Source of the DNA: Paraprevotella xylaniphila YIT 11841
Lineage (GTDB): Bacteria > Bacteroidota > Bacteroidia > Bacteroidales > Bacteroidaceae
Direction of reading: 5' to 3'
Assembly (NCBI RefSeq): GCF_000205165.1
Contig: NZ_GL883886.1
Location: forward strand, 17,942 to 81,941
DNA: 64,000 bases
Part shown: positions 1-64,000 of the stretch, one piece after another
Numbering within the stretch: position 1 is the stretch's first letter
Layout of the letters: every line of letters begins with the position of its first letter
Program-made: the position numbers and the translations under genes
Notes under the pieces: generated by a model
Database searches by the model: none
What the model was told of the DNA's origin: nothing
Seen by the model: the letters and a program-made list of their open reading frames with translations, nothing else

Positions 1-930
1 CTGCGCCCCTTGCAACGATACCACTTGTGCGCGGAGTTCACTGACGGACTGCACCAAAAGCGGAATCATCTCCGTGTAGTTGATGCAAAGGTCTCCCTCC
101 TGACTTTCATAGACCAGGTCCGGGTAGATCTCTTTCAGCACTTCGGCATCCAGTCCGTAATGTGTTTTCTCCAATGCCTGCACGTCTGTCACGGAACGGG
201 GAGCTGCTGCCACGGTATCCCCCGATGCCGCAAAAGCCTGTGCCGCCTGTGGTTCGGACAGGTTGTATTGCACGGCGGTCAACTGCGAAAGTTTCTCTAC
301 CACTGACATGCTGTTCGTGGCATCGCTTTCAGCCGACAGGGGCATTACCGCCGAACGCCCCATCAAGGCGGAACGGGAAGCCGAGGGGGTCAGCACCGTA
401 CCGTAAATATTTCCTGTGGTACGGATGTCGCCCATAAAATAACCGACATAGCGACCGGGTACATTTATATCTACATTGTCTAATGTCCCGACTATGGCAG
501 ATCCTCTTTGGTTGCCTCTCAAATTACCGTGTACGGCATAATTGTAGCCACTGGTGGAATTTCCGGCTTCACCAAATACTCCCCATGCCCTACCGCGTCC
601 CAAAGGACTGCCATATATAGAGTAGCCTTTTATCCCTATATAGAATTGCCCTCCATCTACCCAATTATTACCTTCATTGGCTATAAGCCAAGTAGAATTG
701 TTCGTAGGGACGCCTTCACGTCTTACGTACAGGGCATGATTGTTAGAACGGATGTAAGTCTTATATCCCGTCCCTTTATTACTTGCATTTCCTCCCACGA
801 CCAACGCAGCCTCCGGTACCGCCGAGGATTGGATGCCTACATTGCCATTGGAATACATCTTGATTTGCGCCTGCAACCCGGAAAATACAAAACACACACC
901 GATTAATGTAACTGACTTTTTCATGTTCAT
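1..930 (-). CDS. Secreted protein with C-terminal S74-type intramolecular chaperone domain (3' end cut by window)
   Basis: The reading frame is open from 930 to the window edge (310 codons, no stop seen). It begins MNMKKSVTLIGVCFVFSG, a signal peptide ending near LQAQ, so it is exported. The middle is rich in Gly, Asn and Tyr and resembles the beta-rich repeat part of tail-fibre-like proteins. The C-terminal part (VEKLSQLTAVQYNL, then HYGLDAEVLKEIYPDLVY, then INYTEMIPLLVQSVSELRAQ) matches the peptidase S74 chaperone pattern, in which the domain trimerises a beta-helical fibre. In Bacteroidetes such domains occur on non-phage surface proteins. No phage genes are nearby. The start could instead be the in-frame ATG at 924. 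The fold call is by eye and the function is unknown. Confidence 0.72.
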   Translation of the reverse strand, partial: MNMKKSVTLIGVCFVFSGLQAQIKMYSNGNVGIQSSAVPEAALVVGGNASNKGTGYKTYIRSNNHALYVRREGVPTNNSTWLIANEGNNWVDGGQFYIGIKGYSIYGSPLGRGRAWGVFGEAGNSTSGYNYAVHGNLRGNQRGSAIVGTLDNVDINVPGRYVGYFMGDIRTTGNIYGTVLTPSASRSALMGRSAVMPLSAESDATNSMSVVEKLSQLTAVQYNLSEPQAAQAFAASGDTVAAAPRSVTDVQALEKTHYGLDAEVLKEIYPDLVYESQEGDLCINYTEMIPLLVQSVSELRAQVVSLQGAQ

Positions 931-1075
931 AAGGTGTTAAAAGGTTATACAATTAAATTTTCCGAAATTTAAGATGGTTCTATCAGGTATACAAATATTC
1001 TGTATTAAACTAAGTTAATCGGAGGAGACAAATGCAAGGTTTTCCGATATTTTTCTTATGGCGTAGGGTGAAAAG

Positions 1076-1116
1076 TTTGCGGGTACTTCCTTCGTGGTAA
1101 AGGAAGTACCCGCAAA
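1076..1116. terminator. Long stem-loop between GH51 and S74 gene
   Basis: A perfect 17-bp inverted repeat (arms 1076-1092 and 1100-1116) encloses a 7-nt loop. It lies 31 bases after the GH51 stop on the minus strand. Neither side has a strong T tract (CTTTTC follows on the minus strand), so termination is probable rather than certain. Confidence 0.6.
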
Positions 1117-1146
1117 AAAACGTTATAGAGGTTCGTGACCGAGGCT

Positions 1147-3144
1147 TTATTTCTTCACCTTGAAGATGACGAAGTTCTTGCCTTGGACGGTGGTTTTGAT
1201 GACGTTGCCTTCTACGGCTGCCCATCCGTCCTGAGGAATGATGGCGTTCGGATGGTCCAATGTGTTGTCTAAGGTGTAGTCACTGCAATCCAAGGTAAGG
1301 GTTGAGGCGTTGCCTTCTATCTTCTTCAAGCCGTCGAATTTAATGTCCACGGTTTGTGCCTTATCCGTCGTGTTGATGACCTTCACGATATATTCGCCGG
1401 TGTTCTTATCGAACACGGCACTGGTGAACAAGCCGTCCTCACCTTTGGGAGTGGGAGTGGCGAGCGTGGCCGGTACGACATTCGTCCCCATGTTCTTGGC
1501 ATACATCTGCTGTACGTAGTAGCTTACGGACTTCACGCTGCGGAGATTGTCGAACCAAATCAGGTCGGGACGCCATTGCCAACCTTCCACGTGGGCGAAA
1601 AGCGGGGCGTATGTGGCCATGTGCACGATGTCGGCGTTGCGTTCCAATGTGGTCATGAAGGCGGCTTCGTAAATGGAAGCACCTGCGTGGTTCCATTTCA
1701 TGCGGTTGCCGTGGTCGTGGCAGGCATATTCGCCGGCGAACACTTTCGGGCCGTTACGGTCGTAGTCGTCATAGCGGTTCATGCTGTTCTTGAACCAGTC
1801 TACCGGACGGTAGAAATGTTCGTCCACAAGGTCTACTTTCTGTTTCTTCATGTCTTCCCAACCGAGGTCGAACATCTTGCCTTCCGAATCGGGACCGGAC
1901 GAACCTATGATGAGGATTTCCGGATGGGCTTTGCGGACAGCCTCCACAAAGAATTTCAGGCGGTCGAAATAGAACTTGTCCCACTGTTCGTTTCCGATGC
2001 CTAAGTATTTCATGTTAAACGGTTCCGGATGTCCCATTTCCGCACGCAGCTTTCCCCATTTCGTGTCGGTCGGACCGTTGGCGAACTCGATCAGGTCGAG
2101 GGCATCGTCGATGTAAGGTTTCAGGTCATCGGCATTGCAGGCCACGTGGGCTTTCTCATTGTCCCAATTCTGGTACTGGCAAGCCATGCCCACATTCAAT
2201 ACGGGAAGCGGGGCCGCACCGATTTCCTCGCTCAGCAGGAAGTATTCATAGAATCCCAAACCGTAGCTTTGGAAATAGTCCGGATAGTAACGGTTGGTAA
2301 AGGTCGACTCCCAGCGGTTCTTGTTGAGCGGCCGGTTTTCCACCGGTCCTACGGTGTTTTTCCACTGGTAGCGCGTTTCCAAGTTGGAACCTTCCACGAT
2401 ACAGCCGCCGGGGAAACGGAACACGCCCGGACGCATGTCATACAAGGCTTGTGCCAAATCCTTGCGCATGCCGTTCTCATGTCCCATCCAAGTGTCTACG
2501 GGAAAGAGGGACACATGTTCCAAATCCACGGTGCCTGTGCCCGAACGGTGCTGTGGATTGGAAAGGAAGATACGCAGGTTGGCTTTGGCGATGGTACGGT
2601 TGGATTTCATGACCATCGTGTATTTTTTCCATTCTTTCGAGTTGATGACCAAGTCCTGGCTGACAAATTGCTGTGCGTCATCCATCGTGTTCTGGTCGAT
2701 GAACTGGACCATCAGCGTCACCGGCTTGCCGTCCGGCACGCGTGCCCATACGGAAAAACGGTATTCGGCATCTTTCTTCAGGCCGATGCCGAAGAAACCT
2801 TCGTTCTGTATGCCCGTCCACATGTCGCCATGTCCGGCACATCCCAAACGCACGTAATGCGGGTTCTTGTCGAAGGGGCCGTCGTCCTGCAACGTGACGT
2901 TGCCGAACATTTTCCAACCCATGTAATGGTCGGGAGCAAATTCAAAAGAACGGTTCTTGACGAGTTCGGCATACAAGCCGCCGTCGGCTCCGAAGTTGAT
3001 GTCTTCAAAGAACACGCCGTACATCGTGGGTTGTATTTCAGCCCCGATTTTCTTGGTCTGTACGGTCACGGTGTTGTCTTGTGCGTGAACCGTGTACGAA
3101 GTTGCCATGAGTGCTACACCTGCAAGCAGAGAGTTGATTTTCAT
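1147..3144 (-). CDS. GH51 alpha-L-arabinofuranosidase, secreted, 665 aa
   Basis: This enzyme removes terminal alpha-L-arabinofuranose from arabinan, arabinoxylan or arabinogalactan side chains. A signal peptide (MKINSLLAGVALMATSYTVHAQ) points to the periplasm or surface. Residues about 75-210 look like a CBM4/9-type jelly roll, followed by the TIM barrel and a C-terminal beta-sandwich. The acid/base is E386 in GIGNEQWD and the nucleophile is E472 in FAGEYACHD, a GH51 layout. The gene is monocistronic with its own promoter (-7 box 3189-3196) and a downstream hairpin. It lies 15 kb from the carbohydrate locus at 18690-35031, which has a second, unrelated-looking GH51. The exact linkage preference cannot be read from sequence. 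Confidence 0.93.
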   Translation of the reverse strand: MKINSLLAGVALMATSYTVHAQDNTVTVQTKKIGAEIQPTMYGVFFEDINFGADGGLYAELVKNRSFEFAPDHYMGWKMFGNVTLQDDGPFDKNPHYVRLGCAGHGDMWTGIQNEGFFGIGLKKDAEYRFSVWARVPDGKPVTLMVQFIDQNTMDDAQQFVSQDLVINSKEWKKYTMVMKSNRTIAKANLRIFLSNPQHRSGTGTVDLEHVSLFPVDTWMGHENGMRKDLAQALYDMRPGVFRFPGGCIVEGSNLETRYQWKNTVGPVENRPLNKNRWESTFTNRYYPDYFQSYGLGFYEYFLLSEEIGAAPLPVLNVGMACQYQNWDNEKAHVACNADDLKPYIDDALDLIEFANGPTDTKWGKLRAEMGHPEPFNMKYLGIGNEQWDKFYFDRLKFFVEAVRKAHPEILIIGSSGPDSEGKMFDLGWEDMKKQKVDLVDEHFYRPVDWFKNSMNRYDDYDRNGPKVFAGEYACHDHGNRMKWNHAGASIYEAAFMTTLERNADIVHMATYAPLFAHVEGWQWRPDLIWFDNLRSVKSVSYYVQQMYAKNMGTNVVPATLATPTPKGEDGLFTSAVFDKNTGEYIVKVINTTDKAQTVDIKFDGLKKIEGNASTLTLDCSDYTLDNTLDHPNAIIPQDGWAAVEGNVIKTTVQGKNFVIFKVKK

Positions 3145-3188
3145 GATACAATGGAACGTTAGTTAAATTAATAAATGATTTGTCGATG

Positions 3189-3219
3189 CGAAAATACTTA
3201 TATTCTTTTAAAACCGCAA
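3189..3219 (-). promoter_or_regulatory. Bacteroidetes promoter for the GH51 gene
   Basis: Read on the minus strand: TTG (3219-3217), 20 bases, then TATTTTCG (3196-3189), close to the TAnnTTTG consensus. The predicted transcript start gives a leader of about 40 nt. Confidence 0.6.
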
Positions 3220-3296
3220 CATCTTTTAAATGCTTTTTGTATTTTTGTTTTTAATTAGACAGAAAAGTGCTGAGGCTTTTTCGTGTGGGAAAATGT

Positions 3297-5519
3297 ATGA
3301 AATGGAAATGGGATAAAAGGAGAACGGCGTGGGCGGCGACGGTAGGCATCATTTTGTGCGGATGCCTGCTTTTTTGGCCTGTTTCGGAAAAGGCATGCCG
3401 GGATGGCGTGGCAGAAGCCGTCACGGTGTCTTGGTATGAATTGGGAGTACCCGGAGGAGACACCTTGTATTTTAATGCCTTGCGCGCCGATTCCACGTTA
3501 ACGGGGCTTTCTACGGAGCGTGAAACGGCAAAGTGTGAATTTCGGTCCAATGCCTTTTTCATTTCCTATTCCGGCCGTTTGCTGACGGCTGCTGATTCCG
3601 TGGCGAGACCGGAGCGGTTGAACCGTGAGGACTTGCTCCCTGCCTTGCAGAAAGAGGCACGGCTGTTGTCTGTGCGTTTGGCCGGTTTTCGTAGGATGTT
3701 GGAGGAAATGGAGTATTACGGCCGTACGCATTCGGTGGTGGACGAAGGATTTCATGAAGTCATGGCCCATAACGAATGGGTGAAGGCGCAGTGTGGAGAA
3801 CTGGCGCGTTGCAAGCAAGCTTTGGACAGTTTGCTGGCCGCTGGGGGAGAAGATGCGTATTTGCGTGAGGAACGGACGCTGCGTATCCATGCGGGGGCAG
3901 GCCGTGCTGCGGATGGAGGGACGGTAGTTTGCCGACGGTTGGCGCAAAGGCCGGGAGGTCCGTCCGTGTGGCAGGCGGCAGGCGGTAAGTTGCCCGACGG
4001 TTGCCGTCGTTTTCGGTTGAATCCGTTTCCCTATGGTTGGTTCCATTTCCTTTCGCCGTATTATACATGGTGGGGGCATTGGGGATGGTCGGGTGCGGCG
4101 CCCCGTAGGCAAAAAAACGAGGCTTCGCCGGTGAGCATCCGGATGGAAGACGGTTGTCCGGAAATTCCTTTAGTCCAAGGAGCTGAGGGCGCCCCGGTGT
4201 TCGGCCCGTGGGGAAACCTGAACGGCATGTGGGCCGGCGGCCGCTTTTATCCGGCTGCCGGGTTGTATGCCTTGAGTTTGTCCCATTCGTCTTGGCCGGA
4301 GTGTGTATGGGAAGATTTGAAAGCCTGGGTTTCCGGTTGGCGCACGGGGGGCCGTTTTGACTTTACCGGAGAAAAAGACGTGCCGGAAACAGGGGCGGTC
4401 TACGGTACTTATGCGCGTCGGGATACGCTGTTCTACGGACAGTTGTCCGGTGGCTTCCCGGAAGGTGAGGGGGTGATGCGGTATCCCGATGGCGGGGTGT
4501 ACCGTGGCGGTTGGCGTGCGGGCATCCGGAAAGGATACGGGGAGTATACCGACTCCTTGGGGCGCACGTACAGCGGATATTGGCGCGGGGATTCTTTGCG
4601 GCGCGGACGTCTTCGGGCAAAAGAGGGGATGTATGAAGGTTTCTTCAACCGACGGATGGAAGAGCATGGCGAGGGGGAGTTCATGGCATACGACGGAGGG
4701 TATTACGTGGGGAAATGGAAGGACGGGCGGCGTGACGGCTTCGGCTTTTCAGTAGCTCCTCACGAGGTGGTCAAGTGCGGGGTATGGGCGAAGGGGCGGT
4801 TCCGGGGCGAACAAATGCTGTACCATTCGGAACGGATATACGGCATCGACATTTCCAAATACCAACACAAGCACAGGCACCGGACGTACGGCATAGACTG
4901 GAGGAACCTGCGCATTACACGTCTGGGGCATACGGCAGACCGGAATGCGTTGGGGGCGGTGGACTATCCGGTCTCTTTCGTCTACATCAAATCCACGGAG
5001 GGGCTGACGGTGTTCAATCCTTATTATACGCAGGATGTGCGTGCCGCACGCCGGTATGGGTTCCCGGTCGGAGCCTATCACTTTTTTTCCACCCGTCCGG
5101 CGATGTGTCAGGCAGATTATTTCCTGAAGAAATCCCGTTTGCGGAAAGGCGACCTTCCGCCGATGCTCGACGTGGAACTGTCCGACAGGAGGATTGCGGC
5201 GATGGGAGGCCGTGACGTGCTGTTCCGTGAAATGTTGGTATGGTTGAAGGAGGTGGGCCGCCGGAGCGGCACTACACCAATTATATATGTAAGCCAGGAC
5301 TTTGTCAACCGTTATATGCCGTTCGCACCGGAAGAGTTGAAAAAGTATCCCGTATGGGTGGCCCGTTACGGGGAGTACAAGCCATACGTGCATTTGCTTT
5401 ACTGGCAGCTCTCGCCCGACGGTCGGGTACGCGGTATCCGGGGCGATGTGGACATCGACGTGTTCAACGGTTCGGAGGAGCAGTTCAAGAGGTATTTGCG
5501 GACGCAAACCGTGAAGTGA
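3297..5519 (+). CDS. Membrane-anchored fusion: degenerate trypsin-like domain, MORN repeats, GH25 muramidase
   Basis: The 740-residue protein starts at ATG 3297 (MKWKWDKRR then a hydrophobic anchor); a GTG at 3267 is possible but less likely. Residues about 75-340 look like a chymotrypsin-fold peptidase with both visible catalytic positions changed: FFISYSGRLLTAADSV has D100 where AAH is expected, and QGAEGAPVF has E297 where the nucleophilic Ser is expected. A helical segment is inserted between them. From about 380 to 500 there are several MORN-type repeats (YGQLSGGFPEGEGVMRYPDG, YRGGWRAG and so on). From about 513 a GH25 domain follows, with D518 in YGIDIS, then VYIKSTEG, GAYHFF and D625/E627 in MLDVEL, so the muramidase part looks active on peptidoglycan. 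The gene stands alone and converges with the hydrolase at 5554. The architecture is unusual. Confidence 0.82.
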   Translation: MKWKWDKRRTAWAATVGIILCGCLLFWPVSEKACRDGVAEAVTVSWYELGVPGGDTLYFNALRADSTLTGLSTERETAKCEFRSNAFFISYSGRLLTAADSVARPERLNREDLLPALQKEARLLSVRLAGFRRMLEEMEYYGRTHSVVDEGFHEVMAHNEWVKAQCGELARCKQALDSLLAAGGEDAYLREERTLRIHAGAGRAADGGTVVCRRLAQRPGGPSVWQAAGGKLPDGCRRFRLNPFPYGWFHFLSPYYTWWGHWGWSGAAPRRQKNEASPVSIRMEDGCPEIPLVQGAEGAPVFGPWGNLNGMWAGGRFYPAAGLYALSLSHSSWPECVWEDLKAWVSGWRTGGRFDFTGEKDVPETGAVYGTYARRDTLFYGQLSGGFPEGEGVMRYPDGGVYRGGWRAGIRKGYGEYTDSLGRTYSGYWRGDSLRRGRLRAKEGMYEGFFNRRMEEHGEGEFMAYDGGYYVGKWKDGRRDGFGFSVAPHEVVKCGVWAKGRFRGEQMLYHSERIYGIDISKYQHKHRHRTYGIDWRNLRITRLGHTADRNALGAVDYPVSFVYIKSTEGLTVFNPYYTQDVRAARRYGFPVGAYHFFSTRPAMCQADYFLKKSRLRKGDLPPMLDVELSDRRIAAMGGRDVLFREMLVWLKEVGRRSGTTPIIYVSQDFVNRYMPFAPEELKKYPVWVARYGEYKPYVHLLYWQLSPDGRVRGIRGDVDIDVFNGSEEQFKRYLRTQTVK

Positions 5520-5553
5520 ACGAGGGCTTTTGCCCTTACGGTCGTGGGACGTG

Positions 5554-6990
5554 TCAGAAAGCCGTTTGTGGGGCACCTACGGTTTTCTTGATCCATTCTG
5601 CCATGTCTTGCAGCACTTCCTGACTGAAATTCCCTTTCAGAAGCCCGTATTCCGAGGGATGCCCGGTGGGGGCTTCCATGAACAGGTGGTTCAGGCCGTG
5701 ATAAATGTGCGTGACGACTTGCGGGCTTCCTTTTGCGAGCGTTTCGATGGCTTCCATGTTCTCTTCGGGCAATACTTGCAGGTCTTTTGCCCCATTGGCG
5801 GCCCATACGGGGCATTGCACCCGGCTTAAGTCATGGCTCGGGTCATATTGCACGATGCTGGCTATTTCCGGACTTATGGCCTGTTCGGTGAGCAGGCGGG
5901 CATTGCGTCGGCGGATGCTGTCCGTGAGGTTTTCCCGGTAGGTGCCTTCGTTTATGCCGAGATGCTGCCAAATGGAGACCATGAGAGGGGCACTCCTGTG
6001 GCGTATGGAATCGAGCGGGAGGGGGAGCGCCATGGTGCCGTACAGTTCCTCGTACAGGGGGCGCAGGCTGTCGCTTGCGGCGGCAGGGAGTTGCGAAAGG
6101 ATGGTCTTCTCGCATTGGTGCATCATCAGGTCTTTTCCCGGAATGGCGGCTCCGGCCAATGAAAGTACGAAAGCCACGTCTTGCGGACATTGTGCGGCGA
6201 TGCGGAAAGCGATGGTGCCGCCCATGCTGTGCCCGGCCAGTCCGGTCTTTTCGCGCCGGATGTCTTTCCGTCGGAGAAGATAATCCAAGGCGCATTCCGC
6301 ATCCGTGGCGGCGAGTTGCAAGGTGGCATCGGCATAGCGGCCTCCCGACTTGCCGGTCCCGCGGTCGTCCATGCGGAGTACGGCGATGCCTTGCCGGGTC
6401 AGGCAGTCGGCTATCATGAGAAACGGTTTGTACTTCCATGCCTCTTCATTCCGGTCTTGCGGCCCGCTGCCGGAAATAAGGAGCACGGCAGGGAATGGCC
6501 CTTCCCCTTCGGGCAAGGTCAGTGAGCCGGACAATTTTATGCCGTCTTTCGTGGTGACGGTTACCTCTTCTTCCCGGTAGGGGAAGGGTGGTTTGGGGGT
6601 GCCGGGCCTTTCCGGTTCAGACGATGCACCGGCTTTCCGGGCCGTGCGTACCAAGTTCAGCGGAAGGGACTGCCCGGCTTGCGTCACCGTCCCCTCTATC
6701 AGGGAGTCGCCGCGTACTTTGCCCACGTAGCAGAACTGTATTTGCGGAATCTTCAGGGTCAATTCTCCGTCGGAAAGGCATTCAGACGACTGTACGGGGA
6801 AACCGAAAACTCCTTGTGCAGGACTGTCCATGGTGGTTACCGGTTGGCCGTTCTGCTCTCCGAAGTGGAACACGATAGGCATTGTCGTTTGCCCTATTTG
6901 TATCGAGCCTTTGAAGTCCCCTTGTGGGGCTTGTGCATATAATCCTATGGCCGTCCCATACAAAAAACATCCCAATATCATCTTTTTCAT
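5554..6990 (-). CDS. Secreted alpha/beta hydrolase, 478 aa
   Basis: A serine hydrolase of the dienelactone-hydrolase/YcjY-like family. The signal peptide is MKKMILGCFLYGTAIGLYAQ. The first 130 residues form a beta-rich accessory domain (GDFKGSIQIGQTTMPIVFHF, a pattern common in Bacteroidetes exported hydrolases). The hydrolase domain carries the oxyanion motif LLISGSGPQDRNE, RMDDRGTGKS, the nucleophile elbow GHSMGG with S255, and a C-terminal NHLFME that probably holds the catalytic His. Substrate (ester, amide or peptide) is unknown. The gene has its own promoter (7017-7047) and a predicted 22-nt leader. It converges with the GH25 fusion, 34 bases apart. Confidence 0.88.
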   Translation of the reverse strand: MKKMILGCFLYGTAIGLYAQAPQGDFKGSIQIGQTTMPIVFHFGEQNGQPVTTMDSPAQGVFGFPVQSSECLSDGELTLKIPQIQFCYVGKVRGDSLIEGTVTQAGQSLPLNLVRTARKAGASSEPERPGTPKPPFPYREEEVTVTTKDGIKLSGSLTLPEGEGPFPAVLLISGSGPQDRNEEAWKYKPFLMIADCLTRQGIAVLRMDDRGTGKSGGRYADATLQLAATDAECALDYLLRRKDIRREKTGLAGHSMGGTIAFRIAAQCPQDVAFVLSLAGAAIPGKDLMMHQCEKTILSQLPAAASDSLRPLYEELYGTMALPLPLDSIRHRSAPLMVSIWQHLGINEGTYRENLTDSIRRRNARLLTEQAISPEIASIVQYDPSHDLSRVQCPVWAANGAKDLQVLPEENMEAIETLAKGSPQVVTHIYHGLNHLFMEAPTGHPSEYGLLKGNFSQEVLQDMAEWIKKTVGAPQTAF

Positions 6991-7016
6991 GGCGAAATGG
7001 TTTTAAAATCAATGTT

Positions 7017-7047
7017 CAAAATTAAGGTATTGGGAAAATATATGCAA
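7017..7047 (-). promoter_or_regulatory. Bacteroidetes promoter for the alpha/beta hydrolase
   Basis: On the minus strand, TTG (7047-7045) is followed by exactly 20 bases and TAATTTTG (7024-7017), a full consensus match. Confidence 0.7.
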
Positions 7048-7190
7048 TCCGGCCGCGTTAAAAAATCCTTTTCAGAATAAGGGCTTTCCAGTAGGCTACC
7101 CTGCATGTTGAGGTTGGTCTTATGCGGCATGTCCTGCGGTTTCCCGTTGGTCGTGTGGATTTGTGCTTTTTGGATAAATGAAAGGGAAAT

Positions 7191-7340
7191 ATGGGAATGG
7201 GTGACGAAAGGAAAGTAAAATGGCAAATTTTAGAAGAACGGGAGCGTATGGAAAAGTGCTTTCAGGAAGGATTTCAGTCCGATTTATACACGCTTTTTAA
7301 GGTTTCAGGTTCGTTTTTTACTTTCCTGAAGCAAAATTAA
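7191..7340 (+). CDS. Possible small protein, 49 aa
   Basis: The ORF reads MGMGDERKVKWQILEERERM, then 29 further residues ending FFTFLKQN. It has a charged N-terminal helix-like half and a hydrophobic aromatic C-terminal half. A second ATG lies at codon 3. A hairpin with a downstream T tract begins seven bases after the stop, which would make it a neat transcription unit, but no clear TAnnTTTG box is seen upstream. No family is recognised. It could be chance. Confidence 0.25.
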   Translation: MGMGDERKVKWQILEERERMEKCFQEGFQSDLYTLFKVSGSFFTFLKQN

Positions 7341-7347
7341 GAATCAA

Positions 7348-7379
7348 TTTCAGTCGATTCATTTTTCATTCGGCTGAAA
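7348..7379 (+). repeat. Palindromic element E1, terminator-like
   Basis: Ten-base-pair stem (one G-T pair) with a 12-nt loop TTCATTTTTCAT, followed by AAACAC and a T7 run on the plus strand. Loop length and the CATTCGGCTGA core match the element at 56296. Confidence 0.5.
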
Positions 7380-7714
7380 AAACACTTTTTTTCTCCGCAG
7401 GACTTTCCGGAAAACTACGCATGACGGCGTACGGACGGGGTGAAAGCGACATACAAACATGTGCAGGATACCCTTTTGGATGCTGATTGGTGGCTTTCGG
7501 AGGACAAAAAAGGGGAAGCAGGATGTCATGGAAATACCCTGTCTCGTTGACGAGTGTCTTTTGCCTGTGCGCACGGATTGGCATCCGGACGGACAAAAAG
7601 TAAGCGGAAGGAGGCAAACGGTCGGCGTTGTGCATTCTTCCCGTTCCGCGAGAATCGCGTTTTCCCGCTCGTGCCTTCCTTTGTGTCCGAATGGTGCAAT
7701 CCTGCACCGGCTAG

Positions 7715-7738
7715 TTTGACAATTTGACAATTTGATAG
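7715..7738 (+). repeat. Three tandem octamers TTTGACAA
   Basis: TTTGACAA TTTGACAA TTTGATAG in direct succession (third copy degenerate), 40 bases upstream of the promoter of the Crp-type regulator. Confidence 0.45.
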
Positions 7739-7778
7739 ATTGGGGTGGGATAAATGTGCGGGCATGCACGGAAAATAT

Positions 7779-7786
7779 TAATTTTG
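7779..7786 (+). promoter_or_regulatory. -7 box for the Crp-type regulator
   Basis: TAATTTTG matches TAnnTTTG. No TTG is found at the usual distance upstream, as expected if an activator is used. It lies only 4 bases before the first ATG (7791), which favours the ATG at 7815 as start. Confidence 0.5.
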
Positions 7787-7814
7787 CGGCATGGATGCGA
7801 TAAATGATTATTAT

Positions 7815-8372
7815 ATGGAAGAGCTGGACCTCTCGGCCATGAAACGGTTCTTTTTGGAACAAGGGGAGCGGCGGATATTGGAAAAGCAGGATTATTTTGT
7901 GCGGCAAGGCGAACGGTCGGGGCGTGTGGCCTATGTGGAAGACGGCATGTTCCGTTTCGTGCGGACGGACACGAAAGGTGGGGAGCATATCGTCGGGTAT
8001 AGCTTCTGCGACAGTTTCGTGGCCGAATACACCTCGTGCCTTTGTGGCCGTCCGGCGTTGGCAGACGTGCAGGCTATCGTGAGAAGCACGCTTTACGTCT
8101 TGCCTTACGAAAAGCTGAGGCGTTACTGGGAAATGTCTCCTGAACATCAGCGTTTGGGGCGCATCGTGGCCGAGCAACTGTTCGTCATGACCTACCGCCG
8201 TTTGATGGACAGTTATTGTTGTACGCCCGAAGAGCGTTATATGGACTTGATGAGGCGTTATCCCGAACTGAAAGAACAGCGTCCGCTGAAAGAAATCGCT
8301 TCGTTTATCGGGGTGACGCCCGAAACGGTGAGTGCCATCCGGAAAAAATTGTTGAAGTCCGGAATTTCTTGA
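7815..8372 (+). CDS. Crp/Fnr-family transcription regulator, 185 aa
   Basis: The N-terminal half is a cyclic-nucleotide-binding beta roll (DYFVRQGERSG, VEDGMFRFV, YEKLRRYWEM). The C-terminal part is a short winged HTH (PLKEIASFIGVTPETVSAIR). There is no FNR-type cysteine cluster, so oxygen sensing through an Fe-S centre is unlikely. The effector is unknown. Start: ATG 7815 gives a 24-nt leader, in line with other genes here; ATG 7791 (MDAINDYYMEEL) would make the transcript almost leaderless. An SDR gene follows 77 bases downstream with its own -7 box and may be a target. Confidence 0.85.
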   Translation: MEELDLSAMKRFFLEQGERRILEKQDYFVRQGERSGRVAYVEDGMFRFVRTDTKGGEHIVGYSFCDSFVAEYTSCLCGRPALADVQAIVRSTLYVLPYEKLRRYWEMSPEHQRLGRIVAEQLFVMTYRRLMDSYCCTPEERYMDLMRRYPELKEQRPLKEIASFIGVTPETVSAIRKKLLKSGIS

Positions 8373-8404
8373 AATACTTCAAGGAAAATCCGGCGGCTCC
8401 CTTT

Positions 8405-8412
8405 TAACTTTG
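8405..8412 (+). promoter_or_regulatory. -7 box for the SDR gene
   Basis: TAACTTTG, a full TAnnTTTG match, giving a leader of about 33 nt to ATG 8450. No TTG at the standard distance. Confidence 0.5.
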
Positions 8413-8449
8413 CCCGAAAATCGAAAGTGGAAATAAAATGTAAACGACC

Positions 8450-9178
8450 ATGAAGAGAATTTTGATTGTGGGAGCCACGTCCGGTATCGGTGAGGGATTG
8501 GCTCGTTTGTATGCGGAACGCGGAGAAGTGAAAATAGGAGTGATGGGGCGCCGGTCGGAGCGTTTGAAAGACTTGTGTGCGTCGCGTCCGGCTGTGTTTG
8601 AAGCGGAGGTGTGTGATGTGACGGACACGGAGGCACTGCCGGCGGCATTGGAGCGTTTGGCGTCCCGCTTGGGAGGAGTGGACGTTCTGGTGCTTTCTTC
8701 CGGGACGGGCGACTTGAATCCGAATCTGGATTACGCCGTGGAGCGTCGTACGTTGGATACGAACGTGACGGGATGGACTTGCGTGGCGGACTGGGCCATA
8801 CGGTGTTTTGAAAACCGGGGACAGGGGCATCTGGCGGCTGTCACCTCGGTGGGCGGCTTGCGAGGCAGCGGGGCGGCACCGGCCTATAATGCCACGAAAT
8901 CTTTCCAGATGAATTATTTGGAGGGGGTGCGCCAACGTGTGACCGCACGGCGGCTGCCGATAGGGGTGACAGACATCCGTCCCGGTTTTGTGGATACGGA
9001 CATGGCCAAGGGTGAGGGGCTGTTTTGGGTCGCTCCGGTGGACAAGGCTTGCCGGCAAATCGCACGAGGTATCGACCGGCGGCGTAAAGTCGTATATGTT
9101 ACCCGGCGCTGGAGGTTGGCTGCTTGGGTGTATCGTCATATACCGGGGTGGCTGTATGTCAGGATGATGAAAGGATGA
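8450..9178 (+). CDS. Short-chain dehydrogenase/reductase, 242 aa
   Basis: A classical SDR. The Rossmann cofactor motif is GATSGIGEG (residues 8-16), with MGRRSERL after beta-2, which suggests NADPH. The catalytic Ser lies in TSVGG and Y146/K150 are in YNATK. The C-terminus (WVYRHIPGWLYVRMMKG) is amphipathic and may touch the membrane. The substrate is not readable from sequence. It follows the Crp-type regulator on the same strand. Confidence 0.9.
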   Translation: MKRILIVGATSGIGEGLARLYAERGEVKIGVMGRRSERLKDLCASRPAVFEAEVCDVTDTEALPAALERLASRLGGVDVLVLSSGTGDLNPNLDYAVERRTLDTNVTGWTCVADWAIRCFENRGQGHLAAVTSVGGLRGSGAAPAYNATKSFQMNYLEGVRQRVTARRLPIGVTDIRPGFVDTDMAKGEGLFWVAPVDKACRQIARGIDRRRKVVYVTRRWRLAAWVYRHIPGWLYVRMMKG

Positions 9179-9265
9179 GGGCCAGAATCCGCATTCGGGA
9201 GGACGGGAAGTAATTCCGGTTGTAAATCAAGTAAAAAAGGTATAGGATATTTCCGGGCGAACGCT

Positions 9266-9273
9266 TATCTTTG
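9266..9273 (+). promoter_or_regulatory. -7 box for the MBL-fold hydrolase operon
   Basis: TATCTTTG, perfect TAnnTTTG, with a leader of about 29 nt to ATG 9307. Confidence 0.55.
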
Positions 9274-9306
9274 TCAGGACATTAGGAGAAAAAGTTAAAA
9301 AAAGAC

Positions 9307-10395
9307 ATGTATCGGAAGAAAATGGTAAAGATATTGTTCGTCATATTGTGTGTCATGGCCGTGGCGGTTGTGGCTGTGATCCTTTTCTTTCAGACGCCGC
9401 CGTTCGGGCGTTTGCCGCGTGGCGAACGGTTGGAACGTATCAGGCGGTCGCCGAACTTCAGGGACGGGGAGTTCCGTAACCAGGAACCTACCTCCCTGAT
9501 GACTTCGGAAAAGGGACGGTGGGAAGCCATGTTGGATTTCGTTTTCAAAAAGTCGCCGGAAGGATTGCGGCCGGAACATCCGGTTCCGTCGGTAAAGACG
9601 GATTTGCGTGCACTCGACCCGGATAGGGAGCTTTTGGTATGGTTCGGGCATTCTTCCTATTTGTTTCAACTGGGCGGCAAGCGTATTTTGGTGGACCCCG
9701 TGTTTTGCGGTGCCGCTCCGGTATCTTTCCTGAATAAGCCTTTTCCGGGGACGGATATCTATAGTCCGGAAGATATGCCGGACATAGACTATCTGGTGAT
9801 TACGCATGACCATTGGGACCATTTGGATTATGGGACGGTGACGCAGTTGAAGGGGCGCGTCCGTAAGGTGGTGTGCCCTTTGGGCGTAGGCGAACATTTT
9901 GAGTACTGGGGTTATGAACCGGAACGGTTGGTGGAGTTGGATTGGAACGAGACGGCGGTGCCGGACAGCGGTTTTACGGTGCATTGCTTGCCCGCCCGCC
10001 ATTTCTCCGGCCGTGGCTTGCGGTCTAACCGTACCTTGTGGGCGTCTTTTTTGGTAGAAGTGGCGGGGCGTAAGGTGTACATCGGTGGGGACGGCGGTTA
10101 CGGAGCGCATTATGCCGGCATCGGGGAACGTTTCCCGGGGATAGATCTGGCCGTGTTGGAGAACGGGCAGTACAACGTAGACTGGCGTTATATCCACACG
10201 TTGCCCAAATACCTGCATGCGGAAGCCGAAGCCTTGGGGGCCAAACGGGTGCTCACGGTGCATCATTCCAAATACGCGTTGGCACGCCACCGTTGGGACG
10301 AACCGTTGGAGAACGCCCGTAAGTTGGCTGAGGACAGCTCGCTGGAAGTCTTGTGTCCGATGATTGGAGAAGTGGTGGAATGGAGTGTAAAATGA
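9307..10395 (+). CDS. Metallo-beta-lactamase-fold hydrolase (NAPE-PLD/UlaG-like), 362 aa
   Basis: An N-terminal membrane anchor (VKILFVILCVMAVAVVAVI) is followed by an MBL domain. The metal motif H167-D168-H169-W-D171-H172 is in ITHDHWDHLDY. GHSSYLFQLGGKRILVDPVF is the start typical of the UlaG/NAPE-PLD branch. Further ligands are probably in LPARHFSGRG, GGDGGYGAHY and TVHHSKYALARHRW. Relatives include N-acyl-phosphatidylethanolamine phospholipase D, so a membrane lipid substrate is plausible but unproven. It overlaps the next gene by an ATGA junction (10392-10395). Confidence 0.87.
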   Translation: MYRKKMVKILFVILCVMAVAVVAVILFFQTPPFGRLPRGERLERIRRSPNFRDGEFRNQEPTSLMTSEKGRWEAMLDFVFKKSPEGLRPEHPVPSVKTDLRALDPDRELLVWFGHSSYLFQLGGKRILVDPVFCGAAPVSFLNKPFPGTDIYSPEDMPDIDYLVITHDHWDHLDYGTVTQLKGRVRKVVCPLGVGEHFEYWGYEPERLVELDWNETAVPDSGFTVHCLPARHFSGRGLRSNRTLWASFLVEVAGRKVYIGGDGGYGAHYAGIGERFPGIDLAVLENGQYNVDWRYIHTLPKYLHAEAEALGAKRVLTVHHSKYALARHRWDEPLENARKLAEDSSLEVLCPMIGEVVEWSVK

Positions 10396-10415
10396 GTTTT
10401 TTAAAATATAGGGTC

Positions 10416-11399
10416 ATGAAACGTTTGTTTTTATTCGCGGTTTGCGCGTGGGCAGGTCTTTCCCTGTGGACTTCCGGTGTGAAGGGACAGGGAACTGCTT
10501 GTGAGACACGGTCGGAAAAAGTACCGGCCAAAGTGTATATGATAAAAGAAATCAGTCCGGAGAGTCTGATGAAAGTGTATGAAGCGCTCGGGCGGAAGGC
10601 TACCGGAAAAGTGGCGGTGAAGCTTTCCACCGGCGAACCCGGAAATAACAATTACCTCGATCCGGCATTGATAAAAGGGTTGGTGCAGAAGGTGGACGGC
10701 ACTATCGTGGAGTGCAATACGGCCTACGGTGGCGGACGTTCCGATACGGAAAAGCATCTGAAAGCGGCCAAAGACCACGGCTTTACGGCCATAGCCCCGG
10801 TAGTCATCATGGATGCGGACGGAGAAGTTTCGTTGCCTGTGAAAGGGGGAAAGCATTTGAAAGAAGATTTTGTGGGAAAGGCGTATCCGGAATATGACTT
10901 TACCGTAGTGTTGTCCCATTTCAAGGGTCACCCGATGGGTGGTTTCGGTGGGGCTATCAAGAATATCTCCATCGGTATCGCTTCTTCTTCGGGAAAGGCT
11001 TACATTCATTCTGCCGGAAAAACGAAGAGCGTGAAAGAAGTGTGGGGCAAATTGCCTCCGCAGGACGATTTCTTAGAGTCGATGGCCGAAGCGGCCAAAG
11101 CTGTGGCTGACCATTGCGGAGACCGCATCCTGTACATCAGCGTGGCCAACAAACTTTCGGTGGATTGCGATTGCGTGGCTACACCTGAAGACCCGAAGAT
11201 GGGGGACATCGGAATCCTGGCTTCGCTTGACCCCGTGGCGCTCGACCGGGCTTGTGTGGACCAGGTACGTGCTTCGGAAGACCATGGAAAGATACACCTG
11301 ATTGAACGCATCGACTCCCGGCACGGCATGCATACGTTGGACTATGCCGAGCAAATCGGGTTGGGCAGTCAGCAATATGAGTTGGTGGAGTTGAAATAG
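10416..11399 (+). CDS. DUF362 domain protein, exported, 327 aa
   Basis: Residues from about 35 match DUF362 (KVAVKLSTGEPGNNNYLDP, NTAYGGGRSDTEKH, GHPMGGFGGAIKNISIG, ending with YAEQIGLGSQQYEL). No ferredoxin-type CxxCxxC cluster is present, unlike longer family members. The start is uncertain: ATG 10416 begins a clean signal peptide (MKRLFLFAVCAWAGL), while ATG 10392 gives an 8-residue longer form that overlaps the upstream stop as ATGA. Either way it is translated with the MBL-fold hydrolase. The family's biochemical role is unknown. Confidence 0.82.
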   Translation: MKRLFLFAVCAWAGLSLWTSGVKGQGTACETRSEKVPAKVYMIKEISPESLMKVYEALGRKATGKVAVKLSTGEPGNNNYLDPALIKGLVQKVDGTIVECNTAYGGGRSDTEKHLKAAKDHGFTAIAPVVIMDADGEVSLPVKGGKHLKEDFVGKAYPEYDFTVVLSHFKGHPMGGFGGAIKNISIGIASSSGKAYIHSAGKTKSVKEVWGKLPPQDDFLESMAEAAKAVADHCGDRILYISVANKLSVDCDCVATPEDPKMGDIGILASLDPVALDRACVDQVRASEDHGKIHLIERIDSRHGMHTLDYAEQIGLGSQQYELVELK

Positions 11400-11412
11400 T
11401 TTTAGGAGGGAT

Positions 11413-11442
11413 TCCGGAATCGCAGGAGAACGCGATTCCGGA
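11413..11442 (+). terminator. Hairpin after DUF362 gene
   Basis: Perfect 11-bp stem (11413-11423 with 11432-11442), 8-nt loop, 13 bases after the stop. Only a weak T-rich tail follows. Confidence 0.6.
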
Positions 11443-11482
11443 GCATTTATTAATATGAATTTGTCTTTATTGTCTAAACATG

Positions 11483-11513
11483 AAAAAAGCGATTATCCGA
11501 ATTAGATAACCGC
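11483..11513 (-). terminator. Rho-independent terminator of tRNA-Lys
   Basis: On the minus strand, a 9-bp stem (one G-T pair), 7-nt loop and a run of six T, starting 12 bases after the tRNA 3' end. Confidence 0.75.
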
Positions 11514-11524
11514 TTTATTTTCAG

Positions 11525-11597
11525 TGATTCGTTTGGGGCTCGAACCCAAGACCCCAACATTAAAAGTGTTGTGCTCTACCTGCTGAGCTAACGAATC
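11525..11597 (-). tRNA. tRNA-Lys (anticodon TTT)
   Basis: The cloverleaf is complete: acceptor GATTCGT/ACGAATC, D arm GCTC...GAGC, anticodon arm CAACA-CTTTTAA-TGTTG, variable loop GGGTC, T arm TTGGG-TTCGAGC-CCCAA, discriminator A. CCA is not encoded. Confidence 0.96.
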
Positions 11598-11717
11598 AAC
11601 CTCTATAGCGCATCATTCCTGATTGCGAGTGCAAAGGTACGGCTTTTTCTGAGAATAGCAAAAGATTTTCCCGTTTTTTTTCGTAATGGGGGCTTTTTTT
11701 CGTGGAGATGATGTCTT

Positions 11718-12980
11718 TTAATCCTTTTCACCCTCCACGGAAGAGCCTTTACCGCTTTCAGAAGCATGAATGTGTTCTTCTTTTGGCGTGGACTCACCGT
11801 TGTGATTAGGTGTTGTGGTGTTGTGGGGGAAAGTATCGGAGGATTCGCTTGAAAAGGCCTGGGAAGATGAAGGGCGTTTGCATCGCCTTTCTTCGGCCAG
11901 TATGACTTTGCGTTCGTCCCGCTCTATGAAGCGACGGTAATAGGAAAGCAGGAGGGTCGTCAGGGGAAGTGCGATGATGAGGCCGATTAAACCTAATAAA
12001 TATCCCCACACGGATAGCGACAACAGGATGACGGCCGGATTCAATCCCATGAGCTTGCCCATGATTTTAGGGACGAGAAACGCATCCTGTATGCTTTGTA
12101 CGACGATAAAGACGATACAAGCCGAAAGTAAAATCAGCCAGAAACTTTCCCCGGTGTCGTTGGCTTTTAATAAAGCGAGCAGGAGAGTCGGGATAAAGCC
12201 TATGGCCTGCATGTAGGGGACGAGATTCAAAAAGCCGATGAACATTCCCAAGCCTATGGCTAAAGGAAAGTCGATGATGAGAAACCCGATGCTGAACAAG
12301 ATTCCTACTAAAAAAGCGACAAGGGCTTGACCACGAAAGTATGAATTCATCCCGTGTTGTACATCATCTACCAATTCCGCTGCAAAACGCCTGCTGCGTT
12401 TGGGGACTAACTTAATCCAACCTTCAGATAATTTCTCGTAGTCTAACAAGATGAAAAAAAGATAGAGGAGCACCATGCAAAAACCGAGTATTGCAATGAT
12501 GAAATCGAATGTTTGCGAAACCAGACTCCATAGCTGGTTGATAGCTACTTTCAACGCTTCCATTACGTTATTCTCATGCAGTAACCGTATGAAAGCATTT
12601 TGATCGATATTCTGTTGGAAGAAGATTTCGATACTGCGGGTTATGGTGGAATTTCCTGTTTCTTTGATGAAGTCGGCTATTAAATCGCGGAATCTCACGA
12701 ATTCTGCAATGGCCGGTGGGATGATGAGCCAAAAAAAGCCGGCTATGGCTGCCAATATTAGTAATAAGGTAATGGCGATACACAAGATTCGGTTGTGGAG
12801 ATGAAGTTTGTATTGGAAGAACTTCACCGTAGGATAAATCATATATGCCAGGAACCAGGCTATAAAAAAAGGAAGTAATACTGTGCTAAGCAGATTGAGG
12901 ACATATATGGATAGTCCCAGTCCGGCTACGACCATCAATCCCCGGATAAACCGGTCGAACGTTATTTCTTTTTCAAACAT
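11718..12980 (-). CDS. AI-2E/PerM-family membrane permease, 420 aa
   Basis: Seven or so hydrophobic helices in the family arrangement: two N-terminal (VVAGLGLSIYVLNLLSTVLL), one near 60-80, a periplasmic loop region (about 90-150), then helices near 160, 215-250, 275-295 and 310-340 with the conserved region QSIQDAFLVPKIMGKLMGLN. The C-terminal 60 residues are a Ser/Thr/Glu-rich hydrophilic tail not needed for the fold. Relatives export AI-2 or act as Na+/H+ antiporters; the substrate here is unknown. It lies 13 bases after tdk and is probably cotranscribed. Confidence 0.88.
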   Translation of the reverse strand: MFEKEITFDRFIRGLMVVAGLGLSIYVLNLLSTVLLPFFIAWFLAYMIYPTVKFFQYKLHLHNRILCIAITLLLILAAIAGFFWLIIPPAIAEFVRFRDLIADFIKETGNSTITRSIEIFFQQNIDQNAFIRLLHENNVMEALKVAINQLWSLVSQTFDFIIAILGFCMVLLYLFFILLDYEKLSEGWIKLVPKRSRRFAAELVDDVQHGMNSYFRGQALVAFLVGILFSIGFLIIDFPLAIGLGMFIGFLNLVPYMQAIGFIPTLLLALLKANDTGESFWLILLSACIVFIVVQSIQDAFLVPKIMGKLMGLNPAVILLSLSVWGYLLGLIGLIIALPLTTLLLSYYRRFIERDERKVILAEERRCKRPSSSQAFSSESSDTFPHNTTTPNHNGESTPKEEHIHASESGKGSSVEGEKD

Positions 12981-12993
12981 GATGAGGCAGGAA

Positions 12994-13596
12994 TTAGGCT
13001 TGATGTTTTAGGTTATCTTTTTCTATCGCTTTTTGGTAACAGGCACGGCAGAGGGGCTCGTATGCTGTCTGTTCCCCTAAAAGCACTCGTTTCTCGTTGT
13101 CGACGGTACGATGGGACACGTAGGCCAACGCTCCGCAACGTACGCAAATGGCATGCACCTTGGTCACTTCGTCCGCCACGGCGCACAATCCCGGCATGGG
13201 GCCGAAAGGTATTCCTTTGAAATCCAAGTCCAGTCCGGCCACGATTACGCGTGTGCCGCGATTGGCCAATTCGTTGCATACGTCAATCAGGTTCTCGTCA
13301 AAGAATTGTGCTTCGTCTATGCCCACTACGTCCGTGTCCGAACCGAGCAGCAGGATGCTGGCAGAAGAATCTACGGGCGTGGAGGGGATGGAGTTCCCTT
13401 CGTGCGACACCACGTCTTGTTCGGCATAGCGCGTGTCGATGGACGGTTTGAATATTTCTACGCTTTGGCGGGCGAACTCGGCCCGTTTCAATCTTCGGAT
13501 CAGTTCTTCGGTCTTGCCGGAGAACATGGAACCGCAGATGACTTCAATCCGTCCTCTGCGCATCATTTCCCCGTTTCGTTCGGTTATCGGACTCAT
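12994..13596 (-). CDS. tdk: Thymidine kinase, 200 aa
   Basis: Type II thymidine kinase, ATP + thymidine to dTMP, cytosolic salvage. The P-loop GSMFSGKT is at residues 22-29, the lid and base-binding region includes VGIDEAQFF, and zinc is bound by CVRCG and CRACY. The start at 13596 ([12 protein letters not shown]) is set by the -7 box at 13628-13635, since longer readings to 13866 would begin upstream of the promoter and inside the divergent rsmI region. AI-2E permease follows in the same operon. Confidence 0.95.
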
Positions 13597-13627
13597 GTGC
13601 GGATATTGTTTGTGATATAATTCTCTG

Positions 13628-13635
13628 CAAAAATA
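13628..13635 (-). promoter_or_regulatory. -7 box for tdk
   Basis: TATTTTTG on the minus strand, giving a leader of about 27 nt. Confidence 0.5.
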
Positions 13636-13731
13636 AGAATTAAGGGTGGATAATAGGATAAAAAAAGAGGCAAATTCGCAAACATCTGTTAAATATTGGC
13701 GTGTGTAGCGTAGTGGATAATGTTTTATTCT

Positions 13732-13739
13732 TACTTTTG
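13732..13739 (+). promoter_or_regulatory. -7 box for rsmI
   Basis: TACTTTTG, perfect TAnnTTTG, with a leader of about 16 nt to ATG 13760. Confidence 0.5.
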
Positions 13740-13759
13740 TCCATATTGACAGTAGACTG

Positions 13760-14464
13760 ATGGGAATCTTATATTTGGTACCTACTCCGGTGGGGAACTT
13801 GGAAGATATTACATATCGTGCTTTGCGCATATTGAAGGAAGCCGATTTGATACTGGCGGAGGACACGCGTACGACGGGTATTCTGCTGAAGCATTTTGAG
13901 ATAAAGAATGCAATGTTGTCTTATCATAAGTTTAATGAGCATCAGGCGGTTTGCAGTGTGGTCAGTCGTTTAAATGCCGGAGAAACGGTAGCGGTCGTGT
14001 CCGATGCCGGCACTCCGGGTATTTCCGATCCCGGTTTTTTGGTGGCGCGTGAAGCCGTAAAGGCCGGTGTGGAGGTGGTTTGCCTGCCGGGCGCCACGGC
14101 TTTTGTACCGGCCTTGGTCGCTTCGGGGCTTCCTTGCGACCGTTTTTGCTTTGAAGGTTTTCTTCCGGTCAAGAAAGGCCGGGCAACCCGTTTGGCGGCC
14201 TTGTCTTCAGAATCCAGGACTCTTGTTTTTTATGAATCTCCTCATCGTTTGGTCAAGACGTTGACACAGTTCGTTGAGACTTTCGGGCCGGAACGCCAAG
14301 TTGCCGTGTGCCGTGAGATTTCCAAGGTGCATGAGGAAAGCGTGCGGGGAACCTTGGAAGAGGTGTTGGCCCATTTCACAGAAACGGAACCGCGCGGAGA
14401 GTTCGTCATCGTGTTGGCCGGATGCGAAGAGAAAGAGAGTAAGAAAAAGAATACGAACGAATAA
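13760..14464 (+). CDS. rsmI: 16S rRNA (cytidine-1402 2'-O)-methyltransferase, 234 aa
   Basis: RsmI uses S-adenosylmethionine to methylate the 2'-O of C1402 in the decoding centre. The N-terminus [19 protein letters not shown] and the SAM-binding [12 protein letters not shown] are family signatures, followed by [17 protein letters not shown] and FEGFLP. The tail EEKESKKKN is charged and disordered. The length is shorter than E. coli RsmI (286), as is usual where the C-terminal HTH extension is missing. A coiled-coil lipoprotein gene follows 13 bases later, likely in the same transcript. Confidence 0.95.
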
Positions 14465-14477
14465 AAAATAGAAACGT

Positions 14478-15332
14478 ATGAAAAAGATTTTTTTATGTGT
14501 GATGTGTGCAGCGGCTTTGACCGCATGTAACAACGGGGCGAATAAGAAAGACCAGGCTTTTGCCGAGGAACGGGATTCGCTGATGCAAGTCATCAACGAC
14601 AAAGATACCGAGTTGAATGAAATCATGGGGACGGTGAACGAGATTCAAGAGGGCTTCCGGCGCATTAATGAGGCGGAGGGACGCATCACCGTGAACGATG
14701 GAAATATGGAATCGGAAACTTCCAAACAAGCCATTCGTGAGAACATGCAGTACATTCAGGATGCCATGGCTCAAAACCGGGATAAAATCAGCCAGTTGAA
14801 AGAGAAGCTCCGTACGAGTAGCATCGGGGGAGATAAACTGAAAAAGATGGTGGATGACTTGTCAGCCCAACTTGAAGCCCAGAAGCAAAGGGTGCAGGAG
14901 TTAGAGGCACAATTGGCTGAAAAAGATATCGTGATTGCCCAACAGGGTGAAGCTATCACGAATTTGAACGAGAACGTGAATACGTTGACGGAAGAAAACA
15001 AGGCTAAGAGCCAGACTGTTGCCGATCAGGACAAGCAGATTCACACGGCGTGGTACGTGTTTGGTACGAAGTCGGAATTGAAAGAACAGAAAATCTTGCA
15101 GAAAGGCGATGTCTTGAAAGGTGATGACTTCAATAAGGATTATTTCACGAAAGTGGATATCCGTTACGACAAGGAAATCAAGTTGTATTCCAAGAGTGCC
15201 AAGTTGCTGACCAACCATCCGGCCGGTTCTTATAAGTTGGAGAAAGACAACAAGGGGCAATATGTGTTGCATATTACCGCGCCCGAAACGTTCTGGAGCG
15301 TAAGTAAGTATCTGGTCATCCAAGTAAAATAA
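14478..15332 (+). CDS. Coiled-coil lipoprotein, 284 aa
   Basis: The signal peptide ends in the lipobox LTAC with C17 as the lipidated residue. Residues about 25-190 are heptad-rich with long stretches of Glu, Gln, Lys and Leu (for example VQELEAQLAEKDIVIAQQ), a rod-like coiled coil. The last 90 residues are beta-rich (WYVFGTKSELKEQKIL, WSVSKYLVIQVK) and form a small globular domain that recurs in Bacteroidales proteins. No enzyme motif. A strong terminator ends the unit at 15396-15433. Likely a periplasmic structural or scaffold protein. Confidence 0.8.
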   Translation: MKKIFLCVMCAAALTACNNGANKKDQAFAEERDSLMQVINDKDTELNEIMGTVNEIQEGFRRINEAEGRITVNDGNMESETSKQAIRENMQYIQDAMAQNRDKISQLKEKLRTSSIGGDKLKKMVDDLSAQLEAQKQRVQELEAQLAEKDIVIAQQGEAITNLNENVNTLTEENKAKSQTVADQDKQIHTAWYVFGTKSELKEQKILQKGDVLKGDDFNKDYFTKVDIRYDKEIKLYSKSAKLLTNHPAGSYKLEKDNKGQYVLHITAPETFWSVSKYLVIQVK

Positions 15333-15395
15333 GGCCGTTTTTTCTGCTAGGAAGGAATGGCCTGTGCAGGACACATTTTAGGTTTAAATGAATGG

Positions 15396-15433
15396 AAAAG
15401 AGGTTGCGTTTGCGCAGCCTCTTTTGCTTTTTT
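15396..15433 (+). terminator. Rho-independent terminator after the lipoprotein gene
   Basis: Thirteen-base-pair stem with one T-G pair, 4-nt loop TTTG, followed by GCTTTTTT. Confidence 0.8.
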
Positions 15434-15452
15434 AAATTCCTTCCCTTTCTAT

Positions 15453-15483
15453 TTGTTTTCCAACGGGGTTTTATGTATTTTTG
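15453..15483 (+). promoter_or_regulatory. Promoter of hflX
   Basis: TTG (15453-15455), exactly 20 bases, TATTTTTG (15476-15483); leader of about 21 nt to ATG 15509. Confidence 0.72.
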
Positions 15484-15508
15484 TTGCCGAATAAAGAAAG
15501 TTTTTTGA

Positions 15509-16768
15509 ATGAAAGAATTTGTGATTTCCGACGCACAGGCCGAAACGGCGGTCCTGGTCGGTTTGATTACGCAAACGCAGAACGAACGCAAGACGAACGA
15601 ATATTTGGATGAACTGGAGTTTCTGGCCCATACGGCCGGTGCCGTGACGGTGAAGCGGTTCACGCAGAAGGTGAACGGCCCTAACTCCGTGACGTATGTG
15701 GGCAAGGGGAAGTTGGAAGAAATCCGTACATACATAGAGGCGGAAGAAGAGGCTGAGCGTGAAATCGGTATGGTGATTTTCGACGACGAGCTCTCAGCCA
15801 AACAATTACGAAATATCGAAAAGGAACTGAAAGTCAAGATTCTCGACCGTACGTCGTTGATTCTCGATATTTTCGCCATGCGCGCCCAAACGGCGAATGC
15901 CAAGACGCAAGTGGAGCTAGCCCAGTACCGTTACATGTTGCCCCGTCTGCAACGTTTGTGGACGCACTTGGAGCGTCAGGGAGGCGGTTCCGGCTCCGGA
16001 GGCGGAAAGGGTTCCGTGGGATTGCGCGGCCCGGGCGAGACGCAGTTGGAAATGGACCGCCGTATCATCTTGAACCGGATGTCGCTTCTGAAGCAACGTC
16101 TGGCCGAAATCGACCGCCAAAAGACGACACAGCGGAGCAATCGCGGACGTATGATCCGGGTGGCTTTGGTGGGCTACACTAACGTGGGGAAAAGCACGCT
16201 GATGAACCTGCTTTCGAAGAGTGACGTGTTTGCCGAAAACAAGCTGTTTGCTACGCTGGACACGACGGTGCGTAAGGTCATTATTGACAATCTGCCCTTC
16301 CTGCTGTCTGATACGGTCGGTTTTATCCGTAAATTGCCGACCGACTTGGTGGATTCTTTCAAAAGCACGTTGGACGAGGTGCGCGAGGCCGACTTGCTGT
16401 TGCATGTGGTAGACATCGCCCATCCCGACTTCGAGGACCAGATTCAGGTGGTGGAGAAGACGTTGGGCGACTTGGGCTGCAGTGACAAACCGTGTATGAT
16501 TGTGTTCAATAAGATAGACGCTTACAGTTGGGTGGAGAAGGATGAAGACGATTTGACACCGGCCACAAAGGAAAACGTGTCGTTGGACGACCTGATGAAG
16601 ACATGGATGGCTCGCCGTAACGACAACTGTATTTTCATTTCAGCCCGTGAGAAGACCAACTTGGAGGATTTGAAGAGAGTGTTGTACGACAAGGTGCGCG
16701 AGCTTCACGTGCAGAAGTACCCTTATAATGATTTTCTCTTTGAGAAATATGACGAAGAAGGGGAATAG
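15509..16768 (+). CDS. hflX: GTPase HflX, 419 aa
   Basis: A ribosome-binding GTPase that rescues stalled or heat-damaged ribosomes. The N-terminal HflX domain (YVGKGKLEEIR, DDELSAKQLRNIEKEL) precedes a coiled linker containing the glycine-rich QGGGSGSGGGKGSVGLRGPG. The G domain has GYTNVGKST (residues 222-230), DTVGFIRKLP and NKID. Transcribed alone from a consensus promoter. Confidence 0.96.
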   Translation: MKEFVISDAQAETAVLVGLITQTQNERKTNEYLDELEFLAHTAGAVTVKRFTQKVNGPNSVTYVGKGKLEEIRTYIEAEEEAEREIGMVIFDDELSAKQLRNIEKELKVKILDRTSLILDIFAMRAQTANAKTQVELAQYRYMLPRLQRLWTHLERQGGGSGSGGGKGSVGLRGPGETQLEMDRRIILNRMSLLKQRLAEIDRQKTTQRSNRGRMIRVALVGYTNVGKSTLMNLLSKSDVFAENKLFATLDTTVRKVIIDNLPFLLSDTVGFIRKLPTDLVDSFKSTLDEVREADLLLHVVDIAHPDFEDQIQVVEKTLGDLGCSDKPCMIVFNKIDAYSWVEKDEDDLTPATKENVSLDDLMKTWMARRNDNCIFISAREKTNLEDLKRVLYDKVRELHVQKYPYNDFLFEKYDEEGE

Positions 16769-16858
16769 GGTCGGGGAAACAACAGCCTTTCGGGCGAAAT
16801 AGGTAGCATCTCGGCAAAATATTCCAGTTGATTTTGGCATTTTGCTCCCGATTTGCAC

Positions 16859-16866
16859 TATCTTTG
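16859..16866 (+). promoter_or_regulatory. -7 box for fumarase
   Basis: TATCTTTG, with TTTTG 22 bases upstream. It overlaps the most upstream in-frame ATG (16853), so translation must begin later. Confidence 0.6.
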
Positions 16867-16909
16867 TTCCACGAAACAGAAAATGTCTCAATTTAAAACA
16901 AAAACGATT

Positions 16910-18553
16910 ATGGCAAATGCACCTGAGTTCAAGTACGCTCCGATGTTCCAGATGGGCAAGGACGATACTGAATATTATTTGCTGACCAAAGACTATGTGT
17001 CGGTCGGCGAGTTTGAAGGGTACCCCGTGTTGAAGGTGGCTCCCGAGGGATTGACGGCGATGGCAAACGCGGCGTTCCGCGATGTGTCGTTCATGTTGCG
17101 CCGTTCCCATAATGAACAAGTGGCGAAGATATTGCACGACCCTGAAGCCAGTGACAATGACAAATACGTGGCTTTGACGTTCCTTCGCAATGCGGAAGTG
17201 GCATGCAAGGGCGTTCTTCCGTTCTGTCAGGATACGGGCACAGCCATCATCCACGGCGAAAAAGGCCAACAAGTGTGGACCGGTTATTGCGACGAAGAGG
17301 CTTTGTCGAAAGGTGTCTATAAGACTTATACCGAAGAAAACCTGCGTTACAGCCAGAATGCCCCGTTGAGCATGTACGAAGAGGTGAACACCAAGTGCAA
17401 CCTTCCGGCACAAATCGACATCGAAGCCACCGAAGGTATGGAGTACCGTTTCTTGTGTGTGACCAAAGGCGGAGGGTCTGCCAATAAGACTTATTTGTAT
17501 CAGGAGACGAAAGCCATCCTCAACCCGGCCACCTTGGTGCCGTTCATGATTGAGAAGATGAAGAGCCTCGGTACGGCTGCGTGTCCTCCCTATCATATCG
17601 CATTCGTTATCGGCGGCACGTCGGCTGAAAAGAACCTGCTGACCGTGAAGTTGGCTTCTACTCATTATTATGACAACCTGCCGACCACGGGTGATGCTAC
17701 GGGACGAGCATTCCGCGACGTGGAACTCGAAAAGCAAGTTTTGGAAGAGGCGTATAAGATTGGTCTCGGTGCACAGTTCGGCGGCAAGTACCTCGCACAC
17801 GATGTGCGCATCATCCGTTTGCCACGCCACGGTGCGTCTTGTCCGGTAGGTCTGGGCGTGTCTTGCTCGGCCGACCGTAATATCAAATGTAAAATTAACA
17901 AGGACGGTATCTGGATTGAAAAACTCGACAGCAATCCGGGCGAACTGATTCCCGAAGAGTTGCGTCAGGCGGGCGAGGGCGATGTGGTACGCGTGGATTT
18001 GAACCGTCCGATGAAAGAGATTCTGGCACAGTTGGACCAATATCCGGTGGCTACCCGTTTGTCTTTGAACGGTACGATTATCGTAGGCCGTGATATTGCC
18101 CATGCCAAACTGAAAGAACGCCTCGACCGTGGCGAAGACTTGCCGCAATACATCAAGGATCATCCTATATATTATGCCGGTCCTGCCAAGACTCCGGCGG
18201 GCATGGCTTGTGGTTCCATGGGGCCGACTACGGCCAACCGTATGGATCCGTATGTAGACCTGTTCCAGAGCCACGGCGGTTCCATGATTATGTTGGCTAA
18301 GGGAAACCGCAGTCAGGTAGTGACCGATGCGTGCAAGAAGCACGGCGGCTTCTACCTCGGTTCTATAGGCGGTCCGGCAGCCATCCTTGCGCAGAACAAC
18401 ATCAAGAGCATCGAGTGCGTGGAATACCCCGAGTTGGGGATGGAAGCCATCTGGAAAATAGAAGTGGAAGACTTCCCGGCATTTATCCTGGTGGACAACA
18501 AAGGCAACGATTTCTTCAAGCAAATCAAACCTTGGAACGTATGTAAGAAATAG
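16910..18553 (+). CDS. Class I fumarate hydratase, 547 aa
   Basis: An iron-sulfur fumarase that interconverts fumarate and malate; in Bacteroidales it serves the reductive branch that leads to succinate and propionate. It is a fused alpha-beta form: the N-terminal half has [16 protein letters not shown] and [13 protein letters not shown], the C-terminal half has [20 protein letters not shown] and the [14 protein letters not shown] region. Cluster cysteines are C-rich positions in [18 protein letters not shown] and MACGSMG. Start: MANAPEFKY at 16910 fits family N-termini and gives a 39-nt leader; ATG 16883 would leave 12. Ends in a strong terminator. Confidence 0.95.
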
Positions 18554-18627
18554 TCTTTCATACAGATAAAAGAATAACGGTGGGTTAATATTCAAATTTT
18601 ATCATGGTAGTTTTTACACCGTTATGT

Positions 18628-18666
18628 GCCGCTGTGGAGAAGTGATTCTGTGCAGCGGCTTTTTTT
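18628..18666 (+). terminator. Rho-independent terminator of fumarase
   Basis: GCCGCTG and CAGCGGC arms around an 18-nt loop, followed by a run of seven T. Confidence 0.75.
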
Positions 18667-18689
18667 ATGGTCAAAAAACAGAAAGAAAC

Positions 18690-19775
18690 ATGAGAAATAA
18701 ATGGTGGATAGGGGCTTGTGCAGCGTGGATGGCATGCGCCCCGCTTGCGGCACAGAATCTTCAAAAGGGAGATTACGGTTATTTATACTGTCACATGAGC
18801 GGACGTGGAGAATGGACGGCATACGCCTTGAGCCGGGACGGCTTGCATTACGAAGACCTGTTGGGAGGAGGACCCGTGTACGACGTAGAGAAGCTTTCCC
18901 CGATAGAGGGAGGGGCGCGCGATGCTTATATTTGCAGGACGTACGACGGCAAGGGGTACGTGATGGTGACGACGGACATGAGCAACCGCAAGAGCCGTTC
19001 CTGGTTCAACCATGGGATAGACTTGCTTCGCAGTGACGATTTGATACACTGGGAATCCGTGGCTTTCGATTTCCGTAAGGGACCTTCCGTCTTTTCCGAT
19101 CCGGATTCTCCTGATGTGTATCGTGACTATGTCGGGATAAAGCGGGTTTGGGCTCCGCAGATTTTTTGGGATCCTGCATACGTGTGGCCGGACGGGAAGA
19201 AAGGCGGATATATGATTTACTATTCTTTGTGGAATCCGGAGGAAGAAAAGTATGACCGGATGTATTATTCTTATGCCGACCATTCTTTTACGACGCTGAC
19301 CAAACCTCGCTTGATGTTCGACTGGGGATATGCTACGATTGACGCGGACATTAATTATGTCCCGGCCGATGGCAAGTATCACATGTTGATTAAAAAGGAA
19401 GGCGGTACGCCGGGTATTTTTGCAGCCACGGCTGACAAGCTGACAGGGCCTTACCGGATTAAGAGCGAAACGGACTATGTACGTTTTGAGGGCAACCGGA
19501 AATGCGAAGGATGTTCGGCTTTCCAACTGATAGGCGACAGTACTTGGCGGGTGGCGTATATCCAGTATTCCACGAAACCCCGGCAATACCGTATCTGTCA
19601 GGCAGATGAACGTATGCAGAATTTTCATTCCCCTGTCACCATAGAAGGAGTGGAGGCACCGCAGCACGGTTCTTTCATGAGGTTGACCAAAAAGGAATAC
19701 AAACGCCTGAAGAGATGGTCTGCTCGCGAGATGAAGCGGCGGGCGAGAGATGATAAGGGGGCAGAAATAAACTGA
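18690..19775 (+). CDS. GH43-like five-bladed propeller glycosidase, secreted, 361 aa
   Basis: Signal peptide MRNKWWIGACAAWMACAPLAAQ. The body shows repeated propeller blades with GH43 marks: AYALSRDGLHYEDL, LLRSDDLIHWE, VWAPQIFWDPAYVW, IDADINYV (probable central Asp) and a late acidic residue in KCEGCSAF (probable catalytic acid). The usual N-terminal Asp-base motif is not obvious, so the exact subfamily and activity (arabinosidase or exo-galactosidase) are open. It points toward the HTCS gene, with which it shares a terminator. It sits 5.5 kb from the HTCS-controlled genes and has no copy of their operator upstream. Confidence 0.82.
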   Translation: MRNKWWIGACAAWMACAPLAAQNLQKGDYGYLYCHMSGRGEWTAYALSRDGLHYEDLLGGGPVYDVEKLSPIEGGARDAYICRTYDGKGYVMVTTDMSNRKSRSWFNHGIDLLRSDDLIHWESVAFDFRKGPSVFSDPDSPDVYRDYVGIKRVWAPQIFWDPAYVWPDGKKGGYMIYYSLWNPEEEKYDRMYYSYADHSFTTLTKPRLMFDWGYATIDADINYVPADGKYHMLIKKEGGTPGIFAATADKLTGPYRIKSETDYVRFEGNRKCEGCSAFQLIGDSTWRVAYIQYSTKPRQYRICQADERMQNFHSPVTIEGVEAPQHGSFMRLTKKEYKRLKRWSAREMKRRARDDKGAEIN

Positions 19776-19780
19776 TGGAT

Positions 19781-19822
19781 AAAAACGGGGAATATGCACA
19801 TAAAAGGGCATTCCCCGTTTTT
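19781..19822. terminator. Bidirectional terminator between GH43 and HTCS genes
   Basis: AAAAACGGGGAAT pairs with ATTCCCCGTTTTT around a 12-16 nt loop with a two-base bulge; A and T runs on both flanks suit both strands. Its right arm overlaps the HTCS stop. Confidence 0.75.
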
Positions 19823-22800
19823 ATTTTCCGGTGAACTTGCTAGGAGGTACGTTAAAGTGTTTGGTGAAACAACGGGTAAAGTATTTCGGGTCGTTGAAGC
19901 CGACTTGGTAAGCTATCTCGGAAATGTTTAAGGTATGTCCGGTTTTGCTTATGAGAATTTCTTTAGCTATGTTCAGGCGATAGTTACGTAATAGTTCTCC
20001 TATAGCAGTACCTGTCAGTTCTTGTGTTTTTTTGTATAATAAACTTCGGCTGATTCCCATATCTGCGGAGAATTCATCCACGCCATATTCAGCATTGGAA
20101 TAATTCTTTTTAAGGAGATCGAGGAGCTTGTCCATGAATGCTTGGTCTTGAGTACCTGGTTTGATGTGTAATTCTTCGCTTATCATGTGATATGCGAATT
20201 TCTCCTGAAGCCTTTTGCGGTTTCTGAGTAAGTTTTCTATCCGGGTCAATAACAGGTGTTCGTCAAAAGGTTTGGTCAGGTATGCATCCACTCCAAACTC
20301 GAAACTTTGGATGTGTGCCGTTTCGGAAGTTTTGGCTGTCAGGATCAGGAAGGGGATGTGTGATATGGAAAAGTCCGATTTTACATGATGGGATAGTTCC
20401 ATTCCGTCCATGATAGGCATCATTAAGTCGCTTAAGATGAAATCAACGTGCTGCGTGTGCAGGATGTCGAGTGCTTCTTTACCTTGCGATGCCTCCAGGC
20501 AGTGATAATAGGGCGATAGGATGGCATGTAAATACTCCCGCATGTCCTTGTTGTCTTCCACGATGAGCAGGTTTATGGAGCTTTTCTCCGTTTCCATCAT
20601 TTTCTTATGGGTTTCCGGGCTTTTGGGCAGGGATATTTGTACCCTTGTAGATGGAGATGCTTCAATAAGGTGCAGGGGAAGTAAGAACCGGAAAGAACAA
20701 CCGGCGGTCCGATTGTTTACGACCCATATTTGTCCTCCTTGCAGTTGTACGAGTTGTCTGCATAAATATAAACCTATGCCTGTGCCGCTTTGGCCATTTA
20801 TTGATGTACAAGGTCGCTTATCTGATTGGTAGAATCTTTGGAATATCATTTCTTTATCTTTTTCAGCAACACCCGGACCTGTGTCGCATACGCTTACAAA
20901 GAGTAAAGAACCTGAAGTGGAGGTAAGGGTCTTGGTGAACAATTTTATACATCCTCCTTTGGGAGTGAATTTAATCGCGTTAGACACTAAATTGAACAGG
21001 ATTTTATGAAGCGCGTCCTCGTCAAAAGAGACGGTACATTCCGGTAAATGGAAATAATATTGTATTCTTAGGCCTTTTTCAGCGGCATAAGCGCTAAATA
21101 GGAGTTTCAAGTTTTGGAATAGCGGTAATAGGTATCCTTCGTGGAGCGTGATCTTCATATTGCCACTTTCCACTTTACGGAAGTCCAATAACTGGTTGAC
21201 TAAAGAGAGCAGATAGTGGCTGTTACGGTCTACTATCTGTAATTGTTTGTTGGTTTCTATATCGGTATTGGTCTCTAAAAGATGCCTTACGGGGCCGATA
21301 ATGAGTGTTAAAGGAGTACGGAATTCATGTGTGATGTTGGTGAAAAAGGCCAATTTTTCGGCTGTCAGGTTTTGTATTCTTTTTGACATGTCGAGTATTT
21401 CAGCTTTCTGTCGGCTAAGCAGTTCGTTTTGTTTTTCCAACGTTTGTGTACGTTGTGCCAACAAATCAGTTTGTGTTTTCAGTTTCTGTGTGCGTGATAC
21501 GACTTTCTGGTGTAATTCTTTCTTTTGTAGCTTTAGCGTTCGTACGCGCCACATATATATAAGGTATAGGATTAGGATAAGGCACAGGCAACTTATGATT
21601 CTGAACCATGCGGTTCTGAAAAAGTAAGGAGTGATGTGCAATGCCATCTTTCCTTCCGAACCGGATTCGAAGTGTATACCGTCTGTGGCGTACCGTACTT
21701 CCAAGACGTATTGACCCGGTGGAAGGTTGGCGTATGATATGGTACGGTTGTCTTTTCCCGTGATGGTCCATTGGTCGTTAAAGCCTTTGAGTCGGTAGGC
21801 ATAGGCGGCTTGTGGGGTGACGTTGTAGTCCAGTGTGGCAAATTCAATGGAGATGAATTTTTCACGCTCGTGTATTTCAACGACTCCGTCTTTTACTTGT
21901 ACCTCACCTTGTAAGGTTTGGCAATGGGTGAATACGACGGGAAATTTTTTTTGTAGGATTGAAGGTTGTGAAGCCGGTGAGACTACAGAGAGTCCGGTCA
22001 TGTTACCAAAATACAGTTCTCCATTTCTTCCTTTGTATGCCGCGTTCCAGTAAAATTGGTTACAAGCTAATCCGTCGTCCAAGGTATAGTTTTGGAAACA
22101 CTGTTTTTGTGGAAAGAAGCATGAAAGTCCATGCAATGTGGAAATCCAGATATTTTTTGTATTGTCTTCCAATATTCCCCTCACGTGGTTGTTTACCAAC
22201 CCGTCACGAGTAGAATAGTTTTGAAAGGTGTATGTACCGTCTATCGTTTGGGTTCCGATATAAAAGCCGTTACCGTTTGTGCCCACTAAAATACGGTTGT
22301 CGGAGCTTATTGTTACGAATGTGATTCTTTCTTTATCATGTGATTGGGGATTATTCAATTGGTACGGCCATAGCTGAAAGACGTTTTTTCCTTGGTGGAA
22401 GCGTTTTAAGTCGATGCGGCAAAGGCCGGCTGTCAATCCTAACCACAAATTGTGCTGACGGTCTATACATGCTCCCGCGTTACCCGTTTGCATACCTCCA
22501 AGTTTTTGGTTCCTAAACGGTTCATCTATTTTCTCACTAGGGACATGGTATGTATAAACGGATTTGCTGGTGGCAATCCATAGCGTCTGATTGAGACTGT
22601 CATATTGGATGGCACAAGTGCTAGCCCAAGCAAGTTCAGGGTGTGTATTGTCGTACAATGGGTGGAATTTCACCTTTCCTGAAAGAGTTTGCTCCACACT
22701 GCATACTCCACCGCCCCACATTCCAACCCATAGCTGTGAACCGTATCCTGTAATGCAGCTTACTGTGTGACTGGGTAAGCCATCCTTCATGGTGTAATGT

Positions 22801-23999
22801 GTGAATTGTCCCGGTGAGGTCATACGGTTGAGTCCGCTTTCTACCGTACCCACCCATACCTCGCCGTCATCTGCCGTATAGATGGCGTTGACGGTCTGTG
22901 GAGAAATACTTTGCGGTAAGTCACCAGAGTGGATATAGTTTGTCACAGTTAGTCTTTTGGGGACAGCTTTCATCAGTCCGTCGGCTTCTGTACCTATCCA
23001 TACGGTTTCTCCGTCAACCAACAAACAATTAATGAAGTTGCAGAAAATGAAGTCCGACTTCTCGTCTTGGAAAGATTCATAACCGACTTGCTCAAATTTA
23101 TCCGTTTGTTCATTGTATATGTTCAGTCCTTTGAGGGTAGATACAATCAAGGTCTGGTTTGGTGTTTCTGCAATATCAGTGATGTAGTCTTGACTTAAAG
23201 AATGGAAAGGAGCTGAAGAGTGATATTCCTTATGATGGTTGCCTTTGGAATCATATAGGAAAAGACCGTTTGATGTGCCCACCCAAAAATGGTTTCCAGT
23301 TTGGTACAATGCTTGCGTACGGCAGTTTCTTGGCAGGTTGGCAAAGAGGGAGACGGAAGAGGTCGGATGCCGTAGGTCTATTCTGTATATGTTTTCGGAA
23401 CATCCGATCCATAAAATATCTTTTTCGTTTTCATAAAATGTTATGATGTCTTTGTTATGGATGAAAGGAAAGTTTTGAATGGTTGCAATGTTCCCGTCAG
23501 AGGTAAAGTTGATTCTGTAAGTTGCTTGTCTGCCTCCAACCCACAAGTTTCCTTTTCTGTCGCAATAGATGGAGTGGCATGGTTGGCTGCGTAACGAATC
23601 CCAAGCAAGTGCAGGGGATGCTGATAAGGTTAGGGATATTAGTTTTTCAGTATCAAGGCATTCCAATCCGTTGTCCCCTGCAATCCATAGCCTGTCGTGC
23701 AGGTCTTCGCAAATGGCTTTTGCAAAATCGTTTTGAATGTGTCGGACGCTTTCAGTGGAATTGAACGAAATGAACTGATAGCTGTCATATCGGCATACGC
23801 CGCCTCCGTAGAGTGCGAACCAAAGGAAACCTTTGCTGTCTTTCAAGATGTCTTCTACGAAGTTATGTGGTAAACCTTCGTTTATCCCAATGGTAGAAAA
23901 CTTTTGGCTTTCACGCCAAAGGAGATCATTTGTTTTGGCTTGTACTCTTACACAAGAAAGAATGAGTAGGATCAGATAAAAGAAGTTCTTGCTTTTCAT
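19821..23999 (-). CDS. Hybrid two-component system sensor/regulator (HTCS), 1392 aa
   Basis: All steps of a phosphorelay are in one inner-membrane protein. Signal peptide (MKSKNFFYLILLILSCVRVQA); two seven-bladed propellers to about residue 720 with repeats such as DSKGFLWFALYGGGV; a Y_Y_Y domain to about 795; one membrane helix near 798-818; histidine kinase with H891 in NITHEFRTPLTLIIGP and an ATPase domain with GTGIGLYLCRQL; receiver domain with D1191 in ILSDLMMPIMDG; AraC-type HTH at the C-terminus (ISEIAYQVGFNDPKYFTRCF). Such proteins sense an oligosaccharide in the periplasm and activate their polysaccharide-use genes. Here it is divergent from the 24200 operon. Likely targets are the 24090 and 30780 operators. 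Confidence 0.96.
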   Translation of the reverse strand: MKSKNFFYLILLILSCVRVQAKTNDLLWRESQKFSTIGINEGLPHNFVEDILKDSKGFLWFALYGGGVCRYDSYQFISFNSTESVRHIQNDFAKAICEDLHDRLWIAGDNGLECLDTEKLISLTLSASPALAWDSLRSQPCHSIYCDRKGNLWVGGRQATYRINFTSDGNIATIQNFPFIHNKDIITFYENEKDILWIGCSENIYRIDLRHPTSSVSLFANLPRNCRTQALYQTGNHFWVGTSNGLFLYDSKGNHHKEYHSSAPFHSLSQDYITDIAETPNQTLIVSTLKGLNIYNEQTDKFEQVGYESFQDEKSDFIFCNFINCLLVDGETVWIGTEADGLMKAVPKRLTVTNYIHSGDLPQSISPQTVNAIYTADDGEVWVGTVESGLNRMTSPGQFTHYTMKDGLPSHTVSCITGYGSQLWVGMWGGGVCSVEQTLSGKVKFHPLYDNTHPELAWASTCAIQYDSLNQTLWIATSKSVYTYHVPSEKIDEPFRNQKLGGMQTGNAGACIDRQHNLWLGLTAGLCRIDLKRFHQGKNVFQLWPYQLNNPQSHDKERITFVTISSDNRILVGTNGNGFYIGTQTIDGTYTFQNYSTRDGLVNNHVRGILEDNTKNIWISTLHGLSCFFPQKQCFQNYTLDDGLACNQFYWNAAYKGRNGELYFGNMTGLSVVSPASQPSILQKKFPVVFTHCQTLQGEVQVKDGVVEIHEREKFISIEFATLDYNVTPQAAYAYRLKGFNDQWTITGKDNRTISYANLPPGQYVLEVRYATDGIHFESGSEGKMALHITPYFFRTAWFRIISCLCLILILYLIYMWRVRTLKLQKKELHQKVVSRTQKLKTQTDLLAQRTQTLEKQNELLSRQKAEILDMSKRIQNLTAEKLAFFTNITHEFRTPLTLIIGPVRHLLETNTDIETNKQLQIVDRNSHYLLSLVNQLLDFRKVESGNMKITLHEGYLLPLFQNLKLLFSAYAAEKGLRIQYYFHLPECTVSFDEDALHKILFNLVSNAIKFTPKGGCIKLFTKTLTSTSGSLLFVSVCDTGPGVAEKDKEMIFQRFYQSDKRPCTSINGQSGTGIGLYLCRQLVQLQGGQIWVVNNRTAGCSFRFLLPLHLIEASPSTRVQISLPKSPETHKKMMETEKSSINLLIVEDNKDMREYLHAILSPYYHCLEASQGKEALDILHTQHVDFILSDLMMPIMDGMELSHHVKSDFSISHIPFLILTAKTSETAHIQSFEFGVDAYLTKPFDEHLLLTRIENLLRNRKRLQEKFAYHMISEELHIKPGTQDQAFMDKLLDLLKKNYSNAEYGVDEFSADMGISRSLLYKKTQELTGTAIGELLRNYRLNIAKEILISKTGHTLNISEIAYQVGFNDPKYFTRCFTKHFNVPPSKFTGK

Positions 24000-24021
24000 T
24001 GGGTCAATGGTTTTAATGAAG

Positions 24022-24029
24022 CAAAGATA
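24022..24029 (-). promoter_or_regulatory. -7 box for HTCS gene
   Basis: TATCTTTG on the minus strand, leader of about 18 nt. No TTG at the standard spacing. Confidence 0.5.
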
Positions 24030-24089
24030 CGCTTTTTTTAAGGTGTCGGGAGATGAAATGAAGCCTTTTTCGTAGTTCTTGTTTGATAA

Positions 24090-24144
24090 TCCACCCGAAA
24101 AAGATGAAAGTCCACCTCGTAAATATCACCGAGGGGTACATTTG
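24090..24144 (+). promoter_or_regulatory. Candidate HTCS operator and promoter, 24200 operon
   Basis: TCCACC at 24090 and again at 24111, a direct repeat with 21-bp period, each followed or preceded by A-rich sequence; the -7 box TACATTTG starts at 24137, 26 bases after the second half-site. The same arrangement occurs at 30780. There is no -33 TTG, as expected for an activator-dependent promoter. Confidence 0.62.
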
Positions 24145-24199
24145 CACAAGTCTTTTCCATTTGTGGAGGGATATGTTCCATTTAAAACACATTGAAGTT

Positions 24200-26983
24200 A
24201 TGAAGAACAAGTTACTTTCTTTTGCGATGTTGGTGGCCTTGTCTTCTTCCGTTCCGGCGAAGAATACGGTCACGAAAATCGGCCAAGTGACGGCATCTGT
24301 GGTATTGACAGAGGATATAGACTATGTCATTACCGGAAGTGAGCCTTTTACGGTGACCGGAAGTGTCAATATCAAGAACAAGGAACATGCCGTGGTTATC
24401 TTGGAGAATATACGTCCGAGTGCAGCACTGTCATTCTTGGGATTTATTGATATAGACGGGGCTCCGGCCGTGGATGGGGAAAATTGCCAGGTGAAAATGT
24501 ATGCGCAGGGGGCAATCATCATGCCTTATGCCAAAGACCTGAAACCTTTGACTGTATATTCCGAACAGAATTTCGGTGGGGAATCGGTGAATGATTTCGG
24601 TTTGGAAAATTCAGGAGGATTCATGAATACTCTGACGGAGGAAAAGCTGAACAACCGTATCCGGAGTTTCAAGTTAAAGCGTGGCTATATGGTGACATTT
24701 GCCAACAATCCGGGTGGACGCGGGTATAGCCGATGCTTCATTGCGGATGATGCGGATTTGGAAATTGCGGTTTTGCCTGAGGTACTTGACCGGCATATTT
24801 CGTCTTATCGCATTTTCAAGTGGAATGATACCCAGAAAAAGGGGTTAGCCAGTGATACCGGTAAGGGGAATAACAGCATGCTTAATTCTTCTTGGTGCTA
24901 TACTTGGGGTGTGGGCTATGACATGGGAGCGGATTATGAATGTGTGCCTCATCATATCCATGAGACTTATCCATCTCCTACGGCTTTGGGGAAAGCTACA
25001 TATTCCCCTCACATGAAGACGAACAATGAACCCGCGAATCCGAATGACGACCAACCGGCTACAGTGGAGCAAGTGTTGGCCAATTGGGAGGAACTCATGG
25101 CAACGGGCATGCGCCTTTGTTCGCCGTCTTATCATGACGGGGGGACTTCATGGTTGCGTAATTTCTTGAATGAGATAGACAAAAGAGGATGGCGCTGCGA
25201 TATCGTGGATTTGCATTGTTATTGGACTGAAAGCCATTTTAATGATTTGCAGAAGTGGTACAATGATTTCCACCGTCCCATTTGGATTTCCGAATTCCTT
25301 TGGGGATCATCGTGGGGTAAGGCGGGAATCTTTGCCGTAGCCGACAATCGGGATTCCTTTTCCGAGGAGAATCAGCAAAAGAACTATGACGGCTTGAAAC
25401 CCATATTGGACAAGTTGAACAAATGGCCTTATGTGGAACGTTATTCTTATTGGAACCATGAAAGGAACTGTTCCAAATTATTCTCGGGAGGAAATCTCTC
25501 CATTGCAGGGAAGTATTATGCGGAAATGAACCCCGGTATAGGTTATAAGAAGGCTTATGAATATGTTCCGAAGGTCGTTTATAACGCTCCGGAAGGTTTT
25601 GATGTGGTTTATACAGAACGAACTCAAAAGCTGACGGTTCAATGGACGAATAAGAATATGGAACTGACAGACTCTACCTTATTGGAACTCAGTATCGATG
25701 GTGGGGAATGGCAGACAGTGCGGAAGTATGAATCGTCGGAAAAGGAAACTTATGTGTATAACGAAGTCTTTTCTGATGATTTCCAAAAGGGGACGTATAC
25801 TTACCGTATACATAATTACGATATGGACGGGAACGAACGTCTGACGGAAGGGAAGTCCGTTTCATTAGTCGGTGCGGAAGGATCACCCGGATTGCAGTAT
25901 GGCACGTTGCGGATTACGGATACTGAAGAAACCAATACGACGTTCGATGCCGGAACAACGGAAGAGTCGGCTGTTTTCATGGGGTTGGTGTCGTATAATA
26001 ATCCTAAGACGGTTCCGGTCGGAACCGTGGTGTCTGTGGCTTATGATAAATTCTCGTTTTGGGCTTTCCCGTGGAATGAAGGCGATTATGTGCAGACTGT
26101 CACAGAGCCTGAGACGGTGGACTTCATGGTATTCTCCAAAGGACGTCACCAGTATGGCGATGTCATGATGGAAGTAGGTGAAACTCCGAAGAAAGTTACG
26201 GAAGACAGTGTCTGGGTCAGCTTTGAAACTCCTTTTCCTGACGGAGTGACTCCTGTGGTTATAGCCAACGTCGTGTCCCGTTACAAGGTGCATCCTTATA
26301 TGGTGAAAGTATGGAATGTGACCCGTGAAGGCTTTGCTGTCAAATTGTCCCGGCAAGCCGCTTTGGACGGGACGTTGGAAACTTTTGCCGGACAGCCGTT
26401 GTGTTATGTGGCCGCCACGCCCGGTGAAGCTTGGATTGAGGACGGGAATAAGAAATTGACAGTCGGATTGAATACGGTGGATAAAGTGGACGGGCGCAGG
26501 TCCCGTCCGGTGAACCTGTTGGATGGCAGTGGAGCAGCGGTTTCCCTTCTGAATCCTTATTTCCTTTGTGGTCCTCAAACCGATAATTATCCTTCTGCCT
26601 CAGTGTATCGGATAGCAGAGCAGATTAAGTCTCCGTCGGAAACCGATGCAAGCTTGTTGCTGACTACCGGTCTGAAAGTTATCCGCCAGAAGGATGAGAC
26701 CGCTGAAGTCCATGTTGTGGACAATGCGGCGGCTAATGGGGATTTGATGGGATGGATAGCCATTAGTGAGAACTATGGCGGGACGAAGGTCGACGATGTC
26801 CGGAAGCCTGAAGTGAAGGTTTGGGCAGAAGATGGCCGTATCGTAGTGTCCGGCACGGAGGATTACCGTATATACGGTCTTGACGGAAGGCAAATGCCGC
26901 GAGGGCAGCGGTTGCCGGATGGCATTTATATCGTAAAGACCGAGGGAAAAACTGTGAAAATCATGGTGTCTTCTGTAAAGTGA
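24200..26983 (+). CDS. Secreted GH128/Asl1-like glycosidase with H-type lectin-like domain, 927 aa
   Basis: Signal peptide MKNKLLSFAMLVALSSSVPA. Residues about 25-220 are a beta-rich N-terminal domain. Residues about 230-440 form a TIM barrel with TNNEPANP (E277, likely acid/base), IVDLHCYW, and PIWISEFLWGSSW (E365, likely nucleophile), the layout of clan A families such as GH128, so beta-1,3-glucan or a related beta-glycan is possible. Then a fibronectin-like module, a lectin-like domain (TPFPDGVTPVVIANVV, VWNVTREGFAVKLSRQ) and a tail resembling a type IX secretion type A signal (YRIYGLDGRQMPRG, GIYIVKTEGKTVKIMV). Start set by the promoter at 24137. Family assignment is by motif only. Next gene follows after 40 bases. 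Confidence 0.75.
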   Translation: MKNKLLSFAMLVALSSSVPAKNTVTKIGQVTASVVLTEDIDYVITGSEPFTVTGSVNIKNKEHAVVILENIRPSAALSFLGFIDIDGAPAVDGENCQVKMYAQGAIIMPYAKDLKPLTVYSEQNFGGESVNDFGLENSGGFMNTLTEEKLNNRIRSFKLKRGYMVTFANNPGGRGYSRCFIADDADLEIAVLPEVLDRHISSYRIFKWNDTQKKGLASDTGKGNNSMLNSSWCYTWGVGYDMGADYECVPHHIHETYPSPTALGKATYSPHMKTNNEPANPNDDQPATVEQVLANWEELMATGMRLCSPSYHDGGTSWLRNFLNEIDKRGWRCDIVDLHCYWTESHFNDLQKWYNDFHRPIWISEFLWGSSWGKAGIFAVADNRDSFSEENQQKNYDGLKPILDKLNKWPYVERYSYWNHERNCSKLFSGGNLSIAGKYYAEMNPGIGYKKAYEYVPKVVYNAPEGFDVVYTERTQKLTVQWTNKNMELTDSTLLELSIDGGEWQTVRKYESSEKETYVYNEVFSDDFQKGTYTYRIHNYDMDGNERLTEGKSVSLVGAEGSPGLQYGTLRITDTEETNTTFDAGTTEESAVFMGLVSYNNPKTVPVGTVVSVAYDKFSFWAFPWNEGDYVQTVTEPETVDFMVFSKGRHQYGDVMMEVGETPKKVTEDSVWVSFETPFPDGVTPVVIANVVSRYKVHPYMVKVWNVTREGFAVKLSRQAALDGTLETFAGQPLCYVAATPGEAWIEDGNKKLTVGLNTVDKVDGRRSRPVNLLDGSGAAVSLLNPYFLCGPQTDNYPSASVYRIAEQIKSPSETDASLLLTTGLKVIRQKDETAEVHVVDNAAANGDLMGWIAISENYGGTKVDDVRKPEVKVWAEDGRIVVSGTEDYRIYGLDGRQMPRGQRLPDGIYIVKTEGKTVKIMVSSVK

Positions 26984-27023
26984 AAGGTTTAGTGTTTTTA
27001 ATTCATCCAATACAAATTAAAAA

Positions 27024-30000
27024 ATGAAGATTATGAAAAACAAAATGTTAGCGTTGGTGGCCCTTTGTGGAGCCACATCATCCACCATGCCTTTGTGGGC
27101 GGCAGAATGGGCCGACCCAGTGTTGGAATTTGCCGCACCCGACTTGAAGACCGATGGCACGGGCGGTGGGGTATATTACGTTTACCATGTGGCTACCCAA
27201 AAGTTTATGTGTAACGGGAATTACAAGGACAACTGGAACACGGAGCTTGTGGTGGCCGATGAAGGACGGGAGGTAACCCTGAGTTATGGAGACGATTACG
27301 AATTGAGTCGTCGGCCTGAAACAGATCCCGAATATTCCGTTGAAAAAGGTTGGCGTTTAAGCATGAAAAATGCACCCTCTAATGGCGGTTTTCACGAATT
27401 GTTCATCAGGGCTGCTTCCATGGTGATATGCGTGGACCATAACAAACAGGGGCACATGTTGTGGCAGATTATGCCGCAAGAGAATGGAACCTATCGTATC
27501 AAAATTATAGATGGGGATAAATTGTATGGGGTGGAAGCTTCGGATGGCATATATAAAAATTCTTATGTGGCCGTCAACGAAGGGGAAACCGGGGTGAATC
27601 CTGTGCTTAATCCTGAGACAGCCGGTTACATGAATGCTGGTTTGGATTGGAAATTTGTCACACCGGAAGCTTATGAAGCTTATAAGGCCAAGCTTGAATT
27701 GCAGGATGCGTTGGAGAAAGCCGACGAGGCAGGGTTTACGGATTATGCGGAGTATGCCGGCATATATGAAAACCCCGATGCAACGGCGGAAGAGACGGAA
27801 AAAGCTGTTGGGAAATTGTCCCAGGCCATCATTGATTTCAAATATAATGCTGCCACGGAGGCGAATCCGATGGATGTGACAGAGTTGATTTCCAATCCTA
27901 TGTTTGACGGGAATGCAAATGGTTGGGTTTCTCAAAGGGATGCCGTACCGGGAGGGGCACAGGATAATTTCGGTTATACTTCCGGAACAATTACGACATC
28001 CGATGGCGTGCCGTTTACGACTTGTTTTCAACGTTGGAATTCTAAAACTCAAGTACCTCGCCAACCGGATTGGTCCGTCACGCAGGATTTGACGGGACTT
28101 CCGGATGGTAAATACCGGTTGAAGGCATATATCCTGACGAATGTAACGGGAATGCAACCCGAAGGGCGGTTTCTGGTCGCCAAGACTTTGGCCGGCGAGA
28201 AGCGTACGGAGGCTAATGTGCCGTCGCCGGACGGAAGTGCCTATGCTGTTCCTTATACTGTGGATTTTTCTGTTATTGGTGGTACGGCCACGATAGGCAT
28301 GATAGTGGAAAATTGCAACTCTAATTGGTCTTCTGTGAGTAATTTTTCATTGCAGTATTATGGGAAATCCGGTGCGGCTACTTTCCGTGATGCTTTGCTT
28401 GAATCCATAGCGGATGCAGAGAAAAAATATGCGGAATATACGGAGGCTCATGTCACTTTCAGTAATGTAGGAAAGGAGAAATATGAAGAAACGATTCAGG
28501 CGGCCAAGGCTGCGGCGGAAAACCAGGAGATAAAAGATGAGGATTTGAGGCAGGTAATCGATGTGGTGCAGGCACGTATGGATTCTTTGGCATTGGATAT
28601 TTCCGCTTATGAGAGTTTGAATGCCCAACGGTTGGAATTGGAAAAGGCTTACGAAGAGAATCCCTATTCCGAAAACGGCTTGGAGGGTTATGAAGCTTTT
28701 TTGGACGGCTTGCTGGAGGCTTATGAGCGTTGCACTTTCAATCCCAATGAAGTGGACAGCATCCAGTCGCGTGCGGACCGGATATTTAAGTATTCCGTAT
28801 TGGAATTATTGAGAAATGGTGGGACGACCGATGTGACGGGATTGTTTGTCAATCCGGATTTCACTTCCGACAATACCGGATGGACAAAGACCGGGAACGG
28901 GGAGTTTAAAAATTCCAACGAGGTGGCCGAGGTTTGGAACGGTACAGATTTTGAAATGTATCAGGAAGTGACAGGTCTTCCGGAGGGAACATATAAGATA
29001 ACCATGCAAGGGTTCTACTCTCCGAGTTCCACGGACAAAAGCTGGCAGGCTTCTTGGGGGACAGAAGGGGATGGGCTTAACGAGGTGAAAGCTTCCCTTT
29101 TCGGAAACGATGTGTCCGTGAAGCTCCATCATGTGCTGGCATATCCGCAAACGGAAGACATTGCGGGCAATTGCGAACAAGTCTTTGAAACAGGCGATCC
29201 TGCCGTTGACGGCATGTGGTTCTGTCACGGGACTTCTTCCGCGCATGAGATTTTCGACCTGTCTCCCGATAATTATCGGAATACGGTGAACTGCTATGTG
29301 ACGGACGATGGCCGCTTGCGCATAGGAGTGAAGATGGCCGGAGCCGAGTTAAAGGCTGCTTGGGCGCTTTTCGACCATTTCGAGGTGGAATATCTTGGAG
29401 CGGAGGATATGAGTGGTGCCAAATCGGTAATCAGTGCCCTGATAGGGGAAGCCGCAGCCATGCGCGACGAGGAACTGCAACTTACTACGCGTGAGGCTCG
29501 GAAAACATTGTCGGCAGCGGTAGAGTCGGCTTCGGCAGTACTCGACCAGTTGACGTTGGAAACCTATAAAGAGCAAATGGCATCGTTGGATGCCGCTATC
29601 GCCATGGGCAAAGAAGCACTTAAGGCTGCGTCTGCCTTGGAGGCTACAGTATACGGGCATGATGCCAAGATGCAGAGCGAGGACGGAGGTTATTCCGATT
29701 ATGTGGGCACACCGGAGTTTGATGAGTTCGAAGCTTTGATAATAGAACTTTTAGGAAAGATAGAAAGCAACGAGAATGCTGTTTTCGAGTCGGTTGCCGA
29801 GATAGAGGATTATAATGTAAGAATAACTAAAGCCTATGCCAATATGGTGGTCGGCCACATGGATTTGGCTTCCGCTTCAATCGACACCCCGTTGGACATG
29901 ACTTCAGTGCTCATGACACCGAGTTTTTCGGATAAGGATGAAGAAGGTGGGGATGTGAATGCTTCAGACGGATGGGTTTCGTCCATGGTGGGCGGAAAGG

Positions 30001-30698
30001 CCGAGAATCAGGACTTGGTCTATGAGTTTTACGACACGAAGTCGTGCGACTTGCATCAAACGCTGTACCATCTCCCGAAAGGGTATTACAGTGTGGTGTA
30101 CAACGGGCTTTACCGTGCCGGTGAGCTCATATCGGCAGCGTTGGCCCGCCGTGACAGTGCCGATTCATGGCATGCGGAGGCTTATGTGGAAGTGGGGCAA
30201 GGCAAGTGGAGCGAGAAGTTCCAATCCATTTTCGACGGAGTGAGCGAATATAAATATGATACGTCAGACCGCGTGTTGGCAGATTCCTTGTTCCCCGATT
30301 CTCCGCAACTCCTCTACCATTGCACGGTGGATTCCCGTGTCGGGGCACGTACGGCTTTCGAGGCGGGCGAGTATGAAGGGATTTTCAGTTTCCAAGTTTC
30401 GGAAGAAGGCCAGGATGTGGTCTTAGGGGTACGCAAAAATGAATACGTCAAGAACGACTGGCTTTGTTTCGATAATTTCCGCTTGTATTATTTGGGTGAT
30501 GGTGATGCGAACAAACCGGACGATTTTGTGGATTCCGTGGATGATGTGATGGCAGAAGGGACGCAGAAGGTCGTAGATACGTTATGGTACACGATTGACG
30601 GTGTACGCGTGTCTGCCCCGGGACGGCGCGGCATTTACATCCGCGAAGACCGGATGGAAGATGGCACGAAGAGGACTGTGAAAATCATGGTCAGATAG
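27024..30698 (+). CDS. Giant modular surface protein, 1224 aa
   Basis: Signal peptide ends near STMPLWAAEW. First 190 residues look like a ricin-type beta-trefoil (VYYVYHVATQKFMCNGNY). Then helical FIVAR-like segments (LELQDALEKADEAGFTDYAE, AAKAAAENQEIKDEDLRQVI, ARKTLSAAVESASAVLDQL) alternate with at least three carbohydrate-binding-like jelly rolls that each begin with DVT or DMT, then a N-P-x-F motif and a Trp (ELISNPMFDGNANGWVSQ; GLFVNPDFTSDNTGWTKT; SVLMTPSFSDKDEE). The tail (WYTIDGVRVSAPG, GIYIREDRME, VKIMVR) again resembles a type A sorting signal. No catalytic motif is seen. Probably a glycan-binding surface protein that works with the 24200 enzyme. A second ATG is at 27033. Confidence 0.75.
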   Translation: MKIMKNKMLALVALCGATSSTMPLWAAEWADPVLEFAAPDLKTDGTGGGVYYVYHVATQKFMCNGNYKDNWNTELVVADEGREVTLSYGDDYELSRRPETDPEYSVEKGWRLSMKNAPSNGGFHELFIRAASMVICVDHNKQGHMLWQIMPQENGTYRIKIIDGDKLYGVEASDGIYKNSYVAVNEGETGVNPVLNPETAGYMNAGLDWKFVTPEAYEAYKAKLELQDALEKADEAGFTDYAEYAGIYENPDATAEETEKAVGKLSQAIIDFKYNAATEANPMDVTELISNPMFDGNANGWVSQRDAVPGGAQDNFGYTSGTITTSDGVPFTTCFQRWNSKTQVPRQPDWSVTQDLTGLPDGKYRLKAYILTNVTGMQPEGRFLVAKTLAGEKRTEANVPSPDGSAYAVPYTVDFSVIGGTATIGMIVENCNSNWSSVSNFSLQYYGKSGAATFRDALLESIADAEKKYAEYTEAHVTFSNVGKEKYEETIQAAKAAAENQEIKDEDLRQVIDVVQARMDSLALDISAYESLNAQRLELEKAYEENPYSENGLEGYEAFLDGLLEAYERCTFNPNEVDSIQSRADRIFKYSVLELLRNGGTTDVTGLFVNPDFTSDNTGWTKTGNGEFKNSNEVAEVWNGTDFEMYQEVTGLPEGTYKITMQGFYSPSSTDKSWQASWGTEGDGLNEVKASLFGNDVSVKLHHVLAYPQTEDIAGNCEQVFETGDPAVDGMWFCHGTSSAHEIFDLSPDNYRNTVNCYVTDDGRLRIGVKMAGAELKAAWALFDHFEVEYLGAEDMSGAKSVISALIGEAAAMRDEELQLTTREARKTLSAAVESASAVLDQLTLETYKEQMASLDAAIAMGKEALKAASALEATVYGHDAKMQSEDGGYSDYVGTPEFDEFEALIIELLGKIESNENAVFESVAEIEDYNVRITKAYANMVVGHMDLASASIDTPLDMTSVLMTPSFSDKDEEGGDVNASDGWVSSMVGGKAENQDLVYEFYDTKSCDLHQTLYHLPKGYYSVVYNGLYRAGELISAALARRDSADSWHAEAYVEVGQGKWSEKFQSIFDGVSEYKYDTSDRVLADSLFPDSPQLLYHCTVDSRVGARTAFEAGEYEGIFSFQVSEEGQDVVLGVRKNEYVKNDWLCFDNFRLYYLGDGDANKPDDFVDSVDDVMAEGTQKVVDTLWYTIDGVRVSAPGRRGIYIREDRMEDGTKRTVKIMVR

Positions 30699-30731
30699 GA
30701 TTTCATGATGCACGGCAAGTAATCAATGGGA

Positions 30732-30761
30732 GGGCGGTCTTTGTGAAAAGGCCGCCTTTTT
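30732..30761 (+). terminator. Terminator after the giant protein
   Basis: GGCGGTC and GGCCGCC arms (one G-T pair) with TTTTT. It separates the operon at 24200 from the one at 30863. Confidence 0.75.
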
Positions 30762-30779
30762 AGTGTTTGGGTATCATTG

Positions 30780-30834
30780 TCCACCTCAAAAACACGTTTT
30801 TCCACGTGATTTTAGAATAAGTGCATTAATTTTG
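30780..30834 (+). promoter_or_regulatory. Candidate HTCS operator and promoter, 30863 operon
   Basis: TCCACC at 30780 and TCCACG at 30801, again 21 bp apart; -7 box TAATTTTG starts at 30827, 26 bases after the second half-site, exactly as at 24090. Confidence 0.62.
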
Positions 30835-30862
30835 CGAGGTGCTAATGATAAAAAAGAAAAAG

Positions 30863-33424
30863 ATGAAGATGGAATTTATAAGGCGGTTCGTTGGGCTTTT
30901 CATATTATATGGCAGGTTTGTCCTTTTGGCCGTAGGGGGGTATGTGTTCACGATGTCGTCGTATGCTTTTTCCGGAAAGGAACGTGCGGAGTTGTTTGTA
31001 TCCGGATGGCGTTTCCATTTGGGTAATCCGGAGGGGGATGCCTCTCGCCAAGATTTCGACGACGGTGCATGGCGGTTGTTGGACTTGCCTCACGACTGGA
31101 GCATAGAGGGCGATTTCAGTGCCGACCATCCGGCACGTAAGGAAGGAGGGGCGTTGCCCGGTGGATTGGGTTGGTATCGTAAGGTTTTTGAGGCTCCGCG
31201 TGAATGGCAGGGAAAGAAAGTCTTCGTGGATTTTGACGGGGTGTACATGAATTCGGAAGTGTTCGTAAACGGAAACTCTTTGGGCGTGCGTCCTTATGGT
31301 TACAGTTCGTTCCGGTACGACCTGACCCCTTATTTGAAGTGGGGAGAGCGCAATGTATTGGCCGTGAAAGTTGACAATAGTACCCAACCCAATTCCCGTT
31401 GGTATTCAGGTAGCGGAATCTACCGTAACGTATGGCTTACGGTGGTGGAGCCTGTCCATGTGGGGCATTGGGGCACGTTCGTGACCACTCCGGAAGTGAC
31501 CGGTGAGAAGGCGGTAATGGAGGTGCGTACTATGGTGAAGAATGACGGGCAGGCAGGCCGTAGGGTAGGAGTCGTTTCCACCCTCCTTGATGCACGGGGA
31601 CGGATGGTGGCTGGGCAGTCCGGTTTTGTAGATGTGCCGGCCGGTGGGTGCTCCGAGGCGAGTCACACTTTGATTATGACGGCTCCCGAGCTGTGGAGCA
31701 CTGAGCACCCTTATTTATATAAGGTAAGGACGGAACTTAAAGTAGACGGACGTAGCGTAGATACTTACTATACTACCACTGGCGTGCGTCATTTCAAGTT
31801 TGATGCCCGGACGGGATTTTGGCTCAACGGGAAACACATGAAGATAAACGGAGTGTGCATGCACCATGATTTGGGATGCCTTGGGGCGGCAGTCAATGTC
31901 CGTGCCATCAAGAGGCAACTGGAGATATTGAAGGAGATGGGCTGCAACGGTATCCGTTGCACGCATAACCCGCCTGCGCCCGAATTGCTCGACCTTTGCG
32001 ACCGTATGGGCTTCGTGGTGATGGATGAGGCTTTCGACATGTGGCGTATCCATAAAACCGCATACGATTACGCCTGCTATTTCGACCGTTGGCATGAGCG
32101 TGATTTGGCAGACCTTGTATTGCGGGACCGCAACCATCCTTGCATCTTCATGTGGAGCGTGGGGAATGAAGTGGGGGAGCAATGGCGTAATGCAGGGCGC
32201 GACACCTTGTCGGTCGAAGATGCCAATATCCTATTGAATTTCGGTCGAGACGAGTCGGATTTGCCCCGGTTGGAGGGGACGCATGTCAATACGCTCTTAG
32301 CGGCCAAGCTTTCCGGTCTTGTACGCCGTTATGACCCTACGCGTCCCGTGTTGACGGGAAACAACAGTGGAGGAAAGGACAACCTGTTGCACAAGCCGGA
32401 GGCCGGAATGGATATTATCGGTTACAATTATTGTGTGTGGGACATTCCGAAAGTGCCCAAGGTGTTTCCCGGAAGGCCATTTTTGCTTACAGAGTCTATT
32501 TCAGGCTTGATGACGCGGGGATTCTACCGTATGCCCTCCGATTCCATGTACGTGTGGCCTATGCGCGGTGAGGTACGTGTGCCGGAGGGGAGCAATCATC
32601 TGACTTCGGCTTACGATAATTGCCATGTGCCATGGGGATGTAGTCATGAGGCAGGGATGCGTATGGTGAAAAACAACGATTTCATCTCCGGGCAATATGT
32701 CTGGACGGGTTTCGACTATATCGGGGAACCTACGCCCTTCCCGTTCCCATCACGCAGTTCCTATTTCGGAATCATAGATTTAGCCGGGTTTCCCAAGGAC
32801 GTGTATTACATGTACCAGTCGGAATGGGCTGAAAAACCGGTGCTCCACCTTTTTCCGCATTGGAATTGGAAAGAAGGACAGAAGGTGGACTTATGGGTGT
32901 ATTACAACCAGGCCGACGAGGTGGAGCTTTTCGTGAATGGCAAGAGCCAGGGAACAAAACGTAAGGGACGGGATGATTTTCATGTGGCTTGGCGTGTAAG
33001 GTATGAGCCGGGCACGGTGAAGGCCGTGTCGAGAAAGGACGGAAAGGAAGTCTTGGTGCGCGAAATCCATACGGCGGGTGTACCGGCACGAATCCGGTTG
33101 ACAGCCGACCGCGACACGCTTTGTGCGGACGGGAGGGATTTGGCATTCGTCACGGTGGAAGTTTTGGACAGGGACGGAAACCTTTGTCCCGAAGCTGAAA
33201 ACTTGGTGCATTTCGAGGTCGGGGGACAGGTTTTGATAGCCGGTGTGGACAATGGCAGCCCTTTCTCGATGGAACGTTTCAAGGACACGAAACGTAAGGC
33301 TTTCTTCGGTAAATGTTTGGTCGTATTGCAAAGCAACGGGAAGGCCGGGCATGCCACGTTGAAGGCGGTGTCCGAAGGATTGGACGGAGCAGAGCTCAAA
33401 ATTAAGATGGAGCGGAGTAGATAA
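30863..33424 (+). CDS. GH2 glycosidase, probable beta-galactosidase, 853 aa
   Basis: N-terminal export signal (FIRRFVGLFILYGRFVLLAV), GH2 sugar-binding jelly roll (LLDLPHDWSIEGDFSADH, SGIYRNVWLTVVEPVHVG), immunoglobulin-like domain, then TIM barrel. The acid/base is E436 in WSVGNEVGEQW and the nucleophile is E544 in LLTESISG. C-terminal beta domains follow (DEVELFVNGKSQGTKRKG). GH2 includes galactosidases, mannosidases, glucuronidases and arabinosidases, so the sugar is inferred from context only. Start at 30863 (MKMEFIRRF) gives a 24-nt leader; ATG 30845 and GTG 30839 are nearer the promoter. It is cotranscribed with the GH51 14 bases downstream. Confidence 0.88.
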   Translation: MKMEFIRRFVGLFILYGRFVLLAVGGYVFTMSSYAFSGKERAELFVSGWRFHLGNPEGDASRQDFDDGAWRLLDLPHDWSIEGDFSADHPARKEGGALPGGLGWYRKVFEAPREWQGKKVFVDFDGVYMNSEVFVNGNSLGVRPYGYSSFRYDLTPYLKWGERNVLAVKVDNSTQPNSRWYSGSGIYRNVWLTVVEPVHVGHWGTFVTTPEVTGEKAVMEVRTMVKNDGQAGRRVGVVSTLLDARGRMVAGQSGFVDVPAGGCSEASHTLIMTAPELWSTEHPYLYKVRTELKVDGRSVDTYYTTTGVRHFKFDARTGFWLNGKHMKINGVCMHHDLGCLGAAVNVRAIKRQLEILKEMGCNGIRCTHNPPAPELLDLCDRMGFVVMDEAFDMWRIHKTAYDYACYFDRWHERDLADLVLRDRNHPCIFMWSVGNEVGEQWRNAGRDTLSVEDANILLNFGRDESDLPRLEGTHVNTLLAAKLSGLVRRYDPTRPVLTGNNSGGKDNLLHKPEAGMDIIGYNYCVWDIPKVPKVFPGRPFLLTESISGLMTRGFYRMPSDSMYVWPMRGEVRVPEGSNHLTSAYDNCHVPWGCSHEAGMRMVKNNDFISGQYVWTGFDYIGEPTPFPFPSRSSYFGIIDLAGFPKDVYYMYQSEWAEKPVLHLFPHWNWKEGQKVDLWVYYNQADEVELFVNGKSQGTKRKGRDDFHVAWRVRYEPGTVKAVSRKDGKEVLVREIHTAGVPARIRLTADRDTLCADGRDLAFVTVEVLDRDGNLCPEAENLVHFEVGGQVLIAGVDNGSPFSMERFKDTKRKAFFGKCLVVLQSNGKAGHATLKAVSEGLDGAELKIKMERSR

Positions 33425-33438
33425 CAACATATTAGAAG

Positions 33439-35031
33439 ATGAAGAATATGAATTTGAAAGACAAGATGGTGAGTGTGAAGACGGCAGGGCTTTGTGCCTT
33501 GCTTTTAGCCGGACAGCCGGCATGGTCGGGTACGGGGAAAGACGAGGTAATCCGGCACAATTCCGTGTCCGTAATGCCCGGTGCACCGAAGGTGAAATAC
33601 AGCAAGATGATTTTCGGGCAGTTTATCGAGCACTTCGATAATCAGGTGTACGGTGGATTGTACGACCCGGAGTCTAAGTTTGCCGATGAAGACGGCTTCC
33701 GTAAGGATGTAATTGAGGCTTTGAGGGAAATCAAGACCCCTATCGTGCGTTGGCCGGGTGGCTGTTTCGTATCGACCTATCATTGGCTAGACGGAGTGGG
33801 GAAAGAACGTACCCCGGTGTACGACAAGACCTGGCAGGTAGAAGATCCGAACACTTTCGGGACGGATGAATATATAAAATGGTGCCGGAAGGTGGGGTGT
33901 GAACCTTATATTTGTACCAATGCAGGAACAGGGACTCCGGAGGAGATGAGCGATTGGGTGGAATATTGTAACCTCACTATCGGGAAATACGGACGGATGC
34001 GTGCCGCGAACGGCCATCCGGAACCTTACAACGTGAAGTATTGGAGCGTGGGGAATGAAAACTGGGGCGCACACGAATTGGGGGCGCGTACGGTGCAGGA
34101 GTGGGGTCCCATGGTGCGCGAATCAGCCAAGTTGATGCGCAGCGTGACGAAGGATGCCAAGCTGTTTGCGGCTGCCAAGTCTGACAAGAAGTGGACGTTG
34201 CCTTTGTTGCGCGAAGCCGGCCCTTATTTGGATTATATAGCTATCCATGGTTATTGGGACCCGCTCTTCCATGTCAACAATCCTGCGCCTTACTTGAAGT
34301 GTATGATGAAAACGGATGCTCCGGAGCAAGACATCCAAAGGACTATCGGCATATTGGATGAGGCCGGGTTCGGCGGTGGAAAGATAAAAATCGCTTACGA
34401 TGAGTGGAATTTGCGCAACTGGCACCATCCTTGGCATGGCGACTTGCGTCGCGGTTTCGATTTGGAGGCGCGCCGTAAGAACGATATGGCTTCCACTTAC
34501 ACGATGGCAGACGCTTTGTTTTCCGCCTGTTTCCTGAATGCCTGCCTGCGTCATTCCGACGTGGTGGACATAGCTTGTTTCGCTCCGGTGGTCAACACGC
34601 GTGGGCCTATCTTCGTGCATCCCGACGGTATCGTGAGACGTACTACGTTTTATGTCTTTAAGATGTACACCAATGGACTGGAAGATTATATGCTTCCGGT
34701 TGCTTTGGAAGCCGGGCGGTTGACGCAAGGCAGCCAGTCCACGGCAGTGTTCGATGTCGTGCTGACGGGGAATGCGGACGGAACGCGTTATGTTTACGCG
34801 GTGGTGAATAAGGATCCGGAGAAAAGCCATGCCCTGACGTTGGATTTCAAAAGTCTGGGAGTGAAAGAACCGCGTAAACTCAAGGGGACCGTATTGAGCG
34901 GGACTTCCGCAGACGATTATAATGACATAGGGAAGGAACGGGTGGTGCCCGAGGAACGTAGTTTTGAGGTACGGGATGCCGCAGTGGTTTTACCTCCCCA
35001 TTCCCTGACGTTGTTGAGGTTGGAAAAATGA
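33439..35031 (+). CDS. GH51 alpha-L-arabinofuranosidase, exported, 530 aa
   Basis: Compact GH51 without the N-terminal carbohydrate-binding module of the 1147 enzyme. Signal: MKNMNLKDKMVSVKTAGLCA then AWSGTG. The acid/base is E207 in SVGNENWGAHEL and the nucleophile is E322 in AYDEWNLRNWHH, with KTPIVRWPGGCFVSTYHW upstream. It is last in the 30863 operon and ends with hairpins. Together with the GH2 and the 24200 enzyme it should trim arabinose and then galactose from branched plant glycans; two GH51 genes in one window suggest different linkages or locations. Confidence 0.93.
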   Translation: MKNMNLKDKMVSVKTAGLCALLLAGQPAWSGTGKDEVIRHNSVSVMPGAPKVKYSKMIFGQFIEHFDNQVYGGLYDPESKFADEDGFRKDVIEALREIKTPIVRWPGGCFVSTYHWLDGVGKERTPVYDKTWQVEDPNTFGTDEYIKWCRKVGCEPYICTNAGTGTPEEMSDWVEYCNLTIGKYGRMRAANGHPEPYNVKYWSVGNENWGAHELGARTVQEWGPMVRESAKLMRSVTKDAKLFAAAKSDKKWTLPLLREAGPYLDYIAIHGYWDPLFHVNNPAPYLKCMMKTDAPEQDIQRTIGILDEAGFGGGKIKIAYDEWNLRNWHHPWHGDLRRGFDLEARRKNDMASTYTMADALFSACFLNACLRHSDVVDIACFAPVVNTRGPIFVHPDGIVRRTTFYVFKMYTNGLEDYMLPVALEAGRLTQGSQSTAVFDVVLTGNADGTRYVYAVVNKDPEKSHALTLDFKSLGVKEPRKLKGTVLSGTSADDYNDIGKERVVPEERSFEVRDAAVVLPPHSLTLLRLEK

Positions 35032-35094
35032 GAAGACGGTTGGTCGGTAAATCGGGACGGGTGAGAATTAGTTTTACACCGCAATCCGCCAAAT

Positions 35095-35132
35095 CGTTTG
35101 GCTGAGATTGAAAATTCATTCTCAGCCAAACG
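35095..35132 (+). repeat. Palindromic element E2a
   Basis: Perfect 13-bp stem CGTTTGGCTGAGA with its complement, 12-nt loop; shares the GGCTGAGA core with 56296. Confidence 0.6.
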
Positions 35133-35141
35133 AAAAAAAGT

Positions 35142-35180
35142 TCTCCTGAGATTGATTTCCCAATCTCAGGAGATTTTTTT
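35142..35180 (+). terminator. Terminator of the GH2-GH51 operon (element E2b)
   Basis: Perfect 13-bp stem, loop ATTTCC (same loop as at 48134), followed by a run of seven T. Confidence 0.85.
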
Positions 35181-35217
35181 AGCCATCATAACATCTTGAA
35201 AATGTGAACGGTATATT

Positions 35218-35250
35218 TTGAAGTGTTGTTATGTAATTTCCTTACTTTTG
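35218..35250 (+). promoter_or_regulatory. Orphan promoter-like sequence
   Basis: TTG (35218-35220), 22 bases, TACTTTTG (35243-35250). Its start would lie near 35255 and no ORF follows before the converging floA operon; the next hairpin (35291-35334) could end an RNA of about 80 nt. Confidence 0.35.
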
Positions 35251-35290
35251 GCCTGCCCGGGCGAGCCTGCCGTTTGAACGTGGGTAAAGA

Positions 35291-35334
35291 ATAAACCTCT
35301 TTCCTCCTTTTTAGGGGAGAAGAAAGAGGTTTAT
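35291..35334 (-). terminator. Hairpin at end of the frr-floA operon
   Basis: Perfect 13-bp stem (35291-35303 with 35322-35334) and an inner CTCC/GGAG pairing, 28 bases after the floA stop. Confidence 0.65.
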
Positions 35335-35361
35335 GGGGTGATAGGGAAAATGATGTCCGGT

Positions 35362-36360
35362 TTACTTCAGAATATCTTTCATCCCGTCTTTCGTCAGGTT
35401 GCCGATGTTCTCACGCATGGCTGTGTCGCCTTTCAGGTTTTCCAGTTTGTAGTAGTCCATGAAACCCATGTGACCGTCGCGCAGGGCTTGTGCCAAAGCT
35501 TTGGGCACTTCGGCTTCAGCCTGGATGACTTCGGCGCGGGCTTCCTGCGCCTTGGCTTTCATTTCCTGTTCGGCGGCAATGGCCATGGCACGGCGTTCCT
35601 CGGCCTTGGCCTGCGCGATGTTTTTGTCGGCGTTGGCCTGGTCGATTTGCAGGGTGGCACCGATGTTCTTACCCACGTCGATATCGGCGATGTCGATGGA
35701 CAGGATTTCAAAAGCCGTACCGGCATCCAGACCCTTTTTGAGTACCAGTTTGGAGATGGAGTCCGGGTTTTCCAGAACCTGCTCGTGGTTTTCGGCCGAA
35801 CCGATGGAAGATACGATGCCTTCGCCTACACGGGCCAGGATGGTGTCCTCGCCTGCACCTCCCACAAGTTGGTGGATGTTGGCGCGTACGGTGACGCGGG
35901 CCTTTGCTATCAACTGGATACCGTTTTTGGCTACGGCGGCTACGGGTGGCGTGTCGATTACCTTCGGGTTGACGGAAGTCTGCACGGCCTCGAACACGTC
36001 GCGGCCCGCCAGGTCTATGGCCGTGGCCTTTTCAAAAGGCAGGTCGATGTTGGCTTTTGATGCCGAAACCAAGGCATGTACTACGCGTTGCACATGTCCG
36101 CCCGTCATGTAGTGGGCTTCCAGATTGTCGCGGGTGATGTTCTTCAGGCCGGCCTTATGGGCCTCGATGAGGCTCGGCACGATGACACCGGGCGGCACGT
36201 TGCGGATGCGCATCAGGAAGAGCTGTATCAACGAGATGCGCACGCCCGATACTTTGGCGGAGAGCCAAAGGAAGAACGGTACGAAATGAAAGAATATCGC
36301 CAGAAAGATGATGGCGACGATGGCGATGACCACCGGAAAAACAATTGGATCTAATAACAT
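35362..36360 (-). CDS. floA: Flotillin-like protein FloA, 332 aa
   Basis: A membrane-raft scaffold of the SPFH-related FloA group. An N-terminal hairpin of hydrophobic helices ([20 protein letters not shown]) anchors it at the inner face. Then [17 protein letters not shown]-type sequence (here [20 protein letters not shown]), an SPFH-like core ([20 protein letters not shown]) and a long helix rich in Ala, Glu and Lys ([19 protein letters not shown]). It follows an NfeD-family gene, the usual partner, 32 bases downstream of it in the frr operon. Confidence 0.95.
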
Positions 36361-36392
36361 GATATCAGAAAATTAAAGGGTGAATAATATGT

Positions 36393-36857
36393 TTATTTCT
36401 TTTTGACGGTGATTTGGGCATCCTCTACGCGAACTACTACTACGGGAGTGCCTTCGTCCAGGAAACCGTCGGCCGATTTGACTTCCACGGTCCGGCCGCC
36501 GATGTCCGCGTTACCGATGAGGGCGAGCCGGGTAATGGCCACTCCCTCGTCTCCGGGGCGTACGGAAAGTTGTTCCGCCGAGGCTGCCGTGGAATCGATA
36601 CTTTTGTGGAGCGAATATTTCTCCAATGTCTTGGAGTGCATTAGCCAGTAGCCCAACAGTCCGCAGGCTACGATGGATGCTGCGCAGGCCCACAGTCCGG
36701 TGGCCAGTCCAAACCAACTGAAAGCTACGTAGTTGGCACCTACGAGGCAGCAAGCTGCCGCTATGCCCGCTATGCTGATGCCCGGGAAGACGAACAACTC
36801 TATGGCGAGCAGGATGGCGCATAGGGCGAATAAGATGATAAGCGTAAATATTTCCAT
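36393..36857 (-). CDS. NfeD-family membrane protein, 154 aa
   Basis: Short NfeD1b type without the ClpP-like protease domain. Hydrophobic segments lie at about 1-25, 30-45 and 50-72 (IFTLIILFALCAILLAIELF). The C-terminal OB-fold (SVRPGDEGVAITRLALIGNA, FLDEGTPVVVVRVEDAQITV) is typical. It partners FloA, which is encoded next. Spacing to rsgA is 19 bases, so it is part of the frr transcript. Confidence 0.92.
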   Translation of the reverse strand: MEIFTLIILFALCAILLAIELFVFPGISIAGIAAACCLVGANYVAFSWFGLATGLWACAASIVACGLLGYWLMHSKTLEKYSLHKSIDSTAASAEQLSVRPGDEGVAITRLALIGNADIGGRTVEVKSADGFLDEGTPVVVVRVEDAQITVKKK

Positions 36858-36876
36858 GGTCTTGGGGTTTTAGGGG

Positions 36877-37809
36877 TCAGTAACCTTGCCTGTATTTGGT
36901 TTCATGTTGGTCTTCCAACATGTTGAGATAAGAGGCATAGCGGCTTTCGCTGATGAGGTGTTCCTCTACGGCGCGGCGTACGGCGCAGCCCGGCTCATGG
37001 GTGTGCGTGCAATTGTTGTATTTGCAGTCTGCCGAAATCTGGAAAATTTCGCGGAAGTAGTGTGCCACTTCTTCTTTCTCGAAGTCGAATGTGCCGAATC
37101 CTTTGATGCCCGGGGTGTCGATGACGTAACCGCCGCCCGGCAAGCTGAACATCTCGCTGAATGTCGTGGTGTGCATGCCCGTGTCGTGTGCGGCTGAAAT
37201 TTCTGCAGTCCGCAGGTTCAGGTCGGGTATCAGTTTGTTCAGTAGGGTAGATTTCCCTACGCCGGAATGGCCGGAGAACAGGGTGGTGCGTTTTTCTAAG
37301 CTTTCGCGCAGCGCGCCGATGCCGGTAGACTGCAAGGCCGAACAGGCATGGCAGGGATAGCCGATGGTGGTGTACAGGTGCATCATGCCTTCCATGTAAC
37401 GGAGGTCGTCGGCATCATAGCAATCGGTCTTGTTGAAAACGAGCGATACCGGAACGCGGTACGCTTCGGCCGAAGCCAGGAAACGGTCGATGAAGGTGGT
37501 GGAAGTTTCCGGATGGCTGACGGTTACGATTAAAAAAGCCTGGTCTACGTTGGCTGCGATAATATGGCTTTGTTTGGACAGGTTGGAAGCTTTCCGGATG
37601 ATGTAGTTCTTACGGTCTTCTATTTCTGTGATGAAAGCCGTCCCCTCCGCATTGACGGTGATTTGCACAAAATCGCCTACCGCCACCGGGTTGGTGCTGC
37701 GTATGCCTTTCAGGCGGAAGTTGCCTTTGATTTTAGAATCAACAAGTTGGCCGTCGTCCGTGCGGACGACGTACCAACTCCCTGTATTACGGATGACAAG
37801 CCCTCGCAT
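36877..37809 (-). CDS. rsgA: Ribosome small subunit-dependent GTPase A, 310 aa
   Basis: A circularly permuted GTPase that helps 30S maturation. OB-fold N-terminus ([18 protein letters not shown]), then G4 (NKTD), G1 [12 protein letters not shown], switch region [13 protein letters not shown] and G3 [10 protein letters not shown] zinc finger ([14 protein letters not shown]) closes the C-terminus. It overlaps frr by one base as TGATG (37807-37811). Confidence 0.96.
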
Positions 37810-38369
37810 CAGACGGTCATGATTTCTTTGTCTTTGGCCGCATACAAGTCATCGATTTGTTTGATGTACTTGTCATGCACCTTTTGCAATTTGGCCTCCG
37901 AGTTCTTTTGTTCGTCTTCAGCCATGCCGTCTTTCACTGCTTTTTTCAGGGCATCGATGGCGTCGCGGCGTGCGTTGCGTACGCTGACCTTTGCCGTTTC
38001 GCATTCGGCCTTACATTGTTTGGCCAGCTGTTTGCGGCGTTCCTCGGTCAAGGGCGGGATGCCGATACGGATAATTTCACCGTTGTTTTCCGGCATGATG
38101 CCCAATTCGGAATCTATAATCGCTTTTTCGATGGCGCGGAACATGTTTTTGTCCCACGGCTTGATGGCGATGCTGCGGGCATCGGGTGTGTTGACGGCTG
38201 CCACATTATTGATGGGTACCATGGAACCGTAGGAATCCACACGGATGCCGTCGAGCAAACGGATGTCGGCCTTTCCTGCACGGATGTGCGCCAAGGCTTC
38301 GTCCAGGTACATTACCGCCATGTCCATTTTCTCCTGCGCTTCGTCAAGGATAGTCTTTGAATCTGCCAT
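37809..38369 (-). CDS. frr: Ribosome recycling factor, 186 aa
   Basis: RRF splits post-termination ribosomes with EF-G. Family features: [67 protein letters not shown]. Standard length. First gene of the frr-rsgA-nfeD-floA operon; preceded by a promoter at 38421-38451 with a 47-nt leader. Confidence 0.97.
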
Positions 38370-38420
38370 AATCTGTTCTTTTGTTAAGATGATATATTGA
38401 TACTATGATACTTTGAAAAA

Positions 38421-38451
38421 CAAAAGTAGCGGATTTTTTATTCATCTGCAA
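38421..38451 (-). promoter_or_regulatory. Promoter of the frr operon
   Basis: On the minus strand, TTG (38451-38449), exactly 20 bases, TACTTTTG (38428-38421). Confidence 0.72.
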
Positions 38452-38509
38452 TAAAACGGGGGAGGAATTATCGGAAAGTCTTCTGGCATGGTACTCGTTT
38501 TCATCTTAT

Positions 38510-38540
38510 TTGTTCTTTTTCACTTAAAAACCTATCTTTG
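38510..38540 (+). promoter_or_regulatory. Promoter of the SMR gene
   Basis: TTG (38510-38512), 20 bases, TATCTTTG (38533-38540); leader of about 22 nt. Confidence 0.72.
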
Positions 38541-38566
38541 TAGCTTCATTCTAAAAAGAGAGGGAT

Positions 38567-38902
38567 ATGCTGAAGAGTTATTTGGTATTGTTGATGGCCA
38601 TTGTTTTTGAAACGGTGGCAACTTCTTTTCTGAAACAAAGCGGGCAGTTTACGAAGTTTTGGCCTTCGGTGGTGACGGTAGTCGGGTATGCGGCGGCTTT
38701 TTATTGCCTTAGCTTGGTGCTGAAACACATCCCGGTGGGCATTGCATACGCCATTTGGTCGGGCGTGGGAATCGTGCTGATAGCCGTCATCGGTTCCACG
38801 GTGTTTAAGCAACATCTTGACTGGCCGGCCGTGTTGGGGTTGGCTTTGATTATTGCCGGTGTGGTGGTGATTAACGTGTTCTCGGATTCTGTATCTCACT
38901 GA
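38567..38902 (+). CDS. Small multidrug resistance (SMR) exporter, 111 aa
   Basis: Four helices. E15 in IVFETVATSFLKQS is the invariant proton/substrate-binding glutamate. YCLSLVLKHIPVGIAYAIWS and GVGIVLIAVIG are SMR core motifs. It belongs to the EmrE/QacE side of the family (quaternary ammonium and dye export) rather than to the guanidinium group by eye, but this is not decisive. Works as a dimer. Single gene, own promoter. Confidence 0.92.
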   Translation: MLKSYLVLLMAIVFETVATSFLKQSGQFTKFWPSVVTVVGYAAAFYCLSLVLKHIPVGIAYAIWSGVGIVLIAVIGSTVFKQHLDWPAVLGLALIIAGVVVINVFSDSVSH

Positions 38903-38925
38903 TTTCCGTTATGGGGGTATAAAAG

Positions 38926-38954
38926 TGCCCGTCATGTGTTCGGCATGGCGGGCA
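38926..38954 (+). terminator. Hairpin after the SMR gene
   Basis: TGCCCGTCATG with CATGGCGGGCA (one T-G pair), 7-nt loop; weak T tract (TTGCGTTTTATG). Confidence 0.55.
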
Positions 38955-38994
38955 TTGCGTTTTATGTATCGGTCGTTTTGGAGCAGATGCTGAA

Positions 38995-39705
38995 TCAGTT
39001 GTGTACCAAAGTCCCGATGTTTTCTCCTTCCATTACTTTTTTTAGGTTTCCGTACACGTCCATGTTGAAGACATAGATGGGCAGGTTGTTCTCCTTGCAC
39101 ATCGTGGTTGCGGTGAGGTCCATTACTTTCAGGCCCTTGTGGTAGATTTCATCGTATGTGATTTCACTGAACTTCGTGGCCGTGGGGTCTTTTTCCGGGT
39201 CGGCCGTGTACACGCCGTCCACACGCGTCCCTTTAAGCATCACGTCGGCTTCGATTTCAATGCCGCGCAACGATGAACCTGTGTCGGTCGTGAAATAAGG
39301 GTTGCCCGTGCCGGCGCTCATGATGACCACTTCTCCGGCTTCCATGTATCCGATGGCCTTCCATTTGCTGTAAAACTCGCCGATCGGCTCCATGCGGATG
39401 GCGGTCAGCACGCGGCTTTTCACGCCGATGGCCCCCAACGCGCTGCTCAGTCCGAGCGAATTGATGACCGTGGCGCACATGCCCATCTGGTCGCCTTTGA
39501 CGCGGTCGAATCCTTTGCCTGCACCGCTCAGGCCGCGGAAAATGTTGCCTCCGCCGATGACGATGCCGATTTGCACGCCCATGTCGTGCACTTCCTTGAT
39601 TTGTTCCGCATATTCGGCCAGACGTTTTTCGTCGATGCCGTAACGTTGTTCTCCCATGAGGCTCTCGCCGCTCAGTTTGAGGAGTATCCTTTTGAATTTA
39701 GCCAT
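38995..39705 (-). CDS. pyrH: UMP kinase, 236 aa
   Basis: Phosphorylates UMP to UDP in pyrimidine synthesis. Motifs: KRILLKLSGESLMGEQ, GGGNIFRGLSGAGKGFDRV, ADVMLKGTRVDGVYTADPEKDP, and MDVYGNLKKVMEGENIGT at the end. Full-length. It follows birA after 19 bases; the yraN-birA-pyrH order implies one transcript. Confidence 0.97.
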   Translation of the reverse strand: MAKFKRILLKLSGESLMGEQRYGIDEKRLAEYAEQIKEVHDMGVQIGIVIGGGNIFRGLSGAGKGFDRVKGDQMGMCATVINSLGLSSALGAIGVKSRVLTAIRMEPIGEFYSKWKAIGYMEAGEVVIMSAGTGNPYFTTDTGSSLRGIEIEADVMLKGTRVDGVYTADPEKDPTATKFSEITYDEIYHKGLKVMDLTATTMCKENNLPIYVFNMDVYGNLKKVMEGENIGTLVHN

Positions 39706-39724
39706 AATAAAGTATTTTGGTTGG

Positions 39725-40525
39725 TTAAAGTACGAATGGGGCGGACGGGTTTGTGCCCGACGGTATCAGGTGGCTTACTTCCTTGAAGGCGTATCTTCGT
39801 GTAATGCCGTTCCTGTCGGTCAGGACCAGGTGCCCGGTAGGTTCCACGTCGTGGATTTCGGCTTCGAAAACACCGTCCGCGTCTTGATAAAGGTGAAAAC
39901 CGTTGCATCGGTAAAGCTGTTCCCGGTAGCTACGGGCGATGTCCTCCGTTCGGCCTTGTTGGATGTTCCGGTAATAGTCCTTGAAACGTTTGATGATGTC
40001 GGCTAAGATGAATACCGGTTCCTCTTCTTTTCCTGTGATTTGTCGGAGCGAGACCGGATTGGGGGCATCGCTGCAGAACGTTTGTTGGTTTATATTGATG
40101 CCGGCTCCTATGATGCAATTCTCGATGCATCTTCCTATCAGGGTGTTCTCGATGAGCATGCCGCAGATTTTCCGGTCCTTCCAGTAGATGTCGTTCGGCC
40201 ATTTGACGCAGATGTCTTTGGCATAGCCGGACAATGTTTCGCAGACAGACAGTGCCATGGCTTGGGACAGGATGAACTGCCGCTTGGCTTCCACTTCGCG
40301 GGGATGGAAGAGCAGGCCGAACAAAAGGTTCTTACCGGCTTCCGATTCCCAAGAATTACCGGCTTGTCCTCGTCCGGCAGTCTGGAAGTCAGCCGTGGCC
40401 AGAATCATGTCTTTCGGAGAAACTGGACGATAATGTTTCAGGAAATCGATGGTGGAGCCTGTCGAGTGGAGCCGTATCCATTCGAACCATGGCGAATCGT
40501 CCAATATGTAAAGTGAATGCGTCAT
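39725..40525 (-). CDS. birA: Biotin--[acetyl-CoA-carboxylase] ligase, 266 aa
   Basis: Attaches biotin to carboxylase BCCP domains. The catalytic loop is GRGQAGNSWESEAGKNL, then VKWPNDIYWKDRKICGML and IGAGININQ. The N-terminal DNA-binding HTH of E. coli BirA is missing, so it is not a repressor. ATG 40525 is used; a TTG two codons upstream is not needed. Confidence 0.93.
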   Translation of the reverse strand: MTHSLYILDDSPWFEWIRLHSTGSTIDFLKHYRPVSPKDMILATADFQTAGRGQAGNSWESEAGKNLLFGLLFHPREVEAKRQFILSQAMALSVCETLSGYAKDICVKWPNDIYWKDRKICGMLIENTLIGRCIENCIIGAGININQQTFCSDAPNPVSLRQITGKEEEPVFILADIIKRFKDYYRNIQQGRTEDIARSYREQLYRCNGFHLYQDADGVFEAEIHDVEPTGHLVLTDRNGITRRYAFKEVSHLIPSGTNPSAPFVL

Positions 40526-40553
40526 ATTCAAAATATTCTAATCGTGTTGCAGG

Positions 40554-40922
40554 TCAGTATAGCGGCGGGTAAAAGGCATCTTCTATATGCCTTAGCCGGG
40601 GGAGCCCGTTTTCTCCCGTTACGACGGTGATGAGGTCGAAGCGTACCGGGAGGTCGATGGCATATTTGCGCAAGTAGGCGTCGGCCGAACTGACAATGCG
40701 TCGTATTTTCCCGTTTGTGACGGCGTCTTCGGGGAGTCCGAATAAAACGTCTTTTCTGGTTTTTACTTCCACGAAGACCAGTGTGCCGTCTTTTTCGGCC
40801 ACGATGTCCAATTCCTTGTGCCCGCACCTCCAGTTCCGGTGTCGGATGACATAACCTTCTGATTGCAGATGGTTTGCAGCCAGTCGTTCTCCTTCTTTTC
40901 CCAGTTCATTGTGTGCGGCCAT
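40554..40922 (-). CDS. YraN/UPF0102 family protein, 122 aa
   Basis: Endonuclease-like fold (LGKEGERLAANHLQSEGYVI, KELDIVAEKDGTLVFVEVKT with the D-ExK-type nuclease signature, then RFDLITVVTGENGLPRLRHI). Family function is unsettled; a Holliday-junction-related nuclease role has been proposed from structure. First gene before birA and pyrH; -7 box at 40948. Confidence 0.9.
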   Translation of the reverse strand: MAAHNELGKEGERLAANHLQSEGYVIRHRNWRCGHKELDIVAEKDGTLVFVEVKTRKDVLFGLPEDAVTNGKIRRIVSSADAYLRKYAIDLPVRFDLITVVTGENGLPRLRHIEDAFYPPLY

Positions 40923-40947
40923 TTCGATTTATTGGATTCCCGTGCTG

Positions 40948-40955
40948 CAAATTTA
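40948..40955 (-). promoter_or_regulatory. -7 box for the yraN-birA-pyrH operon
   Basis: TAAATTTG on the minus strand; leader of about 21 nt. Confidence 0.45.
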
Positions 40956-40964
40956 TTAAAAATA

Positions 40965-40995
40965 TTGGTGAATCCTTGCAGAAATCTTACTTTTG
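40965..40995 (+). promoter_or_regulatory. Promoter of tadA
   Basis: TTG (40965-40967), exactly 20 bases, TACTTTTG (40988-40995). The in-frame ATG at 40993 lies inside the box, so the start is 41017 (leader about 17 nt). Confidence 0.72.
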
Positions 40996-41016
40996 CATGT
41001 ACTAAATTGTGAAGAT

Positions 41017-41451
41017 ATGGCAGATGATGCTTTTTACATGAAAAAAGCGCTGGAAGAGGCGCGGCGTGCTTACGATGAGGATGAAATACCGGTAGGGGCT
41101 GTTGTGGTTTGCGGCGACCGTATTCTGGCGCGTGCACATAACCTGACGGAAACGTTGACGGATGCGACCGCCCATGCCGAGATGCAGGTGATTACGGCGG
41201 CTGCCAATGCTTTAGGCGGAAAATATTTGAACGAATGTACGCTTTATGTGACCTTGGAACCGTGTGTGATGTGTGCGGGGGCCATCGGATGGGCACAGGT
41301 GAAACGTCTGGTTTACGGGGCAACGGATGAAAAAAGAGGATACAAGATGTTTGCACCCCAAGCCATACATCCGCGAACGGAAGTGGTGAGTGGTGTGATG
41401 GCGGACGAGGCCGTGGCTTTGCTGAAAGACTTCTTTAAGGGGAAACGTTAG
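41017..41451 (+). CDS. tadA: tRNA-specific adenosine deaminase, 144 aa
   Basis: Converts A34 to inosine in tRNA-Arg(ACG). Zinc ligands H53 (TAHAEMQ, with catalytic E55), C83 and C86 (EPCVMCAGAI). The family's KRLVYGATDEKRG and the C-terminal VMADEAVALLKDFFKGKR are present. It converges with the DUF4834 gene 7 bases away, with no clear terminator between. Confidence 0.94.
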   Translation: MADDAFYMKKALEEARRAYDEDEIPVGAVVVCGDRILARAHNLTETLTDATAHAEMQVITAAANALGGKYLNECTLYVTLEPCVMCAGAIGWAQVKRLVYGATDEKRGYKMFAPQAIHPRTEVVSGVMADEAVALLKDFFKGKR

Positions 41452-41458
41452 GTTTCTT

Positions 41459-41719
41459 TTATTTGATTTCCTCGTAATCCACATACTCCCCTTCGTTGTC
41501 ATCGAATATTTTGTGCGAACTTTGGGACGAGGATTGAGAGTGGTTTTGCGACGTGGTTTGCCCGTGGGGATTACGGGATGAAGACTGTTGTTTATGGTTC
41601 TTGGGAGAAAATGAAGACATGATGTTCCGTACTCTTCTGGCTATATTAAGGACCATAATGAGCAGGAAGGCCAAAAAGGCAAAAAGTAAACCGAATATAC
41701 ATCCTAAAGGACCTGTCAT
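41459..41719 (-). CDS. DUF4834 family membrane protein, 86 aa
   Basis: One N-terminal hydrophobic helix (CIFGLLFAFLAFLLIMVLNI) followed by a basic stretch and a Ser/Gln/Asn-rich linker, ending with the acidic motif DDNEGEYVDYEEIK that marks this Bacteroidales family. No known function. It follows pssA after 55 bases, so it may join the phospholipid operon. Confidence 0.85.
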   Translation of the reverse strand: MTGPLGCIFGLLFAFLAFLLIMVLNIARRVRNIMSSFSPKNHKQQSSSRNPHGQTTSQNHSQSSSQSSHKIFDDNEGEYVDYEEIK

Positions 41720-41774
41720 AAATATGATTTTTTATGCTTTGTTGCCAGACTGATGAACAAGAACCGTGCCAAAG

Positions 41775-42488
41775 TCAGTGAGTTTTCTGTCGTGCAGTCA
41801 GGACAGAGAGGATGACGTACCATGCGATGATGGCTGCAAAACAACTGAATCCCAAAAAGATAATCATGGGGATGCAAGTCAGGATGAAAATAAACTTAAT
41901 TTTATTGTCTTGCCAGGAAAGGTTCTTGAATTTGAGGGCAAACATGGGGATCTCCGCTACCAAAAGGAAACAGGATAGCAACATGAACATGAAAAGGAAG
42001 AAAGCATTGAACTTTTCTGAAACCAAAAATCCATAGTTGCCCACAATCAGCGAAGCCCAAAACAAGGTGTTGGCCGGGGTCGGTACGCCAATGAAAGACG
42101 ATGTTTGCCGCGTGTCGATGTTGAATTTGGCTAACCGCAAAGCCGAAAATGCCGCCATAAGGAATGCCGTATAGGGCATCACGTCGCGCAGCGGCTCCAT
42201 GAAATCAGGATAAACCACCCGATGGAACAGATGGAATATCATGGCCGAAGGGGCTACTCCAAAGGTCACTACATCTGCCAACGAATCCAATTCCTTTCCT
42301 ATGGGGGAGGATACTTTCAGCACGCGAGCCGACATCCCATCGAAGAAATCGAATACGGCTCCTATGACAATGAGCAGAAACGCCCAACTGTAATTACCGT
42401 AGAAAGCTGCACCCGTAGCCATACAGCCGGAAATCAGGTTGCAGCAAGTAATGCTGTTGGGAATCTGTCGTATGATGATATTTGCCAT
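41775..42488 (-). CDS. pssA: CDP-diacylglycerol--serine O-phosphatidyltransferase, 237 aa
   Basis: Makes phosphatidylserine at the inner membrane. CDP-alcohol transferase signature (DG-x2-AR-x8-G-x3-D-x3-D) in FFDGMSARVLKVSSPIGKEL then DSLAD. About six hydrophobic helices follow. It lies 11 bases after psd, which turns its product into phosphatidylethanolamine. Confidence 0.95.
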   Translation of the reverse strand: MANIIIRQIPNSITCCNLISGCMATGAAFYGNYSWAFLLIVIGAVFDFFDGMSARVLKVSSPIGKELDSLADVVTFGVAPSAMIFHLFHRVVYPDFMEPLRDVMPYTAFLMAAFSALRLAKFNIDTRQTSSFIGVPTPANTLFWASLIVGNYGFLVSEKFNAFFLFMFMLLSCFLLVAEIPMFALKFKNLSWQDNKIKFIFILTCIPMIIFLGFSCFAAIIAWYVILSVLTARQKTH

Positions 42489-42499
42489 ATGACATTTTA

Positions 42500-43186
42500 T
42501 TATAATTTGGTGATGATGGTTTCATTACCCACCGTCTTTTGCCCCAATTTGACGTTGACTTTGGTCCCGACCGGAAGGAAAAGGTCGACTCTGGAACCGA
42601 ACTTGATGAATCCCATGTGTTCGTCGATATAACAATCTTCGTCTTCGCGGGCGTATGTCACGATGCGCCGAGCCATGGCACCGGCAATCTGCCGTGCCAT
42701 GATGAAGACACCGTCCGGTGTTTCGATGACGATGGTGGAACGTTCATTCTCAATGCTGGCTTTGGGCAACCAAGCCTTATGAAAGTTTCCGTCGTGATGT
42801 TCCACCAACCTTACGGTGCCGTCCACCGGAATCCAGTTGGCGTGCACGTTGGTCAAGCTCATGAAAATGGAAACCATTAGCCGGCGGTCATGGAAATATT
42901 CGTTTTCGTCCACCTCCTCTATCACGACGATTTTACCGTCGGCCGGAGCTACGACAACGTTTTCCGTGTCTCCCTCGAAACGTCTGATCGGACATCGGAA
43001 GAAATTGACTACGATGAGGTAGATGACCGTGCATACGGTTGCAGAAACATAGAACGGGAGCTTGCATTCAAATGCATAGTAAAGGCAGGCGTTAAACAGA
43101 AGTAGTCCCCCAGCACCCGCAATGAGCGTGTGCGTGCCTTCCCGATGTATTCTGATTTTTTTTAATTTATTCAATTTTCGTCCCAT
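42500..43186 (-). CDS. psd: Phosphatidylserine decarboxylase, archaeal-type, 228 aa
   Basis: Decarboxylates phosphatidylserine to phosphatidylethanolamine. The self-cleavage site is the GS pair in [12 protein letters not shown], where Ser becomes the pyruvoyl group. The N-terminus has two hydrophobic segments ([30 protein letters not shown]). Short form typical of Bacteroidales. First gene of the operon with a consensus promoter upstream. Confidence 0.94.
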
Positions 43187-43211
43187 GGAGTTTTCCCCTT
43201 ATATTAAAGGA

Positions 43212-43241
43212 CAAAGGTAGCTATATTCCGTTAAAATGCAA
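43212..43241 (-). promoter_or_regulatory. Promoter of the psd-pssA operon
   Basis: On the minus strand, TTTG ending near 43239, 19 bases, TACCTTTG (43219-43212); leader of about 21 nt. Confidence 0.68.
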
Positions 43242-43310
43242 AATTCCGTACTTTCTTTTTCAAGGGGCGGCCCCTAAAAAGTCTTTTATGTTAAAAAACA
43301 AAGGTTTCTT

Positions 43311-43341
43311 TTGTTGGTTTCCTTAATGTGGCGTAACTTTA
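43311..43341 (+). promoter_or_regulatory. Promoter of dnaE
   Basis: TTG (43311-43313), exactly 20 bases, TAACTTTA (43334-43341), one mismatch to consensus; leader of about 32 nt. Confidence 0.62.
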
Positions 43342-43377
43342 CCCACGATTTCTGTTTTTACCAAATTCATATTTATT

Positions 43378-46300
43378 ATGCAGGACTTCGTACATCTTCA
43401 TGTGCATACCCAGTATTCCATTCTCGATGGTCAGGCCAGCGTGTCGCGTTTGGTTGACAAGGCGATGAAAGACGGTATGCGCGGAATGGCCATTACCGAC
43501 CATGGCAACATGATGGCCATCAAGGAGTTTTTTAATTATACGACCAAAAAAAACAGCGGTACGAATGCGGACATCAAAATGTGGAAGAAGCGTATCGCCT
43601 TGTTGGAGAACGGTGAGGATGCGGCTCTGAAAGAATGGGTGGACGGGCAGAAAAAGAAGCAGAAAGAGGCCGATGAACTGAGACGGCGGGCGGAAGCGAA
43701 TGATGAGCCGATACCGGCTGAGGCGAATTTCGTGCCGGAGGAGCAACCGGAGTTTCCTTCGGTTGCCGACCAGTTGACCACGGCTCGCGTGGAGTTGGCG
43801 GCGGCTCGGAAACGTTTGTTCAAACCGATATTCGGTTGTGAAATGTATGTGGCACCTCGTCGTCTGGATCAGATGGAAAAAGAGAAGGACGGGCGGAGGT
43901 ATCATTTAATCGTGTTGGCCAAAAATGAAACGGGGTATCATAACTTGGTCAAGTTGGTCTCCAAATCGTGGACAGACGGTTTTTATGTGCGTCCGCGTAC
44001 AGACCGCTTTGAATTGGAGGCGCATCGGGAAGGACTAATCATCTGTTCTGCTTGTATAGCCGGTGAAGTTCCCCGGAAAATACTGTCGGGCGACCTTGAA
44101 GGGGCTGAAGAAGCGGTGCAGTGGTACAAACGCGTGTTTGGAGACAACTATTATCTGGAACTTCAGCGCCATGAGGTGAAAGATCCGGACCAACGGGCCA
44201 ACCGTGAGACTTTTCCATTGCAGCAACGAGCCAATGCGAGATTGATAGAACTGGCCCGTAAATATGACGTGAAGTTGGTCTGTACGAACGACTGCCATTT
44301 TGTGGAGCAGGAGGATGCCGAGGCGCACGACCGTTTGATCTGCCTGAGCACCAACCGAGATTTGGATGACCCGAAACGTATGCTTTATTCCAAACAGGAA
44401 TGGTTCAAGACGCGGGCAGAAATGAATGAAGTGTTTGCAGACGTGCCGGAGGCATTGGCCAACACTTGCGACATTTGCGACCAAGTGGAGTTTTACAGCA
44501 TCGACCATGCGCCGATTATGCCGAACTTTGCCATTCCGGAAGAATTTGGAACCGAAGAGGGTTATCGGAAGAAATATACCGATGAGGACTTGTTTGAGGA
44601 GTTTACCCGCGACGAGAATGGCAACGTGGTGCTCAGCCGCGAGGATGCCGAACAGAAAGTGAAGAAACTGGGCGGCTGTGACAAGCTTTACCGTTTGAAG
44701 TTGGAAGCCGATTATCTGGCTGAGCTGACTTATATCGGGGCGGCCAAGCTTTACGGTGACCCGTTGCCGGAGCATGTACGGGAACGCATCAACTTCGAGT
44801 TGCACGTGATGAAGACGATGGGTTTTCCCGGTTACTTCCTCATCGTGCAAGATTATATCAATGCCGCACGTCACGAGTTGAACGTGTCCGTGGGACCGGG
44901 ACGTGGGTCGGCGGCCGGTTCTGCAGTGGCCTATTGCTTGGGCATTACGAAAATAGACCCCATTGAATACGATTTGCTGTTTGAGCGTTTCCTGAACCCC
45001 GACCGTATTTCATTGCCCGATATCGACGTGGATTTCGATGATGACGGACGCGGAAAGGTCTTGAGTTGGGTGACGCAGAAATACGGTGAAGAGAAAGTGG
45101 CGCATATCATCACCTACGGTACTATGGCCACGAAACTGGCCATAAAGGATGTGGCCCGGGTGGAAAAGCTGCCGTTGGACATTTCCAACGGATTGTGCAA
45201 GCTCATACCGGACAAGTTGCCGGACGACGAAAACGGCAAGTCGCGTAAAATGAATCTCCCGAATGCCATCTCGTGCATTCCGGAGTTGCAACAGGCCGAG
45301 GCATCGCCGAATCCATTGTTGCGCGACACCATCCGTTATGCCCGGATGCTGGAGGGTAATGTGCGGAACACGGGCGTGCATGCCTGCGGTGTAATCATCT
45401 GTCGTGACGACGTGTCCGATTGGGTGCCGGTCAGCACAGCCGAGGACAAGGAAACGGGAGAGAAGCTCCGCTGTACGCAGTACGAAGGTTCCGTGATTGA
45501 AGACACAGGATTGATCAAGATGGACTTTCTGGGGTTGAAGACCCTTTCCATCATCAAGGAATGCCAGGCCAACATCTACGACAGTCTCGGGATGGAAATA
45601 GACGTGGACGCATTGGACATTACGGACCCGGCCACCTATCGTCTGTATTGCGACGGGCGTACCATAGGGACGTTCCAGTTCGAATCTCCCGGCATGCAGA
45701 AGTATTTGCGCGAATTGCAGCCTTCCACATTCGAGGACCTTATCGCCATGAATGCGCTTTACCGTCCGGGGCCGATGGATTATATACCCGACTTTATCGA
45801 CCGTAAACAGGGGCGTAAACCGGTGGAATACGACATACCGTGTATGGAGAAGTATCTGAAAGACACATACGGTATCACGGTGTATCAGGAGCAGGTGATG
45901 TTGCTGTCCCGCCAGTTGGCCGATTTTACGCGAGGCGAGAGCGATACATTGCGTAAGGCTATGGGTAAGAAGCTGATAGAAAAGCTGAACCACATGTATC
46001 CCAAGTTCATCGAGGGCGGAAAGAAGAATGGCCACGACCCGAAAGTGTTGGAAAAGATTTGGGCGGACTGGAAGAAGTTTGCCTCGTATGCGTTCAACAA
46101 GAGCCATGCCACGTGCTATTCTTGGGTGGCTTACCAGACGGCTTACCTGAAAGCTAATTTCCCGGCCCAGTACATGGCAGCCGTAATGAGCCGAAGCTTG
46201 GCGAACATTACCGACATTACGAAGCTGATGAGCGAGTGTAAAAGTATCGGTATCAATACTTTGGGGCCGGATGTCAACATCAGCCGCCGGAAGTTCAGTG

Positions 46301-47328
46301 TGGACGTGGACGGAAATATCCGTTTTGGACTGGGAGCCGTCAAGGGATTGGGCGACTCGGCAGTGGATGCCATCGTGAAAGAACGGGAAGCTCACGGACC
46401 TTATAAGAACATTTTTGACTTCATTCAACGTGTGCCGAGCGGGGCTGTGAAACGGAACAATCTGGAAAGTTTGGTACTTTCGGGTGCCTTCGACTGTTTT
46501 GAGGGGATTACCCGTGAACAGTATTTCGGCGTGAATGCCAAAGGGGAGAGCTTTATCGACCAGTTGGCACGTTACGGTTCGCGCTACCAGACCGACAAAG
46601 ATGCCGTGCAGAATTCACTTTTCGGGGATATGGACATGGTGGAAATCGCTACGCCGGAAGTGCCGCAGGCCGAACCGTGGAGCTCGTTGGAGCGTTTGAA
46701 CAAGGAGCGCGACTTGGTCGGCATTTATCTGTCCGCCCATCCGTTGGACGATTATGCCGTCATACTTCAAAATGTGTGCAACGTGCACATGGCGGATTTG
46801 AAAGATTTGGAACAGTTTGTCAATATGGACCTCACGTTGGGCGGCATGGTCACGGCCGTACGGAAGGGCATCTCCAAGACGGGCAAGCCGTATGGCATCG
46901 TGACGATGGAGGATTTCACGGGAGCCTACGAGCTAGCTCTGTTCGGACAGGATTGGCCTACATGGGGCTCATATATGGATGTGGGGAATACGCTCTATAT
47001 CACAGCCAAATGCCAACCCCGGCAATGGGAGCCTTCCAAACTGGATTTCCGTATTGGGCGCATTGATTTTCTGGCAGATGTGAAAGATACTTTGGTAGAG
47101 AAGATTACGATAACCGTGGCCTTGGATGCGTTGGATGAGGATATCGTGCTTTCGCTTTCCGATGTCGTGAAGGAGTGCCCCGGCAATACCGACCTTTATT
47201 TTCACATCCTTGACCCCTTGGGACAGATGAACCTGACCATGCAATCCAAGTTGGCGAAAGTGTCAGTTAAAAAGGATTTAATTTCTTATATTCAAAGTAA
47301 ACCCGCCCTGTCATATAAAATAAATTAG
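43378..47328 (+). CDS. dnaE: DNA polymerase III alpha subunit, 1316 aa
   Basis: Replicative polymerase. N-terminal PHP domain (HVHTQYSILDG, ITDHGNMMAIKEF), with a basic/acidic insert at about 60-130 (KKKQKEADELRRRAEANDE) that lengthens it. Polymerase core with GPGRGSAAGSAVAYCLGIT and catalytic aspartates in PDIDVDFDDDG, then TGVHACGVIIC. Tandem HhH region (INTLGPDVNISRRKF), OB-fold (LTLGGMVTAVRKGISKTGKP). The C-terminus ends in a short tail-domain. trxA follows after 42 bases from its own -7 box. Confidence 0.97.
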   Translation: MQDFVHLHVHTQYSILDGQASVSRLVDKAMKDGMRGMAITDHGNMMAIKEFFNYTTKKNSGTNADIKMWKKRIALLENGEDAALKEWVDGQKKKQKEADELRRRAEANDEPIPAEANFVPEEQPEFPSVADQLTTARVELAAARKRLFKPIFGCEMYVAPRRLDQMEKEKDGRRYHLIVLAKNETGYHNLVKLVSKSWTDGFYVRPRTDRFELEAHREGLIICSACIAGEVPRKILSGDLEGAEEAVQWYKRVFGDNYYLELQRHEVKDPDQRANRETFPLQQRANARLIELARKYDVKLVCTNDCHFVEQEDAEAHDRLICLSTNRDLDDPKRMLYSKQEWFKTRAEMNEVFADVPEALANTCDICDQVEFYSIDHAPIMPNFAIPEEFGTEEGYRKKYTDEDLFEEFTRDENGNVVLSREDAEQKVKKLGGCDKLYRLKLEADYLAELTYIGAAKLYGDPLPEHVRERINFELHVMKTMGFPGYFLIVQDYINAARHELNVSVGPGRGSAAGSAVAYCLGITKIDPIEYDLLFERFLNPDRISLPDIDVDFDDDGRGKVLSWVTQKYGEEKVAHIITYGTMATKLAIKDVARVEKLPLDISNGLCKLIPDKLPDDENGKSRKMNLPNAISCIPELQQAEASPNPLLRDTIRYARMLEGNVRNTGVHACGVIICRDDVSDWVPVSTAEDKETGEKLRCTQYEGSVIEDTGLIKMDFLGLKTLSIIKECQANIYDSLGMEIDVDALDITDPATYRLYCDGRTIGTFQFESPGMQKYLRELQPSTFEDLIAMNALYRPGPMDYIPDFIDRKQGRKPVEYDIPCMEKYLKDTYGITVYQEQVMLLSRQLADFTRGESDTLRKAMGKKLIEKLNHMYPKFIEGGKKNGHDPKVLEKIWADWKKFASYAFNKSHATCYSWVAYQTAYLKANFPAQYMAAVMSRSLANITDITKLMSECKSIGINTLGPDVNISRRKFSVDVDGNIRFGLGAVKGLGDSAVDAIVKEREAHGPYKNIFDFIQRVPSGAVKRNNLESLVLSGAFDCFEGITREQYFGVNAKGESFIDQLARYGSRYQTDKDAVQNSLFGDMDMVEIATPEVPQAEPWSSLERLNKERDLVGIYLSAHPLDDYAVILQNVCNVHMADLKDLEQFVNMDLTLGGMVTAVRKGISKTGKPYGIVTMEDFTGAYELALFGQDWPTWGSYMDVGNTLYITAKCQPRQWEPSKLDFRIGRIDFLADVKDTLVEKITITVALDALDEDIVLSLSDVVKECPGNTDLYFHILDPLGQMNLTMQSKLAKVSVKKDLISYIQSKPALSYKIN

Positions 47329-47336
47329 TATATTTG
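47329..47336 (+). promoter_or_regulatory. -7 box for trxA
   Basis: TATATTTG, directly after the dnaE stop, leader of about 30 nt. Confidence 0.5.
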
Positions 47337-47370
47337 TCGGTAATAACAAACGATTAAAAGGAATAGTACA

Positions 47371-47685
47371 ATGGCATTAGCAATTACAGATTCAAATTTT
47401 GAAGAGTTGTTGGCTTCAGGTAAGCCTGTGGTAGTGGATTTCTGGGCGACATGGTGTGGCCCGTGCAAGAAAATCGGACCGGATATCGAGGCATTGGCTG
47501 AAGAATATAAGGAACAAGCCGTCATCGGCAAGTGCGATGTGGAGGAAAACGACGGCTTGGCCATGCGTTTCGGAGTGCGCAACGTGCCTACCGTGATTTT
47601 CATTAAAAACGGCGAGGTGGTGGACAAGCAAGTCGGTGCGGCCCCGAAGAGTACTTTCGAGGAAAAGTTGAAGGCCATCCTTTAA
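47371..47685 (+). CDS. trxA: Thioredoxin, 104 aa
   Basis: Cytosolic disulfide reductant with the classic active site W28-C29-G30-P31-C32-K33, cis-proline in VRNVPTVIF, and no signal peptide. Full-length. A small acidic protein gene follows 11 bases later. Confidence 0.96.
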   Translation: MALAITDSNFEELLASGKPVVVDFWATWCGPCKKIGPDIEALAEEYKEQAVIGKCDVEENDGLAMRFGVRNVPTVIFIKNGEVVDKQVGAAPKSTFEEKLKAIL

Positions 47686-47696
47686 AGATATAGGTT

Positions 47697-48035
47697 ATGG
47701 ACAGTTTGGAACAGGAACTCCTGCAAGATGCCGAGGACGATGCCCGTACGGTGGAGTTCATCAAAAATTACTTGCCGCAAGAAGTAAAGGACAAGTTTAC
47801 GGACGAAGAACTTTATTACTTTCTGGATGTCATCGTAGAGTATTATGCCAATAGCGGTATTCTGGATGCGGCACCCGACAAGGATGGCTATATAGAAATC
47901 GACCAGGACAAAATAGTGGATTACGTCGTCAGTCAGGCCCGTAAAGATAAGATGGGCGACTTTGCGGCTGAGGATATCCTGTGGGTAGTCCAGGGCGAGT
48001 TGGAATACGGGGAGTCTTTCGGAGAGGAAGATTAA
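47697..48035 (+). CDS. Small acidic conserved protein, 112 aa
   Basis: Very acidic (first line MDSLEQELLQDAEDDARTVE). Helical throughout, with ELYYFLDVIVEYYANSGIL and DYVVSQARKDKMGDFAAEDI as recognisable segments. No enzyme motif and no signal peptide. Short spacing to trxA suggests cotranscription and perhaps a redox or replication link. I recognise it only as a Bacteroidales hypothetical. Confidence 0.8.
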   Translation: MDSLEQELLQDAEDDARTVEFIKNYLPQEVKDKFTDEELYYFLDVIVEYYANSGILDAAPDKDGYIEIDQDKIVDYVVSQARKDKMGDFAAEDILWVVQGELEYGESFGEED

Positions 48036-48468
48036 ACCTGACTTCTAAGATTATAAAGGCGGCGATTTGGATTAATGAAAATGTAAGACAAGGTTGCTGT
48101 CGCACCATTTAGAAAATCAATCTCCGCAGAACGATTTCCCGTTCTGCGGAGATTGATTTTTGTTTCGTGTCCGGTTGTGAATTAGCGGATTGCTTTTGGA
48201 TACGGAAAAGTAAGATGTTTTATGGAAGTTGTGATGTAGGGCATACATGAAAATAGGGCGCGGAATCACTTCCACGCCCTATTGCATCAGGGGCATTTCC
48301 CATATTGATATGAGAAAGTATATTTTTGCATAATTAAGGTTTATGAAAGAACATTTGCAGCATATTAAAACTGTCCTTCTTTGTTCTTTTCCGTTATATT
48401 GCAAATATAGGTATTCTTTTTGGTAACTCAAAGAAAATATCTATTATTTTTTTATCTATTGCGAACTG
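48036..48468. other. Intergenic region between converging operons
   Basis: No gene seen. It contains palindromic element E3 (48113-48160) and a weaker hairpin (48252-48283, AATAGGGCG with CGCCCTATT), either of which could end the dnaE-trxA or the tsaE transcript. Confidence 0.6.
48113..48160. repeat. Palindromic element E3
   Basis: Perfect 21-bp inverted repeat around the 6-nt loop ATTTCC; AT-rich ends allow termination on both strands. Loop and GAGATTGATTT module shared with the 35142 element. Confidence 0.7.
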
Positions 48469-48879
48469 TCAGAATCTCACTGTGCGCGAACCGTCTTCGT
48501 TTTCTTCGATGGTTACTTTCACCGTATTGCCCGGAAGCAGTTCTTCCACCAGTTCCGGCCACTCGATGAAACAAAGCGCACCACTGTAAAAATAGTCTTC
48601 GTAGCCCATGTCGTACACTTCTTCCAGTTTCTTGATACGGTAGAAGTCGAAATGGTAAATCAGTTCGCCGCTGTCCGAACGGTATTCATTGACGATGGCG
48701 AAAGTGGGCGAGTTGATGACATCCTCCACGCCGAGGCATTCGCATACGGCTTTGGTGAAGGTGGTTTTGCCGGCTCCCATCTTGCCGTACATGGCAAAGA
48801 CGGTGTTGTCACCCATGGCCGCGATGAATTCCCGGGCGGCCTCGTGGATGTGATCTAAAGAATCAATTTTGATTTCCAT
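48469..48879 (-). CDS. tsaE: tRNA threonylcarbamoyladenosine biosynthesis ATPase TsaE, 136 aa
   Basis: Supports TsaB/TsaD in t6A37 formation. Walker [20 protein letters not shown], then [13 protein letters not shown] and [20 protein letters not shown] with the family's YR-x2-x3-E pattern, and [13 protein letters not shown]. Normal length. Last gene of the aroA operon, 12 bases after porX. Confidence 0.95.
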
Positions 48880-48891
48880 ATCTATATGTTT

Positions 48892-50448
48892 TTAAATTCT
48901 TTTCTTACTTTGCAAAGTGATGAGGGGAATGAGCATCTCCTCCATGGAGATGCCACCATGTTGGAATGTATCCCGGTAGTAGGACACGTAGTAGTTGTAA
49001 TTGTTCGGGTAGGCAAAGAAACTGTCGCCCGACGTGAAGATATAGGCCGTACTCAGGTTGGGAGAGGGGAGCAACACCTTGCGCGGTTCTTTGATTTCAA
49101 AAACTTCCTTAGGGTTGTATTTCAGGTTCTTGCCTAGTTTATAACGTAAGTTAGTGTTGGTGTTCTTGTCACCGACAACTTTAACCGGGGATTTAACCCG
49201 TATACTGCCGTGGTCGGTCGTGACGATGATTTTATAGTTGCTTGCGGCCAAAGCTTTGAACAGGTCTTTTACGGCGGAGTGGCGGAACCAACTTTGGGTG
49301 ATGCTGCGGTAGGCCGCTTCGTTAGAGGCCAGTTCCCGTACGGTTTTGGATTCTGTACGGGCATGCGAAAGCATGTCGATGAAATTGAATACGACGACGT
49401 TCAGGTCATATTTTTCCAACTGTTTGAACTGGCCGATAAGTTTATCGGCCGCAGTGGAGTCATTGATTTTATGGTAACTGAATGTGTTCTTACGGCGGTA
49501 ACGTTCCAACTGCGTCTGGATGAGCGGTCCTTCGTTCAGGTTCTTACCCTCTTCTTCGTCTTCGTCCACCCAAAGATCCGGATACATTTGGGCAATCTTG
49601 TCCGGCATCAGGCCGGAGAAGATGGCGTTGCGCGCATATTGTGTGGCAGTGGGCAGAATGCTACAATAAATGTCTTCGTCGATGAGGAAAGCGTCAGCCA
49701 GTTCCGTACTGAGCGTGCGCCATTGGTCATACCGGAAGTTGTCCAGGACGATGAGGAATACCTTTTCCCCTTGGTTCAGCAGGGGGAATATTTGGGTTTT
49801 GAAGATATCCGGGCTCATCAGCGGACGGTTTTCGGGGTGGGTAATCCACTCTTCGTAGTGTTTGCTTATGAATTTGGCAAAAGCCAGATTGGCTTCCGTT
49901 TTCTGCATGCTTAGCATTTCGTCCATGTTGCTGTCGGTTTCAGATAGCTCCAGTTCCCAGTATACCAATCGCTTGTACACCTCTTTCCAGTCGTCGAATG
50001 TCAAAGAATCATTGATTTGCATGCCAATCTTTCCGAAGTTCTGTTGGTAGGCGTTTTGAGCCACCTCTGTGACGATTTCCTTCTTATGGATGTTCTTTTT
50101 CAGGGTCAGGAGGATTTGCGTGGGGTTGACGGGCTTGATGAGGTAGTCGGCAATTTTGGAACCGATGGCTTGGTCCATGATATTCTCCTCTTCGCTCTTC
50201 GTCACCATGACCACCGGCGTGACCGGTGTGATTTCCTTGATGCGCGACAAGGTCTCCAACCCGCTCAAGCCGGGCATGTTCTCGTCTAGCAGAATCAGGT
50301 CGTAGGCCGTTTCGCTGCACTTGTCCAGTGCATCTTGCCCGTTGGATACGGTTTCTACCTCGTATCCTTTCTTTTCGAGAAAAAGAATATGCGCTTTCAG
50401 CAATTCTATTTCATCGTCTACCCAAAGTAATAAACCGTTGTTCATCAT
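48892..50448 (-). CDS. porX: PorX-type response regulator with PglZ phosphatase domain, 518 aa
   Basis: Receiver domain with D55 in LILLDENMPGLSG and D11/D12 in the acidic pocket, a helical linker, then an alkaline-phosphatase-fold PglZ domain (FLIVLDNFRYDQWRTLS, VFNFIDMLSHART, IIVTTDHGSIRV), which in PorX hydrolyses cyclic and linear oligonucleotides. In T9SS species PorX pairs with PorY and SigP. It lies 17 bases after a PorW-like gene. No PorY, SigP or T9SS core gene is visible here. Confidence 0.92.
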   Translation of the reverse strand: MMNNGLLLWVDDEIELLKAHILFLEKKGYEVETVSNGQDALDKCSETAYDLILLDENMPGLSGLETLSRIKEITPVTPVVMVTKSEEENIMDQAIGSKIADYLIKPVNPTQILLTLKKNIHKKEIVTEVAQNAYQQNFGKIGMQINDSLTFDDWKEVYKRLVYWELELSETDSNMDEMLSMQKTEANLAFAKFISKHYEEWITHPENRPLMSPDIFKTQIFPLLNQGEKVFLIVLDNFRYDQWRTLSTELADAFLIDEDIYCSILPTATQYARNAIFSGLMPDKIAQMYPDLWVDEDEEEGKNLNEGPLIQTQLERYRRKNTFSYHKINDSTAADKLIGQFKQLEKYDLNVVVFNFIDMLSHARTESKTVRELASNEAAYRSITQSWFRHSAVKDLFKALAASNYKIIVTTDHGSIRVKSPVKVVGDKNTNTNLRYKLGKNLKYNPKEVFEIKEPRKVLLPSPNLSTAYIFTSGDSFFAYPNNYNYYVSYYRDTFQHGGISMEEMLIPLITLQSKKRI

Positions 50449-50465
50449 TGTAATGGTTTCGTATG

Positions 50466-53375
50466 TTAGAAAATAATACCGCTGTCCGTGTCTTCCTCCT
50501 CTTCTTCGTATTCTTCGTCTCCGGCAGGCGGTTCGTCGTCTGGCGTACGGATTTCGATGGAAGTAGGTTCGTCCAGTCTCAGGTCCTCCGGCACTTGCAG
50601 CGGTGCGAACTTCTCATCGTAGAACTTCTTGTAATCTTCGAAACTGAAGACCGTGCCCAACAGTTTCAGGTTGCTTTCGGAGATGATGACGGAACGTATG
50701 TTTTTAAGCACGACACTCATGTGCGGATCGGCATATAGCTTTTGGGCGTAAGCGTGCGCCTCGTCATAGTTGAGAAAACCGCTGACGCGCATTTGTGCCA
50801 ACCCGTCGGATTTCACGATGTCGATGTCGAAATTGCGTACCATAAAACTGGTGAAATTATACAGGGCCATCTCATATAACAGTTGGTCCTCGTCCAGACT
50901 GTTTTCCGGATAGGCCAACAGGAATACGAAGTTGCTGAGGCGTTCGTCGCTTAATTGCTGCGCTTCGGCTGTGGAGTCTTGCAGGGCCGTCAGCGAACGT
51001 CGGCTCCAGATGTCGCTTGCCGCGTATTTCCCGTCGGTCAGCGACCGGCCTTCCTGAATGCCTTTCACGATACTTTGTGCAATTTCCGTTACTTCGTCTT
51101 TCGGATATTTCTCAATGACTTGTTTCAACGTGACCAAGAAGCTGTCCCGTTCTCCGCCGTACAATTGGCTCATGGCTTGTATGAACATGAATTTAGCGCG
51201 GTGTGCCCCCTCCGGGAAATCCGAAGTCGAAATGGAATAATTGCGGAACACTTCCTCATATTCGTTCTTGCCGTAGGCTTCGTATGTGGCGGCATACAGG
51301 GAATCCTCTATGTGCTTGCCCTGCCTGGCGTAAAGCTCGTATTTGGGGTTGGCTAGCATGATGGCATACCGGCTGTCCGGGAACTCCTCGATGAGCCGCT
51401 GTTTATACTGTTCGGCTTCGGCCATGTCATTCAGTCGGCCGTTGATAAGGAATAGATGGTAGTACACGTTGTCTTTGTCGGCTACGTCCGGGAACGTTTC
51501 GATAAGACGCAACAGGGTACGCCGTGCCAAGCCGAAATTTTCCAGTCTCTCCATTTCCAGGATGCCGGCCTGATAAAGCGCGTCGCGCAGGATGTCGTTG
51601 GAGGCTTGCAGCTGCTCTTCCGTGAACGGGATCTGTTGCAGGTAATATTCCCGGTTGTGCGGGTCGTTGGCCAATGAGTCGGCCATACGCTCCTGGGCTT
51701 CGGCAATGCTGTCGGCCAAGGCGATGCTGTCGGCTTGTGCCGCCATCAGGCTGTCGCTCTCTTCGCTGTAGTCATATTCTCCGAAATCTTCCGTGCGGTC
51801 CTCGTTCTTATGGCTTCTCCGCCAGTTGTCTTCCAACGGGCGTTTGCCCCATGTGCGTTGGAACTGACGTTTGCCTTGGGCTACGACCGACGGGTTATAG
51901 AAATACCACGTGCCGGTTTGTCCGGAAGCTCCCGCCTGCGCCCTGCGGTTTCCCGTAGGCGGGGTGGGGGTGGCTGTCGGAGTTTTGGGCATATTGGCAG
52001 CCATTTCGGCCTGCATGGCCTTGCGTGCCTCTTCTTTTTCTTGCTTTTTCAAGGCTTCGATGACTTTGTCGATGGCCTCGTTACGTTCGTTTTCGGGCAA
52101 CTTGGCCAACCATTGCAGGCTGTCTTGCAGTTTGATGGCCGACAAATGGGGTTCCAGTTCGGTCAGGATACCTGAGCGGCGTTCCGCCTCTTTGTAAGCT
52201 TCGTTTTCTTTGTCCAATATGCCGACCAGTTCGGCGTAACAGCGTTGTGCGTTGATATAGTCCTCTTTGTCCCAGTAAATCTCACCCAGACGCAACAATA
52301 CCATGGCTTTGGCAATGCCGTTCTGTGTACTTTCTTTGGCACCGGTTTCGTATGCCCCGATACACCGGGCAGTATCCCGGTTGGCCAGATAGATATTGCC
52401 GATGGCATAATAAATCTGATCCTGATAGTCCTTGTTTTTCTTGTTCTTGGCCATGCGTCGCAATTTCTTCACCATTTTATTGTGGTTTCCGCTAGCCATG
52501 GTTTCGGTTTGCAGGATACGGGCGTTGAAAGACAATTCGTATGGAGGATTGGCACGTATGACACGCCGCAAGGCCTTGTAGGCTTCTGCTTTGTTTCCCG
52601 TTTCGTGGTACAACTGTCCCAACAGGAAGTTCAGGCGTGCGCGTTGCTGTTTGCTTTTTTCTTTCTTGACGGTTTTTTGTAAATAAGGAATAGCCTCTTT
52701 GTATTGTTTCACGAAGATGAGGTAATCGGCGTATGAGGCGTTGAATTCCCGTTTCCCTTCACTGCCGGTACTGTCGCGCTGAATCTTATGAAAGACATCC
52801 TCTGCATCGTAAGGCCATTCCAGTTCTACGTAGCAACGGGCCAGATAGGCCCGGGCCACGGACACGATTTCAGGCTGTCCGGCATACAGTCCGCTGATAT
52901 AATTGAACGTGGAGGCCGCTTCGATGAAATTGCCCTGTTGGAATTGCGCTTTCCCCATGAGCAGCCAGGCATGCCGCAAGAATGGGTTGAACTCCTTGCG
53001 GGCCATGTAGGCTTTTTCCTTGGCTGTTTTCCGCTTGTTGACGTTCGATTTCGGCCGGGCCTTTATAGAGTGCAGCTTGATGGCTTTCTCGCATTTTTCG
53101 ATGGTGGTCTCGAAGTTGGACTTTCCCATGGCTGCCGTCGATTTATTTCGCACGGCATACATGGGCAATAAATCGGTGTAATTGTCCTTATGTCCTTTCT
53201 GTTGTTCCAGGACTCCTTCTTTGAAAGCCTCTGCCCCGTTAAAGTACGTATTGAACCGTGCCGTCATGGCATGGTAAAAACGGGTACCCGACGTATTCTT
53301 TTTCGTGGAACACGCCGTCAGAAGGGATAGGAAGACGAATCCGGAAGCAATGATATGTAGAAACCTTTTTTCCAA
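50466..53375 (-). CDS. PorW/SprE-like TPR lipoprotein, 969 aa
   Basis: Lipoprotein signal with the lipobox LLTAC. Many TPR repeats follow, for example AYLARCYVELEWPYDAEDVF and QQRARLNFLLGQLYHETGNK, a low-complexity Pro/Thr linker (TPTATPTPPTGNR), then WYFYNPSVVAQGKRQFQRTW, a motif seen in SprE/PorW relatives, and more TPRs. The C-terminus is acidic. The only in-frame start near the signal peptide is TTG at 53375; the first ATG (53501) would overlap the upstream permease gene by 86 bases. Homologues are needed for type IX secretion and gliding in other Bacteroidetes; whether that holds here is not known. Confidence 0.82.
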   Translation of the reverse strand: MEKRFLHIIASGFVFLSLLTACSTKKNTSGTRFYHAMTARFNTYFNGAEAFKEGVLEQQKGHKDNYTDLLPMYAVRNKSTAAMGKSNFETTIEKCEKAIKLHSIKARPKSNVNKRKTAKEKAYMARKEFNPFLRHAWLLMGKAQFQQGNFIEAASTFNYISGLYAGQPEIVSVARAYLARCYVELEWPYDAEDVFHKIQRDSTGSEGKREFNASYADYLIFVKQYKEAIPYLQKTVKKEKSKQQRARLNFLLGQLYHETGNKAEAYKALRRVIRANPPYELSFNARILQTETMASGNHNKMVKKLRRMAKNKKNKDYQDQIYYAIGNIYLANRDTARCIGAYETGAKESTQNGIAKAMVLLRLGEIYWDKEDYINAQRCYAELVGILDKENEAYKEAERRSGILTELEPHLSAIKLQDSLQWLAKLPENERNEAIDKVIEALKKQEKEEARKAMQAEMAANMPKTPTATPTPPTGNRRAQAGASGQTGTWYFYNPSVVAQGKRQFQRTWGKRPLEDNWRRSHKNEDRTEDFGEYDYSEESDSLMAAQADSIALADSIAEAQERMADSLANDPHNREYYLQQIPFTEEQLQASNDILRDALYQAGILEMERLENFGLARRTLLRLIETFPDVADKDNVYYHLFLINGRLNDMAEAEQYKQRLIEEFPDSRYAIMLANPKYELYARQGKHIEDSLYAATYEAYGKNEYEEVFRNYSISTSDFPEGAHRAKFMFIQAMSQLYGGERDSFLVTLKQVIEKYPKDEVTEIAQSIVKGIQEGRSLTDGKYAASDIWSRRSLTALQDSTAEAQQLSDERLSNFVFLLAYPENSLDEDQLLYEMALYNFTSFMVRNFDIDIVKSDGLAQMRVSGFLNYDEAHAYAQKLYADPHMSVVLKNIRSVIISESNLKLLGTVFSFEDYKKFYDEKFAPLQVPEDLRLDEPTSIEIRTPDDEPPAGDEEYEEEEEDTDSGIIF

Positions 53376-53415
53376 TGCGCTCTTTACATAGTTAGATAAC
53401 TGAAAAACATGTTTT

Positions 53416-54231
53416 TTATTGCCTTTTCCACCGAGGAATCGACCATGAAATTCCTTTGCACACCAAATAGATGAGTATAGAGACGAAAATGATGGAGGCA
53501 CCCGATGGTATATTGTAATGGTACGACAAGTAAAGGCCGCCCAGACAGCCGCTGTAGCCTGTCACGATGGAGAGCAGTGCCATGCGTTTGAAGCTGTGCG
53601 TGAAAATATTGGCCGTCACTTGAGGGATGGTCAGCAAGGAGATGACCAACACGATGCCCACCATGCGCAGGCAGGCCACAATGGTCAGTGCGATGAAGGC
53701 CATCATCAGATATTCCACCATGGTGACAGGAAGATGTTGCGAACGGGCAAATTCAGTGTCGAAAGCAATGGAAACGAGCGGACGGAGAAAGAATGTGAAA
53801 GCAGCCGTGGCGATGAGTGCCAATGTGCCTAACAAATAAAGGTCCGAGGGGGTGACAGTCAATATATTGCCGAACAGATAGGAGGACAGCTCCGGAGTGA
53901 AGCCCGGTGCCAAAAAACTGCAAATGATGCCGATGCTCATGCCTAAAGTCCAGAAAATGGCGATGGCCGAATCTTCGCGCATGTCGCGGCGGTGGCTGAA
54001 CCATTGTATGCCGCAGGCTGACAAGACAGAAAACACGGCTGCAGAGAGTATGGGGGAAAATCCGAGGTAAACTCCGATGCCGATACCACCGAACGAGGCG
54101 TGGGTGATGCCGCCGCTGATGAAAACCAACCGCCGTGCAACGATATAAGTGCCTATCAGTCCGCAAAGGATGCTAGCCAATAGGCTGCCCAACAGGGCAT
54201 TCTGGAAGAAAGTGTAAGACAGGATGCTCAT
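53416..54231 (-). CDS. ZnuB-like metal ABC transporter permease, 271 aa
   Basis: Inner-membrane permease of the zinc/manganese family with about eight helices (MSILSYTFFQNALLGSLLAS, ISGGITHASFGGIGIGVYLG, TVTPSDLYLLGTLALIATAA, IALTIVACLRMVGIVLVISL). Substrate-binding and ATPase partners are not in the window. Start at 54231 overlaps the preceding stop as ATGA. Confidence 0.93.
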   Translation of the reverse strand: MSILSYTFFQNALLGSLLASILCGLIGTYIVARRLVFISGGITHASFGGIGIGVYLGFSPILSAAVFSVLSACGIQWFSHRRDMREDSAIAIFWTLGMSIGIICSFLAPGFTPELSSYLFGNILTVTPSDLYLLGTLALIATAAFTFFLRPLVSIAFDTEFARSQHLPVTMVEYLMMAFIALTIVACLRMVGIVLVISLLTIPQVTANIFTHSFKRMALLSIVTGYSGCLGGLYLSYHYNIPSGASIIFVSILIYLVCKGISWSIPRWKRQ

Positions 54232-54659
54232 GCGTGGTCGAATCTCCTTTCCCCGATAATAAGGAATACTTCGTCTTTCAATGCGTCGGGCAGGGGGACG
54301 CCGCGCAGTTGCAGGCTGCGCACCCATCCTGCCACTTCATCGTCACGCATCGTATAGAGGATATCTCTGAACTCGTCTATTTCCGTTTCGCTATACGCAG
54401 AAGCGTCCTTTCCCCGGAAACGGTCGAGTTCTTCATCGTTGTAATACTCTATTTGTTTGCTTACGGCAGCTAGCAGGCTTTCTTTTTCGCATACTTCGTG
54501 CTGTCCGCAACATTCCTGTGGCGGTTGTACCACGGTTGGCATTTCGCTGATTTCGCCTTGTGCCAGTTTCTTTTTCAGCGAGCGGTTGCGCAAACTGCCG
54601 GCCACGAAAGCAATGACGGCCGCAGCGGCAAGGGCTATAAGAATGTAAATGATAATCAT
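54228..54659 (-). CDS. Small membrane protein with CCGxHxxC motif, 143 aa
   Basis: N-terminal helix (MIIIYILIALAAAAVIAFVA), a basic linker, the motif ECCGQHEVCEKE which could bind a metal ion, and an acidic C-terminal helical domain (IEYYNDEELDRFRGKDASAY, LYTMRDDEVAGWVRSLQL). No known family. It is translationally coupled (ATGA overlaps) to aroA upstream and the ZnuB-like permease downstream, so a metal-handling role is a reasonable guess. Confidence 0.75.
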   Translation of the reverse strand: MIIIYILIALAAAAVIAFVAGSLRNRSLKKKLAQGEISEMPTVVQPPQECCGQHEVCEKESLLAAVSKQIEYYNDEELDRFRGKDASAYSETEIDEFRDILYTMRDDEVAGWVRSLQLRGVPLPDALKDEVFLIIGERRFDHA

Positions 54660-55903
54660 AAGGCCGTAATTTCAAATCCCGCTTCTTTCAAGTGGTCCCA
54701 ATAATGGGGATAAGATTTGCTGACCACTTGCGGATGATTAATATATATTTCGGGAACGGCGAAACAGCAAGGTGCGAACGCCATGGCCATGCGATGGTCT
54801 TCGTAGGTGTCGATGGCCGGATGTGGCCGGACTTCAGTGCGTTGCCCGTCCCAGAATAATTCTGATCCGCAGGCTTCATGCAAGGGATACCCCAGTTTTT
54901 CCAGTTCGCGGATAAGCGCGGAGATGCGGTCGGTTTCCTTGATTTTCAGGCTTTGAAGACCCGTGAAACGGAACGGGATTCCCAACATGGCACACGTGAC
55001 TACGAATGTCTGTGCCAAGTCCGGTTGGTTGACGAAATCATACTCCAGGCGTTCCGTGGCGATGGGGTGTTTGGTCAGTTTGACAAATGGCATCCCGTCG
55101 TCGTCACAGAAGAATTCCGTGTGCACGCCTATAGGTTCGAACAGGCCGTGTACGGCAGAATCTCCTTGGGCACTGTCTGCGAACAGGCCGGTCAGTATGA
55201 TTTCTGCGTCTTTGTCGGGTGTCAGTGCCATTATTTCATACCAGTAAGATGCCGCGCTCCAGTCGTTTTCTATATAATAGGGTGTCGGGCGGTAAGGTTG
55301 CGGTTCCACCTTAATGTGTTGTTCGTCTGTCCATTCCGCTTGTGCACCGAAGTCTTTCATCAATTTCAGGGTCAGGTCGATGTAGGGGCGTGAAATGACC
55401 TGTCCGGTCAGTTCCAGTTCCAAGCCCTTTCTTAGGACCGGACCGATCATCAGCAAAGCAGAAATGTATTGGGAACTCACGTCTCCCGGCAGGCTGAGCC
55501 GACCTCCCTCATGCAGTCCGCCGGAAATACGCAGGGGGGGATAACCTTCCGTTTCCACATATTCTATTTGTGCGCCCAGTGTCCGTAGGGCATTTACCAA
55601 GATGCCGATGGGGCGTTGTTTCATCCGGGCTGTACCGGTCAGGGTATGTGTCCCCTCGTTCACAGACCAGTAAGCCGAAAGGAAACGCATGGCCGTACCG
55701 GCCGCCATGATGTTGATGGGGTCGTCGGTTTGCGTCAATGCCCTTACCATGACGAATGTGTCGTCGCAGTCCGACACATTTTCCGGCAAGTCTTTTCCTC
55801 CGGCCAGTGCATGGATGATGAGTGCCCGGTTGCTGATGCTTTTGCTAGCCGGCAGTATGGTTTTATGCCGCAGGTGTGGCGGCGCGGTAAGTCTGATTTG
55901 CAT
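54656..55903 (-). CDS. aroA: 3-phosphoshikimate 1-carboxyvinyltransferase, 415 aa
   Basis: EPSP synthase of the shikimate pathway. PASKSISNRALIIHALAG, MAAGTAMRFLSAYW, LSLPGDVSSQYISALLMIGP, and KIKETDRISALIRELEKLGY are diagnostic. Shorter than E. coli AroA (427) by small loops. The start MQIRLTAPPHL at 55903 follows from the promoter at 55934; longer readings to 55969 begin upstream of it. Lead gene of a six-gene operon. Confidence 0.95.
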   Translation of the reverse strand: MQIRLTAPPHLRHKTILPASKSISNRALIIHALAGGKDLPENVSDCDDTFVMVRALTQTDDPINIMAAGTAMRFLSAYWSVNEGTHTLTGTARMKQRPIGILVNALRTLGAQIEYVETEGYPPLRISGGLHEGGRLSLPGDVSSQYISALLMIGPVLRKGLELELTGQVISRPYIDLTLKLMKDFGAQAEWTDEQHIKVEPQPYRPTPYYIENDWSAASYWYEIMALTPDKDAEIILTGLFADSAQGDSAVHGLFEPIGVHTEFFCDDDGMPFVKLTKHPIATERLEYDFVNQPDLAQTFVVTCAMLGIPFRFTGLQSLKIKETDRISALIRELEKLGYPLHEACGSELFWDGQRTEVRPHPAIDTYEDHRMAMAFAPCCFAVPEIYINHPQVVSKSYPHYWDHLKEAGFEITAL

Positions 55904-55933
55904 GTTTTGCCTAAAATGTGGGTTATACCAGCA

Positions 55934-55981
55934 CAAAAGTAGAAATTTATTTGGAGAATTCAAAAACAATTTCTACTTTTG
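55934..55981. promoter_or_regulatory. Divergent promoters of aroA (minus) and tRNA-Pro (plus)
   Basis: Minus strand: TTG (55963-55961), 19 bases, TACTTTTG (55941-55934). Plus strand: TTG (55951-55953), 20 bases, TACTTTTG (55974-55981). The two -7 boxes are mirror images at the ends of a 48-bp segment, so the promoters interleave. Confidence 0.75.
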
Positions 55982-55991
55982 CACCCGCAAA

Positions 55992-56066
55992 CGGGATGTA
56001 GCTCAGTCCGGTTAGAGTACTCGTCTGGGGGGCGAGTGGTCGCTGGTTCGAATCCAGTCATCCCGA
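55992..56066 (+). tRNA. tRNA-Pro (anticodon GGG)
   Basis: Acceptor CGGGATG/CATCCCG with discriminator A, D arm GCTC/GAGT, anticodon arm CTCGT-CTGGGGG-GCGAG, T arm CTGG-TTCGAAT-CCAG. C1-G72 is typical of tRNA-Pro. CCA is not encoded. Confidence 0.94.
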
Positions 56067-56078
56067 CAAAACATCAAG

Positions 56079-56113
56079 GCATCGGTAATTCAAGGATTAT
56101 GGATGCTTTTTTT
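56079..56113 (+). terminator. Terminator of tRNA-Pro
   Basis: GCATC...GATGC with inner GTAAT/ATTAT pairing, followed by a run of seven T. Confidence 0.7.
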
Positions 56114-56295
56114 ATGTGTTTATAGTTTCCACGTCCCGCGTGTTTTCCCTCCCAAGGTTTTTCAGAAAAGATCCTTCATCTTTCAGGAGATATGTCAACT
56201 TCTTGTTGTATAGTTTGTTATGGGATGAAGAATAGGGCGGCCATCTTTCAGTTTCCTTTCATTGCAGAAAGCGGATTTTCATCATGAGGCAAATG

Positions 56296-56345
56296 AAAAA
56301 TCATTCGGCTGAGATTCGTTTTTCGTTCTCAGCCGAATGATTTTT
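56296..56345. repeat. Palindromic element E4a
   Basis: Perfect 19-bp inverted repeat (56296-56314 with 56327-56345) with a 12-nt loop TTCGTTTTTCGT, followed by CAATCTCAGG also found at 35161. Confidence 0.7.
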
Positions 56346-56394
56346 CAATCTCAGGCAAACGATTTTTCGTTCTGCGCCGAACAAGATGAAGCTT

Positions 56395-56425
56395 GGCTGA
56401 AGGATGCCTGAAACATCCTTCAGCC
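56395..56425 (-). terminator. Hairpin at end of the 56512 cluster
   Basis: Perfect 12-bp stem (56395-56406 with 56414-56425), 7-nt loop, about 86 bases after the stop of the last gene on the minus strand; no T tract. Confidence 0.45.
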
Positions 56426-56511
56426 TGTAATATCAATATTATGAACGGATTACCATGAAGCCTGAAAGATGAAGGGTCTTTTTGTAAAATCCCTGTGTAG
56501 ATACCCAAGGG

Positions 56512-58449
56512 TTACCACCAGATTTGCTTTCCGTCTTCGTAAGTGAAGATTCTTTCTTCCGAGCCTTTGGTACGGTTGTGCAGGCGGAACAAGGCCTGGG
56601 CCGGGACGTTGTCGTATTTCAATACCGCCTCGAAATTCCCCGTCTTGCGCCCTAATGACATCCATGTCCCGTGGTTCCAATAGAACAATTCGTATTCTTC
56701 GCCTTCGCGGATGAAGTTGTCATCGTTACGCGGCAGGAATACGATACGTGCCACGTTTTCCGGCTGTTCCAGTTCCCATCCGTACCATACGCCGTACACG
56801 TCGTGGGAGTCGTAGAAGGAAAGGACATTGCCATCGAACAGGTTTTCCGGCCCACACCAGGGACGTACGTGGAAGTTGCCTATCAGCCGTTTATGCTTCA
56901 GCGTGTCGCCGGCGGCATTGAACGTATAAAGTTCGGCCATGTTGCCCCTCGACCAGTCCGGTGACAGGTAACGGAAATATCTGTATTTGCCGGTGTAACG
57001 GGGATGGACGACATGGAATTTGTTGTCCTTCAGGTGCGGGATGACATGTATGGTCAGCGAATCGCTGAAGTCTTCCTGGTTGGCCACTTGGAACTTCCCG
57101 CCGATTACACCCTGAAGGAATTGGTTGGAACGTACGTCTCGGAATTTGCGTTTCACTTCCACCGTCGTGCGTTGCGTGGTGTCTGCTGTCATTTTGTGGA
57201 TATTTCCTTGCGAGTCCAAAAGGAAAGCGTCTCCGGCCGGAACCGTGCCGTTTTCTTCGGAATAATGTACGGGCATGTACACTACGTTTCGTGCCATGTC
57301 CCGGAAGGTGGCTTTCCGTCCGTGGCGCGTGCCCCAATGCACGATGCTCCAGTCTTGGTTGTCGAAGACGGACAGGTAGACGAACCTGCCGCTTTCAGCG
57401 TCGTCGTACAACTCCGCCTCCACATCGGAAGTGGCCGTGTATTCCCTTGTCACATCCATAATGTAAGGTGTGTCGAAGATGTCGGGAATCTCCTCTTTTC
57501 CCTTGTTCTGCATATAGAGCGATTCCTGCTGTTTCTCGTAGGTTTGGCGGAACACTTTGGTCAGCCGGTCTTCCTTCCGTTTCATGAAGTGGTCGCCGAG
57601 CCGTTCCCCCGGATTGAAAGGGATGAAAGAATGGTTGTCGGGAAAGAACACGCACCATTCATGCCCCAAGCTCCGGTTGCCCCACTGTGGTGTGAAGTCG
57701 ATGGTGGCAGGCAGTCCGTGCGCCCTTAGTACGGCCACGCACAGGTGTGCATATTCCTTGCAGGAAGCCGACTTGACATGTTCGAGTGCCGTGAGGGGGA
57801 GGTCGGGAAGGAATTGCGGAGGATAATAAATGACGGAACGCATGCCTCCCAGAATGTCGTTGGCCATGCCATAGGCATAGGTGGAGTTGTCTTGGTTGGG
57901 GTCGTATGCTTCGCGCACCCATGAAGGCACGGTGAATGTCTTCCTCCAAAGACTTGTCTTTTCATTCCCGATACGGTAAGGCAGCACATAGCGGCAGAAC
58001 ATTTCGAAACTGTATTGTTTGTTCCAGTTCTGTTGCCATACGGTGAATGCACTGTCGATATGTTCGGTCAGGAAGTCAGCCGTGACGGATTGGGCATCGT
58101 ACAGGCGTTCGTCCTGGCTTAATTCCAAATCCAGACCTGTTCGTTGCAAGATAGTATCGTATTTCATAATCCAGAACACACGGTCTCCGTTGCAATGGCG
58201 GAACACACTGTCCATGTAATTGTCGTACACGTCGACGGCTTCACCGGTGTGGGCGAAATGCCCGTCCATGTTTTCCAGAAGGAAGCGTGCGGCTTTCTCT
58301 TTGAGCGGCTCATTTTTGTAATGTTCCAATACGGTTTCCAGTTCCCGGCGGTTTTCACCGGCTTTTTCCAACGTCTGCCTGATGCTCGTTTTCTGGCAGG
58401 AGGAGACGGCTAAGGTTGCAGCAAGGCAGCAAAGAAGAAGGTTTTTCAT
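56512..58449 (-). CDS. Transglutaminase-fold lipoprotein with discoidin-like C-terminus, 645 aa
   Basis: Lipobox VSSC after MKNLLLCCLAATLA. The core (residues about 130-300) has the transglutaminase/peptidase pattern C230 in SASCKEYAHLCVAVLRAHG and H263 in SLGHEWCVFF, with an Asp just after, so a thiol acyl-transfer or peptidase activity is likely. Then beta-rich domains and a C-terminal galactose-binding-like module (VWYGWELEQPENVARIVFLP, YELFYWNHGTWMSLG). Last gene of the leftward 5-gene cluster, 17 bases after a membrane protein. Substrate unknown; cell envelope is likely. Confidence 0.8.
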   Translation of the reverse strand: MKNLLLCCLAATLAVSSCQKTSIRQTLEKAGENRRELETVLEHYKNEPLKEKAARFLLENMDGHFAHTGEAVDVYDNYMDSVFRHCNGDRVFWIMKYDTILQRTGLDLELSQDERLYDAQSVTADFLTEHIDSAFTVWQQNWNKQYSFEMFCRYVLPYRIGNEKTSLWRKTFTVPSWVREAYDPNQDNSTYAYGMANDILGGMRSVIYYPPQFLPDLPLTALEHVKSASCKEYAHLCVAVLRAHGLPATIDFTPQWGNRSLGHEWCVFFPDNHSFIPFNPGERLGDHFMKRKEDRLTKVFRQTYEKQQESLYMQNKGKEEIPDIFDTPYIMDVTREYTATSDVEAELYDDAESGRFVYLSVFDNQDWSIVHWGTRHGRKATFRDMARNVVYMPVHYSEENGTVPAGDAFLLDSQGNIHKMTADTTQRTTVEVKRKFRDVRSNQFLQGVIGGKFQVANQEDFSDSLTIHVIPHLKDNKFHVVHPRYTGKYRYFRYLSPDWSRGNMAELYTFNAAGDTLKHKRLIGNFHVRPWCGPENLFDGNVLSFYDSHDVYGVWYGWELEQPENVARIVFLPRNDDNFIREGEEYELFYWNHGTWMSLGRKTGNFEAVLKYDNVPAQALFRLHNRTKGSEERIFTYEDGKQIWW

Positions 58450-58466
58450 TGCAGTTGATTTTAATG

Positions 58467-59120
58467 TTATGGAATAGTGGACATGTTGAACATGTAGACG
58501 AAAGAGAAAACGGCCAGAATTAAAAGCCCGGCTTTTATCCATTTGTTTTGCAAAAGCCATATAAGCCCGAACCATCCGTATGACAGGATGAGCGGGCTGT
58601 ACAGTCTGAATGGCATGCTTCCTATGACTCCATAATGAAACAGGCAAGACGGAATGAGAATTCCTACGATGAGGCATAAGCTGATGCAGAACCATGCCAC
58701 GCCGGATTTGCTATTCCATTCCGGGACGTTAACCTGTCTCGTGGTGTTCATCCCATAAAGGTACAGCCAAAGTATTACCGCGCCAAAAAGGTTTTCCGAT
58801 GCTTCCCATATTTTAGCAGATAATGGGTTGTCCGAAAGGAAAAAGGTTGGAATGGACATTAGAATGAACAGGATGGCCAAAGCGTAAGCCAGACGTTTCA
58901 GGTTAAACTTATGACGTTGGTTTATATAACAAATACATCCGTGTATGAGCAGGATGATAGGGAAGAAGAAGAGCAAAAATGCGGGGAACAATACTTCTAC
59001 CCTTACTGCGGCACCGTCCGGGATGAAATGAGGACGGGCTATGTGCTGGCCTATTCTGTTCGCTCCAATGAACAGTAATGGCAATAGGGCGCGTAGGATA
59101 AGTTTGATTTGAGTATTCAT
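58467..59120 (-). CDS. Multi-pass membrane protein, 217 aa
   Basis: About six hydrophobic helices (LILRALLPLLFIGANRIGQH, VLFPAFLLFFFPIILLIHGC, YALAILFILMSIPTFFL, LFGAVILWLYLYGM, ISLCLIVGILIPSCLF, AGLLILAVFSFVYMF). No recognised family. It sits between a transglutaminase-fold lipoprotein and a 94-residue membrane protein, apparently in one transcript. Confidence 0.7.
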   Translation of the reverse strand: MNTQIKLILRALLPLLFIGANRIGQHIARPHFIPDGAAVRVEVLFPAFLLFFFPIILLIHGCICYINQRHKFNLKRLAYALAILFILMSIPTFFLSDNPLSAKIWEASENLFGAVILWLYLYGMNTTRQVNVPEWNSKSGVAWFCISLCLIVGILIPSCLFHYGVIGSMPFRLYSPLILSYGWFGLIWLLQNKWIKAGLLILAVFSFVYMFNMSTIP

Positions 59121-59174
59121 GTGTTTAAAAGATTAAAGGAGTATTCCATTTGTTATTTAGATATTCTATTCGTA

Positions 59175-59459
59175 TCATTGAGTGAAAAACACATTATATA
59201 TGAATAATATCAAAAATAGTACACCTGTAACGCGTTCGGAACGTTCTATATACTTTATGCTATTAGGAGTTTCTTCCTTTTTGTACTTCTTCTTGCCGTA
59301 CCCCCATTCATAAAATTGGGATAACGCAGAGATAAGTATGATATAGGATACTAATGTGGTAGTGAAATCCGAGTGTAGGTTGGTTCCCTCTAAAGAATAT
59401 ACGGTAAGGATGATTATCCCCATAAAGTAGTATATAATACGGTTGAAATCTTTTTTCAT
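59175..59459 (-). CDS. Small membrane protein, 94 aa
   Basis: Three hydrophobic helices (IIYYFMGIIILTVYSLEG, TTLVSYIILISALSQFYEWG, VTGVLFLILFIYNVFF) separated by a lysine-rich loop. No known family. Lies 7 bases after the MG2 protein gene, consistent with coupling. Confidence 0.65.
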   Translation of the reverse strand: MKKDFNRIIYYFMGIIILTVYSLEGTNLHSDFTTTLVSYIILISALSQFYEWGYGKKKYKKEETPNSIKYIERSERVTGVLFLILFIYNVFFTQ

Positions 59460-59466
59460 ATGGTCT

Positions 59467-62406
59467 TTATTTAATCGTTATAGTTTTATAAAGGTAATCT
59501 TTGTTCCTTTTGCTCATTGTACAAACGTCAGACTTCCATACGACAGGTATTCCTTTTCCAGTAATCCCTTCCGCTTCCACAGAAATGACGGTCTGTTTGC
59601 TGTTGTTGAAGAGCCGTACGGTAGCTTCCCCTTTTTCGTCGAACTTGACTTCCGGAATCCAGAGTAGTGTACGCCGGTAGTCTTTGGTGTCAGGCAGAGG
59701 TTTCCGGCTGTAATCGGGGCTGTAGAAATCCTCGCAGACGGCATAGCCTCGCAGGACGTAATGCCGGTCCCGGTAAGTCCTTTGGTATCCGTCGTTGGGG
59801 AAGAGGCGGTAGTCTATGATGACTTCGGGCTGGTTGTCTTGTGCATACTTCCAACTGCCTTGTTCGCGAGGGGCATAATCGGTGTAGATATAGATTTTGT
59901 CAAGGTAACGGAGCAGGCGGTATTTCTTGAGCTTTTGTTTGGAAATACTGAAATTGGATCCTATTGGGGTTGGACTTTTTTCGTCATGCTCCGGTTCTTC
60001 ATATTTATCAGAAAGGAGAATTCCCGATTTATTGGAACTGGCAATGGCGTAGTCTTCTTGGCTGTTGAAGTCTTGGTCATTCCTGGTATTTTCATTTGGA
60101 TTCATTTTTAATGGGATTCCGTCAAACCATTCTTTGATAGAGTACCGTCTGTCTTGTCCCATGTCATTCGCAAAACTAAAAGCGATTTGTTGTGAGAAAG
60201 TTCTCCAATCATGTTTTCCTCCGTTCAATCCATGGTCGGTTATGAGGTTGAAAGCTTTATAAGCATCTATGATGATGGTGGGTTTGCTGTTGTTGAATCG
60301 TCGTAATCCATTTCGTTTGTTGCGAATGGTTACAGTGGGAAGTTTACGCCCGTTGAATACGCCAGAAACGGTGTATAGACTGTCAGGATAGTTCGTTTCA
60401 TATTCTTTGTCTTGGTAAAATGTGTACGGTTTAGGGAAATTGGGATAGAAATGGTTGAGCTTTACGTAAAAATCGGGATATTCTGTTTCATCCATGAATC
60501 CCTTTCTCTGTTTTTTTATGGCATCCCTTACTGGGTCTTTGGCATCAGAAGCCATGAGGTTTAATACGCAATCTTCATAAAATTTTGGGGTAACCATGTA
60601 GAATGTACTTTGTTGGGTTTTCTGCATTAGTTCAAGCGTGCTTTCTCCTTGGAGGAAAGAAGCTATGACATGTACTTCCTTCTTCATTTTTGAGATGGAT
60701 GGAGCGTACAAGTCCTGTAGTGTTTTACCTTTGAATTTAGAGGCGCATATTTCTGTGGTATAGAAATCAATGGGTTTAACTTCTTCTTTTTGGTTGTCAT
60801 GTGCATCTTTTCTCATTAATGAGGTTATCCATGCTTTTTCTCCGAAATCATTGTCTTTATATAATGAATAGGTATGATTCACCTGTCCTTCTATAGTCTG
60901 TGACTTTTCGGGCAGGAACCGTAATGAAAAGGCTTCAATTCCCGCCATTTCTTTCCATTCGTATCTTCTCCATCCCTGCACCATCAACAGCAGGTCCAAG
61001 TCCCTGCGGTGCATGCTGTCGTCAGCTTCGAAATAATATCCGGGATTTTCGACGAACCCTTTGATTTCGCTGGCGAGCATCATTTCCGTGAGCATGGTTC
61101 CGTTGTCATAGGTTTGTTCTTCCGTGGCCCTGTCCCTGACTGCAAGGGATACGGATGTGGCCGTGTCTTGTATGTCTTGTAGTTTCAGGTTTAGTGTGAC
61201 GGGTGCGAACGGCTCGTATTGTGGTTCTATTCCATGGATGTCGATCCTTGCAGAATCGTAGTCGTGGCGGTTGACGAAACACAGCCTGTCGGCATAGATT
61301 TGCCCTTTCCCGTCGAATACTGTGATTTGGTTCACCCCCGTGCACAGTTCGTTCAACGGGATGGTTACGTTTGTCTTTCGTTTGTCTCCGAAGTCGATGT
61401 GCTGTAAGGTTTGGGGTACTCCTTGTGCCATAACCTGCAGGGCCAGTCCTTCCGGGAAGTCCGTCAATCCTTCGCTTCTTTGCAGTTCTATTCTTAGCAG
61501 GGTGTCCTGTCTAACCTGCAAGGCGATGCCTTCTTCCTCCACTTCAGGGAGTTTCACTTCATAGTCGTATCCTTTGTATTGGAAAACGGCTTTGTACCCT
61601 TCTTCGGACGCAACATCGTGCAGGATGAATGTACACCTTCCCCTGTTTCCGGTTCGGGTTTTGGTTATCTTCTTTCCTTGTGGGTCGAGTATGTCAAATT
61701 CCACGTTTTCCAGATGTTCCCCCTCTTCCGTATTGAGTTCCAGAGCAACGTTGCAGTCCGTTCCGGTTATGAGGTTTCCTCCTTCTGGATAGAATTTCAG
61801 TTCGAGTTCCGGTTTCCCTTTCCGTGCCTTGAAATACCTCCTTAAAGGACGTAGTGTCATGTCTTTGGTGTAATGTCCCGTTTCTTTTGGCTTGTCGTAG
61901 ACGGGGAACACCCTTGAATAGAGTTTTTCATAATCCCGAAAGAAGTCTTTGGCCATTTCCTTGTTATAGAAAGCGTCCTCGCTCCATTGGGCATGCGGAT
62001 GTTCGTATTGCCCGAAGTTGAGCATCCACCGTGTGTATGCCCGTAGTTCGTAATATCCGGCATAGAGTGAATCCGTCAGTACGAAAGCACCGTTAGCTGT
62101 TCCATTCGGCATTTCGAGTTGCTGCCTTTCGACGAGGAATCCATCCGGTGTGAGCAGTTCCACGTAGAGGATTTTGCTCAAGTCGGTCAGTGTTCCTTTG
62201 TCGCTGCGTGTGACATATCCTTTGTACCAAATCGTATCGCTCACGAAGTAGCAGGTATTGTCGAGGTGGAGATATACCTTTTCCTGTGGCAACCCGATGC
62301 CGAAACCCTGTACCTTACGGTAAAGGGAATCGGTTTCTGGGCTTGCCGATGCGTAGAAGCTTACGGTCAAGCTTATGGCGAGTAAGATAAAAATGCCCTT
62401 TTTCAT
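59467..62406 (-). CDS. MG2/macroglobulin-like exported protein with plug-like domain, 979 aa
   Basis: Signal peptide MKKGIFILLAISLTVSFYAS. N-terminal region matches macroglobulin MG2 (QEKVYLHLDNTCYFVSDTIW, DLSKILYVELLTPDGFLVE, NGAFVLTDSLYAGYYELRAY). Several beta-sandwich domains follow. At about 690-730 a region (LPTVTIRNKRNGLRRF, PTIIIDAYKAFNLITD) recalls the plug of TonB-dependent receptors, but no barrel follows. The thioester CxEQ motif of true alpha-2-macroglobulins is absent. Start ATG 62406 begins a proper signal; an upstream TTG is not needed. Paralogue of the next gene. Its last 75 codons are nearly identical to it at DNA level. Function not known. Confidence 0.78.
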   Translation of the reverse strand: MKKGIFILLAISLTVSFYASASPETDSLYRKVQGFGIGLPQEKVYLHLDNTCYFVSDTIWYKGYVTRSDKGTLTDLSKILYVELLTPDGFLVERQQLEMPNGTANGAFVLTDSLYAGYYELRAYTRWMLNFGQYEHPHAQWSEDAFYNKEMAKDFFRDYEKLYSRVFPVYDKPKETGHYTKDMTLRPLRRYFKARKGKPELELKFYPEGGNLITGTDCNVALELNTEEGEHLENVEFDILDPQGKKITKTRTGNRGRCTFILHDVASEEGYKAVFQYKGYDYEVKLPEVEEEGIALQVRQDTLLRIELQRSEGLTDFPEGLALQVMAQGVPQTLQHIDFGDKRKTNVTIPLNELCTGVNQITVFDGKGQIYADRLCFVNRHDYDSARIDIHGIEPQYEPFAPVTLNLKLQDIQDTATSVSLAVRDRATEEQTYDNGTMLTEMMLASEIKGFVENPGYYFEADDSMHRRDLDLLLMVQGWRRYEWKEMAGIEAFSLRFLPEKSQTIEGQVNHTYSLYKDNDFGEKAWITSLMRKDAHDNQKEEVKPIDFYTTEICASKFKGKTLQDLYAPSISKMKKEVHVIASFLQGESTLELMQKTQQSTFYMVTPKFYEDCVLNLMASDAKDPVRDAIKKQRKGFMDETEYPDFYVKLNHFYPNFPKPYTFYQDKEYETNYPDSLYTVSGVFNGRKLPTVTIRNKRNGLRRFNNSKPTIIIDAYKAFNLITDHGLNGGKHDWRTFSQQIAFSFANDMGQDRRYSIKEWFDGIPLKMNPNENTRNDQDFNSQEDYAIASSNKSGILLSDKYEEPEHDEKSPTPIGSNFSISKQKLKKYRLLRYLDKIYIYTDYAPREQGSWKYAQDNQPEVIIDYRLFPNDGYQRTYRDRHYVLRGYAVCEDFYSPDYSRKPLPDTKDYRRTLLWIPEVKFDEKGEATVRLFNNSKQTVISVEAEGITGKGIPVVWKSDVCTMSKRNKDYLYKTITIK
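59546..59770 (-). repeat. Direct repeat copy A (3' end of MG2 gene)
   Basis: About 90 percent identical to 62479-62703, with identical runs over 40 bases, while the rest of the two genes is far more diverged. Confidence 0.75.
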
Positions 62407-62459
62407 ACCTTTGTTTTTTAGTATTACGTTTAAGTTACCTTTAAGCCACAATTATTCTG

Positions 62460-64000
62460 TTATTTTTTATAAACGATAGGTATTCCTTTCCCGGTGATGC
62501 CTTCCGCCTCCACGGAAATGACGGTCTGTTTGCTGTTGTTGAAGAGCCGTACGGTGGCTTCCCCTTTCTCGTCGAACTTGACTTCCGGTATCCAGAGTAG
62601 TGTACGTCGGTAGTCCTTGGTGTCAGGCAGAGGTTTCCGGCTGTAATCGGGGCTGTAGAAATCCTCACAGACAGCATAGCCTTGCAAGCGGTATCGGCGG
62701 TCGCGACATGCCGGGAAGTATTGGCCGTCGGGGTAGAGGCGGTAGTCGATGATGACTTCCGGTTGGTTGTCCTGTTTGTATTTCCAACTGCCTTGTTCTC
62801 GGGGTACGTAATCGGTATAGATATAGAATTTGTCCAACCAACTCAGATAACTGTATTTCCTGAGCGTCTGATAGCCTCCGATGTTGGGCTTTGGAAGTTC
62901 CACTTTGACGGGAGAGATGGCATGTTCGAGAGGCGCTTTTACTAAACGGTACCAGTTTTTTGTTTTTTGAGTATTCCCGTCATACCTTTTCTCACGGTAG
63001 TATTGCCTGTGCATATTCATGTCTCCCACGTATAATGCTGCTAATAGATGGTACACAGAATCCCCCATGTAGTAAAATGGCCGGTCGCTCATTCCATAGT
63101 CAGCCATCAGGTTATAAGCCTCGTATGCATCGATTACGACAGCCGGTTTGGTGGGGTCGTAATGGCGTAGCCCGCCCCTTTTGGCCTGTACGGTGACGGC
63201 AGGCATATATCTGTTGGTGAAGGATGCGCGTACGATGCTGTCTTCTCCTTCAAAATGTGGCATGTCTTTTCTGGTGGCATCCTGATAATAATTGTATGGT
63301 TTGGCAAAGTGCGGGTAGAAAAGGTCCATTTTCACGTAATAGTCCGGCCAAGCTTCCTCGTCGGTAAAGTCCTTTTGCCGACTTCTGGTGATGTAGTCAG
63401 TTCCTTTGTCCTGTCTTGCGGCACTGAGGAAGAGCATGTATTCCCCGTAGATTTTTGGCGTTTGCATGTAAAAAGTTCCGTTTCTTGTAGGCTGTTTGAG
63501 TTCAATCGTTTTTCCGTTTTGTACAAACATGGCCCATACATTCACTTCCCTTTTGAGGTTGCTGGCTTTTTTGAAATCCACATTCCATTTTTCGGCATGG
63601 TTGACACATCCGGCGACGGTCTGGAACTTTTCCGGTAACCAGTTAGGGGTGAATGGTTCGATGTCGGCCATCTTTCTCCATTCGTATCTTCTCCAGCCCT
63701 GTACCATCATGAGTAGGTCGAGTGCCTGGAGATGAATGCTGTCGTCGCTTTCGAAATAAAATCCAGGGTTTTCCACGAATCCCCTGATTTCACTGGCGAG
63801 CAGCATTTCCGTGAGCATGGTGCCATTGTCGTATGTGGGTTCTTCCGTAGCCCGGTCACGTATGGAGAGCGACACGCTTCGTCCTTGTTTGTTCGTGTCC
63901 GTAAGTTTCAGGCGTAAGGTGATGGAGTCGAATGGCTCATACTGTTTTCCCGTTCCGGAAATGGTTATTTGTGGCTTGTCATAGTCGTGGAGGTTTACGA
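62460..64000 (-). CDS. MG2/macroglobulin-like protein, paralogue (5' end outside window)
   Basis: Open to the window edge (513 codons seen). Collinear with the 59467 protein: KQYEPFDSITLRLKLTDTNK against QYEPFAPVTLNLKLQDI, SLSIRDRATEEPTYDNGTML, FVENPGFYFESDDSI, LMMVQGWRRYEW, AVTVQAKRGGLRHY with PAVVIDAYEAYNLMADYG, and the shared end DFYSPDYSRKPLPDTKDYRR, IPEVKFDEKGEATVRLFNNS. The middle is shortened relative to its neighbour. It ends 53 bases before the start of the 59467 gene and is the upstream copy of the tandem pair. Confidence 0.78.
   Translation of the reverse strand, partial: VNLHDYDKPQITISGTGKQYEPFDSITLRLKLTDTNKQGRSVSLSIRDRATEEPTYDNGTMLTEMLLASEIRGFVENPGFYFESDDSIHLQALDLLMMVQGWRRYEWRKMADIEPFTPNWLPEKFQTVAGCVNHAEKWNVDFKKASNLKREVNVWAMFVQNGKTIELKQPTRNGTFYMQTPKIYGEYMLFLSAARQDKGTDYITRSRQKDFTDEEAWPDYYVKMDLFYPHFAKPYNYYQDATRKDMPHFEGEDSIVRASFTNRYMPAVTVQAKRGGLRHYDPTKPAVVIDAYEAYNLMADYGMSDRPFYYMGDSVYHLLAALYVGDMNMHRQYYREKRYDGNTQKTKNWYRLVKAPLEHAISPVKVELPKPNIGGYQTLRKYSYLSWLDKFYIYTDYVPREQGSWKYKQDNQPEVIIDYRLYPDGQYFPACRDRRYRLQGYAVCEDFYSPDYSRKPLPDTKDYRRTLLWIPEVKFDEKGEATVRLFNNSKQTVISVEAEGITGKGIPIVYKK
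62479..62703 (-). repeat. Direct repeat copy B (3' end of upstream MG2 gene)
   Basis: Partner of 59546-59770, 2933 bases apart, same orientation. Recombination between them would fuse or delete one gene. Confidence 0.75.

Follow-up and report, generated by a model that had tools for sequence, protein, structure and literature searches.

The locus raises the question of which DNA its HTCS regulator reads and which glycan operons it controls by doing so. To our knowledge, HTCS regulons outside Bacteroides have been little mapped. In the window, i.e., the whole stretch of 64,000 nucleotides from Paraprevotella xylaniphila YIT 11841 that was analysed, a first-pass annotation had noticed matching direct repeats upstream of two carbohydrate operons and proposed them as the unrecognised operator of the nearby HTCS. 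The two repeats are very probably activator operators of the adjacent HTCS, and this candidate assignment draws on what was observed of their sequence, spacing, genome-wide uniqueness, conservation and co-occurrence with such HTCS genes. The features concerned are collected in Table 1.

Table 1. Regulator, candidate operators and target genes in the window
Feature	Position	Strand	Remark
HTCS regulator, 1392 aa	19821..23999	-	propeller + Y_Y_Y sensor, kinase, receiver, AraC-type HTH
Candidate operator 1, direct repeat TCCACC (24090) / TCCACC (24111)	24090..24116	+	21-bp spacing
-7 promoter box TACATTTG	24137..24144	+	starts 26 bp past start of second half-site
Putative target 1a, 927-aa protein, Glyco_hydro_cc domain (GH-A-type enzyme)	24200..26983	+	
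Putative target 1b, 1224-aa protein, predicted CBM-like jelly rolls and helical linkers	27024..30698	+	
Candidate operator 2, direct repeat TCCACC (30780) / TCCACG (30801)	30780..30806	+	21-bp spacing
-7 promoter box TAATTTTG	30827..30834	+	starts 26 bp past start of second half-site
Putative target 2a, GH2 beta-galactosidase-like enzyme	30863..33424	+	start alternatives 30845 or 30869
Putative target 2b, GH51 alpha-L-arabinofuranosidase-like enzyme	33439..35031	+	also under operator in G069

In Bacteroides, glycan-responsive switches are to a large extent HTCSs (PMC11253607, excerpts). The regulator gene of the window yields, as annotated, the domains Reg_prop, Y_Y_Y, HisKA, HATPase_c, Response_reg and HTH_18 (the last at residues 1312-1389), with a hydrophobic segment at about residues 801-819, and thus unites in a single protein the periplasmic propeller sensor, kinase, receiver and AraC-type HTH of this class. 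The S/CHIP receiver motif, which is described in PMC11253607 as an inhibitory contact with the DNA-binding domain, is present as SHIP at residues 1213-1216.

At both 24090 and 30780, the pattern TCCAC-N16-TCCAC and the annotated spacings of 21 bp between half-sites and 26 bp to a TAnnTTTG box were found to be exact. Neither promoter has a TTG 17-23 bp before the box, and the reported absence of a -33 element holds, because the second half-site and its flanking letters fill those positions. Direct repeats spaced by about 21 bp upstream of glycan operons are the form of an HTCS operator, and this architecture was already known, since Ravcheev et al. reported in 2013 that 16 HTCSs of B. thetaiotaomicron have direct repeats with such a spacing (PMC3878776, excerpts); the annotation was therefore very probably right about an operator and wrong about an unrecognised one. 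The operators of Ravcheev et al. are likewise direct repeats, 21 bp apart on average, with a dimer on one DNA face, but the excerpts state no fixed -7 register, whereas the box lies at 26 or 27 bp in the window and the aligned relatives, with the site covering the -33 place. The half-site is longer than TCCAC, the majority form in relatives being TTTGTCCACC. Against the site model described below, the window sites reach 29.8 and 26.4 bits. Most sites of relatives, which themselves trained the model, score higher, because operator 2 has TCCACG as its second half-site and in neither window site are both half-sites preceded by TTTG.

The repeat alone is a poor guide. With at most one mismatch, TCCAC-N16-TCCAC occurs 14 times in the window, where shuffles would give 4.4, and the bare perfect repeat matches the genome 48 times against nine for the reversed pattern; given these 48 matches, it is non-specific, can be used only together with the promoter box, and was rejected as a search motif. 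The composite motif (repeat plus box at +26) has exactly two perfect matches in 3.79 Mb, both at the annotated places (24090 and 30780), and is not randomly distributed in the genome; one or two mismatches add four genome matches, and the control gave none at up to two mismatches. Moreover, a model built solely from 34 sites of other genomes ranked the window's two sites first in their own genome (E 1.6e-6 and 1.7e-5), about 2000-fold ahead of the third-ranked match (0.033). These searches bear on the proposal that the two promoters are alike through chance or a recent duplication of the upstream region, with no selection for a site. TCCAC repeats at 21 bp are indeed common in the genome, apparently in coding DNA, but apart from the box, both half-sites and a run of A that follows the first one, the two promoters are mostly unlike, and the model from other genomes recovers both sites where the reversed control finds none; we regard this proposal as hardly credible.

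Among the mismatched composite sites, C27:8624 corresponds to locus L248, while C75:110783 lies 40 bp after another HTCS, was taken as that regulator's own operator and was set aside. A generic rule (a repeat of at least 9 of 11 letters plus the box) was also applied to 160 kb at other loci of the same genome, where it matched five times at 21 bp, once at 22 bp and never at the remaining 27 distances; L248 had been chosen because of its very site, and thus four of the five matches at 21 bp count. Two matches follow HTCS genes, 40 and 56 bp past the stop codon, and have different letters in their half-sites, the first being the one already found with the composite motif. The site may of course be real and the regulon larger than two operons, with drifted half-sites elsewhere, such as before a SusC/SusD pair. 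The one-mismatch site following another HTCS on C75 and possible cross-binding between HTCSs would fit such a regulon, but the genome has no model match between E 1.7e-5 and 0.033, and we consider a larger regulon unlikely. The annotated regulon of two operons, excluding the GH43 and the left-hand GH51 genes, is supported by the same genome-wide search, in which the 34-site model found no further site below E 0.033.

Conservation was assessed in 201 sampled genomes of the family, and the composite motif is present in all 17 with a close HTCS homologue versus 12 of the 184 without one; the reversed motif occurs in two of the 201. At 15 of 16 homologous loci the motif is kept at the corresponding place, in the divergent gap beside the HTCS homologue, including L075, whose broken HTCS frame has the site next to its N-terminal piece; the sixteenth (G168) has a partial model match in this gap. 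In the noncoding DNA of these 16 neighbourhoods, TCCAC pairs are 21 bp apart 23 times, which are not independent counts as some of the genomes are near relatives, and each other distance from 6 to 45 bp occurs at most once. Since composite sites are not spread randomly over the genome and the motif is kept beside close homologues, the reading as an operator withstands the two tests proposed with it, namely random distribution and absence from orthologous loci. One site, L065:5310, was left out of the alignment (box offset 25, one mismatch, 9.5 kb from the HTCS). A separate contig scan gave homologues with at most 39% best-segment identity, and loci L080-L159 were left out. A perfect repeat upstream of a homologue at L294 was dismissed, as it reads as coding, with a DxDGT-like peptide on the other strand.

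The HTH of operator-bearing regulators is 43-75% identical to that of the window's HTCS, and that of own-genome paralogues 24-38%. The motif is absent at L076-L079, whose HTCS homologues are 37-40% identical; the HTH of these homologues matches the window's at 43-47% identity, so the site cannot be predicted from HTH identity alone. Composite sites also stand before SusC-type genes in G008 and G058 (g9), which have no such HTCS at E <= 1e-100. Another arabinose or carbon regulator, AraR or Crp-like, might in principle bind the repeats, the HTCS being a mere neighbour. Full activation of arabinan genes in B. thetaiotaomicron requires BT4338, and the BT0365 promoter is bound by AraR (PMC5061871, excerpts), but the motif tracks the HTCS across genera, other HTCS genes of the same genome have the same geometry with other letters, and direct repeats 21 bp apart suit AraC-type heads and agree with the published HTCS motifs. 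Such a regulator is therefore improbable, and the adjacent HTCS is preferred as the reader of the site.

Both window sites precede just two operons, and no SusC/SusD lies under the operator in this genome. The site type is known from gut Bacteroides and here stands before a largely different gene set. For the 1224-aa protein, the best-ranked Foldseek rows were Cry proteins, which at TM-scores of only 0.11-0.14 do not indicate fold identity and were discarded; only local CBM matches were counted as informative (CBM61, CBM16, CBM22 and others, target TM up to 0.73), and no catalytic barrel was seen in the predicted structure. NCBIfam gave no match for this or the 927-aa protein, which leaves a suspected T9SS-like tail unproven. 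In the window's genus, nearly all genes behind the operator appear to have been exchanged, with a GH51 kept; 16 of 18 other genomes of the genus lack such an HTCS. The window shares a GH51 behind the operator with G069 (78% identical) and with g14, and L060 has a 519-aa GH51 frame (9124-10683, minus strand) overlapping an opposite 562-aa frame. Gene calls in relatives keep the longest of overlapping frames and may hide further genes.

In relatives, the site occurs in the gap between HTCS and GH43 and before SusC/SusD; in g3, it lies between the HTCS and a divergent GH43-GH51-GH43 operon, and also before lectin-SusC-SusD genes. This layout is shared with the HTCS_Ara-1 (BT0366) regulon at the B. 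thetaiotaomicron arabinan locus BT0360-BT0369 as described in the excerpts, and the gene order of homologues 41-45% identical fits that locus, the link to BT0366 being one of gene order. In EMSA, BT0366 shifts two promoters that correspond to the operator places of the g3 relatives (PMC5061871, excerpts); a text search of the literature for published letters of the BT0366 site found none. The comparison points to arabinan rather than arabinogalactan for the relatives' regulon. Unlike HTCS_Ara-1, which controls SusC/SusD and arabinan GH43/GH51 genes, the window's regulator would act on a Glyco_hydro_cc protein, a multi-CBM-like protein, GH2 and GH51, with GH51 alone in common. Such a changed regulon, with the operator before these four genes and without SusC/SusD, was not found in the literature searched.

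Binding, activation and the ligand we infer as follows. The periplasmic propeller would bind a piece of glycan, most probably an arabino-oligosaccharide by analogy with the presumed relative BT0366, whereupon the HTCS dimer would autophosphorylate and pass the phosphate to its own receiver. The AraC-type heads would be freed, and two might bind TTTGTCCACC-like half-sites side by side, both on one DNA face as the half-sites are two helical turns apart, with the HTCS still tethered to the membrane; an intact membrane-bound HTCS has been reported to bind DNA (PMC3404733). As the proximal half-site covers the -33 place, the bound regulator would replace the -33 contacts and recruit RNA polymerase to the TAnnTTTG box, and the regulon in this genome would comprise the two operons. 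Two short DNA fragments are now available for direct binding tests, and with core letters, spacing and box distance kept across genera, HTCS regulons of this kind become computable.

In five sampled genomes of genera g6 and g24, the regulator found with the site lacks kinase and receiver and keeps the AraC-type head and the 21-bp operator. In some relatives, then, a sensor that has lost its kinase seems to act through this type of site, and by analogy these regulators would work like SusR, which likewise senses glycans by binding a ligand in the periplasm, has no kinase and reads direct repeats; the SusR sites, however, are separated by 67 or 77 bp, and its DNA-binding domain differs from those of other families (PMC3878776, excerpts). 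Nothing on kinase-less regulators with this operator was evident in the literature excerpts, which is no proof of absence. On the sequences compared, the balance tips slightly towards an operator grammar (TTTGTCCACC, 21-bp repeat, 26-27 bp before the -7 box) that outlived both the exchange of targets and the loss of kinase and receiver. If so, this operator could be read without a phosphorelay, and the constant distance to the -7 box would let HTCS regulons be read from sequence phylum-wide. Removal of kinase and receiver would have left a sensor in the membrane joined straight to the AraC-type head. The relatives amount to a natural experiment in which the phosphorelay is either present or absent while the operator stays.

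The half-site letters and spacings given in the first-pass annotation for the repeats upstream of two carbohydrate operons were found to be exact at both sites, the second half-site of TCCAC-N16-TCCAC standing 26 bp before a TAnnTTTG (-7) box. The -33 TTG is indeed absent from both promoters. The second half-site and the letters around it take up the positions 17-23 bp ahead of the box, the spacer range between the -33 element and the -7 box used here. A TTG falls in this segment in one of 34 related sites (one of the 34, without a clear box, was unscored), and the missing -33 element, for which a TTTG consensus is quoted in an excerpt of PMC7366714, is therefore attributed to the operator position occupying that segment.

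The bare repeat alone is weak evidence, with 48 perfect occurrences across the 3.79 Mb of the P. xylaniphila genome versus 9 for the pattern read backwards. When the box at +26 is added, the two perfect matches in this genome are the window sites, four more occur at one or two mismatches, and the reversed composite control has no match. A sequence-only model was built from the 34 aligned sites, which come from other genomes, include neither window site, and were picked for having a TCCAC repeat, one mismatch being allowed, together with a box (a variant in L060:14578 and L063:4608); they take in two sites of genus g9 and several from near relatives. Their TCCAC letters are near-constant by selection, but this does not apply to the TTTG that flanks them or to the C and T that come next. 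In the P. xylaniphila genome, the model placed window 24083 first (29.8 bits, E 1.6e-6) and window 30775 second (26.4 bits, E 1.7e-5), the next match having E 0.033 and six weaker ones following up to E 2.35. No repeat was found in 456 bp upstream of the left-hand GH51 (best, 3 mismatches of 10) or in 424 bp upstream of the GH43-like gene (best, 4 of 10). Model ranking and upstream scans agree with the claimed regulon, which on this evidence would consist of operons 1 and 2 without these two genes. The GH43-like gene, convergent with the HTCS gene, encodes a 383-aa arabinofuranosidase candidate that scores weakly against its family (NCBIfam E 1.8e-12, well short of the cut-off).

Across 201 sampled family genomes, an HTCS homologue at E <= 1e-200 is encoded in 17, every one of which has the composite motif, as do 12 of the 184 genomes without such a homologue (Fisher p = 2.6e-17, kinship among genomes ignored); the reversed control occurs in 2 of 201. 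Within the window's own genus, the HTCS is present in 2 of 18 genomes. Four of the 12 motif-only genomes (G005, G122, G150, G189) encode a kinase-less regulator, in two g9 genomes (G008, G058; operator-like sites L193:7794 and L194:7374) TonB-dependent SusC-type genes follow the site but no homologue of the window HTCS occurs at E <= 1e-100, and in six (G059, G066, G072, G134, G165, G179) the motif looks chance-like or unexplained.

Of 16 fetched homologous loci (L060-L075), 15 have the site in the divergent HTCS gap, with the TAnnTTTG box in 14 and a TTTCTTTG variant in L060. In the sixteenth, from G168, the gap has a partial model match only (C128:240-279); a full site is found on a different contig of G168, close to the contig end, and the gene that follows it shares 82% identity with G126's divergent GH43. 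The HTCS frame of L075 is interrupted, with the site beside its N-terminal piece; here a 483-aa frame splits the homologue into 210-aa and 1220-aa parts, and both operators are present. In noncoding DNA of the 16 loci, 23 TCCAC pairs are spaced at 21 bp and no other spacing between 6 and 45 bp has more than one, and in coding DNA the three pairs at 21 bp do not exceed several other distances. The g3 loci read (G032, G177, G149, G121 and others) have a second site after the HTCS, followed by SusC-type genes in L203 (by Pfam), L204, L205 and L206. G032 has GH43-GH51-GH43 as its divergent operon, and the GH51 of the relatives' divergent operon is 59-64% identical to the left-hand GH51 of the window. 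The same layout is seen in the arabinan locus BT0360-BT0369 of B. thetaiotaomicron, where EMSA showed binding of the HTCS BT0366 to both the BT0365 promoter and the BT0366-BT0367 gap (excerpt of PMC5061871) and the BT0365-60 operon encodes an endo-arabinosidase and two SusC/SusD pairs (excerpt of PMC3878776). Going by the relatives' gene layout, the window HTCS may be of the BT0366 type.

All the domains of an HTCS are present in the window's regulator, as is the SHIP motif of receiver contact. Its HTH shares 43-75% identity with the HTH domains of operator-bearing regulators, versus 24-38% with those of HTCS paralogues in its own genome. L076-L079 (37-40% identical overall, HTH 43-47%) have no such site, which limits the reading of an operator from HTH identity alone. 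The general geometry was scanned in 160 kb of the genome made up of 12 further loci: 11 were retrieved on account of their propeller or HTCS genes, and the twelfth, L248, was chosen for a site already shown by the genome-wide composite search. Of repeats agreeing in 9 or more of 11 letters and placed 25-27 bp ahead of a box, five were found at a distance of 21 bp (four without L248), one at 22 and none at the other 27 distances from 12 to 40. The L240 repeat, also among the composite matches, and the L247 repeat are candidate operators of the HTCSs that they follow; the L243 repeat, inside a long opposite frame, is likely chance. The remaining two 21-bp repeats, in L248 and L250, lie upstream of a 781-aa and a 552-aa frame. 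The 21-bp geometry thus appears common to HTCSs, with half-site letters varying per HTCS. Both the reading of the repeats as a putative HTCS operator and the two-operon regulon were judged right, but as a kind the operator is not unrecognised, since Ravcheev et al. had already found the same pattern for B. thetaiotaomicron HTCSs (excerpt of PMC3878776). The operator kind is known; worth testing are two evolutionary twists, the changed targets and the kinase-less regulators.

In operon 1, the 927-aa protein has a Glyco_hydro_cc domain (Pfam E 8e-17) and is distantly related to structures such as 6uaq, which we take to be GH128 of clan GH-A. The 1224-aa protein has no family at cut-off and is predicted as CBM-like jelly rolls linked by helices (pLDDT 84, pTM 0.46), the model matching CBM61, CBM16 and CBM22 locally. 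It comes from a family of ~1200-aa multi-CBM-like proteins, of which tandem paralogues occur at other places in this genome (L311, L312) and also in G188 (L309, L310). Homologues at E <= 1e-20 occur in 43 of 201 (1224 aa) and 73 of 201 (927 aa) family genomes. Among 27 operon-1 homologue loci read, the window's own excluded (L291-L304, L306, L307, L318-L328), L294 has a perfect, apparently coding repeat and L293 one of the same kind with one mismatch; in the other 25 the best repeat has at least 2 mismatches. L290, L305 and L308, with no frame to read, lie outside the 27. Operon 2 encodes a GH2, closely similar to beta-galactosidases, and a GH51. G069 is a sister species with a 57% identical HTCS; there a gene for a 1210-aa homologue (43%) of the 1224-aa protein follows the first site, and the second is followed by a GH51 78% identical to the window's, then a GH2-like gene. 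In g14 (L065, L066), a GH51 ~30% identical to the window's is third in the divergent operon. GH51 is therefore the part that the window has in common with relatives. In the P. xylaniphila genome, judging from sequence, neither SusC/SusD nor GH43 stands under the putative site, while sensor and operator are kept.

Proteins of 986-997 aa in G005, G122, G150 (g6) and G189 (g24), and of 983 aa in G164 (g6), align with the HTCS sensor part and end in HTH_18, and no HisKA, HATPase_c or receiver was found in any of the five (L191, L192, L190, L189 and L313, in the order of the genomes just named) by Pfam at E <= 0.001. Each carries a hydrophobic stretch around 793-819 (hydropathy 1.67-2.46, three of five under the 1.9 cut). 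In the sensor tree (G164 left out), the four group with the full-length HTCSs of G107, G149 and G074 in a fork of 7 rows (support 95/97), a placement in line with kinase and receiver having been lost and not with an ancestral lack of them. In the HTH tree g6 lies outside that fork's group and G189 inside, so there may have been one loss or two. Since intact HTCSs bind DNA, presumably while in the membrane (excerpt of PMC3404733), direct signalling from sensor to DNA-binding head is plausible in kinase-less forms. Nearby operators have the TCCACC core, 21-bp repeat and +26 box, with one mismatch in G164, and from neighbourhood and HTH likeness only, we infer that these proteins may act on them. 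SusC-type genes follow in G005, G150 and G122 (Pfam), and by similarity one lies behind a 622-aa gene in G164, and the G189 operator precedes a GH51 homologue, again by similarity.

Coordinates of putative operators, regulators and associated genes
Feature	Position	Strand	Contig or genome	Context	Half-sites	Box
HTCS gene	window 19821-23999	-
Putative operator 1	window 24090/24111			operon 1: 24200-26983 (927 aa), 27024-30698 (1224 aa), both +	TCCAC	TAnnTTTG
Putative operator 2	window 30780/30801			operon 2: 30863-33424 (GH2), 33439-35031 (GH51), both +	TCCAC	TAnnTTTG
Left-hand GH51	window 1147-3144
GH43-like gene	window 18624-19775
Candidate operator	L240:3841	-	own genome C75	40 bp beyond HTCS stop codon	TTTTCCACCCT/TGTTACACCCT	TAnnTTTG
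Candidate operator	L247:10719	+	own genome C86	56 bp beyond HTCS stop codon	TTTTACCCCCT/TTTTTACCCCT	TAnnTTTG
Repeat	L250:11501	-	own genome C65	44 bp before 552-aa frame	TTGTCCTAT
Repeat	L248:5622	+	own genome C27	144 bp before 781-aa frame, within end of 256-aa frame	TCGAC
Operator-like site	L193:7794		g9
Operator-like site	L194:7374		g9
Split HTCS homologue	L075:722-6773		G135
Kinase-less regulator	L189:4769-7762			propeller sensor + AraC-type HTH
Kinase-less regulator	L190:9468-12428			propeller sensor + AraC-type HTH
Kinase-less regulator	L191:4758-7718			propeller sensor + AraC-type HTH
Kinase-less regulator	L192:4704-7667			propeller sensor + AraC-type HTH
Kinase-less regulator	L313:8244-11195			propeller sensor + AraC-type HTH
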